A stretch of 45,183 bases of DNA from a virus. Where the stretch lies: positions 1 through 45,183 of IMG/VR virus record IMGVR_UViG_3300049484_000153; one strand, written 5' to 3'. The notes under the pieces were generated by a model. It searched no databases. It saw only the letters and a list, made by a program, of their open reading frames with translations, and was not told where the DNA came from. A program made the position numbers and the translations under genes. Positions 1 to 45,183 of this stretch are shown here, piece after piece (position 1 is the stretch's first letter; every line of letters starts with the position of its first letter).

Positions 1-31
1 GTTCTACGTCTAAAGTGCGCAAAACTGACGT

Positions 32-601
32 ATGATCAGCAAATCGTTTCCTATTGAGGTCACACATGCTTGTAGACAGACCTACATGACAGGCGGTGCG
101 CGATGCACGGTCTGCGATCATCCGCGCATCGCCGAGATCGACGCCAACCTTTCTGATCCACCGATGTCCGGCTACACAAAGAATGCTCGGATCTTCGGTT
201 TGAGGACGGACGCGGTCCGTCGTCACAAGATGAACGGTCATGTCGTCAAGCCCAAGCCACCGAGTGCGCCTCAGGAACCCAAGGAAGTCGAGGCGCTTCC
301 GATGTCCGCAGTAGAGGTCTTGTCCAAGACACTCAAAGAGCTCAATGCGGTCGACTCCTCGGAACTCTCAGGGCGCGAACTGAACATCCACATCGATCTG
401 AAGCGCAAAGTGGCAGTCGACTTGGCGAAGTACCAGGTCGCCATCGACCGGGAAGGCCCGGCAGTCAAAGAGCTTCGCGCGCTCGAGGAGATGGTCCTCA
501 TCGGGGACGAAGTCTTGGAACGCTTCCCCGAAGCTCGACGTGCTATCTCACAGGCAGTCGCAGAATGGAAGGCCCGAAGGACCGCAGATGAAGACGAATG
601 A
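32..601 (+). CDS. Probable small terminase subunit (Zn/HTH-type DNA-binding protein)
   Basis: A 189-residue protein placed directly before the endonuclease and large terminase genes. Near the N-terminus it has C25-x2-C28 and a distal RRHKMNGH segment (H65, H70), with a helix-turn-helix-like stretch between them; this layout is common in small phage DNA-binding proteins that recognise packaging sites. The C-terminal half (about residues 90-185) is highly charged and helical, suitable for oligomerisation. Position and architecture suggest TerS, which would recognise phage DNA and load the motor; this is inference, because no family signature is unmistakable. There is no clear ribosome-binding site at the first ATG. 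An internal ATG at 86, just before the Cys pair, is an alternative start. Confidence 0.55.
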   Translation: MISKSFPIEVTHACRQTYMTGGARCTVCDHPRIAEIDANLSDPPMSGYTKNARIFGLRTDAVRRHKMNGHVVKPKPPSAPQEPKEVEALPMSAVEVLSKTLKELNAVDSSELSGRELNIHIDLKRKVAVDLAKYQVAIDREGPAVKELRALEEMVLIGDEVLERFPEARRAISQAVAEWKARRTADEDE

Positions 602-780
602 CCGCTAACGTCCCGATGTGGACACAAAAAGATGAGGAGAACCTCAGAGCGAGGGTCATCCGCGTCACAGAGAGGAAGCATGACACCAGAGATCGCGTTC
701 CACAACCTCACAGATCCTCAGATGATCCACACCGATCTGGATCACCAACATTGCGCCTGCTACAAGGGTCTCGCGCCTAG
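598..780 (+). CDS. Doubtful 60-aa ORF coupled to the preceding gene
   Basis: The ATG overlaps the preceding stop as ATGA, the coupling style used throughout this genome, and the first 28 codons look plausible (charged, with MTANVPMWTQKDEENLRARV). The rest runs under the better-supported gene starting at 680 and becomes an Arg/Ser/Pro-rich stretch typical of a wrong frame. It may be a real short gene, a leader peptide, or noise. I do not recognise a family. Confidence 0.25.
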   Translation: MTANVPMWTQKDEENLRARVIRVTERKHDTRDRVPQPHRSSDDPHRSGSPTLRLLQGSRA

Positions 781-922
781 CACATCGCAGTTCGTCCTGA
801 CTCCGAAGCCTCAAGCGAGCCTTCCAGACGGGGGTGTCTGCTTTCGTTGCGGTGGAATGACCGTACGGACAGGTTCATGCACGACATGCACGACATGCGG
901 CGAGTCTGGTGGGTGTGGCTAA
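680..922 (+). CDS. Small Cys-rich hypothetical protein
   Basis: An 80-residue protein starting at an ATG preceded by AGAGAGGAAGC, a good ribosome-binding site; this is why I prefer 680 over the in-frame ATG at 632. The C-terminus carries C-x2-C (CFRCGG) followed by a second Cys cluster (CTTCTTCGESGGC), suggesting a zinc ribbon. It overlaps the following endonuclease gene by 14 bases. Function is unknown; with its neighbours it forms part of a small nucleic-acid-binding group beside the terminase. Confidence 0.55.
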   Translation: MTPEIAFHNLTDPQMIHTDLDHQHCACYKGLAPSTSQFVLTPKPQASLPDGGVCFRCGGMTVRTGSCTTCTTCGESGGCG

Positions 923-1256
923 CACGCTCAATCGCGCAAAGCAGCGCGGATCCCTGCCTAGATCCCCTCTCACGGGTCGCCAGGGCCTCTCTCCGGACCA
1001 GATCCAGTATCAGTTGCGCGTTCAATCGTTCGCCTGCCTGGTCTGCGGAGACGCGCTTCTCAAGGATTGGGTCGTTGACCATGATCATGCCCTCGCGAAG
1101 CTCCACGGCCATGTTGAGCAGCAGGGATGCGAGCGGTGCTTTCGCGGTATCCTCTGCAAGGGGTGCAATCTCATGCTTGGGTGGGCTCGGGACAGGCCCT
1201 TGGTCCTCGAGACGGGCGCCGCGTATCTCCGTGCAGCGTTAGAGTCACGTCGATGA
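909..1256 (+). CDS. Recombination endonuclease VII-like HNH nuclease
   Basis: A 115-residue protein matching the endonuclease VII pattern: C43-x2-C46, then VVDHDH (D57-H60) as the beta-beta-alpha-metal core, then the RGILCKGCN block (R79 to N87) supplying C83 and C86 and the catalytic-site Asn. T4 endonuclease VII resolves branched DNA and trims packaging substrates; phage HNH proteins beside terminase genes often assist DNA cleavage during packaging. The start is a GTG at 909, with a second GTG at 915 equally possible. The stop overlaps the terminase start (ATGA at 1253). An alternative role is a free-standing homing endonuclease. Confidence 0.8.
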   Translation: MGVANTLNRAKQRGSLPRSPLTGRQGLSPDQIQYQLRVQSFACLVCGDALLKDWVVDHDHALAKLHGHVEQQGCERCFRGILCKGCNLMLGWARDRPLVLETGAAYLRAALESRR

Positions 1257-2032
1257 AGATGAGCGCGGACGATCTCCGCATTGAGCGTCGTCAAGGATGG
1301 CTCGACCCCGTGTATACCTTCACGGAAGCCAACGGGTTCCCTCCTTTGGCGTGGCAAGTCCCGTATCTCGAGTCGGCAGATAACGCCGTCATCCTCAAAG
1401 GTCGCCAGGTTGGGGCATCTACTTCTGCAGCGGCTATCTGTATCAGATATGTCAGGCACTTTCCCAACTTCCTAGCAGCGATTGTGTCACCGTCGATGAA
1501 GCAGTCCACCGAGGTGAAGCTCAAAGCGAAGCAGGGACTGCTTAGACTAGGAGAGGACCTTGTCCAGGACAGCCAAGACACCCTCGGTCTCGACAACGGA
1601 TCCCGCATCATCTCTCTCCCAGGAAGCCCCAAGTCCGTCCGAGGGTGGTCAGCGGGACTCCTCATCATCGATGAGGCAGCTTTCCTGGACCCAGAGACAT
1701 TCCTTGCTGCGCGTGCGACAGTCGCTGCGACTGGAGGACGCACTATCGTCCAGAGCACACCCATTTCACCGTTCGGACATTTCTTCGACCTGTTCGACAT
1801 GCCGGATCCTGGGTGGACTAAGTATCAGGTCTCGTCCGAAGACGTGAGCACCATCTCACCCGCGTTCCTCGCATCCGAGAAGATGAAACTTACGGATGAC
1901 GAGTATGCGCAGGAGTACTTGGGTCAGTTCGCATCGCCAGGCCTTGGGTTGGTTGACCCCGATAGGCTAAAGGAGTTGACAAAGAAAGAGCCAGATGCGC
2001 TCGATGTCTGGGGAAGGCTGCGCGCCACGTGA
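1253..2032 (+). CDS. Large terminase subunit, ATPase half
   Basis: A 259-residue packaging ATPase. It has the deviant Walker A seen in many terminases, KGRQVGAST (K49 to T57), where the Lys precedes the loop instead of sitting at the usual position. Walker B is GLLIIDEAAF (D140, E141), followed by a coupling-type segment TGGRTIVQSTP. It ends shortly after the ATPase fold at a TGA in the linker region, and the nuclease continues as a separate gene through a GTGA overlap with a frame change. I chose the ATG at 1253 because it overlaps the upstream stop; an in-frame ATG at 1259 also exists. The motor translocates DNA into the prohead through the portal. Confidence 0.88.
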   Translation: MKMSADDLRIERRQGWLDPVYTFTEANGFPPLAWQVPYLESADNAVILKGRQVGASTSAAAICIRYVRHFPNFLAAIVSPSMKQSTEVKLKAKQGLLRLGEDLVQDSQDTLGLDNGSRIISLPGSPKSVRGWSAGLLIIDEAAFLDPETFLAARATVAATGGRTIVQSTPISPFGHFFDLFDMPDPGWTKYQVSSEDVSTISPAFLASEKMKLTDDEYAQEYLGQFASPGLGLVDPDRLKELTKKEPDALDVWGRLRAT

Positions 2033-2625
2033 AACTCCGTATTGGCGTCGCGATGCCGCTCAAGGGCGGTCGTCCAGCCATCGTCGCCACTGAGATCAAG
2101 GAGACTCGTGACCCTCGAGGAAGGCTTCTTCACCACTTCGATGTGGGCGCTATCGAGCGGATCACACCCTACTCAGTTGAGGCGACAAAAGCGCGGATCC
2201 TTCAAATGGTTGGGAACGTGCGTGAGCATCTCCCCTGTGTCATGATCGACATTGGCTCGCCTCAAGGCCTTGCGCTTCACCAGAGCATGCGCGCTGGGTA
2301 TGACCCGTCATTGCATAGGCCACACCTCTACCAAGGGACTGGCATCCTTAGGCCCGAGCTCTTCTCCACGTTCCTTCAGGGGTACGCCGCTGGGCGCATT
2401 TCCTTCCAACCCGACCTTCCCGGTCGTTCTGCACTTGATCGCGCATTGGTCTTCTATATGGGTGGCGGCGTCGAGAAGTCGGGCGTTGAGCTCTCCTCTG
2501 AGGATGAGGCATTGGTCGTCGCGCTCGGTCTTGCGATGATCTGGCCGAAACACGGACCAAAAGCTGCGCCATTCATTCTTCCAGAGAGTGGTACGATGCT
2601 ACCCGACGTTGGCCATTCGGCCTAA
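2029..2625 (+). CDS. Large terminase subunit, nuclease half
   Basis: A 198-residue RNase H-like domain, starting at a GTG that overlaps the ATPase stop. The fold is recognisable: a first strand KLRIGVAMPLKGGRPAIVATEI, a second acidic strand CVMIDIGSPQG (D74), and a C-terminal helix SSEDEALVVALGLAM (D159/E160) like the last acidic motif of terminase nucleases. At the first motif, where families normally have Asp (IGVD), this protein has Ala8. Cleavage of concatemers at headful or cos ends would be its role, perhaps together with the nearby HNH protein. The ORF stays open about 50 bases upstream of the GTG, so ribosomal frameshifting from the ATPase gene is another possible expression mode. Confidence 0.8.
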   Translation: MKLRIGVAMPLKGGRPAIVATEIKETRDPRGRLLHHFDVGAIERITPYSVEATKARILQMVGNVREHLPCVMIDIGSPQGLALHQSMRAGYDPSLHRPHLYQGTGILRPELFSTFLQGYAAGRISFQPDLPGRSALDRALVFYMGGGVEKSGVELSSEDEALVVALGLAMIWPKHGPKAAPFILPESGTMLPDVGHSA

Positions 2626-2641
2626 CTTTACGAGGTGACAC

Positions 2642-2839
2642 ATGGCAGGCACTGACAAGATCGACACCCACGGCCACGACCGGGATGACGTGGAGGCCGA
2701 GTACGCCTCCGTGGACTCCACGGATGTCAACGCTGCGAGCCAGCTCGACTGGGCCGCTGGCGATGTCCCCGCTGATGATCTGGTTCTCGCGCAGACCGCC
2801 GCTGAAGTGGCTGCGCAGATCGCCAACGCCCCCGGCTGA
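2642..2839 (+). CDS. Small acidic hypothetical protein
   Basis: A 65-residue very acidic protein (many Asp/Glu, few Lys/Arg) with a clear ribosome-binding site, GAGGTGACAC, before the ATG. It is the last gene before a strong terminator, so it closes the packaging operon. I recognise no domain. The high acidity and small size would fit a DNA mimic or a head-associated decoration peptide, but nothing in the sequence decides this. Confidence 0.7.
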   Translation: MAGTDKIDTHGHDRDDVEAEYASVDSTDVNAASQLDWAAGDVPADDLVLAQTAAEVAAQIANAPG

Positions 2840-2853
2840 TCCAGCGTCGAAAC

Positions 2854-2886
2854 GGGCGTCTTCCTGACCAGGAGGACGCCCTTTTT
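2854..2886 (+). terminator. Rho-independent terminator after the terminase operon
   Basis: A 12-bp stem (GGGCGTCTTCCT with AGGAGGACGCCC, one G-T pair) with a 4-base GACC loop, followed immediately by five T residues. It lies just after a gene stop and just before a promoter, so it separates two transcription units. Confidence 0.9.
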
Positions 2887-2890
2887 GATG

Positions 2891-2937
2891 TGAAACATCT
2901 CGTGGACATGACCTCTGGCGACGACTAGAATAGACCT
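2891..2937 (+). promoter_or_regulatory. Sigma70-like phage promoter, copy 1 of a repeated family
   Basis: TGGACA at 2903-2908 and TAGAAT at 2926-2931 are separated by exactly 17 bases. The element TGAAACATCTCG precedes the -35 box, and AGACCTA follows the -10 box. The same layout recurs at 8243 and 33514, which strongly supports function. It would drive the small-gene run starting at 2975. Confidence 0.88.
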
Positions 2938-2974
2938 AGGCTCAAGTCGAGCCAGTCGCTTAGAGGACCGCGAA

Positions 2975-3229
2975 ATGGATGTCCAGGACAAAGTCATGGA
3001 TGACTTCAAACGACGGGTGGGCAAGCCCATCCCGATCACTGGCACACGTACATCTGGGATGTACGCATCGAAGGTCAGGATCAAGGCGCCGCAGGGGTCC
3101 GCATTCGATGGCCTGACAGGCGTCGTTGTCAGGACTCACGATGATCGCACCGCCTTCGTTCGCCTTCGGTATCGCAACGCCGAGATCACCCTCCCGTTCG
3201 GGTATGGCGAACTGGAAGTGCTTCCGTGA
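2975..3229 (+). CDS. Small KOW-like protein
   Basis: An 84-residue protein, first gene behind the 2891 promoter. The C-terminal half has the pattern GLTGVVVRTHDDRTAFVRLR followed by a hydrophobic strand and LEVL, which resembles a KOW/SH3-like barrel as in NusG or ribosomal L24, domains that touch RNA or RNA polymerase. The match is from pattern only. An AGAGGA site lies about 8 bases before the ATG. A transcription- or translation-associated role is possible but unproven. Confidence 0.65.
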   Translation: MDVQDKVMDDFKRRVGKPIPITGTRTSGMYASKVRIKAPQGSAFDGLTGVVVRTHDDRTAFVRLRYRNAEITLPFGYGELEVLP

Positions 3230-3411
3230 TCCGGCGGTTCCTCGTGTGGCTCGGGTTCGTCCACACCTGGTTCACCATCAAGGAGTTCGAGCAGAAGGTT
3301 GGCCGTCCGCCGTGCGTGGCTTGCATCCGCGATCACGACGAGGATCCGCAACGACTCCTACTCCTCTGTGACTACGATCTCGATGCCTGGTTCGACGCGG
3401 TGCTTGCATGA
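3226..3411 (+). CDS. Hypothetical small protein with hydrophobic N-terminus
   Basis: A 61-residue protein beginning at a GTG overlapping the upstream stop (GTGA). The N-terminal stretch RRFLVWLGFVHTWFTI is hydrophobic and aromatic and could lie in or on a membrane. A C-x2-C pair (CVAC) follows. No family recognised; expression depends on coupling to the previous gene because no separate ribosome-binding site is seen. Confidence 0.6.
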   Translation: MIRRFLVWLGFVHTWFTIKEFEQKVGRPPCVACIRDHDEDPQRLLLLCDYDLDAWFDAVLA

Positions 3412-3596
3412 AGCGCGTCGCAACCACGGTTCGCGTCAACGCACGAGGCATCGGCACGATCTACGAGTTCGTTGAGGCCGTTGCACCGGGCGACACATTG
3501 ACCGTCGATGTTGATGTTCCGTTTGTCATCGAGATCAATGATCGCCCTGTGGTTCTACTTCACAAAGGCAAGTCATATAGGTTGGTGGAGCAATGA
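3408..3596 (+). CDS. Hypothetical small beta-rich protein
   Basis: A 62-residue protein starting at ATGA overlapping the upstream stop. The alternating pattern (TVDVDVPFVIEINDRPVVLL and KSYRLVEQ) predicts a compact beta fold. No known domain recognised. It belongs to the coupled string 2975-4782. Confidence 0.6.
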   Translation: MKRVATTVRVNARGIGTIYEFVEAVAPGDTLTVDVDVPFVIEINDRPVVLLHKGKSYRLVEQ

Positions 3597-3829
3597 GTGC
3601 CAAGGGCGATACCACCTGGGTCGACCGTTCACCGAAGCAGTCCAAGGCCATGAAGGCCGCCTATGCGGGTCTCGCGGAGGCCGAACGCTACCTCGGCGAG
3701 TGCCACGACGCTGAAGACTGGGAAGCGCACCGAGAAGCCATCGCGATCTCCCGGTCGTGGTACCAGGAGATCAGTCGCATCGCGTTGGCCGAGGTCCGCT
3801 CCTCAGATGTCTATGAGGTGCAGGAATGA
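3593..3829 (+). CDS. Hypothetical small helical protein
   Basis: A 78-residue protein, coupled by ATGA to its neighbour. The central part (residues about 17-65) is a helical, Ala/Glu-rich stretch consistent with two antiparallel helices. Its stop again overlaps the next start. Function unknown. Confidence 0.6.
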   Translation: MSAKGDTTWVDRSPKQSKAMKAAYAGLAEAERYLGECHDAEDWEAHREAIAISRSWYQEISRIALAEVRSSDVYEVQE

Positions 3830-4101
3830 CCGGACTCACCAACGACATTCGCCCGATGGGGACTGTCCGGGCTTTTGAGCCGCGGATCGAGAAGGATTGG
3901 CGCACAAAGAAGAGCGCCTGGAAGTGCCGTGGTCGTGTCTCGATTGACCCGCCCACACGTGATGGGAACACTCGCCAGTGCAAGACGACTCTGAGTGAAG
4001 ACTGGGACTGGTGTCCTAAGTGTGGCGGCATCATCGCCTGGGGCGGCTTCGTCATGTACAAAGGTACACGTCTCAAGCATCTCGAAAGGACTTCAGCATG
4101 A
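3826..4101 (+). CDS. Zinc-ribbon hypothetical protein
   Basis: A 91-residue protein with four Cys residues arranged as C34, C52 and C63-x2-C66 (WCPKCGG), the layout of a zinc ribbon. Basic and aromatic residues around the ribbon suggest nucleic-acid contact. Coupled at both ends by ATGA overlaps. It could be a small regulator or a host-takeover protein; nothing allows a firmer call. Confidence 0.62.
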   Translation: MTGLTNDIRPMGTVRAFEPRIEKDWRTKKSAWKCRGRVSIDPPTRDGNTRQCKTTLSEDWDWCPKCGGIIAWGGFVMYKGTRLKHLERTSA

Positions 4102-4451
4102 CTAGCCGGGCACATCTGAGATGGTGTGGCGCGTTGGTCTATGGCTGTGACTGTGGCTACGAGCGGGGGCTGCTAGAAGCGGCACGAGAAGTCGTAGACC
4201 CACAACCGGGGCGCGTGTCGGTCGATAGCGTGGATGCACTCAATCTCCGTGCCGCCGTAGAAGCCGCCCCGGACCCCGCCCCGCTGGACGTGGAGCGGCT
4301 GGCACAGGCCATTCTAGACAACATCGAGTTTGATGAGGATACTCAGGGCGAGAGCTGTCGTTACTGCATGGAGACCTGGCGCAAGCGGCATCCTCACGCC
4401 AAGGATTGTGTTGTGCGTATTGCTCGTATGTATGTCAAGGAGCAATCGTGA
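4098..4451 (+). CDS. Cys/His-rich hypothetical protein
   Basis: A 117-residue protein. I place the start at the ATG at 4098 because it overlaps the preceding stop, although the frame is open upstream. Two Cys/His clusters are visible: C10, C17, C19 at the N-terminus and C87-x2-C90 with H98, H100 and C104 near the end, suggesting two metal sites joined by a Pro/Ala-rich linker. Function unknown. Confidence 0.6.
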   Translation: MTSRAHLRWCGALVYGCDCGYERGLLEAAREVVDPQPGRVSVDSVDALNLRAAVEAAPDPAPLDVERLAQAILDNIEFDEDTQGESCRYCMETWRKRHPHAKDCVVRIARMYVKEQS

Positions 4452-4570
4452 CCCGCGGTGGCTTTGTGGTTCTCGTTGTCATAGCGATCTTGCTCCTTGT
4501 GTACATCACGCTCATGTCATACACGAGCCCAATCATCTGCTCCAACGGATCGTACGGCAATATGGCATGA
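4448..4570 (+). CDS. Single-pass membrane microprotein
   Basis: A 40-residue gene with a GTG start overlapping the upstream stop (GTGA) and a stop overlapping the next ATG (ATGA). Residues 5-23 (GFVVLVVIAILLLVYITLM) form one clear transmembrane helix, with a short, polar C-terminal tail containing one Cys. The double coupling argues for a real gene despite its size. Candidates include a superinfection-exclusion or lysis-related peptide, but this is speculation. Confidence 0.6.
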   Translation: MTRGGFVVLVVIAILLLVYITLMSYTSPIICSNGSYGNMA

Positions 4571-4782
4571 CTGATCAGGAGCGTGTCGACGCCATCGTGA
4601 AGGCCAACGCCGACCGAGCGTTCCTAGCACGGCTTCGGAGAAGTGGAAGGGTCCGTCGTTTAGATGGGCCCTTTGAACTTGCTCATCCCGATGTCGCGAA
4701 GCCGTTCATCCGTGACATTGAAGAGCGAGCAAAGCCGCAGATCAATCTCGCGATCCGGCCAAAGAAGAGGAAGAAGAGGTAG
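4567..4782 (+). CDS. Small basic hypothetical protein
   Basis: A 71-residue protein starting at the ATGA overlap at 4567. It is basic (SGRVRR and a C-terminal KKRKKR), which suggests nucleic-acid binding. Its stop ends the coupled string begun at 2975; a structured intergenic region follows. No domain recognised. Confidence 0.58.
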   Translation: MTDQERVDAIVKANADRAFLARLRRSGRVRRLDGPFELAHPDVAKPFIRDIEERAKPQINLAIRPKKRKKR

Positions 4783-4819
4783 TATCTCGTAGGGCCGCGC
4801 TTCGAGCACGCCCGGACCA

Positions 4820-4903
4820 CAATCGCTGATTGACCTCCTGAGAAGGCGGCTCAGTGATTGGACCTCCGGAGATGCGAGGGGAGGCACCTCGCCGGCTCCA
4901 CCA
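4820..4903 (+). other. Structured intergenic RNA (two hairpins)
   Basis: First hairpin: CAATCGCTGA (4820-4829) pairs with TCAGTGATTG (4851-4860), one G-T pair, 21-base loop. Second: GCGAGG (4874-4879) pairs with CCTCGC (4887-4892) around a 7-base loop, extended by GGAG (4868-4871) with CTCC (4896-4899), directly followed by ACCA. Neither has a T tract. They sit between two coupled gene strings and upstream of the 4919 start, so they may protect mRNA ends or tune translation. Confidence 0.5.
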
Positions 4904-4918
4904 TATGAAAGGGACGAG

Positions 4919-5095
4919 ATGCCTCAAAAAGAGATGGGAGTCATTCCAGGCTCTCCGCTGGCCAAGTTGTTAGCCCGTCTCGAACGTCACGACCGCAGAC
5001 TCCTTCTTGCCGCTGTTCAGGCTGCACCTGGACCGCGGCGAGAGAAGCTTCAACGCGAGATCAGGAAGCGGCTTTTTGAGTTGGGCATCGAGTGA
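4919..5095 (+). CDS. Small basic helical protein upstream of the carbohydrate cassette
   Basis: A 58-residue gene with a GAAAGGGACGAG ribosome-binding region before its ATG and a stop overlapping the following GTG. The sequence is rich in Arg/Leu (for example LAKLLARLERHDRRLLLAAV) and should form one or two amphipathic helices. It is the first gene of the operon with the glycan-modifying enzymes. Function unknown. Confidence 0.65.
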   Translation: MPQKEMGVIPGSPLAKLLARLERHDRRLLLAAVQAAPGPRREKLQREIRKRLFELGIE

Positions 5096-6057
5096 TCGAC
5101 TTCCTAGCAAAGGAGACACACTTTGTTGATCATCTCGCGCCCGTATGGTTCGCGATGGAAGGATCACGAGGGACGTTCTTCTGTCTCGGCAACGAGACCT
5201 ATGACCACGCTGTCTCACTCGGCATCGAGGCGACCAAAGGTATCACCGTTGGCGGACAAACGGTCGTTGCTTCCATCGGTGACCTGAAGAGCGCTCGAGC
5301 GGTCGAGCGTCGTGTCGCAATCATGGAGCATGGTTGCGGCCTCTCGTATGGAGGTGACCGAACGGCCGGGCTCAACAACTCGTACGCAGGCGGCATTGGA
5401 CGACTCGCTGAGGTCTTCCTTCACCCTGGAGAACACCCTGCGGCGCGAGATCGCGCTCGCTATCCAGAAGCCCGAGTCGAAGTGGTTGGCTCGCCTCGCC
5501 TTGACTCACTCCCGCACCGCGATCACGAACGATGGCCGAGCGAGAAGCCTGTCATCGCGGTGTCATTCCATTGGGACTGCATCATAGCGCCAGAGACACG
5601 ATCCGCGTTCATCCCGTTCAGGCCATACATCCAGTCACTCACGAAGGACTTCACAGTCCTAGGTCATGGGCACCCGCGGATCTTTGACCGTCTCGCTCCA
5701 TGGTACAAGCGGTATGGCATCGAGCCTGTCAGAGACTTTCTTGATGTGTGTCGCCGGGCCGATGTCTACGCAGTAGACAACTCCTCGACCCTCTATGAGT
5801 TCGCATCGACCGGGCGTCCCGTTGTCGTCCTCAACTCTCCGGCCTACCGCAAAGATGTCAACCACGGCCTTCGGTTCTGGGAAGCGGCCACGGTTGGTCC
5901 GCAGGTCGATGATCCACGGAAGTTCCTGGACGCAGCGCGCGAAGCGCTGGCCCAGGGCGCGTCAGATCCTCTCAGAGAGGCCGCGCTCTCAAAAGTGTAC
6001 GCCTACCGGTCTGGAGCAGCGAAGCGCGCAGCGGAGGTCCTAGCGACATGGTCATGA
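5092..6057 (+). CDS. CDP-glycerol glycerophosphotransferase/GT-B-like transferase
   Basis: A 321-residue protein with a GTG start overlapping the previous stop. Features fit the TagF-like/GT-B transferases: a GSPRLD motif (133-138) between two Rossmann-like halves, PVIAVSFHW starting the second half, GHGHPR (191-196), and DNSSTLYEFASTGRPVVVLN (229-248). The last matches the nucleotide-binding D-x-SS-x-x-x-E region of CDP-glycerol glycerophosphotransferases and related glycosyltransferases. It would transfer a sugar or polyol-phosphate from a nucleotide donor to a glycan, DNA base or protein. The neighbouring pyruvyl transferase-like and GT-A genes argue for a common substrate. Donor and acceptor cannot be told from sequence. 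Confidence 0.68.
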   Translation: MIDFLAKETHFVDHLAPVWFAMEGSRGTFFCLGNETYDHAVSLGIEATKGITVGGQTVVASIGDLKSARAVERRVAIMEHGCGLSYGGDRTAGLNNSYAGGIGRLAEVFLHPGEHPAARDRARYPEARVEVVGSPRLDSLPHRDHERWPSEKPVIAVSFHWDCIIAPETRSAFIPFRPYIQSLTKDFTVLGHGHPRIFDRLAPWYKRYGIEPVRDFLDVCRRADVYAVDNSSTLYEFASTGRPVVVLNSPAYRKDVNHGLRFWEAATVGPQVDDPRKFLDAAREALAQGASDPLREAALSKVYAYRSGAAKRAAEVLATWS

Positions 6058-6716
6058 AGACATTCTGGGATCAGAGTCATGACGGAAGCAACTTCGGTGA
6101 TGCCCTGAATGTGGAAGTGTTTCGCAGACTCGCCGGCATCGAACTCGAATGGAGTGAACCAGAAGACGCTGACCTGTTTGGCATTGGGTCCATCGCAGAA
6201 GCTATCCCCAAAGGCTTTCCGGGTATCGTGTTGGGGACAGGCAAGATGTTTGAGGAAAGTGTCATCGATCTCAGTTCAGCTCGAGTGCTAGCGCTGCGTG
6301 GACCCCTCACGGGGCAAAGCGATCTTTACGCTGATCTCGGTCTCCTCGCTTCTGACCTGACACAAACCGTCTCGCGCGATGTCGCCGTTGGATGGCTACC
6401 GCACTATGTCGATGAACGTCTCTACTATGGTGAGCGGATCGACATCCTTGCTGGAGTCGACTCAGTCATCGCTGCCGTTGCACGATGTAAGAGACTTGTC
6501 TCGTCATCATTGCACGGTCTCATCCTTGCCGACGCTCTCGGCATCGAGAACCTCTGGGAACCGCATCACGGTGTCCTCGGGAAGGGGTTCAAGTTCCGGG
6601 ACTATGCCAGTTCCTATGGCGAGACGATCACACCAGGAGTCTGGCGACTCGCTGACCGAGAACAAGTCGTCACGAAGCAACAAGCACTTCGATCCGCATT
6701 GGAGACATTGACATGA
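6048..6716 (+). CDS. Polysaccharide pyruvyl transferase-like protein
   Basis: A 222-residue protein with the family hallmarks: NFGDALN (15-21), GTGK and LRGPLT (83-88), a middle strand ADLGLLASDL (95-104), and SSSLHGLILADALGI (152-166), equivalent to the conserved LHG...ALGIP segment. Family members transfer pyruvate from phosphoenolpyruvate to a sugar, forming a ketal that adds negative charge to cell-wall polymers or exopolysaccharides (CsaB type). It is shorter than most cellular relatives. I use the ATG at 6048, 10 bases after GGAGGT; an ATG at 6054 overlapping the upstream stop is an alternative. It may decorate a virion glycan or the host surface. Confidence 0.75.
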   Translation: MVMKTFWDQSHDGSNFGDALNVEVFRRLAGIELEWSEPEDADLFGIGSIAEAIPKGFPGIVLGTGKMFEESVIDLSSARVLALRGPLTGQSDLYADLGLLASDLTQTVSRDVAVGWLPHYVDERLYYGERIDILAGVDSVIAAVARCKRLVSSSLHGLILADALGIENLWEPHHGVLGKGFKFRDYASSYGETITPGVWRLADREQVVTKQQALRSALETLT

Positions 6717-8245
6717 GAACAGTGATCTTGGTCCCACGCCGCGAAGGTGTCCCGGAGCGTGACTCTGCATGGTTGAAGTGTAAGGAACGGTGGCAAACCA
6801 TCTTCCCTGACATCGAGATCTTCGAAGGTCATCACAATGAAGGCCTATTCAATCGCGCGAAGGCCTTGAACATGGCATCTCAAGCCGCGGGCGACTGGGA
6901 TATGGCGATCATCATTGACTCGGACATCTTTATCGCAGAAGAGCAAGTTCGTGAAGGTCTCCAACGCGCTGCCGAGAGTGGACTTGTGACATGGCCATTC
7001 ACACAATGGAAGGGTCTCACGCAGACCGGCACCGGAGTCATGATGACTCAACTCGTTGGGTGGACTTCCGATCAGGACATCGAGGAACTTGTCGAAAAGA
7101 CTAATCCCGTGTCATGGTCATGCTGCATCATCATGCCTCGGTCAGCCTGGGACACAATTGGTGGCTTCGATGAGAGGTTCGAAGGTTGGGGTTTTGAAGA
7201 CATGGCGTTCCAATCCGCCGCAGTGGGCCTCGTAGGTCACGACAGGATGGCCGGAGCGGTCTATCACCTATGGCATCCGCGATCACCGGGCCTTGGGCAG
7301 GGAGGACTAACGCCCGCTGCGATCTTCAATGCGAGGCTTGGGCGTCGCTATATGGTCGCCGTTCGTCGGGACTACGGAATGACTGATCGTCTCACGTATA
7401 CTGATGCTGCTGAGATGGAGCGAGATATCGCTAATCTCAAACGCGATGATGCCAAGTACTCGATGGCCGCACGACGACTCAAGCTCGGAGACTGGGACAA
7501 CTGGTGGCCTACGCTCGAGGAACTCACAGGTTCTTCTAAGGACTATGCCGTTCAAGAGCGCATCCGGGACACGCAAGTTACGATCATCGTTCACACGGAT
7601 GGGCGTCGCGAGTTCATTGAGAAGAGCATCCCGTCTCTCGAGGCCGCTATCCTCGGGAATGTCGTGAAGCGCGCGATCTATGATGACTCTGGTGATCCGG
7701 CATACAAAGCATGGCTTCGTGAGAAGTTTGAACCGCTCGGGTATTACGTTGTCGGCCCAGACAATCGTGTCGGATACACAAAGTCAATGTCACTTATGTG
7801 GGAGTACCTCACCAACCGGTGTACCTCGCGTTGGGTCTTCCTCGCTGAGGATGACTTCACATATGATGTGCCGGTCGATCTCACTAAGATGTCGAACATT
7901 CTTAGGCGTCATCCGCATCTTCGACAACTCGCACTCCTCCGACATCCGTACTACCCTCGAGAACTCGAGGCTGGTTCGATCATCAAAGAGCATCCCGAAG
8001 ACTATGAGGCTAAGACAGACGGCGAGGACCGTTGGCTTGAGCACCGTCTTTACTTCACGGCGAACCCGTCACTCTTCGAGCGGTCCTTGACATCTCGAGA
8101 ACCGTGGCCTGTCGGTGTTGCTTCGAGTGAGCGAGTCTACACGGATCGTCTCAACAAAGACCCCAACTCAAGAATGGCATATCTCGGTCATGGGGAAGAG
8201 GTGGTGACCCACATCGGATCCTACCGGGCCGGGAAAGACTACTGA
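6713..8245 (+). CDS. Two-domain GT-A glycosyltransferase
   Basis: A 510-residue protein with two apparent GT-A folds. Domain 1 (about 1-225) has the DxD metal motif in IIIDSDIF (D69-D71) and the galactosyltransferase-type segment GGFDERFEGWGFED (150-163), followed by YHLWHPR. Domain 2 (about 285-510) starts a new Rossmann-like strand VTIIVHTDG and contains IYDDSGDP (322-329) and LAEDDFTY (377-384), a GT2-like acidic pair. The two domains could add successive sugars. It is the last gene of the carbohydrate operon; its TGA lies inside the 8243 promoter. The substrate may be a virion protein, host glycan or hydroxymethylated DNA. Confidence 0.78.
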   Translation: MRTVILVPRREGVPERDSAWLKCKERWQTIFPDIEIFEGHHNEGLFNRAKALNMASQAAGDWDMAIIIDSDIFIAEEQVREGLQRAAESGLVTWPFTQWKGLTQTGTGVMMTQLVGWTSDQDIEELVEKTNPVSWSCCIIMPRSAWDTIGGFDERFEGWGFEDMAFQSAAVGLVGHDRMAGAVYHLWHPRSPGLGQGGLTPAAIFNARLGRRYMVAVRRDYGMTDRLTYTDAAEMERDIANLKRDDAKYSMAARRLKLGDWDNWWPTLEELTGSSKDYAVQERIRDTQVTIIVHTDGRREFIEKSIPSLEAAILGNVVKRAIYDDSGDPAYKAWLREKFEPLGYYVVGPDNRVGYTKSMSLMWEYLTNRCTSRWVFLAEDDFTYDVPVDLTKMSNILRRHPHLRQLALLRHPYYPRELEAGSIIKEHPEDYEAKTDGEDRWLEHRLYFTANPSLFERSLTSREPWPVGVASSERVYTDRLNKDPNSRMAYLGHGEEVVTHIGSYRAGKDY

Positions 8246-8289
8246 AACATCTCGTGGACAATCGCTGCGTCGCTGGCTAGAATAGACCT
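8243..8289 (+). promoter_or_regulatory. Sigma70-like phage promoter, copy 2
   Basis: TGAAACATCTCG, then TGGACA at 8255-8260, a 17-base spacer and TAGAAT at 8278-8283, followed by AGACCTA. It is nearly identical to the copy at 2891, including the upstream element. It begins within the stop codon of the glycosyltransferase gene and reads into the gene at 8328. Confidence 0.88.
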
Positions 8290-8327
8290 AAGGCGATCTG
8301 CCTGGATCACATGAAAGGGAAACTTCG

Positions 8328-8648
8328 GTGGCATATCACGGTTCGGCGGTCCTCCCGGTAGGATCATCTCTGAACCCCGCGTACCCGCAGACCGCGGAGT
8401 ACTACGCCGATGATCTCGTAGTCTACGTGATGTGGAAGACGAGCGATCAACGTACCCGCCCCACCCGCGTCCTCACGTCATACGGCGCACTCTCTGGGTG
8501 GACGATCAACTCGGTCCATGAGCTCTACCACGATCAGACAGGCGCCCAGATGGGCTCCTACAAAGTGGTTGGCGTCAAGGACTTCAAGTCGGGTGAGTCC
8601 ACGGGAATGATCCCGAACATCGCCATCAAGCACGCAGTCTTCAAGTAG
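8328..8648 (+). CDS. Hypothetical protein behind promoter 2
   Basis: A 106-residue protein starting at a GTG about 9 bases after GAAAGGGAAA. It is rich in Tyr, Thr and Val with alternating strands, consistent with a small beta fold. As the first gene after the 8243 promoter it is probably well expressed. I recognise no family; a host-takeover or virion role is open. Confidence 0.65.
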   Translation: MAYHGSAVLPVGSSLNPAYPQTAEYYADDLVVYVMWKTSDQRTRPTRVLTSYGALSGWTINSVHELYHDQTGAQMGSYKVVGVKDFKSGESTGMIPNIAIKHAVFK

Positions 8649-8657
8649 GAGGTCTCG

Positions 8658-8918
8658 ATGGTCGCAAAGCAAAACCGCCACGTGTCAACCGAGTCCGCTG
8701 CGGCCTCGCCGCTTGCGTGCCATCTCCGGCGCCAGGCACCTGTTGGTTCGCTCTTCACCACCGATGTTGATCGCATCGCAACTGCGATGAGTTACAACAC
8801 AGCCAACCGCAATCAAGTCGTGATCGCAATGCTCAAAGAACTCAAGGACATGAGCGTGATAGAGTACATCGCAGAGAAGGGGCGCGGCGCCACCATCCTT
8901 GTGAGGGTACTGGTTTAG
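8658..8918 (+). CDS. Small winged-helix-like DNA-binding candidate
   Basis: An 86-residue protein with a strong ribosome-binding site, TAGGAGG, 5 bases before the ATG. Residues about 30-86 read as a winged helix: helix TTDVDRIATAMS, a recognition-like helix NRNQVVIAMLKELKDMSVI, then a two-strand wing ending in TILVRVLV. It may regulate transcription of the phage modules; no repressor family can be named. Confidence 0.6.
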   Translation: MVAKQNRHVSTESAAASPLACHLRRQAPVGSLFTTDVDRIATAMSYNTANRNQVVIAMLKELKDMSVIEYIAEKGRGATILVRVLV

Positions 8919-8920
8919 AG

Positions 8921-9178
8921 ATGGCCTCCATCAAAAAGCGGGTCTGGCTCAAGGATCAGAAGCGGGGGTACTCCGGTTCTGATCTTCATATGACAACGGG
9001 CGCCGTTGACTATGAACAGGCCGACCCTGCGTGGTCGTGCAACCGCAAGAAGGCGTACTCGGATGAGAAGTTCGCCTCGCGGGTAGCTCGCCAGATGTAT
9101 GCCGAACGAGGCGCGCTCGTTGTAGCATATGCATGCCGTCACTGTGGTCACTACCACATTGGTCGAGCGCCGAGCTGA
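8921..9178 (+). CDS. Zinc-binding hypothetical protein (CxxCGxYHIGR)
   Basis: An 85-residue protein ending in ACRHCGHYHIGRAPS: C72-x2-C75 with H77 and H79, plus C40 further upstream. Short phage proteins with a YxCxxCGxWH-type tail are common and poorly understood; they probably bind zinc and nucleic acid. The stop overlaps the next start (TGATG). Confidence 0.65.
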   Translation: MASIKKRVWLKDQKRGYSGSDLHMTTGAVDYEQADPAWSCNRKKAYSDEKFASRVARQMYAERGALVVAYACRHCGHYHIGRAPS

Positions 9179-9807
9179 TGGACATTTGCCCCATCTGCGG
9201 ACGTGAGTTCCGCACTCGGGGCTTAGGTCGACATCGTGGGGCGAAGACATCAAAGTGCCCTTACACCGAGGCCGAACGCGCCATGATGGACGAACATTGG
9301 GCCGAAGTCAGAAGAGCTTCAGCAATCCAATGGAGGCGCGATAACCCTGAACGGGCTACGGCGAATGATAAGCTTCACACCGCTGTCCGCAAGAAGCGAC
9401 GGCAACGGCGACGGAAGAACCGGGTCTGGCGGAGAGCGAACCCTGGTTACTACACCGCTTACCGTCAAGCTAATCTCGAAGCACGTCGCGCATCTGAACG
9501 CGCATGGAAAGCTGCGAACCCTGATCGTGTCCGTGAGCAGAAGCGACGGTGGACTAAGTCTCGTGTTCGTTCATCAACAGCATCCGAACCACTACTTCCG
9601 CTCTTCCCAGACCTCGTGAGCGGTACTGTCTATTCATTCTGGGATGAGGAGTTGAGTATGGATCTCAGACAAGAGGCATTCCTCGCTGAGCTCGAGGGAA
9701 AGGATGCCAAAGCCCAGTGTCGGAAGTACCGATACCGTGAACGGGAGTGGTTCCGTAACACCACCGCACTATTCGAGGAGACCAATGACGCTTACGAAGT
9801 CGAGTGA
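9178..9807 (+). CDS. Zinc-finger protein with basic NP-repeat region
   Basis: A 209-residue protein starting at TGATG. The N-terminus is a finger, C4-x2-C7 with H19 and C27. Residues about 55-125 hold basic helical repeats carrying an NP-x-x signature (RRDNPERA, RRANPGYY, WKAANPDRV), like DNA-binding repeats in some homing endonuclease-associated proteins. The C-terminal third is acidic-mixed with no nuclease motif seen. It probably binds DNA or RNA; an HNH catalytic core is absent, so it may be a degenerate endonuclease accessory or a regulator. It overlaps the next gene by 23 bases. Confidence 0.6.
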   Translation: MDICPICGREFRTRGLGRHRGAKTSKCPYTEAERAMMDEHWAEVRRASAIQWRRDNPERATANDKLHTAVRKKRRQRRRKNRVWRRANPGYYTAYRQANLEARRASERAWKAANPDRVREQKRRWTKSRVRSSTASEPLLPLFPDLVSGTVYSFWDEELSMDLRQEAFLAELEGKDAKAQCRKYRYREREWFRNTTALFEETNDAYEVE

Positions 9808-10618
9808 CCTAACACTCCGCCCACCACGGATAACCTTCGAACGGTTCCATGAGATCCTCACGGATCGCAAGTCGCCTGCTGTGACGGAGGCTGAAGACAT
9901 CTGGGGTCTTCTTGTCGATGGTGGTGTGGATCCGAGCTTCGCTCTCGGCCAGTACCATGTCGAGTCTCTAATGGGAAAGTCCGGTCACGCGACCGTTACC
10001 CATTCATGGGGCAACATGCTCTGGGACGCGAACCTCACACCGACCCGGGCGAAGTACTCTCCCGGCAATGGGTACACTTACGCCTTGTACCCAAACTGGA
10101 CCGAAGGTGTGCGTGACTACGTCAAGTACACCAAGCACTACTCAACGACCGTTGTCCGCAAGTACAGCGACACGTTCTGCGACACCATCGCTGAACATTG
10201 CGAGCGCTGGCAGGGCGACGCCCAACCAGCGGATCACAAGAGTTCCTATGTCCAGATCATCCTCCACGAGATGAATGACATCTACGAGTATGTCCCTGGT
10301 GTCTACGTTCCTGCAGGAGACCTCATGATCGCAATCGACGCAAGCAAAGTCACGACCAACAAGCGCTACCCCGTCAAGAACGGGACGCCTCTCTATCGAG
10401 GCACGGACGGCGATGTCCTCAAGCTCGCATCCTTCGCGAGTCGACTTCCTGACGGATCACTCGGTGGCGTGTGTCGCTTCCTCGGGCCTGTCGGGGCGAC
10501 TGCCTCATGGACCGATCCGCTCTGGGCCTGGGGCGCAGTGATCGTCAATGTCTCCGGCATGGGAGAGCGCGTGGTCTACATCAAGACCCCGATCAAGACC
10601 CGCGTCACGACGGTCTAA
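9785..10618 (+). CDS. Glucosaminidase-like cell-wall hydrolase
   Basis: A 277-residue protein. The core (about 30-145) resembles the mannosyl-glycoprotein endo-beta-N-acetylglucosaminidase family: GGVDPSFALGQYHVESLMGKSG with E60 as likely general acid, then WGNMLW, and an aromatic YALYPNWTEGVRDYVKY segment equivalent to the substrate groove. The C-terminal 80 residues form a separate beta-rich region, perhaps cell-wall binding. It would cut glycan strands of peptidoglycan. Its place far from the lysis cassette at 30.5-32 kb suggests a virion-associated entry enzyme or a second lysin. I chose the ATG at 9785, overlapping the previous gene by 23 bases. Confidence 0.68.
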   Translation: MTLTKSSDLTLRPPRITFERFHEILTDRKSPAVTEAEDIWGLLVDGGVDPSFALGQYHVESLMGKSGHATVTHSWGNMLWDANLTPTRAKYSPGNGYTYALYPNWTEGVRDYVKYTKHYSTTVVRKYSDTFCDTIAEHCERWQGDAQPADHKSSYVQIILHEMNDIYEYVPGVYVPAGDLMIAIDASKVTTNKRYPVKNGTPLYRGTDGDVLKLASFASRLPDGSLGGVCRFLGPVGATASWTDPLWAWGAVIVNVSGMGERVVYIKTPIKTRVTTV

Positions 10619-10624
10619 CTTCGC

Positions 10625-10655
10625 TTGGCTCAAGACGCCCAAAGCGCGATATGAT
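10625..10655 (+). promoter_or_regulatory. Possible promoter for the methyltransferase gene
   Basis: TATGAT at 10650-10655 is a good -10 box; TTGGCT at 10625-10630 is a partial -35 with a long 19-base spacer. A start about 7 bases downstream would place the following inverted repeat at the very 5' end of the mRNA. It lacks the TGAAACAT element of the three repeated promoters. Confidence 0.4.
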
Positions 10656-10661
10656 CTTCAA

Positions 10662-10705
10662 GTAGTGAAAGCGACCCTAGTGGCAACCCGGCTAGCTTTC
10701 ACTAC
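10662..10705 (+). promoter_or_regulatory. Inverted-repeat leader that can also pair with the methyltransferase start
   Basis: GTAGTGAAAGC (10662-10672) and GCTTTCACTAC (10695-10705) are perfect complements, an 11-bp stem with a 22-base loop. The left-arm core AGTGAAAGC is repeated exactly over the methyltransferase start codon (10771-10779), so the right arm could pair with either. This is the layout of a translation switch or of a repeated operator. Two smaller pairings, ACGGGT with ACCCGT and AGTCGT with ACGACT, lie between it and the gene. Confidence 0.6.
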
Positions 10706-10771
10706 ACTTTAGAAGAAACGGGTCGGGAGTCGTACCCGTACAACCCACGACTACAACACGTAGGAGGATCA

Positions 10772-12370
10772 GTGAAAGCAGTCGATGTGATGGGGTTCGC
10801 CGGCTCGATGGCCGCTGGAGTCGACCAGGCCGGGTTCGATGTCGTCGCGAAGCGTGAACCATCGGCGTTCAAGGGCTTCGGCGTCGAGTCGATGACCTAT
10901 AACATGCCGTGGGTCGAGGCGCAGGTCGCGCCATGGGGTCAGTGGGATCTTCCCGTCGAGAAGGACATTGAACTCGTCTATGGGTGTCCTCCCTGCTCGG
11001 GTTTCTCGCAACTCTCCTCGGTCAACACAAAGGTCTACGAGCACACGGGAACGACATACCGCGGTGCGGACGCCGAGATCAACGAATGCATGGAGCATCT
11101 GATCGACTACGCCGCCCGGATCGCGCCTCGCATCGTCATCATGGAGAGCGTTGGCGCGGCGTTCAAACTCGGTCGTGAGTGGTTCGAGCAGTTGTGGCAG
11201 AAGCTTCGCGACGAGACGGGCCTGGACTACAAGCTCGCTCACGTCAACATGAATGCAGCCTGGGTTGGCGGCGATGTGATCCGTCCTCGCTACTTCATGG
11301 TAGCGCATCTCGATCCGTTCGGTGTCGGCCTTGACTTTGTCAAGCCCCGACCGTTCCTTGAGGTCGTCAGTGATCTCGGCCCCGAAGATCTGGATGACAC
11401 AGACTGGGGTCACATGACCCGGGGTACTCGCTCAACTGAGCGGATCACCCAGACCATCGAGTGGCTGCGCAAGCAAGATCGCGACTGGGAGCCCGGGACT
11501 CGCCTCCCGCAGAACGCCGCGGATATCGGCCTCGAGCCGCCCGACTTCTGGCTCAAGGAGAAGCCGTCGAAGAACAAGCGCGGCTATCGTGAAGATGTCT
11601 ACTCACACTGGTACTCCTCGGACCCGTTCAGTCCCGTTCGTTGGCGTGGTGACAAGCCCTTCGGTGTCATCGTCGCGGCCTCACTCGACCGGGCTATCCA
11701 CCCAACGGAACCTCGGCCACTGACCTTCCGGGAAGCCGCCCGGTTCATGTCACTTCCCGACACGTGGTCGATGCGGGTGCTCGTCGAGAAGAACCGACCA
11801 GACGAACTCGGCAAAGCGGTCCCAACGGCCTCAGCCAAGTGGATTGCTCACTGGGCCAAGATGAGCATCGAAGGTACGCCGGGCGAGTACGCCGGCGAAG
11901 ACACCGACAACCCCGACATCCGGGTCTTCAATGTCCAGAAGGCTCCGCAGATCGAAGCGCTTTGGGACAACAAGGTCCCGGGCGCGGCGTACCATCCCGA
12001 GAGCATCACGTCCGATCCGAACCCAGACATCTGGATGGTCGACCGCAAGCAACGTCCTCCAGACTGGTGGCAGCGCGAAGACGAGCTTGGGATCTTCAAC
12101 GCACCTATCAAGCAGCCTCGGACTGTTGTCCAGAGGAGCGCCAGAGCCTCTCAGACGGCCACAAAGCCAAAAGTTGCGGGAACTATCGCCCGTATCCCTC
12201 CCACTGAGGTGGCAGCCCTTCTAGAGACACTGGGTCTGACAAAGCAGGAGGCCGCATCGAAGCTTGGCGTATCAATCGCCCGTGTCAACGAACTAACAAC
12301 CAACACCCGTCCAGGATCATGGCTCAACGCTGAGCGATGGGATCAAGTCCAGGTGGCGCTTCGTGCCTGA
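10772..12370 (+). CDS. C5-cytosine DNA methyltransferase
   Basis: A 532-residue protein with the C5-MTase motif order: motif I FAGSMAAG (9-16) binding S-adenosylmethionine, motif IV GCPPCSGFSQL (71-81) with catalytic C75, motif VI-like MES (124-126), motif VIII-like RPRYFMVA (171-178), and a C-terminal motif IX/X region (FREAARFMSLPDTW, then GKAVPTASAKW). Residues about 480-530 add a helix-turn-helix (LTKQEAASKLGVSIARVNEL). It would methylate cytosine at C5 in a specific sequence, protecting phage DNA from restriction or marking sites for further modification. GTG start with TAGGAGG 4 bases upstream. The terminal HTH could autoregulate through the AGTGAAAGC repeats. Confidence 0.88.
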   Translation: MKAVDVMGFAGSMAAGVDQAGFDVVAKREPSAFKGFGVESMTYNMPWVEAQVAPWGQWDLPVEKDIELVYGCPPCSGFSQLSSVNTKVYEHTGTTYRGADAEINECMEHLIDYAARIAPRIVIMESVGAAFKLGREWFEQLWQKLRDETGLDYKLAHVNMNAAWVGGDVIRPRYFMVAHLDPFGVGLDFVKPRPFLEVVSDLGPEDLDDTDWGHMTRGTRSTERITQTIEWLRKQDRDWEPGTRLPQNAADIGLEPPDFWLKEKPSKNKRGYREDVYSHWYSSDPFSPVRWRGDKPFGVIVAASLDRAIHPTEPRPLTFREAARFMSLPDTWSMRVLVEKNRPDELGKAVPTASAKWIAHWAKMSIEGTPGEYAGEDTDNPDIRVFNVQKAPQIEALWDNKVPGAAYHPESITSDPNPDIWMVDRKQRPPDWWQREDELGIFNAPIKQPRTVVQRSARASQTATKPKVAGTIARIPPTEVAALLETLGLTKQEAASKLGVSIARVNELTTNTRPGSWLNAERWDQVQVALRA

Positions 12371-12599
12371 GGAAGCGCTTCCTGACTGGATCATCACACC
12401 ACGGAAACAAGACTTCTGGGTCCAAGAGAAGTCAAAGCAACCCTGGCACTGTGAGTCTGAGGATGACTGCGAGCGAATGCTCTGTGGTTACATCATTAGC
12501 GTTGATGTAAGCGCGTTGGTGTCTTCCAACGGCGGGCCTATCAAGTGCCCCGATTGCTGGATGATCCTCGAACGCACTCGGCGTACAGTCTTCCAGTGA
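12363..12599 (+). CDS. Small Cys-containing hypothetical protein
   Basis: A 78-residue protein with a GTG start 8 bases inside the methyltransferase gene. Contains H29-C30, C36 and C41 and a terminal C62-x2-C65 (KCPDCW), a likely zinc site. The overlap suggests co-expression with the methyltransferase. Function unknown. Confidence 0.6.
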   Translation: MPEEALPDWIITPRKQDFWVQEKSKQPWHCESEDDCERMLCGYIISVDVSALVSSNGGPIKCPDCWMILERTRRTVFQ

Positions 12600-12802
12600 A
12601 TGGTCTTTTCCGGATGACGGAGGTAATCGTCGCTGTCACCGGAGATACAAGCGACTTCGAGGCAGCACTCGAAGACTCGAGGTCGCGTCTTGATGATGCG
12701 TTCTGGGCTCGTTACGTGCGGGGCCCATACACACCTCATAGATACCTCACCTGGTGGATTGCCCGCCGGTGGATCATTCCTCGTGATATCCGAAGGAGCT
12801 AA
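12596..12802 (+). CDS. Hypothetical small protein
   Basis: A 68-residue product from a GTG overlapping the upstream stop (GTGA), or 62 residues from the ATG at 12614. The central part is acidic and helical; the C-terminus is aromatic and basic (RYLTWWIARRWIIPRDIRRS) and may associate with membranes or nucleic acid. No family recognised. Confidence 0.5.
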   Translation: MNGLFRMTEVIVAVTGDTSDFEAALEDSRSRLDDAFWARYVRGPYTPHRYLTWWIARRWIIPRDIRRS

Positions 12803-12803
12803 C

Positions 12804-13031
12804 ATGCCATTTGAGGACCTCTTGAAGCCTCCCGTGCCGAAGTGCAAAACCTGTTCATTCATCGCCAATCTCGACAAGGATCTCCGTGAAGAGGTTCGCG
12901 CCGCCGTTGCCAAACCTCTCTTCTCGGACAATGTCCTTGCGGTCGGGATGAAGAAGATCGAGACCGAGTACAACTTGGCGCCGAGCGATAGCTCGATCCG
13001 AACGCACCGTCAGCGTGGTCACGCAGAATGA
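12804..13031 (+). CDS. Small Cys/His DNA-binding-like protein
   Basis: A 75-residue protein with a GAAGGAGC ribosome-binding site before its ATG. It has C14-x2-C17 and ends in SIRTHRQRGH (H68, H73). This C-x2-C ... R-x-H-x4-H layout, with a helical middle, resembles the N-terminal part of the TerS-like protein at 32. It may be a paralogous zinc-stabilised HTH domain. It is coupled by ATGA to the metallophosphoesterase. Confidence 0.62.
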   Translation: MPFEDLLKPPVPKCKTCSFIANLDKDLREEVRAAVAKPLFSDNVLAVGMKKIETEYNLAPSDSSIRTHRQRGHAE

Positions 13032-14068
13032 CGTTCGAGGACGCACTCGCGCCCGACTGGAATGCGCGAGTCGAGCGAGAACTTCGCGCCGAGATCGAGT
13101 CGCAAAGTCACGAGATGCAAGAACTCAAGCGGATCATCGGGTTCTATGACTCGGCTCGCAACGAGAAGATCAAGATCCCTGAGTGGCGACTCAACAAGCG
13201 GAAGTCCGGCGGGCGTATCGCTACCGTCATGGCGCAGATGACCGATTGGCATCTCGGCGAAGTAGTCAAGCCAGATGAGGTGCTTTTCCTCAACGCCTTC
13301 AATGAGGCCATCGCCTACCAACGAGTCAAGAAGTGGTTCGAGAAGGTGGTCACGCTTCCTCGAACCTATGTCAACGGTGTCAATGTCGAGGGAGTTGTCA
13401 TCCCGGCGACGGGCGACCTCTTCACCGGCGAGATCCACGCTGAACTCACTGAGTCGAACTACGAGCGGGTCCTTCAGACAGTTCTCAACGCCCAGGAGCC
13501 CATCCTCGCCGGGTTCGAACTCCTTGACCGGGAGTATGATGGTCACGTCGAGGTCAACGCCGTTGTGGGCAACCATGGGCGTATGGCGAAGAAGAGCGTC
13601 TTCAAGGGTCGGGTCTACGACAACTTTGAATGGCTCTTCTGGTGCACCATTCGAGATCGTCTCGCAGATCGCAAGTCGGGAGTCACGGTCAACGTGTCGA
13701 CTTCGATGGACATGAACATCAATGTCTACGGACGTAACCACCTCCTCACTCACGGCGATCAGTTCCAAGGTGGGACCGGGATCAGTGGTGCATTCGCTCC
13801 GCTTTCCCTCGGATCACACCGAAAGGGGAAGCGCCAAGCCGCTGCAGGCATGGTGATGGAGACCATGGTGATCGGTCATCTTCACCAATTGATCAACATT
13901 CCCGGCGTCATCATGGGTGGAACACTCAAGGGCATGGATGAGTTCGCCTTCGGGATCAACGTGCCTCCGGCCGATGCCGCCCAGGCGATGTGGCTCACCA
14001 CGCCCGAACGCGCGCAAACCATGTGGATGCCGATCTATCTTCAGGACCGAGAGGCCGAAGGCTGGTGA
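13028..14068 (+). CDS. Calcineurin-like metallophosphoesterase
   Basis: A 346-residue phosphoesterase with the canonical metal ligands in order: TDWHLGE (D73, H75), GDLFTGEIH (129-137), VVGNHGR, LLTHGDQF and VIGHLHQ. The first 60 residues are a charged helical extension. Such phage enzymes can be phosphodiesterases, nucleotidases or nucleases; the Mre11-like motif order allows a DNA-end role, but no capping domain identifies the substrate. It sits directly before the portal operon. Confidence 0.82.
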   Translation: MTFEDALAPDWNARVERELRAEIESQSHEMQELKRIIGFYDSARNEKIKIPEWRLNKRKSGGRIATVMAQMTDWHLGEVVKPDEVLFLNAFNEAIAYQRVKKWFEKVVTLPRTYVNGVNVEGVVIPATGDLFTGEIHAELTESNYERVLQTVLNAQEPILAGFELLDREYDGHVEVNAVVGNHGRMAKKSVFKGRVYDNFEWLFWCTIRDRLADRKSGVTVNVSTSMDMNINVYGRNHLLTHGDQFQGGTGISGAFAPLSLGSHRKGKRQAAAGMVMETMVIGHLHQLINIPGVIMGGTLKGMDEFAFGINVPPADAAQAMWLTTPERAQTMWMPIYLQDREAEGW

Positions 14069-14325
14069 CCATCTGCGGTCGTTGCGGTATCCCGATCACC
14101 GTCGCGAAGAGTGGTCGACTCGTTCATCTTGATGATCTTCCGAAGGGCATTGACCCTGATCACGAGATCGCGGCAACCACCCAGTCCGACTTCGAAGCCT
14201 ATCAGGATTACCGTTTCACATTGAAAGGGGCTGCCGAAGATATGCTCGCTCACCACGCGACTCTTCATCCATCATCTGAATGCGAGTGGGCCGCCGTGCT
14301 TCGACGTGCTCTTCGCTCGGCGTAG
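14065..14325 (+). CDS. Small zinc-binding hypothetical protein
   Basis: An 86-residue protein with a GTG overlapping the upstream stop. The N-terminus has C4-x2-C7 (CGRCG) and the sequence has several His residues (LVHLDD, MLAHHATLH) that could complete metal sites. Located immediately before the portal. Function unknown. Confidence 0.58.
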   Translation: MTICGRCGIPITVAKSGRLVHLDDLPKGIDPDHEIAATTQSDFEAYQDYRFTLKGAAEDMLAHHATLHPSSECEWAAVLRRALRSA

Positions 14326-14335
14326 GATCTGAGGT

Positions 14336-16129
14336 ATGCCGCTTCCGACATCTGACCAGCCATGGCCTCCCATCCAGATGCAGCACGCCTTCGACAAGAT
14401 GGCCGAATGGGCTGCGTGGTATTCGGGCGACCCGGGCCGACTTGCTGAGATCTACAATCATCCCACGACAGGACCGTCTGGGAGCCTTCCGTGGTGGAGG
14501 TTCTGGTCACGTGCAAACCAGGGCCGTGACGGTATGTCGCAGCGATCACTTCTTCATGTCCCTGTTGCGAGCGACCTCGCATCACTGAGCGGCGCACTTC
14601 TCTTCGGTGAACCTCCGAAGGTTCGTATTCGCCCAGCACGAGAAGATGACGGCGATGAGGAAACCTCGCCAGGGCAATGCGCTGAGTGTCAATCCCCCGT
14701 TCCAGCCGGTCACGTTGGTCCTCACGTCACGATGGTCAAGGATCCGATGACGGGTCTTTCCAACCCGTCAGGACCGACTCCGCAAATGCCTCTCGCGGAA
14801 ACAAAGCCGAAGCCTCAAACGCCCGAGGACAAGTCGGAGCAACGACTTCTCCAGATCATCGAAGAGGGCGGAGTGTTCGCGCGACTCGTTGAGGCCGCAG
14901 AGTCGTCTGCTGCTATCGGCGGGGTCTACATTTACCCGGTATGGGACAAAGACTTGCGCGACTTCCCGATCATGGCAATCGCGCAGAGCGACATGGCCGT
15001 TCCGGAGTTCAAGCACGGGTTCCTTACAGCAGTGACCTTCCACCGAACGGTCGAGAGTGGTCAAGGCAACCGGGTCCTCCGTCTTCTCGAACGCCATGAG
15101 GTCGAAGGTACCGGCGACTCACGGAAGGCCGTGGTTCTGAGTGCACTCTATGAGGGGACAGAGTCACGTCTCGGAACTCAGACTACAACGGGCGTTGGTG
15201 ACACGTTCTCTACTCCGCCGCCCGCGCGAGTTGAACTGCCGTTCCCAGATCTCGATGTCGAGTACATCCCAAATATCCGGCCGAACCGCCTATGGCGCGC
15301 CGAGTACCTCGGGGTCCCGGACATCCAAGGTAGCGAGAGTCTTCTGGACGCGTTGGATGAGGTCTACGCCTCGTGGATGCGTGACATCCGTCTTGCGAAG
15401 GCGCGCATCCTTGTTCCCCGCGAGTATCTTCGCCCGGACGTGGACAACGACAATCAACCGGTCTTTGACCTCGATCAAGAGATCTATGTCGGGATGGACA
15501 TGGAACCCGGGATGACCCAGGACTCTAGGTCGATGCTCGCGCATCAGTTCAACATCCGCTACATGGAGCATCGCGAGACAAGTCGCGAGATCATGGACCG
15601 GATTGTCTCCAACGCTGGTTATTCACCGGCTTCACTCGGTCACTCGAGCGACAGTCAAGCCAGAGCGACGGGTACCGCTCTTCGAGTCAGCGAGCACAAG
15701 ACGCTTCTCACACTGCGACGTAAGGGGTCATTGTGGAAGCACGCCGTCGCTAATACGCTCTATCGCATGATGCTCATTGACAAAGAGATCTTCGAGAGCG
15801 GCGTTGAGGCGATCCGTCCTACAGTCGACATCTCAGACTCGATCATTGACAACCCGCTTGAGCTTGCTCAAACGGCTCTCGCGCTCAACACCGCAATGGC
15901 TGCGAGCATCGAGTCGCGTGTCCGCATTGTCAATCCCGACTGGAGCGAGTCTGAGGTTGATGCTGAGGTCCTTCGGATCAAGGATGAAGACGCCGCTTCC
16001 AAGCCGCCTCCAACTGTTGGTGGTTTCGGCGCAGGTGATGCCGCAACAACGAGTCAGAAGCCTATCGTCAAACCCTCTGCCGGCGGCCCACACGGAACGC
16101 CTCCGCCGCAGATCAAGAAGCCGTCGTAG
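14336..16129 (+). CDS. Portal protein
   Basis: A 597-residue portal. The order portal-scaffold-capsid, the length, the helical clip/stem region (about 340-470) and the acidic-mixed C-terminus support the call; the style is closest to SPP1-type portals. It forms the dodecameric ring through which terminase pumps DNA and to which connectors attach. An odd segment, residues 103-168, is Pro-rich and low in complexity and contains C115-x2-C118 with H126 and H130, a potential zinc knuckle inserted into the N-terminal wing. The C-terminal 50 residues are Pro/Gly-rich. The start is 10 bases after the preceding stop, with weak GAGG spacing. Confidence 0.85.
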   Translation: MPLPTSDQPWPPIQMQHAFDKMAEWAAWYSGDPGRLAEIYNHPTTGPSGSLPWWRFWSRANQGRDGMSQRSLLHVPVASDLASLSGALLFGEPPKVRIRPAREDDGDEETSPGQCAECQSPVPAGHVGPHVTMVKDPMTGLSNPSGPTPQMPLAETKPKPQTPEDKSEQRLLQIIEEGGVFARLVEAAESSAAIGGVYIYPVWDKDLRDFPIMAIAQSDMAVPEFKHGFLTAVTFHRTVESGQGNRVLRLLERHEVEGTGDSRKAVVLSALYEGTESRLGTQTTTGVGDTFSTPPPARVELPFPDLDVEYIPNIRPNRLWRAEYLGVPDIQGSESLLDALDEVYASWMRDIRLAKARILVPREYLRPDVDNDNQPVFDLDQEIYVGMDMEPGMTQDSRSMLAHQFNIRYMEHRETSREIMDRIVSNAGYSPASLGHSSDSQARATGTALRVSEHKTLLTLRRKGSLWKHAVANTLYRMMLIDKEIFESGVEAIRPTVDISDSIIDNPLELAQTALALNTAMAASIESRVRIVNPDWSESEVDAEVLRIKDEDAASKPPPTVGGFGAGDAATTSQKPIVKPSAGGPHGTPPPQIKKPS

Positions 16130-16201
16130 TCGACAAGTCCCGGCATATAGGTTACCTTTCCTTTCACACCACGGCAGTGGTCACCCCTGTGAAGGAGAGA
16201 G

Positions 16202-16846
16202 ATGCCGGAGATTGCACCGCCTGTTGACAGTGGCGCAGGCACGGGAACACCACCCGCGGGCGATCAGCCCAAGCCGCCGGAGGCTCCTAAGAAGCTGGAG
16301 TTCACGCAAGAGGAGTTCGACCGCATCATCGCGGACCGTGCTCGACGGGCAGTCCCCGCCGATTACGAAGAGCTCAAGGCGCTGAAGGCCAAGCAGGACG
16401 AGGCAGCCGAAGCCGAAAAGACCGAACTCCAACGGGAGAAGGATGCCAGGAAGGAAGCCGAAAAGGCCTCCAAGGCTCGCGAGGCTCAGGCCAATGCGAA
16501 GTTGATCCGGGCAGAGATCCTCACGGAGGCCGCGGCTCAGAACGCCAGCGACACCGACATCGTGGTCGCGCTCCTTTCGGGGAACGCAGACATCACAGTC
16601 GATGACGAGGGGAACGTCCAGGGAGCCAAGGCAGCGGTCAAGGATCTGCTCAAGAGCAAGCCCATCCTCGTGAAGGGCGCACCGCCCTCTTCAGGTGGCG
16701 AGTTCGGAGGCAATGATCCGAAGACTCGGAACGCCAGGGTCGCGGAACTCGAAGCTCGGATGAACGATCCGAAGCTCTCAATGAGTGAACGACAGGCAGC
16801 AGGACGTGAAGCTCGATCTCTCAAGGTCGGGTCCATCATCGCCTAG
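16202..16846 (+). CDS. Capsid scaffolding protein
   Basis: A 214-residue protein between portal and capsid genes, as expected for scaffold. The N-terminus is Pro/Gly-rich; residues about 55-115 form a strongly charged coiled coil (Glu/Lys/Ala); the C-terminus has the basic amphipathic helix typical of capsid-binding scaffold tails. It resembles the GP20/DUF4355 scaffold style. It guides prohead assembly and then leaves. GAAGGAG lies 5 bases before the ATG. Confidence 0.82.
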   Translation: MPEIAPPVDSGAGTGTPPAGDQPKPPEAPKKLEFTQEEFDRIIADRARRAVPADYEELKALKAKQDEAAEAEKTELQREKDARKEAEKASKAREAQANAKLIRAEILTEAAAQNASDTDIVVALLSGNADITVDDEGNVQGAKAAVKDLLKSKPILVKGAPPSSGGEFGGNDPKTRNARVAELEARMNDPKLSMSERQAAGREARSLKVGSIIA

Positions 16847-16880
16847 CCCATAACGGGCAGGCAACAACACAAGGAGTAGC

Positions 16881-17867
16881 ATGCCCGGCATCGTTGGCAT
16901 GGGGACGACTTTCAATCTCCCCAACTTCGTGGGGGATCTTTTCTCGATCTCTCCCGAGGACACCCCGCTTCTGTCCGCAATCGGCGGACTGACCGGCGGT
17001 CGACCCGCTGTCGACAAGACCTTCGAATGGGAGTTCTACGATCTTCGCGATGCTGACGCCGCACGTCAGCGCGTGGAAGGTGCGGACGCTCCTGTCGCTG
17101 CGGAACGAGTCCGCGGCAACGCTTCCAACGTGGTGGAAGTCCACCAGGAAGCGGTCGAGATGTCGTACACCAAGCTCGCCGTCTCCGCTCGCGGTGGATA
17201 CTCCACCACGGCACGTGGTACCTCCGCCGTTTCTGACGAGTTCGCCTGGCAGACGGACATCGCGCTGAAGCAGATCGCTCGAGACATCGAGCTTGGCTTC
17301 ATCACCGGCACCTACGCCAAGCCCGCTGACAACTCAGCACCCCGTAAGACACGTGGGTTGCTGCAGGCGATCACGACCAACGTCCGCGACATGACGAGCT
17401 CCGTTCCTGATGTCGAGGATATCAACGACATCTTCCAGCTCGCCTACGAGAATGGCGGGATCTTGGAGGGTGAGACCCGAACCCTGATCTGCGGTCCGGC
17501 AATGAAGCGGCATCTCACGAAGCTCTTCATCCGCGACGTCGGCCAGGGCTTCTACCAGCAGTCACGAAGTGTCGGCGGAGTGAGTCTGGCCACCATCGAG
17601 ACGGACTTCGGGACGGCCTCGATCATGGTGGACCGGTACATGCCGGCTGGCATCGTCGTCGCTGCTTCGCTTGAGGAACTCGCTCCTCGGATCCTCGAGA
17701 TCCCGGGTAAGGGCTTCCTGTTCGTTGAGCCGCTCGCGAAGACCGGCGCCTCGGATCGCAGCCAGATCTACGGAGAGATCGGGCTCGAGTACGGGAATGA
17801 GCTGAAGCACGCCAAGCTCATCAACGCCACGACTCCGTACGACACCGTCGGGATCTACGGGTCCTAA
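16881..17867 (+). CDS. Major capsid protein (SU10/DUF5309-like)
   Basis: A 328-residue capsid protein. The opening (N-terminal FVGDLFSISPEDTPLLSAIGG) and FEWEFYDLRDAD match the DUF5309/SU10 type of HK97-fold capsid. Later segments fit the P-domain and A-domain: the long helix FAWQTDIALKQIARDIELGF, then TLICGPAMKRHL and GFLFVEPLAKTG. There is no protease gene or delta domain in front, so the prohead probably depends on the separate scaffold gene. Good AAGGAG site before the ATG. High G+C third positions suggest strong codon optimisation for expression. Confidence 0.9.
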   Translation: MPGIVGMGTTFNLPNFVGDLFSISPEDTPLLSAIGGLTGGRPAVDKTFEWEFYDLRDADAARQRVEGADAPVAAERVRGNASNVVEVHQEAVEMSYTKLAVSARGGYSTTARGTSAVSDEFAWQTDIALKQIARDIELGFITGTYAKPADNSAPRKTRGLLQAITTNVRDMTSSVPDVEDINDIFQLAYENGGILEGETRTLICGPAMKRHLTKLFIRDVGQGFYQQSRSVGGVSLATIETDFGTASIMVDRYMPAGIVVAASLEELAPRILEIPGKGFLFVEPLAKTGASDRSQIYGEIGLEYGNELKHAKLINATTPYDTVGIYGS

Positions 17868-17870
17868 CCG

Positions 17871-18308
17871 ATGGCCGTCACGAAGTTCCTCGCGCGTGAC
17901 CTGACAATCGAAGTTGACGCGGCCGGAAGCGGCGGCGGTTTCGTCGAGATCAAGGGTCTCAACAGCATCACGCACGCTCCTACCTCCACCGACGCGGAGA
18001 CCTCCGACTTCAACTCGGGTGGGCGGAGCGAGCACCTCAAGGCCGAGCGCGGCGACTCGTGGACGTGCGCGGGCTTCACGCTCGAGGACGTTGTCACGGG
18101 CGACCGTGATCCGGGTCAGGCTAGGGTCGAGGCCATCTCGCAGCTCGTGGGACCGGAAGCGCTTACCCGCTTCCGCATCACGAGCCCGGGCGGCAACACG
18201 ATCATCTTCTTCGGCACCGCCGAAGTCACGCTTTCGGGCGGCGGCACCAACGACGCAAGTCAGTGGCAGGCAGTCGTTCGGGCATCCGGGTCGATCACCT
18301 TCAACTGA
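17871..18308 (+). CDS. Major tail tube protein-like
   Basis: A 145-residue beta-rich protein with the tail-tube pattern: an early strand LTIEVDAAG, FVEIKGLNSITHAP, TSDFNSGGRSEHLKAE, and a long FRITSPGGNTIIFFGTAEVTL hairpin near the end. It is the size of lambda gpV-type or TP901-type tube subunits. It is only 3 bases downstream of the capsid gene and is followed by a terminator, so it is expressed in the high-level structural block. This is an unusual place, before the connectors; a capsid decoration protein is the main alternative. Confidence 0.68.
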   Translation: MAVTKFLARDLTIEVDAAGSGGGFVEIKGLNSITHAPTSTDAETSDFNSGGRSEHLKAERGDSWTCAGFTLEDVVTGDRDPGQARVEAISQLVGPEALTRFRITSPGGNTIIFFGTAEVTLSGGGTNDASQWQAVVRASGSITFN

Positions 18309-18322
18309 TCGCACCCAGACAT

Positions 18323-18364
18323 CTCCGGCCTCGTCCTCTGAAAAGGGCGGGGCCGGAGTTTTGT
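18323..18364 (+). terminator. Rho-independent terminator after the capsid/tail-tube genes
   Basis: CTCCGGCC (18323-18330) pairs perfectly with GGCCGGAG (18351-18358); the inner loop is also partly paired, and TTTTGTT follows. It would set apart the highly expressed capsid and tube mRNA. Confidence 0.88.
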
Positions 18365-18403
18365 TATATAGTTCGGGCATTGACCATCCACTGAGGTCTT
18401 CAA

Positions 18404-18775
18404 ATGGCAAACGACTATGATACGACGGCGCGAAATGTAGGCGTCGATGCAATCGCCGCTCTCGGTACACGATGGGCCCTTCATACGGGTGATCCGGGCG
18501 CAGCTAACACCGCATCGAACGAGGTTACGGGTGGGTCACCCGCATATGCTCGTAAGGCCGTTGCCTGGAATGCTGCTTCTGGCGGGATTGCGACGCAGAA
18601 CGGCGACGTTGTCATCGATGTTCCTGGTTCAACGACTGTCTCGTGGGTCAGTCTCTGGAATACTGCGGGCACAGTCCGATATCTGAAGAAGGATGTCACG
18701 GACGAAGTCTTCGGCGCACAGGGTACCTACACGATCAAAGGTACAACGACGACTCTCGATCTCAACGACGCATAA
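18404..18775 (+). CDS. Phage surface/tail fibre-like protein
   Basis: A 123-residue protein containing LHTGDPG...NEVTGGSPAYARKAVAW and a later V-S-W-V-S-L strand. This pattern is frequent in small virion proteins of actinobacteriophages annotated as minor tail or fibre proteins. Predicted all-beta. It begins the three-gene surface block after the terminator and may sit on capsid or tail. Host adsorption is possible. Confidence 0.6.
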   Translation: MANDYDTTARNVGVDAIAALGTRWALHTGDPGAANTASNEVTGGSPAYARKAVAWNAASGGIATQNGDVVIDVPGSTTVSWVSLWNTAGTVRYLKKDVTDEVFGAQGTYTIKGTTTTLDLNDA

Positions 18776-18778
18776 CCC

Positions 18779-19420
18779 ATGACTAAGGCCGATGGAACGG
18801 CAACAGCGACAGGTGGCGATCTCATCGCCACCTATGCTGTTAGCTCAAAAGAACATCAGGTCACCATGGAGGCCGGCATTGACGGCCACATCTATGGTTC
18901 AAAGGACCTGTACATGTACTCCATCGCGGAGCAGGTCCATGTCGCGGCAGCCTCCACCATCCACTTCGACATCTTCAACGCTGATGCGGCGCTACTGGTT
19001 CGAGTCCTGTCCATCAGGCAGCGCCCGTCCATCACCACGGCCGTCACGGGCGTGGCGTTCAACTGGACGTTCCAGCGGACCTCGGCCGTCGGCACGGGTG
19101 GTACGGCGCAGACAGCAGTCCTTGTCAACACAACGACGGCGCTCGATGCGGATATCACGTGTCGGTCAAAGCCCACCGGGGGTGCTACGCCCGGGACTGC
19201 TATCCGCTCTTACGCTGTTCACTCAGAAGAGACAAATGTCGGCGTTGTCGCTATCGCCTCCCAGGGTGGATTGGAACTCGTCCCCGGTGCGCTTGTCCTA
19301 CCTCAATACTATGGTGCGCGTGGCATCTTATTGTCACAGAACCAAGGTCTCTCGGTCACACAGACGACCAACAGTGCCGCCGGCAACACGGGCTGGGACA
19401 TTCTCTTTACGGTCGAGTAG
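18779..19420 (+). CDS. Probable virion beta-sandwich protein
   Basis: A 213-residue Thr/Ala/Val-rich protein with long alternating beta strands and few charged residues, typical of exposed virion domains. It starts three bases after its neighbour and precedes the GGGV-repeat protein. No catalytic motif is visible. It may be a capsid decoration protein or fibre subunit. Confidence 0.55.
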   Translation: MTKADGTATATGGDLIATYAVSSKEHQVTMEAGIDGHIYGSKDLYMYSIAEQVHVAAASTIHFDIFNADAALLVRVLSIRQRPSITTAVTGVAFNWTFQRTSAVGTGGTAQTAVLVNTTTALDADITCRSKPTGGATPGTAIRSYAVHSEETNVGVVAIASQGGLELVPGALVLPQYYGARGILLSQNQGLSVTQTTNSAAGNTGWDILFTVE

Positions 19421-19438
19421 GCCCGCTGGGGTAGCCCG

Positions 19439-20689
19439 GTGATCATTCTTCTTCTCTCAGCGACTGCGTATACCAAGTCGGTTGTCGCCGTTGGTGGCGG
19501 TGTCCTTGCAGCGACCAACAAGACAAACCGCAACGCAGCGGTAACATTCACCGGCGGCGGTGTCATTACTGTTGATGGCATTGCAGATGTTCCTCCTGAA
19601 GAACATTTGGCTGACTTCGCCGTCACTGGTGGTGGTGTTGTCACTACATCATCAACAGCAAATCGGGCATCGTCACAGGTTCTCGTTGGTGGTGGGGTTG
19701 CGACTACTACAGGCACAAAGAGTGGGATCTCTAATCAAGGTCTCACTGGTGGCGGCGTACTCGGCATAACTTTAGCGTCATCACGTTCTGCCTCCCATTC
19801 AGGTACTGGCGGAGGTTCACTCTCTGAAGTTCACGCAACGACACGATCATCATCTCAGGCGGTTGTTGGTGGTGGTGTTGCAACGGAAATCCATGTTGCA
19901 TCGAGAGTTTCCTCTCAGGTATTCGCTGGTGGAGGAGTATCGAGCGTTGCAACAACGACAACACGTTCTCGGTCTGGTGTATTCACCGGCGGAGGTGTTA
20001 CTGCTCCAGTCCTAGCGACAACCCGTTTCACAGACGTTATAGACACCGGCGGTGGTGTCCTTACTAAGAGTTCGGTTGCTTCAAGATCCTCCAATCCTGC
20101 TCTAACAGGTGGAGGAGTCACAACACCGGCTATCACATCATCTCGTTCACGATCTGTGGTTGACACGGGTGGCGGTGTTGAAACCACGGCATCTTTGAAG
20201 AATGGGCTTCTATCGACATCATTGACAGGTGGCGGCATTGTATTTGTCGACATCTTCTATCCATCGAATAACATCGATGCTAGTGTCACTGCGACAGGTG
20301 GCGGGTCCTTCACGATTACAGGTTTGGCTGGTCGGAGTTCATCTATTGACTTAGTCGGATCTGGTTCTGGCGTCATCGAATACGGTGTTGGGCACACAAG
20401 TTCAGTGACAGGGTCAGCGGGTGGCGGCCCAACGGTTATCTGGGAAGCGGCTCACTTCGCGATGATGACTGGTACTGGTGCCGGTCTAGTGACGGTACAT
20501 GGGTTTGGGCCGCCTCATACACTTGATCCATTTGCCTCTTCAATCTTTGATACACTCGATCCGTTTACTAGTGGCGCTTCAACACTTGACCCGTTTGATC
20601 GGGGACCGTCAACTTTGTCTCCATTTGAAGTAGGACCTGGAACGCTCTCTCCATTTGAGCAACGGCGCGTACAATCCATTCATGACTGA
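19439..20689 (+). CDS. GGGV-repeat protein, probable fibre or surface adhesin
   Basis: A 416-residue protein almost wholly made of repeats. It has a hydrophobic N-terminus (IILLLSATAY), then 17 units, mostly exactly 20 residues, each with GGG(V) followed by Thr/Val strands and an S-R-S/S-S turn (GGG at residues 19, 39, 64, then every 20 to 264, and 287, 307, 328, 347; the last units read GSGSG, GGGP and GAG). The C-terminus has five 10-11-residue units starting TLDPF or TLSPF (from residue 361). Such regularity suggests a beta-solenoid or a trimeric fibre. Synonymous codons differ between units, so the repeat is old and held at protein level. It overlaps the connector gene by 8 bases. GTG start. 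Confidence 0.75.
   Translation: MIILLLSATAYTKSVVAVGGGVLAATNKTNRNAAVTFTGGGVITVDGIADVPPEEHLADFAVTGGGVVTTSSTANRASSQVLVGGGVATTTGTKSGISNQGLTGGGVLGITLASSRSASHSGTGGGSLSEVHATTRSSSQAVVGGGVATEIHVASRVSSQVFAGGGVSSVATTTTRSRSGVFTGGGVTAPVLATTRFTDVIDTGGGVLTKSSVASRSSNPALTGGGVTTPAITSSRSRSVVDTGGGVETTASLKNGLLSTSLTGGGIVFVDIFYPSNNIDASVTATGGGSFTITGLAGRSSSIDLVGSGSGVIEYGVGHTSSVTGSAGGGPTVIWEAAHFAMMTGTGAGLVTVHGFGPPHTLDPFASSIFDTLDPFTSGASTLDPFDRGPSTLSPFEVGPGTLSPFEQRRVQSIHD
19493..20518 (+). repeat. Coding tandem repeat, about 60-bp period, 17 units
   Basis: Each unit begins with three Gly codons and Val and is 60 bases long, except units 2 (75), 13 (69), 15 (63) and 16 (57). Gly codons vary freely (GGT, GGC, GGA, GGG), so the DNA repeat is much less perfect than the protein repeat. 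Confidence 0.85.
20519..20656 (+). repeat. TLDPF coding repeat, five units of about 30 bp
   Basis: At the end of the GGGV-repeat protein, T-L-D/S-P-F occurs at residues 361, 372, 382, 392 and 402. Between them lie short Gly/Ser linkers. The motif may be a docking peptide for another virion protein. Confidence 0.8.
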
Positions 20690-21083
20690 CACTTTCGCAT
20701 CACCACTCGATCTCTTCTATAGGCTGAGTTCTGGGTACACGTTGCCGTCTGATGCGGAAGCGGATATCTTGCTTGCGAAAGCTTCAGAACTCATTGACTA
20801 CGCCACGATGGGCCGCGCACAACTTGCGTGGACCGATGCGGGTGCACCAGGGTCTGGTGAAGACCCTGACCCAATCCGCGTCGCAATCGCAAAGGCTACA
20901 TGCGATCAGGTCGAGTTCTGGCTTGAGGCGGGCGAGGAACACGATGTCCTTGGGCTTCCAAAGGGATCATCGCTTCAGGGCGGACGTGTTCAGATCCAAC
21001 GTATGCCTGGTCAACTCGGACAACGGGCCAAGAGAACACTCATCCAGGCTGGACTTCTCTGGGCCGGAGCGCGATCCGTATGA
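20682..21083 (+). CDS. Head-tail connector (adaptor, gp6/gp15-like)
   Basis: A 133-residue mainly helical protein: SDAEADILLAKASELIDYATMG, then a helix AIAKATCDQVEFWLEAG and a short end region. This is the signature of the adaptor ring that binds the portal in HK97 and SPP1. I start at the ATG at 20682, which overlaps the end of the repeat gene, rather than at 20655. It is followed by the usual stopper, gp10-like and terminator genes. Confidence 0.72.
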   Translation: MTDTFASPLDLFYRLSSGYTLPSDAEADILLAKASELIDYATMGRAQLAWTDAGAPGSGEDPDPIRVAIAKATCDQVEFWLEAGEEHDVLGLPKGSSLQGGRVQIQRMPGQLGQRAKRTLIQAGLLWAGARSV

Positions 21084-21442
21084 GAGTCCCGAAGGAACTC
21101 CTTCGGATGGAGATCACGTTGAGCGATTACCAGGGTGCTGGTGCTCGCGGCGCGATCTACGGGACTCCGCGGGTAGTTCGATCTCAGATCCAACCTACAT
21201 CTCGAGTGTGGGTCGAACGTGACAACACCGGCGTGACTCAGGATATCGATGCGCTCGCCGTCATCCGTCCTGAGGATGGGCCTGTTGAGGTTGAGACCAT
21301 CGTTGAATACGGCGATGTCAAGTGGCGCGTGATCCGGGCTTACGCGATGCCAGACACGCGGAGACCTTCACACTGGGAACTAGCGCTGACGCGCTACGCA
21401 AACCCGGCTTCTGGGCCGGGGAGTGGATCTGGTGCGCTCTGA
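21080..21442 (+). CDS. Head-tail stopper-like protein
   Basis: A 120-residue beta-rich protein in the position of the SPP1 gp16/HK97 gp7-type stopper, coupled by ATGA. Segments such as SRVWVERDN, DALAVIRPEDG and WRVIRAYAM fit a small beta-barrel. It would close the connector after packaging. The call rests mainly on position and size. Confidence 0.62.
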   Translation: MRVPKELLRMEITLSDYQGAGARGAIYGTPRVVRSQIQPTSRVWVERDNTGVTQDIDALAVIRPEDGPVEVETIVEYGDVKWRVIRAYAMPDTRRPSHWELALTRYANPASGPGSGSGAL

Positions 21443-21798
21443 TGAAGATGTTCTTCTGGAAGGGTGGCCTCGTTGGCGCGATTGTCGAGTCCTCAGGACG
21501 CGAGAGCGTTCAGGCTGCCGCTGAGCGGGTACTCGCCCGTGCAAATGAGCATGTTCCCTACCGGAGCGGCGCGCTCGAGTCCACGGGTAAGGTGAGCACT
21601 GACGGACTCGAAGCTGCGATCTCTTATGACACGGTCTATGCAGCGCGCCTTCATCAACACCCTGAGTACAACTTCCAGGGGAAGGGCCGTGGTCGTTGGC
21701 TTGTCGAGGCCATTGAGATGGACCGCGCGAATATCCTTGAGTCCATGGCCGGTCCATACCGCAATGCGCTTGGTCAGTTCGCAGTGAGGCCTCACTAA
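21442..21798 (+). CDS. HK97 gp10-like tail completion protein
   Basis: A 118-residue protein from TGATG. It contains the gp10-family pattern: helix ESVQAAAERVLARANEHVPYRSGALESTGKV, then YDTVYAARLHQHPEYNF and WLVEAIEMDRANIL. Family members join the tail terminator region to the connector. Its stop overlaps the next start (TAATG). Confidence 0.75.
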   Translation: MKMFFWKGGLVGAIVESSGRESVQAAAERVLARANEHVPYRSGALESTGKVSTDGLEAAISYDTVYAARLHQHPEYNFQGKGRGRWLVEAIEMDRANILESMAGPYRNALGQFAVRPH

Positions 21799-22214
21799 TG
21801 TACATCGCTGATCAGATCGCTGCGTACCTCGGGTCAGCTGTCATGGGCCTTGCATATAGTGAGGCATCGAATGAAGGCAACGTGTTCGTTGACTTCTTCC
21901 CGAGTGAACCTGATCGCGCAGTCGTTGTCTTCACTGCTCCCGGTCCCGAAGCGAGCTCTAAACTTCCATATGATCCATCGCACTTTCAAGTCGCTATCCG
22001 CAGCGAGGCTGGCGGTGTATGGGCGACCATGATGTGGAACAGGATCTATACAGCGCTCCATTCGCTTCGGTATGAGACACTTCCTGGTGGGACGTTTCTT
22101 GTCTACGCGCTCGCCATGCATTCGTCTCCGTTCCGTTTGGATGATGACATGAACGGTCGACCGCGATATACTGTCGACTTCAGAACAGAAGTCCTAACAG
22201 AGGAGAGACCTTGA
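21798..22214 (+). CDS. Tail terminator protein
   Basis: A 138-residue protein in the standard place for the tail terminator (gpU-like), after the gp10-like gene and before the chaperone. The alternating pattern VFVDFFPSEPDRAVVVF and YTVDFRTEVLTE fits the alpha/beta terminator fold. It would cap the tail tube and define tail length with the tape measure. Confidence 0.7.
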   Translation: MYIADQIAAYLGSAVMGLAYSEASNEGNVFVDFFPSEPDRAVVVFTAPGPEASSKLPYDPSHFQVAIRSEAGGVWATMMWNRIYTALHSLRYETLPGGTFLVYALAMHSSPFRLDDDMNGRPRYTVDFRTEVLTEERP

Positions 22215-22579
22215 CACGAGTAGTCGACTTCGATGCTTTCCGCGCTGAGCAGAAGGCTGATCCCATCACGTTGAAGGTTGGTGGGAACACGTATCAACTC
22301 CCGGCGGCTATCCCCGCATCGCTCGCACTCGACATCATCCGGAAGAACGGTGATGACGCGACTGCGGAACTGGACCCCGCAACGTTGATCACGATGGGTA
22401 ATGCGATCTTCGGCGGTGACGAGACATTCACAAAGATCTTGGACGAGAACAAGATCACGATGGATGAGCTTCCCAAGCTCTTCGAGATGGTCTTCGCTGA
22501 GTACAACGGTGCATCAGAAGACCCAAACCCGGAGAGCCCTCCCGACTCGACCCCAGCGGAGACGGCTACTTCTCTCTGA
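22211..22579 (+). CDS. Tail assembly chaperone, short product (gpG-like)
   Basis: A 122-residue zero-frame product starting at a TTG that overlaps the previous stop, with GAGGAGAG upstream. The sequence LKVGGNTYQLPAAIPASLALDI is typical of these chaperones. It ends just after the slippery site, in an acidic Pro-rich tail. It binds the tape measure protein and prevents aggregation before tube polymerisation. Confidence 0.85.
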   Translation: MTRVVDFDAFRAEQKADPITLKVGGNTYQLPAAIPASLALDIIRKNGDDATAELDPATLITMGNAIFGGDETFTKILDENKITMDELPKLFEMVFAEYNGASEDPNPESPPDSTPAETATSL

Positions 22580-22836
22580 TCGGGGATTGGGCGCTCATCG
22601 AGGCAGACTTCCTTCGCGAGTATGGCATTGACATGTCAACCGCCGTTGAGACCATGACGTGGCGTCGTCTTCTTGTCCTCGTGAAAGGCCTGTCACCCAA
22701 CTCAGCGACATATGCGGCGATGAACTCACGTGTCGAGTTTGGGTCTCACGGAGAGCGTGTCAATACGGTGACAACTCCTAAGGCTGCGCAGGATGCGTTC
22801 GTCGCCGCCTTCGGACACATGAAGCCAAAGACGTAA
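22211..22836 (+). CDS. Tail assembly chaperone, -1 frameshift product (gpGT-like)
   Basis: Ribosomes that slip back one base at CCCAAAC (22522-22528) continue in the other frame to 22836, giving about 208 residues. The downstream part reads GDGYFSLIGDWALIEADFLR and then a helical segment ending GHMKPKT, the classical T-domain pattern found at the same place in many siphoviruses. The ATG at 22633 is probably not used as an independent start. Confidence 0.88.
22522..22528 (+). promoter_or_regulatory. -1 ribosomal frameshift site CCCAAAC
   Basis: In the zero frame the heptamer reads C CCA AAC, the exact X-XXY-YYZ form. It lies 49 bases before the zero-frame stop and is placed correctly to fuse the two halves of the tail assembly chaperone. 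Confidence 0.88.
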
Positions 22837-22845
22837 AGTAGGGCC

Positions 22846-25572
22846 ATGGCACTTCTGGTTGGTGAGCTCTACGCACTCCTCAAACTTGAGAAGAAGGCCT
22901 TCATGGTGGGCCTCGCTCAAGCGGAGGCTGCTTCGAAGGCTGCGAGTGGGTCGATTGCGTCTTCATTCCTCGGTGCTGGGAAGATCATTGCGCTTGGACT
23001 CGCCGCTGCAGTTGTAGGTCTCGCCGCGTTTGGCGGAGCTGCCATCGGAGCATCGACTGAGTTTGAGAAGGGGATGGCGAATGTCCAGACCCTGATCGGT
23101 ACTGGATCCGCAGTCGATGCTCGTATTGAGCAACTCGGCGAGTCTGTCAAACAGATGTCGATGACCACGGGCAAGTCCCTCAAGGACTTGACCAGAGGTC
23201 TCTACGACGTCATCGGTACGTTCACCGACACCGCCGACTCAGCCAAGTGGCTTGAGATCGCAGCGAAGGCCGGCGCCGCTGGTATGTCGACCACGCACGA
23301 TGCCATCCTTCTTCTCTCCGCCGTCACGAAGGCGTACGGAGACACATCATTCGAAGCTGCGCAGAAGGCGTCTGACCTCATCTTCGAGACAGCGAACCTC
23401 GGTGTCACGACGTTCCCAGAGATGGCCGCATCGATGGGCAAGGTCCTTCCTATCGCCGCGGCTCTGAAGGTCTCGCAAGAAGAACTTTTCGGCGCGATGG
23501 CCACACTGACTGGTGTGACTGGCGACACTGCTCTCGTGACCACTCAACTTCGCTCTGTCATGAATGCCTTCCTCAAGCCAAACACCTTGATGCGGAAGGC
23601 CATCGAAGAGACTGGGTTCGCGAGCGGCGCCGCGATGGTCAAGCAGGTTGGCCTCAGTGGAGCGATGAAGCTCATTGGCGGAACGTCTGTCACGGCCTCA
23701 CGCGGTATCGCTGCAGTCTTTGGTCGTGTTGAAGCTCTGACCGCTGTCCTTGCTCTTAGCGGCGCTCAGGCCGACGATTGGGTGTGGAAGACCGAGGCGA
23801 TGCGGAACGCCGCTGGTCGAACTGATCGCGCCTTTGCTATCCAACAGGCAACGGTCGCCGCCATGGTTGCTCGCATCGGGACTTCGTTGGAAGTCCTCGC
23901 TGTGAACATTGGCGATAAGCTCATGCCGATGTGGGCTTCATTCCTACGTTGGATTGAAGAGAACATGCCCACCATTCAAGAAATCGTCCTGACTGTTGTC
24001 GATGCACTCGTGGTTGGGCTTTCTATCCTTGCTGGCGCTATTGGATGGGCTATCGACAAGATCTCTACAGCCTGGAAGATCCTCGGTGATCTTGGGATGC
24101 AAGGCCCAGTCATCGCCGCGGTCGTCCTTCTCATCACTGCGGCCTTTGTCGCTTGGGGCGTCGCCGCTGCAGGAGCGGCTATCGGAGTCATTGCTGCGAC
24201 GTGGCCTGTTCTCGCGATCATTGCGGCGATTGCTATTGCGATCAAACTTTTGTCAATGGTCTTTGAACACTTTGGTATCGGTGTCGAAGACATCTTCAAC
24301 TTCCTTCAAGGGATTGTGAAGGCCTTCCTCCAGGCTTTCCTTTCTGTTGCCGGTTCGATCATGAACGTGATCGCGCAGATCCCTGGTCCGATGCAGGATG
24401 GTGCGAACGCCGTTCGAAAGACCATCGATCAGATGCACGATGATGTTGGCCGATGGGGAACTGATCTTGAGAAGATGGCGAAGAACGCCGGCAACATCGG
24501 AGCTCGGATCTCAAGTGGGTTGAAGCCGGACGGCGGACCCATCATCAACCAGTACAAGGCTACAGGATCCGATGCCGGCGCGGCGCTTCTCGAGGGTCTG
24601 AAGGGATCTCTCGGCGAAGGCCAGACGATGAGTGAGGCTCAACTCGAGGACCTCGGTATCTCGCTTGATGATGCGCTCGCTGCCGGGATCAACGTAGGTG
24701 AACCTGAGGTCGCTAAGGCAGTTGAGTCTCTGGTTCAGCGGTTCGGCACCACTCTCAAGGGTGTTCGTCTGGCTGCGAAGGAAGCCGGTGGCGACGCCAT
24801 GGCCGAGATGGCGAAGGCAATCACCGCTTCTCGTACTGCACCGAAGACAGCGATGGATGCTCTCATCGCGTTGATGAAGACATCTCTTAGCCCCATGAAA
24901 CAGGTCGCGCAGGACGCGGGCATCCTTCTCAGCAAGACACTCGCGAAGGCCTTGAAAGATGGTCGCCCCGATGTCGCTGCGCAAGCGCTCGCAACGGTGA
25001 AGATCACCGCGGATAACCTTGCTCAAACTGCTATCGGCGGTGGGAAGGCCGGTAAGGCCGCGATGAAGGCCTTGGAAAAGGGTATGCGGAGTAAGAGCAA
25101 GGACGTTCGTGATGCGTCACGCCACGCAAAGAACGTCGCTCTTGAAGGTCTCAGGGCTCTCAAAAAGCCTGCTGGTCAAGCAGGATCAGCGGCCGCAACG
25201 GCATTTGGAAAGGGTCTTCGGAATGGTCTTACTGCGCTAACGGCCCAATTGCGCTTGAAGGTTCAGATCGACGGGAAGAAGTTCGGTGGGTACGCATCAG
25301 GCTCATGGAACATCAAGAAGAACGAACTTGCTTTCCTTCATCAGGGTGAGATGGTTATCCCGGCGGCTGCAGCGTCTCGACTCCGTGAAGCGGCGACTTC
25401 GCCAGGTCGGTATGGCGAGATGGCTGGTTCGTCCGGCGGTGGAGTCCAGAACTTCAACATCACAGTCAATCCAGGCAATGACGTGAGTCGCGCGAACGCT
25501 CAACGATTTGGTCAGAGCGTTCTCGATGTCGTTGCAGGTGGTCTCCGTGAACAGCGGGCGAGGTCAGCATGA
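22846..25572 (+). CDS. Tape measure protein
   Basis: A 908-residue protein. The N-terminal third has the TP901-type minor tail motif (STEFEKGMANVQTLIGTGS, then KQMSMTTGKSLKDLTRGLYD). Hydrophobic segments lie near residues 40-70, 380-400 and 415-475, as expected for a protein that enters the host membrane. The remainder is helical and Ala-rich, ending in a short Gly-rich tail. By the usual rule of about 0.15 nm per residue, the tail would be near 135 nm; this is an estimate. No peptidase or lysozyme insertion is seen. The start is the ATG just after the chaperone. Confidence 0.93.
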   Translation: MALLVGELYALLKLEKKAFMVGLAQAEAASKAASGSIASSFLGAGKIIALGLAAAVVGLAAFGGAAIGASTEFEKGMANVQTLIGTGSAVDARIEQLGESVKQMSMTTGKSLKDLTRGLYDVIGTFTDTADSAKWLEIAAKAGAAGMSTTHDAILLLSAVTKAYGDTSFEAAQKASDLIFETANLGVTTFPEMAASMGKVLPIAAALKVSQEELFGAMATLTGVTGDTALVTTQLRSVMNAFLKPNTLMRKAIEETGFASGAAMVKQVGLSGAMKLIGGTSVTASRGIAAVFGRVEALTAVLALSGAQADDWVWKTEAMRNAAGRTDRAFAIQQATVAAMVARIGTSLEVLAVNIGDKLMPMWASFLRWIEENMPTIQEIVLTVVDALVVGLSILAGAIGWAIDKISTAWKILGDLGMQGPVIAAVVLLITAAFVAWGVAAAGAAIGVIAATWPVLAIIAAIAIAIKLLSMVFEHFGIGVEDIFNFLQGIVKAFLQAFLSVAGSIMNVIAQIPGPMQDGANAVRKTIDQMHDDVGRWGTDLEKMAKNAGNIGARISSGLKPDGGPIINQYKATGSDAGAALLEGLKGSLGEGQTMSEAQLEDLGISLDDALAAGINVGEPEVAKAVESLVQRFGTTLKGVRLAAKEAGGDAMAEMAKAITASRTAPKTAMDALIALMKTSLSPMKQVAQDAGILLSKTLAKALKDGRPDVAAQALATVKITADNLAQTAIGGGKAGKAAMKALEKGMRSKSKDVRDASRHAKNVALEGLRALKKPAGQAGSAAATAFGKGLRNGLTALTAQLRLKVQIDGKKFGGYASGSWNIKKNELAFLHQGEMVIPAAAASRLREAATSPGRYGEMAGSSGGGVQNFNITVNPGNDVSRANAQRFGQSVLDVVAGGLREQRARSA

Positions 25573-25931
25573 GTTCATTCACGCTCGCGGGAGAGGATCT
25601 CAACGTCAATGCCTTCTCAGGATTTGATCGTCCGGATGATGTGCAACTCGTCGCTGTTCTCTCGACAGGGACGAGTACTCATGACACGGTCATCCAACAG
25701 GGGAGCGTGCCGAGTCCCATCGCTACACTGTCTGGTCGCACATCGGACTATCTCCAAATCGACCTTCTAAAGCAATACCGAAACTCACACGCTGAGGTCA
25801 CCTTTGTCGAGCCCGATGAAGGCGCGCACGCGGTCGTGATCACATCGTTGAGCGTTCAGAAAGTCGCACCGACTCTCTTCCTTTGGGAGTGGACCGCAAC
25901 GATGATCGAGACTGTCGCGGCGGGTTCCTAA
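25569..25931 (+). CDS. Distal tail-like small protein
   Basis: A 120-residue protein coupled to the tape measure by ATGA and to the next gene by TAATG. Beta-rich with strands around SVPSPIATLSGRTSDYLQID and VVITSLSVQ. Its position equals that of the distal tail or tip-adaptor gene, but it is shorter than most such proteins. Function inferred from place only. Confidence 0.5.
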   Translation: MSSFTLAGEDLNVNAFSGFDRPDDVQLVAVLSTGTSTHDTVIQQGSVPSPIATLSGRTSDYLQIDLLKQYRNSHAEVTFVEPDEGAHAVVITSLSVQKVAPTLFLWEWTATMIETVAAGS

Positions 25932-28405
25932 TGCAAGCGCTCTCGCCAGAACTTGAGGCAATCCTCAAGTCATACTTCCAAGCAGGAGCTTCGGGGTTCA
26001 ATGGGCGCGTCGAGGTTTCAAGCATCCTCGCTCCTGCTGAAGGAACCACAACTAACGTCGCTCTTACCGGGACCGTCACGTATGACGCGCTCGCTGATCC
26101 TGAACCAGTCACGCTCTTCTCTGGGACATGGGGTGACATCGTTCCAACTGATCCAACCAATGTCAATGACGGAAATGATCTGACTTACTCGAGATACCCC
26201 GGGATGGGCGGTTTGCTGGGGTCAGGATCCGTCCTTCGGCGTTGGACGATTGATCTCGGAAGTATGCATGTCATTGAGAACCTCCGCGCCGTCGAGAACT
26301 TTGAACACACGGCTTATTGGGATGGAACTGAATGGATAGACTTTTCAACGAGTTGGGTGCTTCAGTCTAACATCGCTCCAGGCATTGACTCATACACAAT
26401 GACCTTCACACCCATTCAAGCATCGAAGATCCGCGTCGGGAGTCGCATCCCTAATCCGACTGGGACGCTTGGATATTGGGGCGTTGGTGACGCGAGACTC
26501 TACGAGCTCGGCATCATGGGATACCCGCTGACCTATGCGGCGATTAGCATCAAGCCTAAGAGAATGAGCATTGACAAGTCGCTCCGAATGATCGCCGATC
26601 AAGCTTCATTCGAGTTTGTCAATGAGGATCTCCCTCTCGGATGGGGTGCGAACGGTGACTTCCTGACAAATGCGAGAGTGACTGCTTACCAATGGTACGG
26701 CGACGAGGCCGATGAGGTTCAGGTCTTCACTGGCATTGTCGATGCTATCGTGGATAGTCGTGATCCTCTGACGACCGTGATCACGTGTCGGGACATGATG
26801 GGTATCTTGGTTGATCAAACATTCGGCGCTACAGCGCCTCAGACAACCGGAGAGACCGGTGTCGTTCGGACGATGGACAACGGCGTGTACCTCGCGATGG
26901 AAGTGTCAGACATCGTTGAGGACATTCTCGACAGAGCCGGTTGGCCGACCGCTAACCGAGAGATCACGCCTACGAGTTATGTCCTCGACGAATACATCAT
27001 CCCGGACGGAACCTCAAGGGCCGACGCGATCATTGGTGATGATGTTCTGACTGGCCTTGTTGGGTACAGCGCTTGGGCTGATGAACTCGGTGTCTTCCAC
27101 TTCGCACCGACTCTGCTCGCGGGTTCTCTAACGGAACCAGGGACTCCAGCATACACCTTCCGTTCGGGCGAAGACATCGTCAGCCTAAGCGACTCCACCG
27201 ATCAGTATGACCTTCGAACACGGGTCAAGGTTCGTGGTCCACTCACCACACAGACCCTCACCGATACGTGGCGCGAACTCTGGCGGACACGCAAGATCTC
27301 AAAGCCAGTTGGGATCTGGTACGCTCCGTCTGAGCCCACGATCATCCGTGTTCTGGACCGTGGGACCAAGCGCATGTACAGGATCCGCCAGTCGGATCGA
27401 GTCGTGCTTGGCTCGACAGACATAGGCGCCGTCATCACCTACCCGCTTGGTCTTTCGGGTGATCCTTCAGACTCAACGATCTACTGGGTCCTGAATGGTC
27501 CGTGGTTGTGGGGGTCGGGCGCTACAAACCAGATTGTCAAGGTTCGTAAGAGTGACTCGCACGTTCTCGCTCGCTACAACCTCCCGTCAGGCAACTGGTC
27601 CTCGATCAAGGTCTCGGGTTCCTACATCTACCTCGCAAACCTTTCAACGGATCGGATCTACCGGCGGTCCAAGTCGACTGGCGCTGCGGTCGATGACTTC
27701 CGCCACACCTACTCGAGCGTCCTCCAATCCAACCCATCCGGCATCATGATCGACGGCACCGAGATCAATGTGTTCTGGTCGAATGGTGGGACTACGGCAA
27801 GGTTCCTTCAGTGCGACGAAAGCGCACCAGGGACTGTCACCAAACGAGTCAAGACGGCCGGTACCGTCCTCGTTGGTGGTGAGATGGATACCACGACTCA
27901 CACCGAGTGTTGGGGAGGATCTGACTCGCTTGGATTGGTCGCCAAGTTCACACTCGTCGCTCTCGTTGATGTCACGACCGAAGTCTTCGCAGAGGTTGTC
28001 GACATCGATCTCGAGGATGAACTTGGTGGTCTTGCTGAGAGCGAGTCACGTGTCCACGACGCTCACACCGGCGACGCTGCTCACGCTTTCGAGATCCGCA
28101 GAGATACACTTGACATCGCTATCGTCACGTCGTTGGCGCAGGCGACCGAGACAGCGATGCGTCGTCTTGACATGTTGTCTCAGCGTCGGCGTGTTCTGGA
28201 CACCGGTATAATCGGAAACCCGGCCCTCCAAAAGACGGACCTTGTCAGAGTGGAAGATCCATTGACAGCAATCGCTGAGGACATGATCATCGACACTTAC
28301 CGATCCGAGATGACCGCTGATGGCACCTATCTCGGAACGTTAGCGTTGCTTCCTGTCTCATCTCCAGACGAGACTGTGACAGATGATGGTACGGCAACCG
28401 AATGA
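25931..28405 (+). CDS. Large tail-tip protein with discoidin-like and propeller-like regions
   Basis: An 824-residue tail protein. It starts with a helix and a short tail-hub-like region. Residues about 65-180 resemble a discoidin/F5-8C carbohydrate-binding fold (LRRWTIDLGSMHVIENLRAVENF, then YWDGTEWIDFSTSW). The middle returns to the hub-like fold (VITCRDMMGILVDQ). Residues about 480-680 have repeating Trp/Tyr/Ser-rich strands (STIYWVLNGPWLW, SIKVSGSYIYLANL, GIMIDGTEINVFW) like a beta-propeller. It ends with another hub-like region. It probably forms the tail tip and contacts host-surface glycan. Confidence 0.7.
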   Translation: MQALSPELEAILKSYFQAGASGFNGRVEVSSILAPAEGTTTNVALTGTVTYDALADPEPVTLFSGTWGDIVPTDPTNVNDGNDLTYSRYPGMGGLLGSGSVLRRWTIDLGSMHVIENLRAVENFEHTAYWDGTEWIDFSTSWVLQSNIAPGIDSYTMTFTPIQASKIRVGSRIPNPTGTLGYWGVGDARLYELGIMGYPLTYAAISIKPKRMSIDKSLRMIADQASFEFVNEDLPLGWGANGDFLTNARVTAYQWYGDEADEVQVFTGIVDAIVDSRDPLTTVITCRDMMGILVDQTFGATAPQTTGETGVVRTMDNGVYLAMEVSDIVEDILDRAGWPTANREITPTSYVLDEYIIPDGTSRADAIIGDDVLTGLVGYSAWADELGVFHFAPTLLAGSLTEPGTPAYTFRSGEDIVSLSDSTDQYDLRTRVKVRGPLTTQTLTDTWRELWRTRKISKPVGIWYAPSEPTIIRVLDRGTKRMYRIRQSDRVVLGSTDIGAVITYPLGLSGDPSDSTIYWVLNGPWLWGSGATNQIVKVRKSDSHVLARYNLPSGNWSSIKVSGSYIYLANLSTDRIYRRSKSTGAAVDDFRHTYSSVLQSNPSGIMIDGTEINVFWSNGGTTARFLQCDESAPGTVTKRVKTAGTVLVGGEMDTTTHTECWGGSDSLGLVAKFTLVALVDVTTEVFAEVVDIDLEDELGGLAESESRVHDAHTGDAAHAFEIRRDTLDIAIVTSLAQATETAMRRLDMLSQRRRVLDTGIIGNPALQKTDLVRVEDPLTAIAEDMIIDTYRSEMTADGTYLGTLALLPVSSPDETVTDDGTATE

Positions 28406-28740
28406 CAAGTGTACGCGACTATGCTGTCCTCTATCTTGGTGCCTCAGGAAAGAAGGTTGGAGGTTCTCTGGGAGGCGGTAATGTCTCCACTGGGACAACG
28501 CCTCATATCCTTGATGGTGTAGAACACACGTTGGCTGGGGATAGTACTCGTCTCGATGCATCAACGACTGCTCATGGGCTTCTGCCTAAGTTGTCGGGCG
28601 ACGCAACGACATTCCTCAACGGTCTTGGCGCATTTGCGTCCCTTGGGTCTCTTCCTGTATGGGAGCCAATGATCGCTAGCGACGGTACGGTGATGACCGA
28701 CGGCTTACTCAATCCGATGATGCATGAGGTCACATACTAA
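28402..28740 (+). CDS. Small tail fibre protein
   Basis: A 112-residue protein with a central fibre-like segment, [20 protein letters not shown], then [18 protein letters not shown]; such sequences are common at fibre tails and necks. Coupled by ATGA and TAATG to its neighbours. Likely a fibre or attachment piece of the tail tip. Confidence 0.62.
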
Positions 28741-29795
28741 TGGCTGGACCCACCGTACTGTTCAAGACCGGTATCCATTCTGCTCGACCTGCCTCGGCCG
28801 CCGGGACCGTTCTCTACTTCTGCACGACTCACAACAAGATCGAACTCGACAGTGGCACGTCGTGGTCTGATCTATTCGATCTCACAACCGTTCCTTCTTC
28901 GGACGCTGAACTCACGGCACTCGCCGCCCTAACTTCCGCAGCAGATAAGGTGCCGTACTTCACCGGATCCGGGACTGCGGCGCTCGCCGATCTCACTTCG
29001 TTCGTGCGGACAATCCTTGATGATGTGGATGCGGCGGCTGTACGCACAACGTTGGGTCTCGGGACAGCTGCGACTCAAGCCTCTACTGCATTCGATGCTG
29101 CTGGTGATGCGGCCGCTGTCAAGGGTCTTCCTCTGGCGCTCACAGGCGCCGTCTCCGCCACGCGCTATGCCGGTGGTACGGCGTCCGTCGCTCCAACGAC
29201 AGGGACATTCGCTGTCGGAGACTTCGTTGTCGCTCAGACAGGCTCGATCTTTGTCTGCACAGTCGCTGGGACACCTGGAACATGGGTCAGTATCGTGGCT
29301 GGCGGCATCACTGGTCTCGTCGTCAAAGACGAAGGCTCCACTCTCACGACAGATGCGACTACTCTGGACTTTGTTGGTTCTGGCGTCACCGCTTCAGGTA
29401 CTGGCGCATCGAAGACGATCACTATCCCTGGTGCGGCAGTCTCGGCTATCGAGATCGTCATTGACGGTGGAGGCGTGGCCATTACGACCGGCATCAAAGG
29501 TGATCTGGTCGTTCCCTTTGCGTGCACGATCAACGAAGCAACCATCCTCGCTGACCAATCAGGATCTATCGTCATCGATGTCTGGAAAGACACGTATGCG
29601 AACTATCCTCCAGTTGTGGGTGACTCGATCACGGCTTCTGCAAAGCCGACGATCTCGAGCGCGACTAAGTCTCAAGATGCGACTCTCACTGGATGGACAA
29701 CGAGTGTTTCCGCTGGTGACACCCTCCGGTTCAATGTAGACTCCTGCACGTCGATCACCCGTATCGTGCTCGTCCTGAAGGTTACACGAACCTAA
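28740..29795 (+). CDS. Tail fibre protein
   Basis: A 351-residue protein. The N-terminal region is a small beta domain with a typical neck ([18 protein letters not shown]). Residues about 85-125 have [20 protein letters not shown], a helical coil seen in many phage fibres. The following part is Gly/Ala/Thr-rich, then a C-terminal beta-sandwich-like domain ([20 protein letters not shown] to LVLKVTRT) that could be the receptor-binding tip. Confidence 0.75.
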
Positions 29796-30460
29796 TGGCA
29801 ATCGCTCTAAGAGGATCCGCCACATCGGCGACATCCATCTCAGCCTCTTCAGTATCTATCAACTATCCAACAGGGCACGTCAGCGGAGACGTGCTTGTCA
29901 TGATGGTCTCACACATCTATTCAGGTGGACTCGGCATCACGACTCCTACTGGGTGGACACTACTCACGTCGCAGACTGTTGGGTTCATTCTTCAAAAGAC
30001 TTTTTGGCGGGTTGATGATGGTACACTTGGATCAAGTCTCACTGTCAACGTCAACTTGTCGGGCGGCACAAATGTCATCATGTATGCCTTCTCTGGGGCA
30101 TCTACATCCGCTCCAGCATCTGCGCAATACGCAGGTAATGCAACGACATCGGCCACAGCGACATTCAACGCCTTAGGAACGTGGGCAAGTAACAACGGCT
30201 GGGATCTCTGTTTCGCAACCTTCTACCAAGGAGGTTCTGCTGTCACTGCAGGAGAGGTTTCAGGATACACATCAGGGCCTACACCAAACGTATCCACGTG
30301 GGGTCGATCTCACGCAAATGACTTGACTCAAACTGGTGTCACCACTATCGGGTCAAAGACAGCGACATGGAGTGCGTCGCGAGATAATGCGACAGCGCAC
30401 ATCTTCATCGGTGAGCCGGTTACCGCAGTCACGACGTTCCAAACTGCGATCATTCTCTAA
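29795..30460 (+). CDS. Minor tail or receptor-binding beta protein
   Basis: A 221-residue Ser/Thr/Gly-rich protein starting at TAATG. It resembles minor tail proteins with one extracellular sandwich domain: PTGHVSGDVLVMMVSHIYSG, TPTGWTLLTSQTVG, and regular strands to the end. Last gene of the tail operon. It may bind the host receptor. Confidence 0.62.
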   Translation: MAIALRGSATSATSISASSVSINYPTGHVSGDVLVMMVSHIYSGGLGITTPTGWTLLTSQTVGFILQKTFWRVDDGTLGSSLTVNVNLSGGTNVIMYAFSGASTSAPASAQYAGNATTSATATFNALGTWASNNGWDLCFATFYQGGSAVTAGEVSGYTSGPTPNVSTWGRSHANDLTQTGVTTIGSKTATWSASRDNATAHIFIGEPVTAVTTFQTAIIL

Positions 30461-30522
30461 TGGCGCTAGGATTAGGATACGTACATGAACGGCTGTAACG
30501 GGTGACACACACTGGAGAAGGC

Positions 30523-30888
30523 ATGGTAGACCCATCTGCTCCGCTATCTTGGAGGGATGTTTACCGCGCCGTAAACGAGTCCGAGACCCGCATCGTTGCT
30601 GCGATCACAGATGCCACAAAACCTATCATCTCTCTGCAATCAGATCATGAGCAACGCCTTCGTGATCTAGAGTTACACGGGTCTTCCGAAGCGCGGGAAG
30701 CCAAAAGATCCGTAGATGCTCTCTGGATCAAGCACGACGCGCTGAAGTTGGTGGTTGATGCCAACACAGCGCGATCACAGGGCGCTTTCGGAGCGCTTGG
30801 ATGGGGCAAACAGATTGTCCTTGTCGCGATGGCTGTTATGGGCGCCATCATTGCCGTCGCTGAGTTCATCGCGCGCATCTCTCAGTAA
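30523..30888 (+). CDS. Holin-like single-TM protein with coiled coil
   Basis: A 121-residue protein. I start at the ATG at 30523, preceded by GGAGAAGGC, instead of the GTG at 30502. A charged helical region (about 15-85) is followed by one transmembrane helix (IVLVAMAVMGAIIAVAEFIA, about 96-115). This is the design of small phage membrane proteins next to endolysins, often called holin or LysM-like accessory proteins. It could be a holin, antiholin or spanin-like factor. Confidence 0.6.
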   Translation: MVDPSAPLSWRDVYRAVNESETRIVAAITDATKPIISLQSDHEQRLRDLELHGSSEAREAKRSVDALWIKHDALKLVVDANTARSQGAFGALGWGKQIVLVAMAVMGAIIAVAEFIARISQ

Positions 30889-30904
30889 CACCTGAAGGGA
30901 CACT

Positions 30905-31714
30905 ATGACTACACCGGCTCTCGTTTCACGAGCACAACATGCGCACGTGACTGAACGTGAGAATGCGCATAGATGGCCCAATGGCTGGTACGATGATGCG
31001 TCCTGGGAAGACTGCACCTTCATGTCAGGTGTCGAGCTCGCCCGACTCTGCCGTGCAGCGAAGATCCCGGCTTCTCATGCCGAAGGCGAACGGCTCCGCC
31101 AGGCTGCGGGTCAGCGTCCGATGGGCGGAACCAATCAGTATGACCTCAAGCGAGGCTTCCTCCGACGGTATGGATGGAACGCGCCTACACCGATCTCGGG
31201 CTTCGCCGCCCTCTGGCGGGATCTGAGACCCGGACATGCGGCTACAGCGACTGGTGTAATGGGCGTCTTTGCCTACAACCATCGTCTTCGTCGGTGGGAC
31301 AGAAACTTCAACGGTAGGCACTGTGTCCTGATCGTGCGTGTCGACTCGACCGACCGCGTGTGGTGGTGCGACCCTCTCGCTCCGCAGGGAACCTACAATG
31401 GCGAGTGGGTGACCAAGGCCGAGTTGAAGAAGTACGTGGACGCGATCACCCGCTTTGGTGGGCGACACATCGTCGCTAAGGTTCGCTCCTACTATGTCTG
31501 CAGTGTCAAGGATCAGGCTCGTCTCTACAAGCGTTCCGATCTCAAGCCGACACTCCAGGACATCATCATCCACCCTGGTCCGCGAACGATGCCTTTCAAG
31601 GGGCAAGCCACGAGTGCCGCAAAGAAGGTAGAGTACGTGAACGCGAAGGGCGTGCGCACCGGCCGCTACTACTTCGTGAAGAATGCGAACATCACCGGTG
31701 TCAGGGCGCTATAG
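30905..31714 (+). CDS. Endolysin, papain-like/C39-type cysteine peptidase
   Basis: A 269-residue protein in the lysis cassette. The likely catalytic triad is C37 (in SWEDCTFMSGVELARL), H139 (GRHCVLIVRV) and D156 (WWCDPLAP), as in the C39-like peptidase lysins of actinobacteriophages. The C-terminal about 60 residues are basic and may bind the cell wall. It would cut the peptide part of peptidoglycan. It has no signal peptide, so it depends on a holin. The two membrane proteins flanking it support the call. Confidence 0.75.
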   Translation: MTTPALVSRAQHAHVTERENAHRWPNGWYDDASWEDCTFMSGVELARLCRAAKIPASHAEGERLRQAAGQRPMGGTNQYDLKRGFLRRYGWNAPTPISGFAALWRDLRPGHAATATGVMGVFAYNHRLRRWDRNFNGRHCVLIVRVDSTDRVWWCDPLAPQGTYNGEWVTKAELKKYVDAITRFGGRHIVAKVRSYYVCSVKDQARLYKRSDLKPTLQDIIIHPGPRTMPFKGQATSAAKKVEYVNAKGVRTGRYYFVKNANITGVRAL

Positions 31715-31730
31715 CGCCAATAGGAGGATC

Positions 31731-32030
31731 ATGGGCATCTTCAACAAGGAACCGGCTCTCATCATCGGCACCGCCGTCACCATCCTGGTCGGCGCCATCG
31801 CCACGCTCTCCGGCAACGGGTTCATCAGCGATGCGGCCGCTGGCAAGGCCACCGACCTTGTCAACTCCATCGCTCAGCTCCTCGTCCTGCTCGCGCCACT
31901 CATCGCCACGGCGGTGACCCGTGGTCAGGTCTACTCGCCCGAGACGGTCGAAGTGATCGTCGAGGACATGGCAGTCGAGGGTGCCGCAAACGATGTGGTG
32001 CCGTTCGACCCTGCTGCTGACAACGCTTGA
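31731..32030 (+). CDS. Holin, two transmembrane segments
   Basis: A 99-residue protein with an AGGAGGATC site directly before the ATG. Two hydrophobic segments (about 9-27 and 45-63) are separated by a short Gly/Asp/Ala loop, and the C-terminal tail is acidic. This is a common holin topology. It is the last gene before the hairpin and regulatory region at 32056. Confidence 0.78.
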   Translation: MGIFNKEPALIIGTAVTILVGAIATLSGNGFISDAAAGKATDLVNSIAQLLVLLAPLIATAVTRGQVYSPETVEVIVEDMAVEGAANDVVPFDPAADNA

Positions 32031-32055
32031 GACGGTCCTAACCACCAACCACTCT

Positions 32056-32079
32056 CGGCCTGGATCTAAGTCCAGGCCG
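32056..32079 (+). terminator. Hairpin after the lysis cassette
   Basis: CGGCCTGGA (32056-32064) and TCCAGGCCG (32071-32079) form a perfect 9-bp stem with a 6-base loop. No T tract follows, so termination may be partial or need help; RNA stabilisation is an alternative. Confidence 0.55.
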
Positions 32080-32098
32080 ATGGTGTGTATAAAGCAGA

Positions 32099-32122
32099 GA
32101 ATATTCAGTCGAATATTCAGTC
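32099..32122 (+). promoter_or_regulatory. Perfect 12-bp tandem repeat, possible operator
   Basis: GAATATTCAGTC occurs twice, head to tail, in an A+T-rich pocket of an otherwise G+C-rich genome. A TATATA box follows at 32130 and the MoxR gene starts 80 bases later. Each unit contains the palindrome GAATATTC, so a dimeric regulator could bind twice. Confidence 0.55.
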
Positions 32123-32202
32123 AACATCCTATATACATCGCCTGCGATCTTCGGTAAGTTAGTCGTACCGGATCGCCGATCCGACCACCGAGGAGAACTT
32201 CA

Positions 32203-33516
32203 ATGGCTCAACTTTGCGGCTGGAAGACCCCCGCAACCGGACTTCGTGAGTGCACCAACGAACGTTGGAAGGTCGGCGCGACATACTGCGCCATCCACGA
32301 GGATGAGTATCGTGCAGCACGTCGCGGCAAGCCCAGTACACCCCGCGCTCCTCGCGTCGTGGTGAACCTGGCGGATCAGAACATTCCCGAGGGACGCACC
32401 CACGCCTACGTCGTGTCCAAGGACCTCCGCGCTCTTTGGGACGCGGCGATGGTCGGAGCGACAAAGCGGCCCGCAGGCAACTTCCTCTTCATCGGTCCTC
32501 CCGGATCGGGCAAGACGGACGGTGCGGAGTCCCTCGCCATCGAGGCTGGGCTCGACTTCACGAAGGTCGATGCCGCTTCGATGACCGACCCCGAGGCGTG
32601 GTTCGGGACCCGCGAGATCGTGGTCCAGGACGGTGTCGCCGTCACGGACTACAAGCCATCGATCTTCGTGGAGTCCATCCAGAAGCCGGGCATCACCTTC
32701 ATCGATGAGATCAACCGATGCCGCGATGAGGGTCGCAACATCATCATCCCGATCATCGACCACACGCGGGCCGTGATGAACCCGCTTACGGGCGACATCA
32801 TCACCCGCCACCCACAGAACTTCATCATCATGGCGGGCAACGTTGGACTCGCCTTCACGGGTACATCGTCCATCGACCCCGCCTTCTGGACTCGCGCCAC
32901 CGTCGTTGAGTTCGAGTACACCGATGAGGCATCCGAACGGTCCATCGTGGAGACCGCGACTGGATGCGATGCCGAGTCGGCATACGTCCTCGTACGCTTT
33001 GCCGTCGACTCCCGGGCTCGCGCCGCCAACGATGACGAGTTCCCCGCGATCTCGACTCGCGAGTTGATCGCCGCCGGTGAGCACATCGCCGATGGGCTCT
33101 CACGGGACCTCGCGGTCAAGTTCAACATCCTCAATCACGCCTCCGGTGAGGGTGGCAACGCCTCGCTACGCAACGAGCTCAACAACATCTGGACCGGTGT
33201 TCGAGCGGCGAAGTTGCCCGAGGCGAACCCCGGCCCAAAAGTCCCAACGCCTGACCAGAGTGGTTGGGTCTGTCCAGTCCATCATGTCGTGAAGACGGTC
33301 CCCGCCGGGGTGTCGACAAAGACAGGTCGCGCATATACCGCCTTCAAGGCGTGCAGCGCTCTAGGTTGCCCGAACACCGAGTCCAACGGGACAGCATGGA
33401 ACGCCGCCGCCATCAAGACAACCTCAGGAGCGGGGCTCCACTGCCAAGACTGCGGCCAGATCAACCCGGTCGGACGCACAACGATCTGCGTCTCCTGCGG
33501 GTCATCTCTTACCTGA
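32203..33516 (+). CDS. MoxR/CobS-type AAA+ ATPase with zinc modules
   Basis: A 437-residue AAA+ protein. Walker A is GPPGSGKT (98-105), Walker B FIDEIN (166-171); the later PQNFIIMAGN and a sensor-like Arg-rich region fit the MoxR/CobS clade. The N-terminus has C5, C17, C29 and H32, and the C-terminus has CPVHH, C-x5-C, and CQDCG...CVSCG, making at least two zinc sites that are unusual for the clade. MoxR proteins work with vWA partners to remodel or insert metal into target proteins; the partner is the next gene. GAGGAG lies before the ATG. It follows the 32099 repeat region. Confidence 0.82.
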   Translation: MAQLCGWKTPATGLRECTNERWKVGATYCAIHEDEYRAARRGKPSTPRAPRVVVNLADQNIPEGRTHAYVVSKDLRALWDAAMVGATKRPAGNFLFIGPPGSGKTDGAESLAIEAGLDFTKVDAASMTDPEAWFGTREIVVQDGVAVTDYKPSIFVESIQKPGITFIDEINRCRDEGRNIIIPIIDHTRAVMNPLTGDIITRHPQNFIIMAGNVGLAFTGTSSIDPAFWTRATVVEFEYTDEASERSIVETATGCDAESAYVLVRFAVDSRARAANDDEFPAISTRELIAAGEHIADGLSRDLAVKFNILNHASGEGGNASLRNELNNIWTGVRAAKLPEANPGPKVPTPDQSGWVCPVHHVVKTVPAGVSTKTGRAYTAFKACSALGCPNTESNGTAWNAAAIKTTSGAGLHCQDCGQINPVGRTTICVSCGSSLT

Positions 33517-33560
33517 AACATGGTATGGACAATCGCTGGTCGCCAGGCGAGAATAGACTT
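33514..33560 (+). promoter_or_regulatory. Sigma70-like phage promoter, copy 3
   Basis: TGAAACAT, then TGGACA at 33526-33531, a 17-base spacer, and GAGAAT at 33549-33554, followed by AGACTT. The -10 box differs from copies 1 and 2 by T to G at position 1, so it should be weaker. It starts inside the MoxR stop codon and reads into the vWA gene. Confidence 0.82.
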
Positions 33561-33595
33561 GGCGATCACGCCTTAGCACCAAGGAGGACATTCCA

Positions 33596-35551
33596 GTGAC
33601 TCTCGCGGATTACGACTTTGACCGCGGCATCTTCGATGACGACGATGACTTCGAGAGCGATGATCTCGAAGACATCGAGGCATCCGACCACTCATACCTG
33701 AAGGGTATGTGGAGCGGGTTCCGCGCAACATCCAACGCCACATTCGATGAAGGCGTTGGTTCTCAACTTGCGCAGGACACCATCCTCGCTCACGGGATGG
33801 TCCAGTCATTCGTCAACGCCTTCGCCCGTGACGGGTACTACGTGGTCACATTCGATCCGCACACCTCGACCGCTGGCACCGACATGCATGCCAAGCACGT
33901 GGCGATCACGCCGGCTCCCATCGCCGATAAGGATCTCACCGCCGAAGAGGCGGGCCTGATCCTCACGGGACTCGCCACTCACGAGATCTCTCATCCGCGC
34001 TATGGGCGCCGAACCGCTCAAGCAGTCGACGCGGCCTTCCCGGGCAATGGCACCGCATCGCGACTCTCGAACCTCCTCGATGACATCCGCATCGAGAAGC
34101 GGTTCATCGCCGACTACCCAGGCTACGCGGGCATCTTCGAACCCACACTCAACTACGTTGGTGCGGCCAGTCTCAAGCGGGACAAGATCCTGGGACTCCG
34201 CAAGCCATCGCTCAACGCTCCCGTCAACCTCGCCATCGGCGCCACGCGATATCCCTCCTTCAATGACTGGTCGGACCCCGCGATCAAGGCGGAGTTCGAC
34301 TGGTGGAATGATTGGGCCGTCCGCGGGTCGCGCGAGGATGCTCCGATCCGCCACGTTGGCTTCATCCGCGAAGCCCTCCAGCACATCGCCGCTCTCAAGG
34401 CACAGCAGAAGAAGGCGCAATCAACCACCGCACCCTCCGCGTCGTCCTCTTCGTCAGGCACGGGTGACAGCGACCCGAGCCCGTCAACACCCTCAGGCGG
34501 CGAGAAGTCAGAAGCCGCACCGCTCGACGATGACACGCTCAACCAGATCACGATGCCCGCTAACTACTATGATCCCGAAGACACGAAGACCGAGGACGAC
34601 ACGAACCCAATGGATGGGTGCTCGGGTTCGGCAGCAGTAGACAAGGCCGCGGCCGAAGGCGATACCACCTATAAGGAGATCGCCGCCCTCAAGAATGAGG
34701 CCGAGAACATCGTTCAGAATGCCCGCAACCAAGAGAGCGATGGACACGGCAACAAGGTCGATGTCAGCAAGTCGCTCCGCGGGATCACGGGTGGTCTTCC
34801 GAAAGCACGCCCATCAGCGGTTGCGGCGAAGTACATTCGCAACGCGATCATGCAGTCCAGGACGGGACACACCGACCACGCGCCGTTCAAGCGTCATGGC
34901 CGCCTCGATCAGCGCGGCATCGCACGCATTGCGAAGGGCGACTACCGGGTCTTCGAGAAGCGGACCGCTCCGTCCGTCGGACGCTTCAACATCTGGGTGA
35001 TGGTCGATGCATCATCCTCCATGGAATGGGGTGGTTGGAGTGAGCAGGCGCCGCTTCAAAATGCAGCCGCCGTTGGTCATGCGATGGCCGTTGCTTCGCA
35101 GACCATCCCGACCGTCAGGATGAGCCTCTGGGCATGGTCCTCGCCATTCCGTTCTGGCGCATACGCCGATGGCGGTGCGGCTCTCGCCTGGAAGACCGGG
35201 ATGAAGACCGACCAGGCACTCCGCCTCTCGACCGTCAAGACCGGCGGGACACCCGACGCGGTCGTCATGGGATGGGCCGGTCGAGCCATCCTCAAGGAGA
35301 CCGTTGGCGAGGAGACACCCGTCATCATCTTCATCAGTGACGGTGCGGGATACGGCGAGATGAATGCCCGCATCGAAGAAGCCCGTAAGGCCGGCGTCGA
35401 GGTCTACGGTGTCTCCTTCTCGGGAGGCATGGATGATGTCGACAGTCGACGGTTTGGGAAGAACAACTACGTTCCGTGGAAGGGGTCCATCGAGGAAACG
35501 GCACGACCACTCGCCACGCTCTTCGCCCGCATCACGGGTATGGCGCGATGA
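33596..35551 (+). CDS. Zincin-like and vWA-domain protein (CobT/MoxR partner)
   Basis: A 651-residue protein. The N-terminus is very acidic (DDDDDFESDDLEDIE). Residues about 110-175 form a zincin-like segment: HEISH (129-133), followed by LLDDIRIEKRF, where a third ligand could sit. A low-complexity Ser/Pro/Asp linker spans about 275-380. The C-terminal vWA domain has the MIDAS D471-x-S-x-S and later VIIFISDGAGYG. Such proteins pair with MoxR/CobS ATPases as metal-chelatase or chaperone complexes. Expressed from the 33514 promoter. Whether it chelates metal, cuts protein or remodels a virion or replication complex is open. Confidence 0.8.
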   Translation: MTLADYDFDRGIFDDDDDFESDDLEDIEASDHSYLKGMWSGFRATSNATFDEGVGSQLAQDTILAHGMVQSFVNAFARDGYYVVTFDPHTSTAGTDMHAKHVAITPAPIADKDLTAEEAGLILTGLATHEISHPRYGRRTAQAVDAAFPGNGTASRLSNLLDDIRIEKRFIADYPGYAGIFEPTLNYVGAASLKRDKILGLRKPSLNAPVNLAIGATRYPSFNDWSDPAIKAEFDWWNDWAVRGSREDAPIRHVGFIREALQHIAALKAQQKKAQSTTAPSASSSSSGTGDSDPSPSTPSGGEKSEAAPLDDDTLNQITMPANYYDPEDTKTEDDTNPMDGCSGSAAVDKAAAEGDTTYKEIAALKNEAENIVQNARNQESDGHGNKVDVSKSLRGITGGLPKARPSAVAAKYIRNAIMQSRTGHTDHAPFKRHGRLDQRGIARIAKGDYRVFEKRTAPSVGRFNIWVMVDASSSMEWGGWSEQAPLQNAAAVGHAMAVASQTIPTVRMSLWAWSSPFRSGAYADGGAALAWKTGMKTDQALRLSTVKTGGTPDAVVMGWAGRAILKETVGEETPVIIFISDGAGYGEMNARIEEARKAGVEVYGVSFSGGMDDVDSRRFGKNNYVPWKGSIEETARPLATLFARITGMAR

Positions 35552-35568
35552 CCACAGGAGGTAGCCCA

Positions 35569-36174
35569 ATGGACCAGTCTCAGATCGCCTCAGACGCTCT
35601 CAGAGGTCACACTTTGAGCGAGGTACGCGATACGCCAGTCACTAGTAAGGTGGGTCGCTCCGGTCGTCAGAGAGGCACAGAGGCCAGGCGCGTACCGCAT
35701 GACGAGATCGTCGCTATCGCGCAGGCCATCGTGCTCCCGGAAGGCGTCACGGACCTGCGTATGACGGTCCATCACGATCATGGAGACAAGCTCCCCAACG
35801 GCAACTGGAGCGGCCTGGGCGGAAAGACCATGTTCGGTCCAGTGTTCGTCATCGGTGGACGACTCGAGAGTGAGCCCATCCACCTCTTCGAAAGTCAGAA
35901 AGATGCCATCGCTCTTCATGCGATGCTCACAGGAGATGAAGGAGACCTATGGCACAGGAAACAACGCCGGCTCGAAGCGCTTGCTGCGGCGGAGATTGCG
36001 GAGGCGGAGGCAGTTGCGATCTTGAAGGAGAATGCAAAGACTGTTCGCCGAGCGAACGAGGGTGGCGGTGGCTCGAGTCGACCGTCGCGCTCCAGCGCGA
36101 AGCGTACGGCTTCGAGTGGACCGGGACTGAGTCGGCGGGAGAGGTTGCGAGCAGCCTCAAAGACAACCTCCTAG
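35569..36174 (+). CDS. Hypothetical protein overlapping the dUTPase-like gene
   Basis: A 201-residue protein from an ATG preceded by AGGAGGTAGCCCA; an upstream ATG at 35548 overlapping the vWA stop is possible. The first two thirds look like a small alpha/beta domain with a basic N-terminus; the end has an Ala/Glu helix then a Ser/Arg-rich tail. The last 226 bases also encode the N-terminal part of the next gene in another frame. No family recognised. Confidence 0.6.
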   Translation: MDQSQIASDALRGHTLSEVRDTPVTSKVGRSGRQRGTEARRVPHDEIVAIAQAIVLPEGVTDLRMTVHHDHGDKLPNGNWSGLGGKTMFGPVFVIGGRLESEPIHLFESQKDAIALHAMLTGDEGDLWHRKQRRLEALAAAEIAEAEAVAILKENAKTVRRANEGGGGSSRPSRSSAKRTASSGPGLSRRERLRAASKTTS

Positions 36175-36425
36175 CGGCGATGGTCGAACTCTCGGGCGAG
36201 GTACCCCGCGAGTTCCACTGGAAGTACTGGAGTCACACCGAACCATTCGTCAATCGGATGCGAGTCCTTGATGAACTCGTCGATGTCCTCCACTTCATCG
36301 CCAACATGCTCATCGCCATCGGCGTTGACGACACGGAACTCGAGATCGCCTACAAGTACAAGCAACGGATCAACCGCGAGCGACAGGGTGCGAAGTATGT
36401 CGCCGCACAAGGAAAGGACGTATGA
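35949..36425 (+). CDS. All-alpha dUTPase/dCTPase-like NTP pyrophosphohydrolase
   Basis: A 158-residue protein with a very good AAGGAG site. After a Cys-rich N-terminus (C12, C13, C17, C23, C29, C32), the dimeric dUTPase-type domain begins at about residue 42: LQREAYGF, then the metal motif E80-x3-E84, FHWKYW (89-94), and DELVDVLHF (E109, D112). Members, like the related T4 gp56 dCTPase-dUTPase, split dNTPs to dNMP and pyrophosphate. In this cassette it would supply dCMP or dUMP and lower dCTP. Its first 226 bases overlap the preceding gene in another frame. Confidence 0.75.
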   Translation: MAQETTPARSACCGGDCGGGGSCDLEGECKDCSPSERGWRWLESTVALQREAYGFEWTGTESAGEVASSLKDNLLAAMVELSGEVPREFHWKYWSHTEPFVNRMRVLDELVDVLHFIANMLIAIGVDDTELEIAYKYKQRINRERQGAKYVAAQGKDV

Positions 36426-36838
36426 CCAGACTCTCGTGGGATCAGTACGCTCTCAACCTCGCGCACGCCGCGGCGACACGCAGTGAGGATCCGTACCATC
36501 AGGTCGGAGTGGCTCTGATGCGCCCTGACCACACCGTAGCAGCGGTCGGATACAACGGAGCGCCGTCGGGCGTCGACATCGACTGGTCAGATCGTGACGC
36601 TCGCCGAGCGCAGGTCATCCATGCGGAAGCGAACGCCCTCCGCTATGTTCGTCCCGGCGAGGTCGGGACGCTCGTGACTACGATGATGCCGTGCGCTAAC
36701 TGCGTGCTTCTGATGTCGTCTTACGGCATCCGTCGAGTCGTCTACACCGGTGAACTGGACCCTGCGGTCTACGACACCACATTCATCCGCGAACTCGCGA
36801 ACGAGTGCGGCATCGAGATCGTCAAGGAGCGCGCATGA
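36422..36838 (+). CDS. dCMP deaminase
   Basis: A 138-residue zinc deaminase. HAE (67-69) holds the zinc ligand and catalytic Glu; PCANC (90-94) holds the other two zinc Cys; YNGAPSG (44-50) is the typical substrate-loop motif. It turns dCMP into dUMP, feeding thymidylate synthesis. Its start and stop both overlap neighbours, so it is co-expressed with the dUTPase-like and hydroxymethylase genes. The combination resembles the T4 pyrimidine route. Confidence 0.9.
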   Translation: MTRLSWDQYALNLAHAAATRSEDPYHQVGVALMRPDHTVAAVGYNGAPSGVDIDWSDRDARRAQVIHAEANALRYVRPGEVGTLVTTMMPCANCVLLMSSYGIRRVVYTGELDPAVYDTTFIRELANECGIEIVKERA

Positions 36839-37611
36839 AAGTCTACCTCGCTGGACCGATGTCCGGCATCAAAAGTTTCAACATCCCCGCGTTCCAGGCC
36901 GCCACCAAAGTCCTTCGAGACAACGGCCACATCGTGATCTCGCCAGTCGAACTCGACGGAGCTCAAGACCGGGCCATTCTTCTACAGAGTGAACACGGTG
37001 ATCACAAAGATCTTCCGCGTCCCTACGAAGAGTACTTGAGCAACGATCACATCACGATCCGTGGTACTCCCGATCTCGATGCCATCGTCTGTCTCCCTGG
37101 GTGGGAGAACTCCTTCGGCGCACTCTCCGAAGTCGATCTCGCCGCGAGCCTCGGCATCCCGTCCTACCCGTACGACTCGGTCTTCGGGATGCGTATCCCG
37201 GACAAGGATGATCTCTACGATGCCGATGGGAAGTTCATCACTCACGCCGACAATCCTCTCCGTCAGCGCACCGTTACCGGGGGCGTGAAGGACAACCGCG
37301 GGAAGTTGCCCGTCGACTTGATCCCGTACGAGGCGCTTCGTGGCGCCGCCGAGGTGCTCGCCTACGGAGCGATCAAGTACAAGCCAAACAACTGGCGTCT
37401 CGGCCTCAAGTGGATGGAGACCTGGTCATCCCTTCAGCGTCACCTATGGGCGTGGAAGGAAGGCGAGGACCTCGACCCCGAGACGGGCAAGTCGCACATC
37501 GACCACGCAATGTGCCAGATGCTCTTCCTGGCGACATACGTCCACGACCCGAACATGGCGCAGTTCGATGATCGGTGGATCAACAGCGATCACAACGAGG
37601 CGAAGGCATGA
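36835..37611 (+). CDS. DUF4406-DUF5664 fusion (nucleotide-metabolism enzyme)
   Basis: A 258-residue protein from ATGA. Residues 1-115 match DUF4406, a nucleoside deoxyribosyltransferase-like fold: KVYLAGPMSG (2-11), DLDAIVCLPGWENSFGALSE and a following Ala/Leu-rich helix. Residues about 150-240 match DUF5664, related to dATP/dGTP diphosphohydrolases of MazG type: KLPVDLIPYEALRGAAEVL, GAIKYKPNNWR, RHLWAWKEGEDLDPETGK. The fusion could process nucleotides for DNA modification, for example removing an unwanted dNTP or producing a modified precursor. No biochemical activity can be fixed from sequence. Confidence 0.75.
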   Translation: MKVYLAGPMSGIKSFNIPAFQAATKVLRDNGHIVISPVELDGAQDRAILLQSEHGDHKDLPRPYEEYLSNDHITIRGTPDLDAIVCLPGWENSFGALSEVDLAASLGIPSYPYDSVFGMRIPDKDDLYDADGKFITHADNPLRQRTVTGGVKDNRGKLPVDLIPYEALRGAAEVLAYGAIKYKPNNWRLGLKWMETWSSLQRHLWAWKEGEDLDPETGKSHIDHAMCQMLFLATYVHDPNMAQFDDRWINSDHNEAKA

Positions 37612-38429
37612 GCGCCGGGTACTACGACACATTCAGTGAAGCGTGGCTCGAGGAGATCGACGAGACCCGGTACAATGGGGAGGTGTCATCGCCTCGCGGT
37701 ATGAAGACCCGCGAACAGCGGTGGCGTCAGATCGTGGTGCACGAACCACTCTCGTTCCCTGTCGCTGTCAAGGGTCGCCAGTTCCGAGACGTGATCGGTG
37801 TCCTCGAGGGACTCTCGCTCGTTGGTCAGGTAAGCATCCCAGAGACATTCACATCGCGGGTCGCGAAGTTCGGCGACTTCCTCGACGATGGTGTCTTCCA
37901 TGGGGCGTATGCGACTCGCGCACACGGCGCCATCGGCGAAGTTGTCAATCTCCTCACACGTGATCCTGACTCTCGTCAGGCGGTCATCTCGGTCTTCGAC
38001 TCGAGCCGTGATCTCAACCGTATCAAGAGCGACATCCCCTGCACCATCGCACTCCACTTCATGAAGCGTGGCAAGGAACTTGAGATGAACGCCACGATGC
38101 GATCAAACGACATGTGGCTCGGGACGCCGTATGACTTCACGCAGTTCGCTATCCTTCAGGCAACCATCGCGCAGGCACTCAAACTGAAGCCCGGACTCTA
38201 TGTCCATTCGGCCGGGTCGCTTCATCTCTATGAGCGCGACTTCACGAAGGTTGACCTCATCGACTATGACGATGAAGCGAACACTGATCGGATGGACTTC
38301 CCCTTGTGGGGTGCCGATGATATCGGTGAGATCTCGTCACGAGCAAGGGCGCTGCTCCTCAACCCAAAGGACTTCCAACCAACCACGATGTTCGAGCGCT
38401 GGGCGCAAACCCACATGATGCTTGGATGA
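37608..38429 (+). CDS. dCMP hydroxymethylase-like thymidylate synthase homologue
   Basis: A 273-residue thymidylate-synthase-fold enzyme. Catalytic C145 lies in DIPCT, phosphate-binding residues in MRSND (164-168), and the C-terminal site in AGSLHLYERDF. Where thymidylate synthase has Asn for dUMP (PFN), this protein has Asp176 (PYDF), the residue used by T4 dCMP hydroxymethylase to choose dCMP. MRSND and GSLH-Y also match the T4 enzyme more closely than classical ThyA. It would make 5-hydroxymethyl-dCMP from methylene-tetrahydrofolate, or possibly 5-methyl-dCMP. It is the last gene of the nucleotide operon and overlaps the helicase start. Confidence 0.8.
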   Translation: MSAGYYDTFSEAWLEEIDETRYNGEVSSPRGMKTREQRWRQIVVHEPLSFPVAVKGRQFRDVIGVLEGLSLVGQVSIPETFTSRVAKFGDFLDDGVFHGAYATRAHGAIGEVVNLLTRDPDSRQAVISVFDSSRDLNRIKSDIPCTIALHFMKRGKELEMNATMRSNDMWLGTPYDFTQFAILQATIAQALKLKPGLYVHSAGSLHLYERDFTKVDLIDYDDEANTDRMDFPLWGADDIGEISSRARALLLNPKDFQPTTMFERWAQTHMMLG

Positions 38430-39940
38430 GCGCCATTGTCGTTGGTGATGAGATCGTCATCACCTCCCCGCACGGGAAGGAACTCAAGCAGCTTGGTGCT
38501 CGCTTGAACGCGGGGTCTTGGACGCTCCCTGCGACGAGGTTGAACGCCCAGCTGGTGAACGACCTCGCGCTCGGACTTCCGACGCTCTCAGTGGATCTGA
38601 GCGCGCCAGGGAACGTCGATGACGAGCGCCTCTACGGATACCAGCGCGACGCAGCAGCGCGACTGGCCACGGCCCCGCATGGACTCGTCCTTGTGGCGGC
38701 ACCCGGGTTGGGTAAGACCGCGATGGCTATCGCTGCTGCGGACGTGGCCGTACCCGATGACCGTGTCGTCATCATCGCGCCAGCGTCGCTCCTCGACACC
38801 TGGGCTCGCGAGATCCAGAAGTGGGCTCGAGTCCCGGGAAGCACTTACATCATGCGAGGTAAGGTTGATCACGACCTCGCGAGTGAAGCACGGTGGATCA
38901 TCACATCGTGGGACAAGGCAGTTCGAGAGCAAGCGACCTGGGGCAAGGGGTGGCCACTATGGATCTTGGACGAGAGTGTCCTGGCCAAATCTCGTGGCTC
39001 GAAGAGGTTCAAGACACTCACGAAACTCCGCCGCGACGTTCAACGCTTCTGGCTCCTGAGTGGGTCGCCAACCACTCGCTACTCGGACGATCTCTGGGCG
39101 CAACTCCACCTCCTGTGGCCGAAGGCCTTCTCGAGCTACTGGCGCTTCGCCGAACGGTACACCGTCGTCGAGCAGACACCGTGGGCTCGGGTCGTAACTG
39201 GCGACCGGGTTGGCCGGTCAGCCGCCGTCGACAACTCGGATCTAGTCCTCGTCATCAATGAAGAAGATGCTGGTCTCGATCTTCCCGACTACCTCTTCGA
39301 ACCGCCCCTGGCGGTGGCACTCGAAGGACCTCAACTCAAAGCCTACAAAGAAATGGCGAAGACCTTCATCGCGGAGTTGGAGAACGGGACCGAGGTCATC
39401 GCTGCCAATGAAGCATCGAAGCTTCTCCGACTCCAACAGATAGCCTCATACTTCGATGGTCACTCCGCCAAGCGAGCTGCTCTTCTCGAGGTAATCGGCC
39501 GCTATGAGCCGCCGTATCTCATTTGGACACATTGGAAGGACACATCGCGCGACCTCGAAGCATACCTGACCGGCGCTGGCATCAACGCTATCTCAGTCAC
39601 CGGTGAGACACCGGATAGAGACACGATCATCGAGGACTACAAAGCCGGGAACACCGAATGTTTGATCCTCTCACTCGGTGTCGGGAAGTTCGGTCACACC
39701 CTCACTAACACACGCACAGTCTTTGGATTGGACCGGAACTTCTCCGCCGACGACTATTACCAGTCGATGCATCGTGTCCGCCGCATCGGCCTTACTCACC
39801 GCCCAGTGGTCGTGCCCATCGTTGCCGTAGGAACGGTCGATGAACTCACTGTGGGTGACAACCTCGAAGCCAAACTAGGGGGTATCTCGCGAATGACTAG
39901 ATCAGACCTCGCATCACTCTTGAAGGGGCTCGGCCGGTGA
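38426..39940 (+). CDS. SNF2-type DEAD-like helicase
   Basis: A 504-residue superfamily 2 helicase. Q-like YGYQRDAAARL precedes motif I APGLGKT; motif II is LDES (a variant of DEAH), motif III LSGSPTTR, and motif VI QSMHRVRRIG. The N-terminal 50 residues resemble an HARP-like or beta-rich extension. SNF2-type phage helicases may remodel forks or recombination intermediates. It heads the replication/recombination block. Overlaps both neighbours by 4 bases. Confidence 0.85.
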   Translation: MSAIVVGDEIVITSPHGKELKQLGARLNAGSWTLPATRLNAQLVNDLALGLPTLSVDLSAPGNVDDERLYGYQRDAAARLATAPHGLVLVAAPGLGKTAMAIAAADVAVPDDRVVIIAPASLLDTWAREIQKWARVPGSTYIMRGKVDHDLASEARWIITSWDKAVREQATWGKGWPLWILDESVLAKSRGSKRFKTLTKLRRDVQRFWLLSGSPTTRYSDDLWAQLHLLWPKAFSSYWRFAERYTVVEQTPWARVVTGDRVGRSAAVDNSDLVLVINEEDAGLDLPDYLFEPPLAVALEGPQLKAYKEMAKTFIAELENGTEVIAANEASKLLRLQQIASYFDGHSAKRAALLEVIGRYEPPYLIWTHWKDTSRDLEAYLTGAGINAISVTGETPDRDTIIEDYKAGNTECLILSLGVGKFGHTLTNTRTVFGLDRNFSADDYYQSMHRVRRIGLTHRPVVVPIVAVGTVDELTVGDNLEAKLGGISRMTRSDLASLLKGLGR

Positions 39941-40434
39941 AAGCGCCACGCACACTCAGTCGAGATCTTCAAGCAAAGACACAAGTGTGGCTTTGCCTCG
40001 ACCCCGGTATCACGACCGGGATGGTGGTCATTGATGCCGACGGCGAACTTCGCGCAACGACCGTCTGGGGAACAGCCGAGGTGAAGGACTCGCTCGACAC
40101 AATGATCCGCGCGCTTCACCTGTCTGGGTACAAGATCATTGTTGTGATTGAGAAGATGCCTCCAGGTTCCTACGGTCAACTCGCCTCTAAGCTCGAGGCC
40201 GTTCGACGAGACATCTCGGTCGTTGTGGAAGAGACCTATGAACTTCCCGTTGTGTACATCGCACCTGGTGAGTGGAAGCCGTCACGCATGGCGAAGACCG
40301 TCAACATCAAGGGATGGAGGTTCAACGGAACGCCTATGATGACACATCAGAAGGACGCCTTCAGGATGGGGAGGTACTACCTCGACAAGGCACAACGATC
40401 TGCAGTTGACTCATGGGTAGGAAAGACCCACTGA
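39937..40434 (+). CDS. RuvC-like Holliday junction resolvase
   Basis: A 165-residue RNase H-fold nuclease with a GTG start. The acidic residues fit RuvC: D22 (LCLDPGITTG), E72 (VVIEKMPPGS), and H137-x2-D140 (THQKDAFRMG). It would resolve branched recombination or replication structures before packaging, alongside endonuclease VII and the Cas4-like nuclease. Confidence 0.78.
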   Translation: MKAPRTLSRDLQAKTQVWLCLDPGITTGMVVIDADGELRATTVWGTAEVKDSLDTMIRALHLSGYKIIVVIEKMPPGSYGQLASKLEAVRRDISVVVEETYELPVVYIAPGEWKPSRMAKTVNIKGWRFNGTPMMTHQKDAFRMGRYYLDKAQRSAVDSWVGKTH

Positions 40435-41528
40435 TGCAAGATCCAACCGGCCTTGAACCCTTCACACCAGTAACTATTCAGTCTACGTCCGCGACTGAAC
40501 GTGCGGGCTTTCGCAAGTGTCGTCGCCAGTGGTTCCTCACGACGGTCCACCGTCTCGACTCGAACCAGGGCAATGTCAACTTCTTCCTCGGCAACATCTA
40601 CCACGCCGCGCTCGCGGCGTACTACACCGCGCAGTACAACAACGAGGACATCGATGTCCGCGAGATCTTGGCGCTCGACACCTACCAAATGGAGTACGAC
40701 TCGCAAGTTGAGACACTCGTTGCCGATCTTGGGTCCATGTGGACCTACATCGAGCCGACCTTCCGCGAGGCCGGTGTACTTGGCCTCGAGATGCTTCAGA
40801 ACTATCTCGAACGTGAACGCCTTGAACCTCTGTTCGATGAAGTGATCGCCGTCGAGTTTCGGGTCAATGTCCCGATCACGAACATCGCTAGTGTCGAGGT
40901 TGGTATCCTTTCTGTCCAGGCTGATGTGGTTGGTCGGAAGAATGGAGAGCTCGCAGTCGCTGATCACAAGACGGCCTCGCGAGTCATGCCATCGAGTCAT
41001 CTCGACATCGATGACCAACTCACCGCCGAGGTCTACTCGTGGTGGAAGTTCTCGGGCGAGTTCCCCGAGAAGGCGATCTACAATGTCTCCTACAAGAAGG
41101 CCGTTGGTCCGCCCGCTCAGATCAAGGGCTCGAAGGCCAAGCCCATCAAACTCTCAAAGGCGAAGGGCCAGGCAACGACAGCAGCCCTCTACCGGGCCGA
41201 GATCGAAGCTCTAGGCCTCGACATCGGAGACTATGTCGACATCCTCACGACGCTCGAGGAACGGGCTGGCTCCGAGGACGATATGCTCTTCCGTCGTGAG
41301 GCGGTGTTCCGTACTCCCGGTCAGATGGAGTCCTTCGAACGGGACCTTTACTACGAGTGGACAGACATGCAGATGGTGGCTGCCGAGCCCGAGCGAGCGT
41401 ACCCGAACCCAACTTCGATGAACTGTTCGAACTGCCCGGTGCGAGCGATTTGCACCACGCTTCAGGACAACGGCGACGCCGAGTCCATCATCAAGGCTGG
41501 TTACACAATCGCTGATCCAAGACGTTGA
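40434..41528 (+). CDS. Cas4-like PD-(D/E)XK exonuclease with Fe-S Cys
   Basis: A 364-residue nuclease from TGATG; the upstream ATG at 40413 is less likely. C29 (FRKCRRQWFL), H57 and an Asp in QADVVGR lead to the catalytic core LAVADHKTAS (PD-(D/E)xK, motif III as DHK), and a C-terminal C-x2-C-x5-C (MNCSNCPVRAIC) completes the four-Cys Fe-S site typical of Cas4 and AddB-like nucleases. It probably makes single-stranded ends for the adjacent Sak4-like annealing system. No CRISPR array is present. Confidence 0.85.
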   Translation: MQDPTGLEPFTPVTIQSTSATERAGFRKCRRQWFLTTVHRLDSNQGNVNFFLGNIYHAALAAYYTAQYNNEDIDVREILALDTYQMEYDSQVETLVADLGSMWTYIEPTFREAGVLGLEMLQNYLERERLEPLFDEVIAVEFRVNVPITNIASVEVGILSVQADVVGRKNGELAVADHKTASRVMPSSHLDIDDQLTAEVYSWWKFSGEFPEKAIYNVSYKKAVGPPAQIKGSKAKPIKLSKAKGQATTAALYRAEIEALGLDIGDYVDILTTLEERAGSEDDMLFRREAVFRTPGQMESFERDLYYEWTDMQMVAAEPERAYPNPTSMNCSNCPVRAICTTLQDNGDAESIIKAGYTIADPRR

Positions 41529-41564
41529 AGTCATGGTAAGATGATTGACCCTGAAAGGAGAGTC

Positions 41565-41684
41565 GTGCCTAACATCAATTGGCCTGGCGTGATCGCCGTG
41601 GCGCTTATGGCGTTTGCAGCAATAGGCGTCATGGTTGTCTCATGGGCCATCGTGGACTTCGTCATCCGTCTCTTCGGATGGTAA
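41565..41684 (+). CDS. Single-pass membrane microprotein
   Basis: A 39-residue gene with a strong GAAAGGAG site before a GTG. It has one hydrophobic helix (VIAVALMAFAAIGVMVVSWAIV) and a short C-terminus FVIRLFGW. Its stop (TAA) overlaps the next start region. A membrane anchor or inhibitor of a host process is possible; the position between Cas4-like and Sak4-like genes suggests a role linked to DNA, but that is speculation. Confidence 0.62.
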   Translation: MPNINWPGVIAVALMAFAAIGVMVVSWAIVDFVIRLFGW

Positions 41685-42385
41685 GCGCCCGTAAGCCCGA
41701 GGACGCGAACTTCGCGAAGGTCCTCATCCATTCACCCGCGGGTCATGGTAAGACCCATCTACTTGGGACTGCGCAAGACGACGAGCGCACCTTCCCGATG
41801 GCCTTCCTGAACTTCGAAGGCGGCGAACAGACGTTGTCGGGACTCGACATCGACGTGTTCGACATCCGCGACTCGAAGGACTACGACGACGTGTACCGCG
41901 ACCTCAAGTCGGGGAAGACGGGACACAAGTCCGTCGGCGTGGACTCCATCACGGAGACACAGATCAGTTCCTTGCTCGAGATCCTCGACAAGGACACCGT
42001 CAAGCGAGCTGATCCCGATCAGCTCGCCCAGCAGGATTGGGGCATCGTCCTGATCCGCATGCGCCGCATCGTCAGGCAGTATGTCAAGATGCTGCCGATG
42101 CACGTGTTCATGACGGCGCTTAGTAAGGATGACGTGGTTCCTCGCGTTGGTAGTGTCAAGGCTCCTCAAGTGCAGGGGTCCTTCGCAACGGAACTTCCCG
42201 GCATCCTAGATGTGGTGGCATACCTCGCGTTGGAGGAAGACAAGGAAGGCACAGTCGAGCGCCTTCTGCTTCTTCAGGGATACCCAAAGTTCTCGGTCAA
42301 AGCACGAACCCCGTGGGGTGTGCAAGTGCCGACAGAGATCGTTGATCCCACCATCACCAAGTTGCTCGACGCACTCGGTTTCTAG
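41678..42385 (+). CDS. Sak4-like RecA-fold ATPase (single-strand annealing)
   Basis: A 235-residue P-loop protein. The Walker A is SPAGHGKTH (19-27), and SVGVDSITETQ provides the Walker B. It resembles the phage AAA/Sak4 family. These proteins act with a phage single-strand-binding protein in homologous recombination, and the following gene is a good candidate for that partner. It overlaps the membrane microprotein gene by 7 bases. Confidence 0.75.
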   Translation: MVSARKPEDANFAKVLIHSPAGHGKTHLLGTAQDDERTFPMAFLNFEGGEQTLSGLDIDVFDIRDSKDYDDVYRDLKSGKTGHKSVGVDSITETQISSLLEILDKDTVKRADPDQLAQQDWGIVLIRMRRIVRQYVKMLPMHVFMTALSKDDVVPRVGSVKAPQVQGSFATELPGILDVVAYLALEEDKEGTVERLLLLQGYPKFSVKARTPWGVQVPTEIVDPTITKLLDALGF

Positions 42386-42395
42386 AAAGGACACC

Positions 42396-43032
42396 ATGCC
42401 TACAATCGCAGTCAACCTCGGTGCCGTTGTCAGTTCCTTCTCGGATCTGCCCATCGGCTCTTACCTCGGCGAGATCGCCAAGATCAAGCTCCTCCCGCCG
42501 CGTCAGGCCGGGAAGTTCGCGCAGCTCATCGGATCACACCGGGCAGCGCCAGTCGCAGTTCCTCTCTCTGTCGCCGAACGCGATGGGCTTCGTGAAGGAC
42601 TTCTTCGGGAAGTTCGGCCTCGGCGAGATCCCGGAGCTCGTCATCGATGATGACACCGAAGAGCTCACTGACCCGGACCTCTATGGCTCGAAGGTCATCT
42701 TCAAGGTCGCACAGGATGCCAAGGATGCCTCGCGCACCCGGGTCTCCCTTGTGTCCGTCGAAGAGTCCACGGTCGAGGAGGCCGCGGCTCCGATCCGTTC
42801 CACCGTCAAGGCTCCGAAGGCTGCTCCCGCGGCCGAGCCTGAGGAAGATCCAGCTGCCGCGAAGGCGGCGGCAAAGGCCGCTCGGATCGCCGCTGCGGAG
42901 GCTGCTCTCGCGGCCGCCGCTGAAGAGGACGATGAGGACGAGGAGGAAGCTCCTGCTCCCGTCGCTCCCGCCCGCACCGCAGCTCCGCGTCCCGCGGCCG
43001 CTGCAGCGCCAGCACGCCGGACGCTTCGCTAG
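42396..43032 (+). CDS. Frameshifted DUF669-like single-strand-binding candidate
   Basis: The N-terminal half (from the ATG at 42396) reads MPTIAVNLGAVVSSFSDLPI then GSYLGEIAKIKLLPPRQAG, a DUF669-like start. The continuation of that fold, GQRQSQFLSLSPNAMGFVKD then FFGKFGLGEIPEL, is in the +1 frame. Skipping one G near 42531 joins them into about 211 residues. The zero-frame ORF instead ends at 42650 in an Arg-rich tail. The C-terminus is Ala/Glu then Ala/Pro-rich, with an acidic EEDDEDEEE stretch like SSB tails. It may be a natural or programmed +1 shift, an indel, or a sequencing error. It would pair with the Sak4-like ATPase. Confidence 0.62.
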
Positions 43033-43046
43033 CTTTTCCCTCCGTG

Positions 43047-43073
43047 GCCCGGGCGTAGGCACGACGCCCGGGC
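43047..43073 (+). terminator. Strong hairpin before DNA polymerase
   Basis: GCCCGGGCGT (43047-43056) and ACGCCCGGGC (43064-43073) form a perfect 10-bp stem with a 7-base loop. Only a mixed sequence follows, so it is either a weak terminator or an mRNA-processing/protection hairpin. Confidence 0.6.
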
Positions 43074-43096
43074 TACGTTCACATTGAGGTGATGTT

Positions 43097-45183
43097 ATGA
43101 AGCTAGCGCTCGTCAACGACTCGTTGCGCGCTGGTCGCCGCTCAGATGCGGAGTACATCGAGAAGGTTCTCGATAGTGTCTCGACGATGACCGGTATCGC
43201 TATCGACATGAAAGAGTTCGGAGCGACACCACCACAGGCTGGCGGAGTGGTTGGGAACCTGACGCTCGTCCGCGCTGAGGCTCCCCGTCTTCTGGGTGAG
43301 CTCGCCGACTGGAAGCCAGATGCCGTAGTGAGCATGGGCAAGATGCCGCTCAACGCTCTCGGCGATGGGTCACTAAAGGTCCTCAAGAAAGAACATGGGC
43401 GCATGCGTTGGCTCGACCTTGGAGACTACCAAGTCCCGTGGACACCCGGCCCAGCTCCGATCTTCGTCGTGAAGCAGGGTGGCTCGGATCTACATAAGGA
43501 CTTCGCCAACGTCATCTACAAAGCGGTGACTCAACCCGCCCCTCTTCCAGAGACTCCCATTGACTTGCATGTTGCGACGGATGCGGATAATCTCGCGAAG
43601 GCATTGGATCTTCTCGAAGGCGCGTCCGTCATCGGAGTAGACGTGGAGACCGGCGGTCTGAGCGCCTACAGCGCTGACCTCACCGCCGTTGGCTTTGGAG
43701 CGTACGGCGACGACTACGGCATCGCGGTCGTGGTTCCGAAGTGGCTCCTCTTTGATCATGACTGCATTGAGCTGATGTGGGACGCGACGTGGAGAAAGAC
43801 CCGTCGCAGTGTCGGCCACAACTTCAAGTTCGATATGCAGTTCCTCGAGCGACTCATCGGGTGGGCGCCGGACGGAGCGTCCATCGGAGACACGCTGCTC
43901 CTCGCTCACTTGCTCGATGAACGTCCGACCAGGATGAACACGCGAGCCCGAGGGAGTGGACTCAAGGACCTTGTAGCGCAGCGATATGACCTCGACTACG
44001 GGTTCGACTTCACGACGGCGTATGACGCGCTGTCAAATGCCGAGGTCAACGACCTTCATGTCTACCTCGGGAAGGACGTTGTCTACACCGCAAGGCTCTG
44101 GCACGACATGGCCGCGGAGGCTGAGGCCGAGAGCCCGAACCTCATGAAGGCGCACGAGGCACTCCTCGCTCCCGCCGCTAAGGCTATCGCTCGCTGTGAA
44201 CTCGCTGGCGCTCCTATCGACAAGCCGTGGGTCACCGACACGATGGCTACCATCGAGCGTCGGATCGACAGGCGCATGAAGGCTCTCGAGTCGGCCATCC
44301 AGCGACTGACTCTCACGCTTGTCGTGGACAACATCATGAGCCCGACACAGATCGCCGACGTGATGTATGACGAGTGGCAGATGACACCTGATATTCGTGG
44401 TCGTCGTCATAAGGCTCGTAGCACGGATAAGGATCACATCGACGCGGCGGTCGCAAAGTACATCAATGGTCCGAAGTTCCGTCAGGCTCGATGGCTTCGA
44501 GCGTTCGTCCAGCTTCGCAAGGACGTGAAAGTCCTGACCACCTACCAGAAGAGCATCCTCGACCGACTCGATGATGACGGTCGTGTGCGAGCTTCGTTCC
44601 TGCTCCACGGTACATCGACCGGGCGACTCTCCTCGCAAGGCCCGAACCTTCAGAACGTCCCCGCCGTCAAACGAACAGGCGCCGATATCGTCCGACCCAT
44701 GCGGCGAGCGTTCGCTCCGCCTCCGGGCCGGATCTGGTGCGACGTGGACTACTCGCAGTTGGAGCTTCGTGTCGCGGCTGGTATCTCTGGCGACGAGGCG
44801 ATGTCTGAGGTCTTCCGATCAGGCCGTGACGTGCATATGGAGATCGCAACAGCGATCTTCTCGAAGGACGCCTCGAAGATCTCGCCTGCCGAGCGGTTCA
44901 TCGCGAAGTCAGTCTCGTTTGGCATCATCTACGGACGAACGGCGAAAGCCATCGCTGAAGGTGCCGAGATGGATTACGCCGAGGCTCACGGCATGGTACG
45001 GTGGACCGAAGAACAGGCCGAAGCCTTCGTGCAGAAGTTCCTGCGGAGTTACCCGCAGCTCGAAGAATGGATTGCGAGCCAGCACGCGAATGTTCTCATC
45101 GACCACTATGTCGAGAGTCCGTTCGGTCGCCGGCGACGCTTCGACCTCATCCCTGAAAGGGAAGTCGGAGCAGTGCAAAGACA
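43097..45183 (+). CDS. polA: Family A DNA polymerase, 3' end beyond the window
   Basis: At least 695 residues, cut by the window edge. Residues 1-140 may be a uracil-DNA-glycosylase-like domain (WKPDAVVSMGKMPLNALGDG). The 3'-5' exonuclease follows with DVE (182-184) and HNFKFD. Polymerase motif A is DYSQLELR (D551 to R558), and motif B is RFIAKSVSFGIIYG (R600, K604, F608, Y612). Motif C (HDE) lies outside. F608 at the sugar-selecting position suggests normal preference for dNTPs over ddNTPs. It is the replicative polymerase of the phage. The ATG follows GAGGTGATGTT. Confidence 0.92.
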   Translation, partial: MKLALVNDSLRAGRRSDAEYIEKVLDSVSTMTGIAIDMKEFGATPPQAGGVVGNLTLVRAEAPRLLGELADWKPDAVVSMGKMPLNALGDGSLKVLKKEHGRMRWLDLGDYQVPWTPGPAPIFVVKQGGSDLHKDFANVIYKAVTQPAPLPETPIDLHVATDADNLAKALDLLEGASVIGVDVETGGLSAYSADLTAVGFGAYGDDYGIAVVVPKWLLFDHDCIELMWDATWRKTRRSVGHNFKFDMQFLERLIGWAPDGASIGDTLLLAHLLDERPTRMNTRARGSGLKDLVAQRYDLDYGFDFTTAYDALSNAEVNDLHVYLGKDVVYTARLWHDMAAEAEAESPNLMKAHEALLAPAAKAIARCELAGAPIDKPWVTDTMATIERRIDRRMKALESAIQRLTLTLVVDNIMSPTQIADVMYDEWQMTPDIRGRRHKARSTDKDHIDAAVAKYINGPKFRQARWLRAFVQLRKDVKVLTTYQKSILDRLDDDGRVRASFLLHGTSTGRLSSQGPNLQNVPAVKRTGADIVRPMRRAFAPPPGRIWCDVDYSQLELRVAAGISGDEAMSEVFRSGRDVHMEIATAIFSKDASKISPAERFIAKSVSFGIIYGRTAKAIAEGAEMDYAEAHGMVRWTEEQAEAFVQKFLRSYPQLEEWIASQHANVLIDHYVESPFGRRRRFDLIPEREVGAVQR

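Follow-up and report, generated by a model that had tools for sequence, protein, structure and literature searches.

A family of glycine-rich repeat proteins encoded beside a Gp80/whisker-like anchor in metagenomic phages: candidate beta-solenoid fibres

The viral DNA analysed here (the window, an IMG/VR record of 45,183 nucleotides) encodes a protein composed of glycine-rich units of about 20 residues, referred to below as the GGGV protein (Table 1). Such proteins form what is almost certainly a real family. It is a new and unnamed family and not a new kind of machine. The gene is closely associated with that of a small protein related to phage neck whiskers, and it is likely that the GGGV protein is a virion component which acts together with this anchor-like neighbour. 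The arrangement proposed here, with about even chances of being correct, is that of a modular beta-solenoid fibre mounted on the Gp80/whisker-like anchor at the head-tail junction. These observations supply a fold and a partner for a repeat family missing from Pfam and from the PHROGs.

Table 1. Positions of the features discussed, numbered along the window
Feature	Position	Strand	Remarks
Three glycosyltransferase-like genes	5092..8245	+	Upstream of the portal gene; possible modifiers (speculative)
Major capsid protein	16881..17867	+	SU10_MCP, phrog_1328
Putative major tail protein	17871..18308	+	phrog_3884; left boundary of the insertion
Anchor-like protein, 123 aa (MANDYD...)	18404..18775	+	Pfam Gp80 'Podophage GP4 fiber I', phrog_240
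Middle cassette protein, 213 aa	18779..19420	+	L249 homolog 60% identical, in the corresponding place
GGGV-repeat protein	19439..20689	+	GTG start, 416 aa, begins MIILLLSATAYTK; predicted beta-solenoid with a low-confidence C-terminal tail
Repeat units, ~17 of ~20 residues	19493..20509	+	15 GGG plus GSGSG and GTGAG
C-terminal tail, five TL[DS]PF	20519..20686	+	Spacing 10-11 residues; low pLDDT
Head-tail adaptor gene	20682..21083	+	Next after the GGGV gene; listed ORF start TTG 20655

The 15 GGG motifs of the protein are separated successively by 20, 25, 20 (ten times), 23 and 41 residues. Of two degenerate units, one (GSGSG, at 307) falls in the 41-residue gap and the other (GTGAG, at 345) comes after it. 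The original prediction of 17 units of 20 residues is therefore fair as to number, the two degenerate units included, but not as to a strict period, since 11 of the 14 gaps are exactly 20. The autocorrelation of residues at lag 20 nevertheless reaches 0.275 versus a maximum of 0.159 in 500 shuffled sequences. The plan of the unit is a GGG corner, a seven-residue strand, a T-A/G-R corner and another seven-residue strand. The S-R-S turns that had been described agree with an arginine found at unit position 13, with serine, threonine or asparagine as neighbours, in 9 of 11 regular units that were compared. The TLDPF tail is also present and comprises three TLDPF and two TLSPF motifs with spacings of 11, 10, 10 and 10. 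In the two strands, small residues make up 0.83 and 0.77 of even positions versus 0.61 and 0.52 of odd positions, an alternation expected of a thin two-sided solenoid.

The pattern is maintained at the level of the protein. Glycine codons are mixed (GGT 33, GGC 19, GGA 10, GGG 8) and the units share 53% identity at codon positions 1 and 2 versus 31% at position 3, with a mean identity of 39% between units in the protein. The greater similarity of the first two positions implies that there has been no recent DNA duplication, and agrees with the proposal that glycine codons vary while selection keeps the protein pattern. A DNA-level satellite was rejected, as the units are conserved as protein and so little at the third position. 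Translation of the minus strand is interrupted by stops all along the ORF.

Structure was predicted with AlphaFold2 as a single chain, the window protein being aligned with 17 relatives in shallow alignments of related repeats. The model has a mean pLDDT of 63.9, rising to about 80 at residues 80-220, and each GGG breaks the strands; the TLDPF tail lies mostly under 45. A second model, that of the relative in contig L249 (mean pLDDT 70.3), shows the same plan with a tail of short strands. Overall confidence is moderate, with values of about 75-85 over the regular units. Both models place one coil every 20 residues and both align with known solenoids, which, with the alternation of small residues, makes the predicted beta-solenoid fold, as first suggested, likely. 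Two other fibre architectures were discarded. A fibritin-type coiled-coil whisker would require helix, which is absent from both models, and a collagen-like fibre is at odds with a period of 20 and one GGG per unit instead of G-X-Y, and with the lack of any Pfam match.

A Foldseek survey of the PDB returned no significant match for either model (best E 1.1 and 0.4), and among viral models it retrieved uncharacterised phage proteins with probabilities up to 1.00 and E values of 0.01 or worse. With VIA-align 2 the top ranks for both models are solenoids, although Z-scores are inflated among repeat folds. The highest belong to curli CsgA (8c50; Z 26.1 and 20.2), also a stack of coils of two short strands. 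However, the superposition is loose (about 9 A rmsd, 6-7% identity), the GGGV protein has no curlin repeat match in Pfam at E<=1, and no curli secretion genes were seen. The beta-helices of the autotransporters TibA and antigen 43 are similarly shaped (Z 15.5-17.9), but these are bacterial proteins of other sequence and the GGGV protein lacks an autotransporter domain. The best local fit, for the moderate-confidence L249 model, is to the DUF2807 structures 3jx8 and 3ljy (PF10988, 'head GIN domain'; Z 15.8 and 15.3, rmsd 2.3-2.4 A over ~180 residues). One relative, L034, falls exactly at the Pfam cut-off for DUF2807 (24.2 bits), whereas DUF2807 is not matched by the window protein at E<=1. DUF2807 proteins are mostly bacterial and are not known to have a regular GGGV unit of 20 residues.

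The impression that the protein matches no familiar family was borne out, in that it has no match in Pfam (nothing at E<=1), in PHROG or among PDB sequences. Nor was any sequence match found in cultured phages; tblastn with the window protein and that of L123 retrieved none, although the low-complexity filter may mask weak matches. No relative was found by searching with the window protein sequence, because the repeat is too diverged. A spaced pattern at DNA level, built to capture three GGG[hydrophobic] units, recovered the family instead, along with many chance matches. This search for GGGV periodicity in metagenomic phages, advocated in the original prediction, showed that some 23 phage contigs of IMG/VR encode the diverged repeat, and the pooled unit reads GGG-V-A-T-x-S-x-T-T-A-R-x-x-A-x-T-A-T. 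When the repeat profile was applied to pattern matches in bacterial genome contigs, 0 of 120 held the repeat family. Relaxing the pattern to two units brought in another 45 contigs, of which none carries a GGGV family member or a neighbour of the type encoded at 18404. Pattern matches that consisted of LRR-like GGGL repeats or poly-GGGV stretches were excluded from the family. A literature search for a 20-residue glycine-rich phage fibre repeat returned no paper.

Regions outside the repeats vary within the family. The N-terminal part may be a minor tail protein domain (phrog_2106, in L042 and L101), another domain, or almost nothing (the window and L249). C-terminal parts vary as well. L249 and L023 have short repeats about 10 residues apart, resembling TLDPF in the window, whereas the repeats of L109 and L128 are joined to a complete tail terminator (phrog_17840, E 3.5e-15 and 1.8e-14, respectively). 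Judged from these sequences, the TLDPF tail is the local form of a C-terminal tail that varies among relatives. Other repeats were encountered in the same material. Five phage contigs (L030, L035, L051, L058 and L094) contain near-identical LRR-like repeats of 20-21 residues, such as ITALPDNLTVGGGLDL. In some of these contigs stretches are frame-shifted, and the repeats are unrelated to the GGGV family. A different glycine-rich repeat protein, with units such as GGGQAVGVPGGTKV and a short C-terminal xVRLD repeat, is encoded at L252:3-1427 and scores marginally on the GGGV profile.

The gene two places upstream of the GGGV gene is conserved. Its product passes the cut-off of the Gp80 family (PF23140) with 33.3 bits versus 27, and Gp80 is matched by all 27 of the anchor neighbours aligned. 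A profile of these proteins recognises solved structures (9c39_K, E 6.4e-6; 9mt4_I, 1.7e-5; 8jou_a, 7.7e-4). The first is the FDI99_gp126 chain of 9C39, the neck of Shigella phage Sf14; according to PMC11821841, this protein (gp31) is listed as a whisker and was detected by mass spectrometry. On profile evidence, the window anchor is homologous to this neck whisker protein. For phages DEV and GP4, published models show the N-terminal barrels of fibres forming a collar of 15-fold symmetry on the tail adaptor (PMC10925440). Membership of Gp80 and phrog_240, together with fibre I of Ralstonia phage GP4 and Sf14 gp31, is however that of the neighbour and not of the GGGV protein, and no solenoid partner figures in the available portion of the description of gp31 (PMC11821841), whereas the window neighbour has a GGGV gene downstream. 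Cultured phages contain only distant relatives of the anchor, so the pair is known here from metagenomic contigs only; a search of 396 genomes from one actinobacterial phylum gave just four distant matches and no close relative, and thus pointed to no cultured host.

The two genes are strongly linked. A search with the anchor alone identified 25 loci. In 21 of them a GGGV gene follows at a distance of 4-2137 nt, often 4 nt, a count which is not fully independent since the repeat profile was partly built from these same contigs. In the other four the contig stops within 156-997 nt. Two contigs reached via the anchor alone, L265 and L268, still score on the repeat profile. In the converse direction, an anchor is present in 21 of 24 GGGV contigs, the exceptions being L128, whose 5' end is cut, and the marginal members L022 and L252. 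This linkage predicts a fibre of two or three proteins and provides a marker by which annotators can spot the cassette in metagenomic phages.

The gene content of the window is of siphophage type and includes portal, scaffold, SU10-type capsid, putative major tail, adaptor, connector, tape measure and tail-fibre genes. GGGV comes third in a trio (18404, 18779 and 19439) flanked by the putative tail protein and adaptor genes, among the head-neck genes and distant from those of the tail tip. The product of the middle gene has no match in PHROG or Pfam. The adaptor gene probably starts at the ATG at 20682, so that its beginning and the GGGV stop share an overlap of 8 nt, which suggests co-translation. 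Relatives without the cassette at this site were sought with the window capsid protein. In the closest, L002 (85%), the site is empty; in L003 (70%) and L004 (67%) other genes occupy it, including, in L003, a homolog of the window Glyphos_transf gene at 5092; and the capsid and adaptor genes of Propionibacterium, Mycobacterium and Dulem relatives are separated by no more than a single tiny ORF. The three genes thus occupy a variable slot. As to gene order, the phrog_3884 putative tail protein directly follows the capsid gene in the window and in L002-L004, unlike the Propionibacterium and Mycobacterium relatives, where the annotated tail protein comes after the head-tail connectors. The cassette itself is found with three capsid families, phrog_1328 (window), phrog_10 (L249 and L055) and phrog_267 (L042), while the anchor remains 65-92% identical. 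Between L249 and the window, identity is 76% for the anchor, 60% for the middle gene product and 34% for the GGGV protein. That it accompanies several capsid families suggests a swapping of surface fibres as modules carrying their own anchor. A small phrog_1084 gene directly after the GGGV gene in several phages (L083:1-300, L118:10808-11182 and L249:3772-4092) may also belong to the cassette.

It is proposed that some 17 units stack into a thin rod, one unit per coil, in which the GGG and T-A/G-R corners would join the two strands, with small residues inside and variable residues outside. A beta-solenoid rises ~0.48 nm per coil, and 17 coils would give a rod of about 8 nm, its end formed by a flexible tail in which short motifs recur (TLDPF in the window). 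The anchor probably mounts this fibre at the neck or tail adaptor, and the rod probably projects outward, touching the host surface weakly and multivalently or acting as a spacer for other fibres. The GGGV protein is probably a swappable surface fibre contacting the host; the odds of an adhesive role are put at a little less than even. Its presence in the virion, like its stoichiometry and ligand, is something we infer, the Gp80/whisker-like neighbour and the tail-terminator fusions giving indirect support to a role as virion fibre. By description, a comparable system occurs in Anabaena phage A-1(L), whose pentadecameric neck bears a fibre (gp80-gp82) that is likewise encoded by several genes and built of repeated elements (PMC10966104). 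However, its repeats are separate trimeric beads, whereas the GGGV units belong to a single solenoid chain.

The point of attachment could be placed elsewhere. The whisker homology of the anchor and the fusions to tail terminators favour the neck, a location that is nonetheless about as probable as all others together. The cassette might merely be located in the head-neck block and encode a tail-tip or side-tail fibre, a minor tail or receptor-binding accessory. In Gordonia phages the distant anchor homologs sit among minor tail protein genes and, with the minor tail domain of two relatives, this gene order leaves the tail tip as a serious if unlikely alternative; GP4 fibre I, the namesake of the Pfam family, is a tail fibre according to a title cited in PMC10925440. 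On the other hand, the window already has a separate tail-fibre gene in its tail-tip region (28740-29795), the nearest structural match of the anchor is a neck whisker, and the terminator fusions point away from the tip. Decoration of the capsid by a fibre on the head surface is less probable still. It would fit the 'head protein' label of phrog_240, the place of the window gene after the capsid and tail-protein genes, and that of the L249 cassette between the portal and capsid genes, but a shared docking site on capsids of three families is difficult to reconcile with so conserved an anchor.

A further proposal concerns function: the solenoid might be mainly a glycan carrier, its outward serines and threonines being modified by phage-encoded glycosyltransferases into a brush by which the virion would be shielded or tethered. 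The three consecutive genes at 5092..8245 match Glyphos_transf, polysaccharide pyruvyl transferase and a galactosyltransferase domain, weakly to moderately well, and homologs lie near the GGGV gene in L101, L123, L249, L256/L027, L023 and L055 (partial stretches); in L101 the adjoining gene is itself a Glyphos_transf. This proximity in several phages may point to glycosylation. Moreover, the L249 model aligns with hyper-glycosylated TibA (4q1q, Z 17.9), and mycobacteriophage capsid proteins have been reported to bear glycans, in work cited in PMC11256854. Many other GGGV stretches, also partial, show no transferase homolog, however; the enzymes may target other virion proteins or host glycans, and richness in serine and threonine is common among fibres. 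Glycan carriage as the main role is accordingly improbable. Equally improbable is the composite picture of a mobile cassette, exchanged across capsid types, in which an unnamed solenoid fibre on a conserved Gp80-like anchor forms a glycan-bearing, tunable neck fibre. If it were glycosylated, the GGGV protein would tie phage transferases to a defined acceptor.

Two other regions of the window deserve mention. At 32203-35551, a CbbQ/NorQ-type AAA ATPase gene is followed by that of a 651-residue protein with no Pfam match, possibly a MoxR/CbbQ-type pair. At 36805-37611, adjoining the thymidylate synthase gene, a single ORF combines DUF4406 with the N-terminal domain of a dATP/dGTP diphosphohydrolase.

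Follow-up and report, generated by a model that had tools for sequence, protein, structure and literature searches.

What would a phage do with a MoxR-type ATPase encoded beside a VWA protein that carries a metallopeptidase-like head? Two published proposals conflict, one invoking a virion chaperone-protease and the other a CobST hijack. In jumbo phages, Iyer et al. (2021) described a MoxR ATPase accompanied by a vWA protein that has a metallopeptidase domain fused to its N-terminus, and proposed a role in virion assembly with proteolysis (PMC7824862), whereas Liu et al. (2021) named viral pairs CobST, proposed that they drive host CobN, and considered cyanophage cobT to be 'mistakenly annotated as a peptidase' (PMC8651126). 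Thousands of phage and plasmid records, IncC resistance plasmids among them, carry the family, and the names in current use (cobalamin biosynthesis, porphyrin biosynthesis, VWA protein) are probably misleading as to its function. Its two invariant metal sites, a lineage that has lost all three candidate ligands together and its occurrence on conjugative plasmids make the question testable, and a plasmid operon beside ssb-RecT/Bet-exonuclease genes points to a concrete pathway.

We analysed one such pair, here called S (the ATPase) and T (its VWA partner), in a virus genome of 45,183 bases (the window, meaning the whole stretch of DNA analysed), which is of siphovirus type with genes for terminase, portal, major head protein and tape measure. 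As in the definition of the phage MoxR/metallopeptidase-vWA pair (PMC7824862), a MoxR gene lies beside a gene for a vWA protein whose N-domain is of metallopeptidase type. This pair type has been in print since 2021 and figures in the annotation of over 100 phages, so it is not new and S-T is a further member; the novelty implied by the first-pass annotation was too high. In the present analysis the family also recurs on conjugative plasmids, usually behind ssb-RecT/Bet-exonuclease genes.

The gene pair and its regulatory elements

32203..33516, + strand: S, MoxR/CbbQ-NorQ-type AAA+ ATPase, 437 aa
32215..32298, + strand: N-terminal Cys/His cluster of S (C5, C17, C29, H32), possible zinc finger
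32479..33141, + strand: AAA+ module of S, residues 93-313 (from Pfam ranges and invariance in 7 relatives)
33271..33498, + strand: candidate C-terminal zinc ribbons of S, C357-H360/C384-C389 and C414-C417/C429-C432
33596..35551, + strand: T, zincin - acidic linker - finger/VWA protein, 651 aa, GTG start
33758..34423, + strand: minigluzincin-like N-domain of T, about residues 55-276 (from the structure model and Foldseek)
33980..33994, + strand: HEISH of T, residues 129-133, two putative metal ligands and a catalytic-type Glu
34082..34096, + strand: DIRIE of T, residues 163-167, putative third-ligand helix; D163 invariant, E167 Glu or Asp
34424..34723, + strand: acidic low-confidence linker of T, about residues 277-376 (pLDDT mostly under 50)
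34730..35548, + strand: finger and VWA domain of T, residues 379-651 (from the fold match to NorD)
35006..35020, + strand: MIDAS of T, DASSS, residues 471-475, completed by T552 and D582

Both ORFs were found where the first-pass annotation placed them, each preceded by a Shine-Dalgarno-like sequence (gaggag before the ATG of S at 32203, aaggagg before the GTG of T at 33596), and the gene for the VWA partner adjoins that for the ATPase with a gap of 79 bp. The pair is retained in relatives L002, L003, L004, L005, L006, L011, L015 and L016. The domain make-up described by the first-pass annotation is confirmed overall, and its reading as a MoxR-type ATPase with a zincin-VWA partner is supported.

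S matches AAA_5 (E 1.1e-12) and CbbQ_C (7.4e-8) in Pfam, both exceeding the Pfam cut-off, and phrog_249 'porphyrin biosynthesis' (1.7e-20) among the PHROGs, and its closest PDB entries by sequence are midasin, CbbQ and NorQ. Walker A (GPPGSGKT), Walker B (FIDE), sensor 1 (N213), the Arg finger (R231) and sensor 2 (R286) are all invariant among 7 relatives. The extra zinc sites once highlighted on the ATPase are present as Cys/His clusters but are not its defining feature: the N-terminal cluster differs among relatives, the form seen here not being conserved, and only the two nearest relatives (L002 and L011) also have the C-terminal double ribbon, which is absent in L003 and L004. Judged from these sequences, the putative zinc ribbons are accessory, lineage-specific additions.

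Three elements flank the genes:

32048..32088, + strand: stable hairpin, terminator-like but with no U-run, between S and the preceding 115-aa ORF
32099..32122, + strand: two tandem copies of the 12-bp GAATATTCAGTC, operator-like, upstream of S
33513..33558, + strand: promoter-like repeat copy 3 (TGGACA - 17 - GAGAAT), between S and T

Folded as RNA, the hairpin reaches -27.4 kcal/mol (z -5.0 versus shuffles). Each copy of GAATATTCAGTC contains the palindrome GAATATTC, and the exact pattern occurs twice in the 45,183-base sequence, only at 32099-32122, against 0.14 occurrences expected. The promoter-like TGGACA-N18-AGAATAGAC is found in three copies (2903, 8255 and 33526) versus 0.09 expected, a count reached by none of 100 shuffles. 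Both regulatory regions from which controlled ratios of the two proteins had been suggested are therefore present; however, the intergenic promoter is not a family feature, since the S and T genes of relative L011 overlap without a gap. It is lineage-specific, and controlled ratios are, given the same overlap, not a property of the family. The tandem repeat sits between the strong hairpin and S, and the 115-aa ORF 5' of S is holin-like by position.

Predicted folds and putative metal sites of T

Structures were predicted for full-length T and for its N-domain alone. The N-domain modelled alone (pLDDT 84, pTM 0.80) has the order a1-b1-b2-b3-a2(HExxH)-a3(DxxxE), which is the minigluzincin topology, the HExxH lying in the predicted model on a helix after the beta sheet and the third-ligand candidate on the next helix. 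In a Foldseek search against the PDB, the top 7 matches are the minigluzincins abylysin, selecase and jannalysin (prob 0.72-1.00), with the first unrelated match dropping to prob 0.11, and a second-look fold list contains many zinc metallopeptidases. Because the individual minigluzincin matches are weak (best E 0.065, Z 6.0, with a predicted model as query), the case for a zincin fold, though good, falls short of conclusive. The first-pass interpretation of HEISH, which depended on the segment lying in such a fold, agrees with the model topology and the top matches, within the limits of these scores. T resembles minigluzincins in its helix, three strands, HExxH helix and third-ligand helix, and differs from them in that abylysin, jannalysin and selecase are stand-alone proteins of about 110 aa, whereas the domain of T is fused to a MoxR-type VWA and has an Asp as its invariant third-ligand candidate. 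Neither S nor T has a Pfam match to DUF2201 (PF13203), another HExxH-VWA family. Altogether, a peptidase-type domain in T is supported, contrary to the 'mistakenly annotated' remark of Liu et al. (2021).

The Pfam VWA score of T is weak (15.4 bits versus a cut-off of 23.8), but the fold search identifies the domain clearly, and the full-length model is confident in this part. For residues 381-650 the best PDB match is the VWA domain of NorD with its finger (Foldseek E 2.9e-8), and superposition on NorD 355-645 gives Z 20.2 and rmsd 3.0 over 213 aligned residues. This match places the modelled T among the MoxR-partner VWA proteins, NorD-like rather than integrin-like.

Homologues were drawn from IMG/VR, actinophages, one Bacteroides phage and plasmids; tblastn of T against the phage collection gave no relative, and relatives were obtained via S and IMG/VR. 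Single-protein and profile scans of genome contigs gave no chromosomal relatives. The 21 aligned homologues are 14-54% identical to T, the distant ones (14-19%) with a long gapped linker. In this alignment the invariant residues besides the start are those of the two putative metal sites only, namely H129, E130, H133 and D163 in the N-domain and D471, S473, S475, D582 and G583 in the VWA domain, while T552 of the MIDAS is invariant in 7 homologues. The HEISH segment (129-133) and MIDAS (DxSxS, 471-475) that had been pointed out on the partner are thus both present, with their metal-site residues invariant. A 28-sequence alignment agrees with a single exception, and the HExxH is not a chance motif since it is retained at the homologous place in 27 of 28. 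The exception is an Acinetobacter phage-plasmid protein in which Q and K replace the two His and E replaces D163, whereas the MIDAS is intact; its sister, 46% identical, keeps HEVAH and EDARIE. Joint loss of H129, H133 and D163 is what would be expected if all three were ligands of a single metal site.

Gene neighbourhoods in phages and plasmids

In the window, S-T lies directly 3' of lysis-region genes, after the tail region, and is followed by:

35949..42385, + strand: DNA-metabolism genes

This segment encodes a MazG-type pyrophosphatase, dCMP deaminase, nucleotide hydrolase and ThyA (thymidylate synthase), and further a SNF2 helicase, a Holliday-junction resolvase-like protein, a PD-(D/E)XK exonuclease and a Sak4-like annealing protein. 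In L011, too, the pair is followed by these helicase, exonuclease and Sak4-like genes, and a YqaJ recombinase-type nuclease/exonuclease lies 3' of it in L003 and L004. The ORF after YqaJ in these two had looked like RecT by eye, a reading that Pfam and PHROGs did not support. Likewise, thymidylate synthase, MazG and dNMP kinase genes adjoin the pair in Cantare, a DNA polymerase gene is near it in the Bacteroides phage, and in L034, which has DnaB and class I RNR nearby, S-T directly follows nrdB/nrdA. The phage neighbours of the pair are therefore mostly nucleotide, replication and recombination genes. SSAP genes are not close to the pair in Gordonia phages, the Bacteroides phage or SSU5-like phage-plasmids.

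'CobT-like' genes are annotated in more than 100 actinophages. The 'CobT-like cobalamin biosynthesis protein' and AAA-ATPase of Gordonia, Rhodococcus, Tsukamurella and Brevibacterium phages share the domain order of S-T, with HExxH, Dxxx[ED] and MIDAS at matching places, but are only 15-19% identical, and several Gordonia phages have at least one gene between S and T.

The family is also present on IncC, IncT and other conjugative MOBH plasmids, as a MoxR ATPase - DUF3150 - VWA operon. The plasmid proteins share the metal-site signature of T and a CobS-like (phrog_249) ATPase with the phage pair, and the operon differs in having an extra DUF3150 partner, absent here, and ssb-RecT/Bet-exonuclease genes directly upstream. 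Among ten backbones of this MoxR-DUF3150 type, which are not independent and present an association rather than a statistical test, nine (all but L041) have an annotated lambda-type or PD-(D/E)XK exonuclease upstream of S or T, six have an annotated RecT or Bet, and nearly all have DUF3150. On the IncC plasmid the ATPase gene is upstream of ssb-bet-exo and T downstream, with yfaE about 3 kb downstream of T in the IncC backbone. The ssb-bet-exo genes of SXT are an experimentally proven recombination module (PMC2786100; PMC3118119); in the literature searched, MoxR/VWA genes are nowhere tied to it.

Possible functions of the pair

The reading that we favour, with a probability of about 0.45, sees S and T as a MoxR-VWA remodelling machine that has a metalloprotease-type head and serves DNA metabolism or recombination. 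The pair would then be an ATP-driven, metal-dependent protein remodeller, probably a protease. S would form an ATPase hexamer. In NorQD, the finger of NorD is docked into the pore of NorQ (PMC13036017, PMC9976466), and by analogy the VWA finger of T may dock in the pore of S, the MIDAS gripping a target that is strained by rotation upon ATP turnover. The N-terminal minigluzincin-like domain, on its flexible acidic tether, would bind zinc and probably cut the target; with a tethered zincin in place of the NorD N-domain, such strain could expose a cleavage site. We infer that in mobile elements the pair works as one of the early or middle gene modules for DNA metabolism and recombination, and that, because of this membership, it most likely acts on a host or phage protein that is bound to DNA or takes part in replication or recombination, and not on a corrinoid or a part of the virion. 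The direct lysis-region neighbours of S-T, and the phage groups with no SSAP gene nearby, were counted against a role in DNA metabolism.

Both published function proposals suit the pair poorly. As a virion assembly chaperone and maturation protease, it would assemble or clip structural proteins, as proposed by Iyer et al. (2021) for the same architecture in jumbo phages, with the MoxR-vWA pair of Acidianus two-tailed virus as a precedent (PMC7824862), and the location of S-T after the tail and lysis region fits this idea. Likened by its published description, the group 2.2 jumbo-phage pair (ASV44729.1/ASV44728.2) has the same MoxR ATPase and vWA protein with N-terminal metallopeptidase, but S-T differs in its 45-kb siphovirus-type genome, the lineage-specific zinc ribbons on its ATPase and its DNA-metabolism context. 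The closest phage neighbours are for the most part nucleotide, replication and recombination genes, and the occurrence of the same pair on conjugative MOBH plasmids (IncC, IncT and others), elements that form no virions, weighs against virion assembly as a general role; we consider it unlikely. A viral CobST would replace host CobS/CobT and drive cobalt insertion by host CobN, raising B12 for the phage (PMC8651126). PHROG and record annotations carry the same names, S-T shares with CobS/CobT an AAA+ protein and a C-terminal VWA, and matches of PF11775 CobT_C to 12 of 21 family members and of PF06213 CobT to 5 of 21 make a distant common ancestry with CobT likely on sequence grounds. However, S scores 17.0 bits against the NCBIfam TIGR01650 (CobS) cut-off of 558.55, T has no match to TIGR01651 (its L003 relative reaches 12.9 bits versus 759.05), and CobN (PF02514) is absent from the 45,183-base record, the IncC plasmid, Cantare and Reynauld, a host CobN being possible. 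The strictly conserved HExxH/D site, intact in T, is given no role by this proposal, and the class I RNR paired with S-T in L034 needs no B12. To our knowledge, cellular CobT lacks an HExxH. By these comparisons S-T is not a CobS/CobT ortholog, and with the cut-offs missed, no CobN in the records examined and a zincin site that ranks among the best-conserved features, a CobST function is very improbable.

The resemblance to NorQ/NorD raises a different alternative, in which the pair inserts a metal cofactor, for example into a metalloenzyme of nucleotide metabolism, and the N-domain is a non-proteolytic module for metal binding or delivery. NorD is the closest fold, both systems combine a MoxR ATPase with a VWA partner having a finger, MIDAS and long flexible linker, and the nrdB/nrdA genes before S-T in L034 and yfaE on the IncC backbone are in keeping with such a task. 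Nevertheless, the N-domain of pSymA NorD, when checked, has no HExxH, no RNR is among the ORFs scanned in the genome studied, and the invariant Glu of the HExxH suits catalysis better than storage, which leaves metal insertion quite unlikely. RavA and ViaA models or chains are not among the family and fold matches listed. Unlikely as well, though a little less so, is a host take-over or anti-defence machine in which T clips a host defence or nuclease protein, like mobile-element zincins such as ArdC. A distribution spanning lytic phages, phage-plasmids and conjugative plasmids would accord with this, and ArdC is in the fold list of the T N-domain, but as a weak match (Z 4.9), and in most loci examined the pair had no defence or anti-defence gene as a neighbour, nor did PADLOC give a convincing match.

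Within the favoured reading of a remodelling machine serving DNA metabolism, a more specific proposal can be made, tentatively and as one that we hold to be unlikely in this full form: that in the single-strand-annealing recombination encoded by such elements the pair acts as a dedicated partner, an ATP-powered protease which would clear or trim proteins on DNA ends or ssDNA, common to phages and MOBH plasmids and misnamed CobST or virion chaperone. In eukaryotes, SPRTN/Wss1-type zincins have a comparable role on DNA-bound proteins.

Variation in the zincin-VWA protein

The homologue carried by Acinetobacter baumannii has lost all three zincin ligands jointly (QEVAK and EEARVE at the site), with its MIDAS intact; the ligands are retained in the sister plasmid, L042.

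L037 (NZ_CP043456.1), 4928-6850: zincin-VWA homologue

In record L014 (7959-10259) the homologue is divided between two ORFs, one holding the zincin part and the other the VWA part, as has been reported for cobT of HHTV-2.

Neighbourhoods of the MoxR ATPase and its partner

The gene order ssb, RecT/Bet, exonuclease, MoxR, DUF3150 and zincin-VWA is a repeated MOBH-plasmid operon (L026-L030, L038-L041); no function is known for DUF3150. In L034 (3535-10061), class I ribonucleotide reductase genes lie directly 5' of the pair and a rIIA-like gene lies 3' of it.

Repeats and a hairpin in the window

A phage promoter-like element, TGAAACAT-n-TGGACA-N18-AGAATAGAC, occurs three times, far above chance.

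2890-2935: promoter-like element
8242-8287: promoter-like element
33513-33558: promoter-like element
32048-32088: very stable hairpin without a U-run, between the 115-aa ORF preceding the ATPase gene and that gene

The phage also encodes a DNA methyltransferase and a double galactosyl/glycosyltransferase (10772-12370 and 6713-8245).

Follow-up and report, generated by a model that had tools for sequence, protein, structure and literature searches.

The closest described systems are those of bacteriophage T4, whose gp42, gp56 and Cd serve in the synthesis of 5-hydroxymethyl-dCMP, and the CMP 5-hydroxymethylase MilA of Streptomyces. T4 gp42 requires D145, three residues before the catalytic cysteine; the D145N replacement abolishes formation of 5hm-dCMP, and Ser94 is one of three signature residues (PMC6400193). 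The ribose sites of MilA are A176 and K133, Ser and Arg at these sites being the deoxyribose form (PMC5175136). In phage contigs studied by MetaGPA, the two residues with the strongest link to modified cytosine were those at positions 177 and 147 (PMC8670742). The cassette described here is a variant of this known system. It lies in a linear IMG/VR record of 45183 bp, analysed at full length and called the window below; the 3' end falls inside a DNA polymerase gene, so that some genes may be absent from the window. The host is probably an actinobacterium.

Gene content of the cassette

Four genes, all on the plus strand, make up the cassette. The first (35949-36425) encodes a 158 aa NTP pyrophosphohydrolase of the dUTPase_2 / T4 gp56-like type, a predicted dCTPase-dUTPase (PF08761, E=1.5e-11); the second (36422-36838), a 138 aa dCMP deaminase (PF00383, 2.6e-17; phrog_174, 2.3e-36); the third (36835-37611), a fusion of DUF4406 with PF18909, or DUF5664 (PF14359, 1.8e-16; PF18909, 9.2e-30); and the fourth (37608-38429), a 273 aa member of the thymidylate-synthase (TS) superfamily (PF00303, 1.1e-19), the predicted dCMP 5-hydroxymethylase. 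The Pfam matches are all well above chance and agree with the identities given to the four genes in the initial annotation, whose description of them as adjacent and overlapping also holds. A 4-bp ATGA overlap is present at every junction, including that with the SNF2-family helicase gene (38426-39940, plus strand; PF00176, 1.1e-18), which is a conserved neighbour of the cassette in its relatives; the start of the fusion gene is the ATG at 36835 rather than the upstream GTG at 36805. The same run continues on the plus strand with a RuvC-like Holliday junction resolvase (39937-40434; phrog_1770, 1.6e-5) and a PD-(D/E)XK nuclease (40413-41528; PF12705, 3.3e-14), both also assigned by synteny, and beyond these lie a Sak4-like single-strand annealing ATPase (41579-42385, plus strand; phrog_124, 8.7e-34) and the family A DNA polymerase, incomplete at the contig end (43097-45181, plus strand; PF00476, 3.7e-58).

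No relatives among known phages were detected by a DNA-level search, nor did IMG/VR scans with the TS homologue, the DUF fusion or the dUTPase_2 protein singly give a confirmed relative; a profile scan matched the TS clade at 595 or more IMG/VR loci, actinophages among them. Both the TS homologue and a dUTPase_2 relative are found in Actinomycetia phage DSL-LC01 and in Gordonia phages Phendrix, GodonK, GMA2, Forza and Sixama (the Asp type of the former was checked for DSL-LC01, Phendrix, GMA2 and Forza). Where the surroundings are annotated, genes for a deaminase, a polymerase A, an SNF2 protein or helicase, RuvC and a nuclease lie close by. These phages differ from the one studied here in having a kinase gene that, where annotation exists (DSL-LC01, Phendrix and Forza), adjoins that of the TS homologue, a family with the fold of T4 beta-glucosyltransferase (BGT) in the same genome, and genomes of 103-130 kb as against about 45 kb. 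A literature search found no published accounts of modified DNA in Gordonia, Microbacterium or DSL-LC01 phages. Most such TS-superfamily enzymes are annotated "thymidylate synthase".

In a profile comparison with hhalign, the dUTPase_2 family aligned with T4 gp56 at a probability of 98% (E 8e-14). The protein itself has a Cys-rich N-terminus and keeps the ExxD metal-binding motif; its ExxE motif has one extra residue (ELSGE) when compared with 10 relatives, so the enzyme may be impaired. Using tblastn, 25 phage records were found to match it, 14 of them actinophages with a TS homologue of the window type. The dCMP deaminase carries the HAE...PCxxC zinc motif, and its matches among solved structures are dCMP deaminases, T4 Cd (1vq2) being one of them; its gene is absent from the nearest relative. 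The fusion joins a nucleoside deoxyribosyltransferase-like domain to one of the dATP/dGTP diphosphohydrolase type (the current name of PF18909 is "dATP/dGTP diphosphohydrolase, N-terminal"). In the nearest relative each of the two parts has a gene of its own; in the next, DUF5664 alone was found. Relatives of the fusion occur in 1144 phage records and are thus common in phages generally, which places it outside the T4-style set. The resemblance to that set proposed at the outset stands for the predicted counterparts of gp56, Cd and gp42 but not for the fusion. Other differences from T4 are that the window has neither a gp1-type kinase nor a T4-type glucosyltransferase sequence, and that the genes form one ATGA-coupled run.

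Active site of the thymidylate-synthase homologue

The AF2 model of the TS homologue has a pLDDT of 91, and its best relative in the PDB is MilA, both by sequence (E 4e-18) and by fold (E 2e-18), with the dCMP hydroxylase of phage HY126 also among the fold matches listed. Its key residues are E67, Y101, R123, D142, C145, T146, S166, D176, H206 and Y208. Like MilA, it has Asp at the cytosine-selecting site; it differs in carrying S166 and R123, the deoxyribose form, where MilA has the ribose-type Ala176 and Lys133. It is only 22-23% identical to T4 gp42, with which it shares the MRSND and GSLH motifs, as had been noticed from the sequence. The proposal that D176 occupies the selecting site was confirmed in alignments ranging from 9 to 94 sequences, where it falls on N177 of E. 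coli ThyA and D179 of T4 gp42; the selecting site holds no Asn.

Three positions (three residues before the catalytic Cys, one after it, and the selecting site) form a code that separates hydroxymethylation from methylation. It reads L,H,N in E. coli ThyA, D,N,N in the dUMP hydroxymethylase of SPO1 and in the Asn-type phage homologues of Montesquieu and LuckyBarnes, N,P,D in the kin of the 5mC phage XP12 (DLP4, AAT-1 and PaMx28 represent this type, XP12 itself being absent from the sequence collection) and D,T,D in T4 gp42. Aeromonas phage Aes012 has both a gp42-type copy with D,T,D and a true TS with L,H,N. The window protein has D,T,D at positions 142, 146 and 176, as do 80 of 80 IMG/VR relatives. 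The acidic residue (Asp or Glu) of hydroxymethylases, here the Asp of the segment D142-I-P-C145, is invariant among these relatives, while the XP12-related dCMP enzymes have Asn in its place. One feature of gp42 is lacking: the Ser/Thr two residues before the conserved Tyr (S94 and Y96 in T4) is replaced in G99-A-Y101, and Gly takes the Ser94 position in each of the 80 relatives. Ala stands there in the dUMP hydroxymethylase of SPO1, so this Ser/Thr may be no general requirement. In a tree, the TS homologue clusters with the Asp-type enzymes, apart from ThyA.

The initial prediction of a cassette for 5-hydroxymethyl-dCMP is supported by these comparisons, having survived tests able to break it at the selecting Asp, at D142 and in the gp56 match. 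We put the probability that the TS homologue is a dCMP 5-hydroxymethylase at about 0.87; its likely product is 5-hydroxymethyl-dCMP. Applied to annotations, the code is a simple separator of TS, dUMP hydroxymethylase, dCMP methylase and dCMP hydroxymethylase.

Alternative roles and the missing kinase

Two other activities have been considered for the TS homologue. It might be an XP12-type dCMP methyltransferase, giving 5-methylcytosine instead of hydroxymethylcytosine. Work cited in PMC8670742 is reported there as indicating that the Asn-to-Asp change alone converts TS into a dCMP methylase, and the XP12-kin phages DLP4, AAT-1 and PaMx28 share with the window the TS superfamily member, its selecting Asp and a nearby pyrophosphohydrolase and dCMP deaminase. 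Their enzymes, however, read N-x-x-C-P and have a TS-like C-terminal tail, while that of the window reads D-x-x-C-T and has no such tail; they join ThyA in the tree (98/95); and gp42 with D145N no longer forms 5hm-dCMP (PMC6400193). Searches for ThyX, DHFR and DNMK gave no match in the window; the lack of DHFR, which all three phages encode close to the TS homologue, is what a reaction releasing its cofactor as THF would lead one to expect. We consider methylation very unlikely. Slightly less probable still is an ordinary supply of nucleotides, in which dUMP from the dUTPase and deaminase is made into dTMP and the DNA is unmodified. This fits the gene names alone; relatives of DUF4406 and DUF5664 are widespread among actinophages, and in one Microbacterium phage that has the dUTPase_2 relative, the part annotated contains no TS. 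Against it, the selecting site is Asp instead of Asn and the -3 position Asp instead of Leu in 81 of 81 sequences, and the tree sets the protein apart from ThyA.

If dCMP hydroxymethylase is nevertheless the right name, the product could enter DNA little or not at all, the kinase having been lost from a decaying or repurposed module. No dNMP kinase is visible in the window, as first noted, by searches with PF02223, DNMK, a relative-kinase profile and P-loop kinases, and the same searches found none for hydroxymethyl-dCMP in the nearest or the next relative, though a kinase adjoins the TS-homologue gene in 75 of 80 relatives. The nearest relative's genome appears complete, yet has no kinase, so the absence is more than an effect of the window's edge. 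The deaminase missing from one relative and the extra residue in the dUTPase_2 motif point the same way. On the other side, the TS homologue, 47-58% identical to its nearest relatives, retains its complete active site, a glycosyltransferase-like gene is still present in the nearest one, and the cassette genes are coupled and intact. A module in decay or put to another use is thus improbable, though less so than the two other activities, and there is a good chance, roughly three in four in our judgement, that hmC or a derivative is a real component of virion DNA.

The cassette would divert cytosine nucleotides. The gp56-like enzyme would convert dCTP (and dUTP) by hydrolysis into the monophosphate form; the TS homologue would place a hydroxymethyl group from methylene-tetrahydrofolate and water on C5 of dCMP; and the dCMP deaminase would turn surplus dCMP into dUMP, from which host enzymes could make dTMP. 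5-Hydroxymethyl-dCMP would then have to be raised to the triphosphate, whether by a kinase of the host or by one that escaped recognition, and the phage polymerase would insert the hydroxymethyl nucleotide for some or all dC. Since dCTP destruction is predicted along with 5-hydroxymethyl-dCMP synthesis, the DNA probably has modified, possibly sugar-coated, cytosine, which probably helps the phage to evade host defences. If this is true, T4-style cytosine replacement is widespread beyond the T4-like phages, and the kinase-free lineage makes phosphorylation of hydroxymethyl-dCMP a clear, testable question.

Glycosyltransferase-like family and C5-methyltransferase-like protein

Relatives of the cassette, including the nearest one, encode a glycosyltransferase-like family, phrog_14998, near the TS-homologue gene. 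Among matches to its predicted fold, T4 BGT (1qkj and others) ranked first (E 7e-7, TM 0.59, 12% identity). Profile-profile comparison of the family with T4 BGT detected no sequence kinship, so the link comes from predicted fold and co-occurrence. The nearest relative's copy matched 12 phage records, every one of them from a phage with a TS homologue of the window type, which is also present in 24 of 24 IMG/VR loci having about 10 kb upstream of the phrog_14998 gene. No member of the family is encoded within the window, which stops short of the site where the nearest relative holds the gene. The family is a candidate new hmC glycosyltransferase of these relatives; in this phage family, 5hmC in DNA would then probably be glycosylated by a phrog_14998 GT-B enzyme beyond the window's reach. 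UDP-galactopyranose mutase or arabinose-5-phosphate isomerase is kept beside the gene in relatives, so the sugar may be a furanose. The family is a concrete candidate for a new sugar on hmC and, if it acts in this way, could serve as a reagent and help to explain how modified DNA is restricted in actinobacteria. The sugar-transfer genes of the window itself (5092-8245) were rejected as hmC glycosyltransferases: they are located between terminase and portal and match polysaccharide synthesis families, and their homologues in the nearest relative adjoin capsid genes.

A C5-cytosine methyltransferase-like protein is encoded at 10772-12370 on the plus strand (PF00145, 1e-15). Of the 79 loci that bear the glycosyltransferase, 53 encode a homologue, as does the nearest relative; it is a conserved neighbour of the cassette in relatives, and complete replacement of cytosine is hard to square with its conservation. 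Taken together, a lineage of actinophages of about 45 kb may be tentatively pictured, with rather less than even confidence, in which DNA with glycosylated 5-hydroxymethylcytosine is made through the BGT-fold phrog_14998 protein (not known as such), possibly with a furanose sugar and with no phage dNMP kinase, and in which the conserved methyltransferase-like protein acts on modified or residual cytosine. A carboxymethyltransferase of the CmoX type, which carries an SPPC motif (PMC12783734), was considered for this protein but found no support: it has CPPC, and the window showed no gene noticed as CmoA. It retains the PPC, E and RxR motifs.

The predicted hydroxymethylase cassette

The IMG/VR record of the window is linear (45,183 bp). 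Its host is probably an actinobacterium, since the capsid protein most resembles those from Propionibacterium, Mycobacterium and Bifidobacterium phages. Four adjacent genes at 35949-38429, all on the + strand, overlap one another, as the initial annotation had described; each junction is a 4-bp ATGA overlap, and the SNF2 helicase gene downstream is coupled to them through a further such overlap. By Pfam they encode, in order, a dUTPase_2 protein (35949-36425), a dCMP deaminase (36422-36838), DUF4406 fused to PF18909 (DUF5664; 36835-37611) and a thymidylate synthase (TS) homologue (37608-38429). A CobS/CobT-like AAA ATPase and von Willebrand-type protein pair lies immediately 5' of the cassette (32203-35551); it is also seen upstream of the cassette of the next-nearest relative, L018, and in actinophage DSL-LC01 (27180-30142), annotated there as AAA ATPase and cobalamin biosynthesis protein. 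Three sugar-transfer-type genes after the terminase, at 5092-8245 (glycerophosphotransferase-like, polysaccharide pyruvyl transferase-like and two-domain galactosyltransferase-like), are probably involved in virion or surface glycan modification.

Hydroxymethylase or methylase

D176 of the TS homologue aligns with E. coli ThyA N177 and T4 gp42 D179, and the selecting site is Asp in all 80 IMG/VR relatives retrieved by profile search; the proposal that Asp replaces the dUMP-selecting Asn has thus held, the alignment placing no Asn there. Since Asp at this site alone is also compatible with a dCMP methylase, further residues were compared. In T4 gp42, D145, three residues before the catalytic Cys, is the water-activating residue; D145N abolishes product, and TS has Leu at the equivalent place (PMC6400193). 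Positions 147 and 177 have the strongest association with modified cytosine (PMC8670742). Read at -3 and +1 from the catalytic Cys plus the selecting site, the code is L,H,N in E. coli ThyA, D,N,N in SPO1, Montesquieu and LuckyBarnes, N,P,D in DLP4, AAT-1 and PaMx28, which are kin of the 5mC phage XP12 (PMC9206674), and D,T,D in T4 gp42, the window enzyme and 80/80 of its relatives. Aeromonas phage Aes012 carries both genes, its own TS reading L,H,N and its gp42-type copy D,T,D. The XP12 kin also have a DHFR gene near the TS homologue, as expected if the cofactor leaves as dihydrofolate, and their enzymes cluster with ThyA in the tree; no DHFR was found in the window, whose enzyme clusters with actinophage Asp-type enzymes. 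Its predicted structure (pLDDT 91) has MilA as top match. Ser166 and Arg123 of the window enzyme are of the deoxyribose form, unlike MilA (PMC5175136). The signature Ser94 of T4 gp42 is absent, being Gly in the window enzyme and Ala in SPO1.

The dUTPase_2 family profile matches T4 gp56 (98%, E 8e-14, 108 columns). Overall, a T4-style dCMP hydroxymethylase set stands as a well-supported prediction, and is a variant of an already known system. Among the 25 phage records matching the window dUTPase_2, 14 are actinophages also carrying the window-type TS homologue and the others Microbacterium phages, one of which, on inspection, has no TS within its annotated stretch. The metal-binding ExxE motif of the window copy (36186-36200) has one extra codon, for Ser (ELSGE vs ELxE in the 10 relatives compared), which makes the enzyme's activity less sure. 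The DUF4406-DUF5664 fusion, first counted in the T4-style set, does not belong there: its relatives occur in phages generally, the nearest relative encodes the two halves separately, and in the next just the DUF5664 half was detected. The window phage differs from T4 in its small actinophage genome, its lack of a kinase and the attached fusion, and its relatives in holding a candidate new hmC glycosyltransferase family.

Gene order and the missing kinase

The commonest order in relatives is kinase, TS homologue, deaminase, polymerase A, SNF2, nuclease, Sak4, glycosyltransferase-like gene(s), dUTPase_2, then a C5-methyltransferase-like gene. Of the 80 loci, 75 have the kinase adjoining the TS homologue. 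In three more the TS homologue is at a contig end, which leaves L017 and L018, the window's nearest relatives (58% and 47% identity), as the two real exceptions. In the L017 contig, G001 (45,011 bp), the nuclease gene continues from one end into the other, the two ends sharing about 40 of its residues. G001 is thus apparently a complete, circular genome, although an exact terminal repeat was not detected. Searches of it with PF02223, DNMK, the P-loop motif and a profile built on the relatives' kinases yielded no kinase, although that profile recovers the kinases of G003 to G006, contigs of other relatives; nor was a dCMP deaminase found. Kinase absence is therefore a lineage trait, not merely a window-edge effect.

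The window has its own C5-cytosine methyltransferase-like protein (PF00145; 10772-12370), and a homologue follows dUTPase_2 in 53 of the 79 relatives bearing the glycosyltransferase; such an enzyme would sit oddly with the hmC that these phages are expected to contain.

A candidate glycosyltransferase family

Between primase and terminase, G001 encodes a 358 aa glycosyltransferase-like protein (L106:7620-8696) of phrog_14998, a family not recognised by Pfam and labelled "unknown function" in PHROG. The window does not cover this stretch, and such a gene in the window phage itself is a prediction. All 12 phage records matching the G001 gene also carry the window-type TS homologue, as do all IMG/VR loci found from the family side whose upstream sequence extends for about 10 kb (24/24), near-copies included, so that these are not 24 independent cases. 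Phage C48C1 (Kyanoviridae) has a member (L193 5007-6041) without any PF00303 gene, and the association is thus strong but not absolute. In a fold search with the AF2 model of one member (pLDDT 78), T4 beta-glucosyltransferase ranked first (1qkj, E 7e-7, TM 0.59; 12% identity), with 1nzd, 1bgt and 1j39 also among the top seven; no profile-level kinship with that enzyme was detected. The family is a candidate new hmC glycosyltransferase family.

More distant members occur in T4-like phages, the Rgz1 copy adjoining arabinose-5-phosphate isomerase and that of Aes012 UDP-galactopyranose mutase (L192 2832-5014). The DSL-LC01 gene likewise adjoins UDP-galactopyranose mutase (L002 19846-21982), and this shared neighbor in an actinophage and a T4-like phage suggests that the sugar put on hmC would be a furanose. 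DSL-LC01, which carries an Asp-type TS homologue, also has consecutive TauD/TfdA dioxygenase, methyltransferase, mannosyltransferase and Fpg/Nei glycosylase genes (L101 5802-9140), possibly further base-modification genes.
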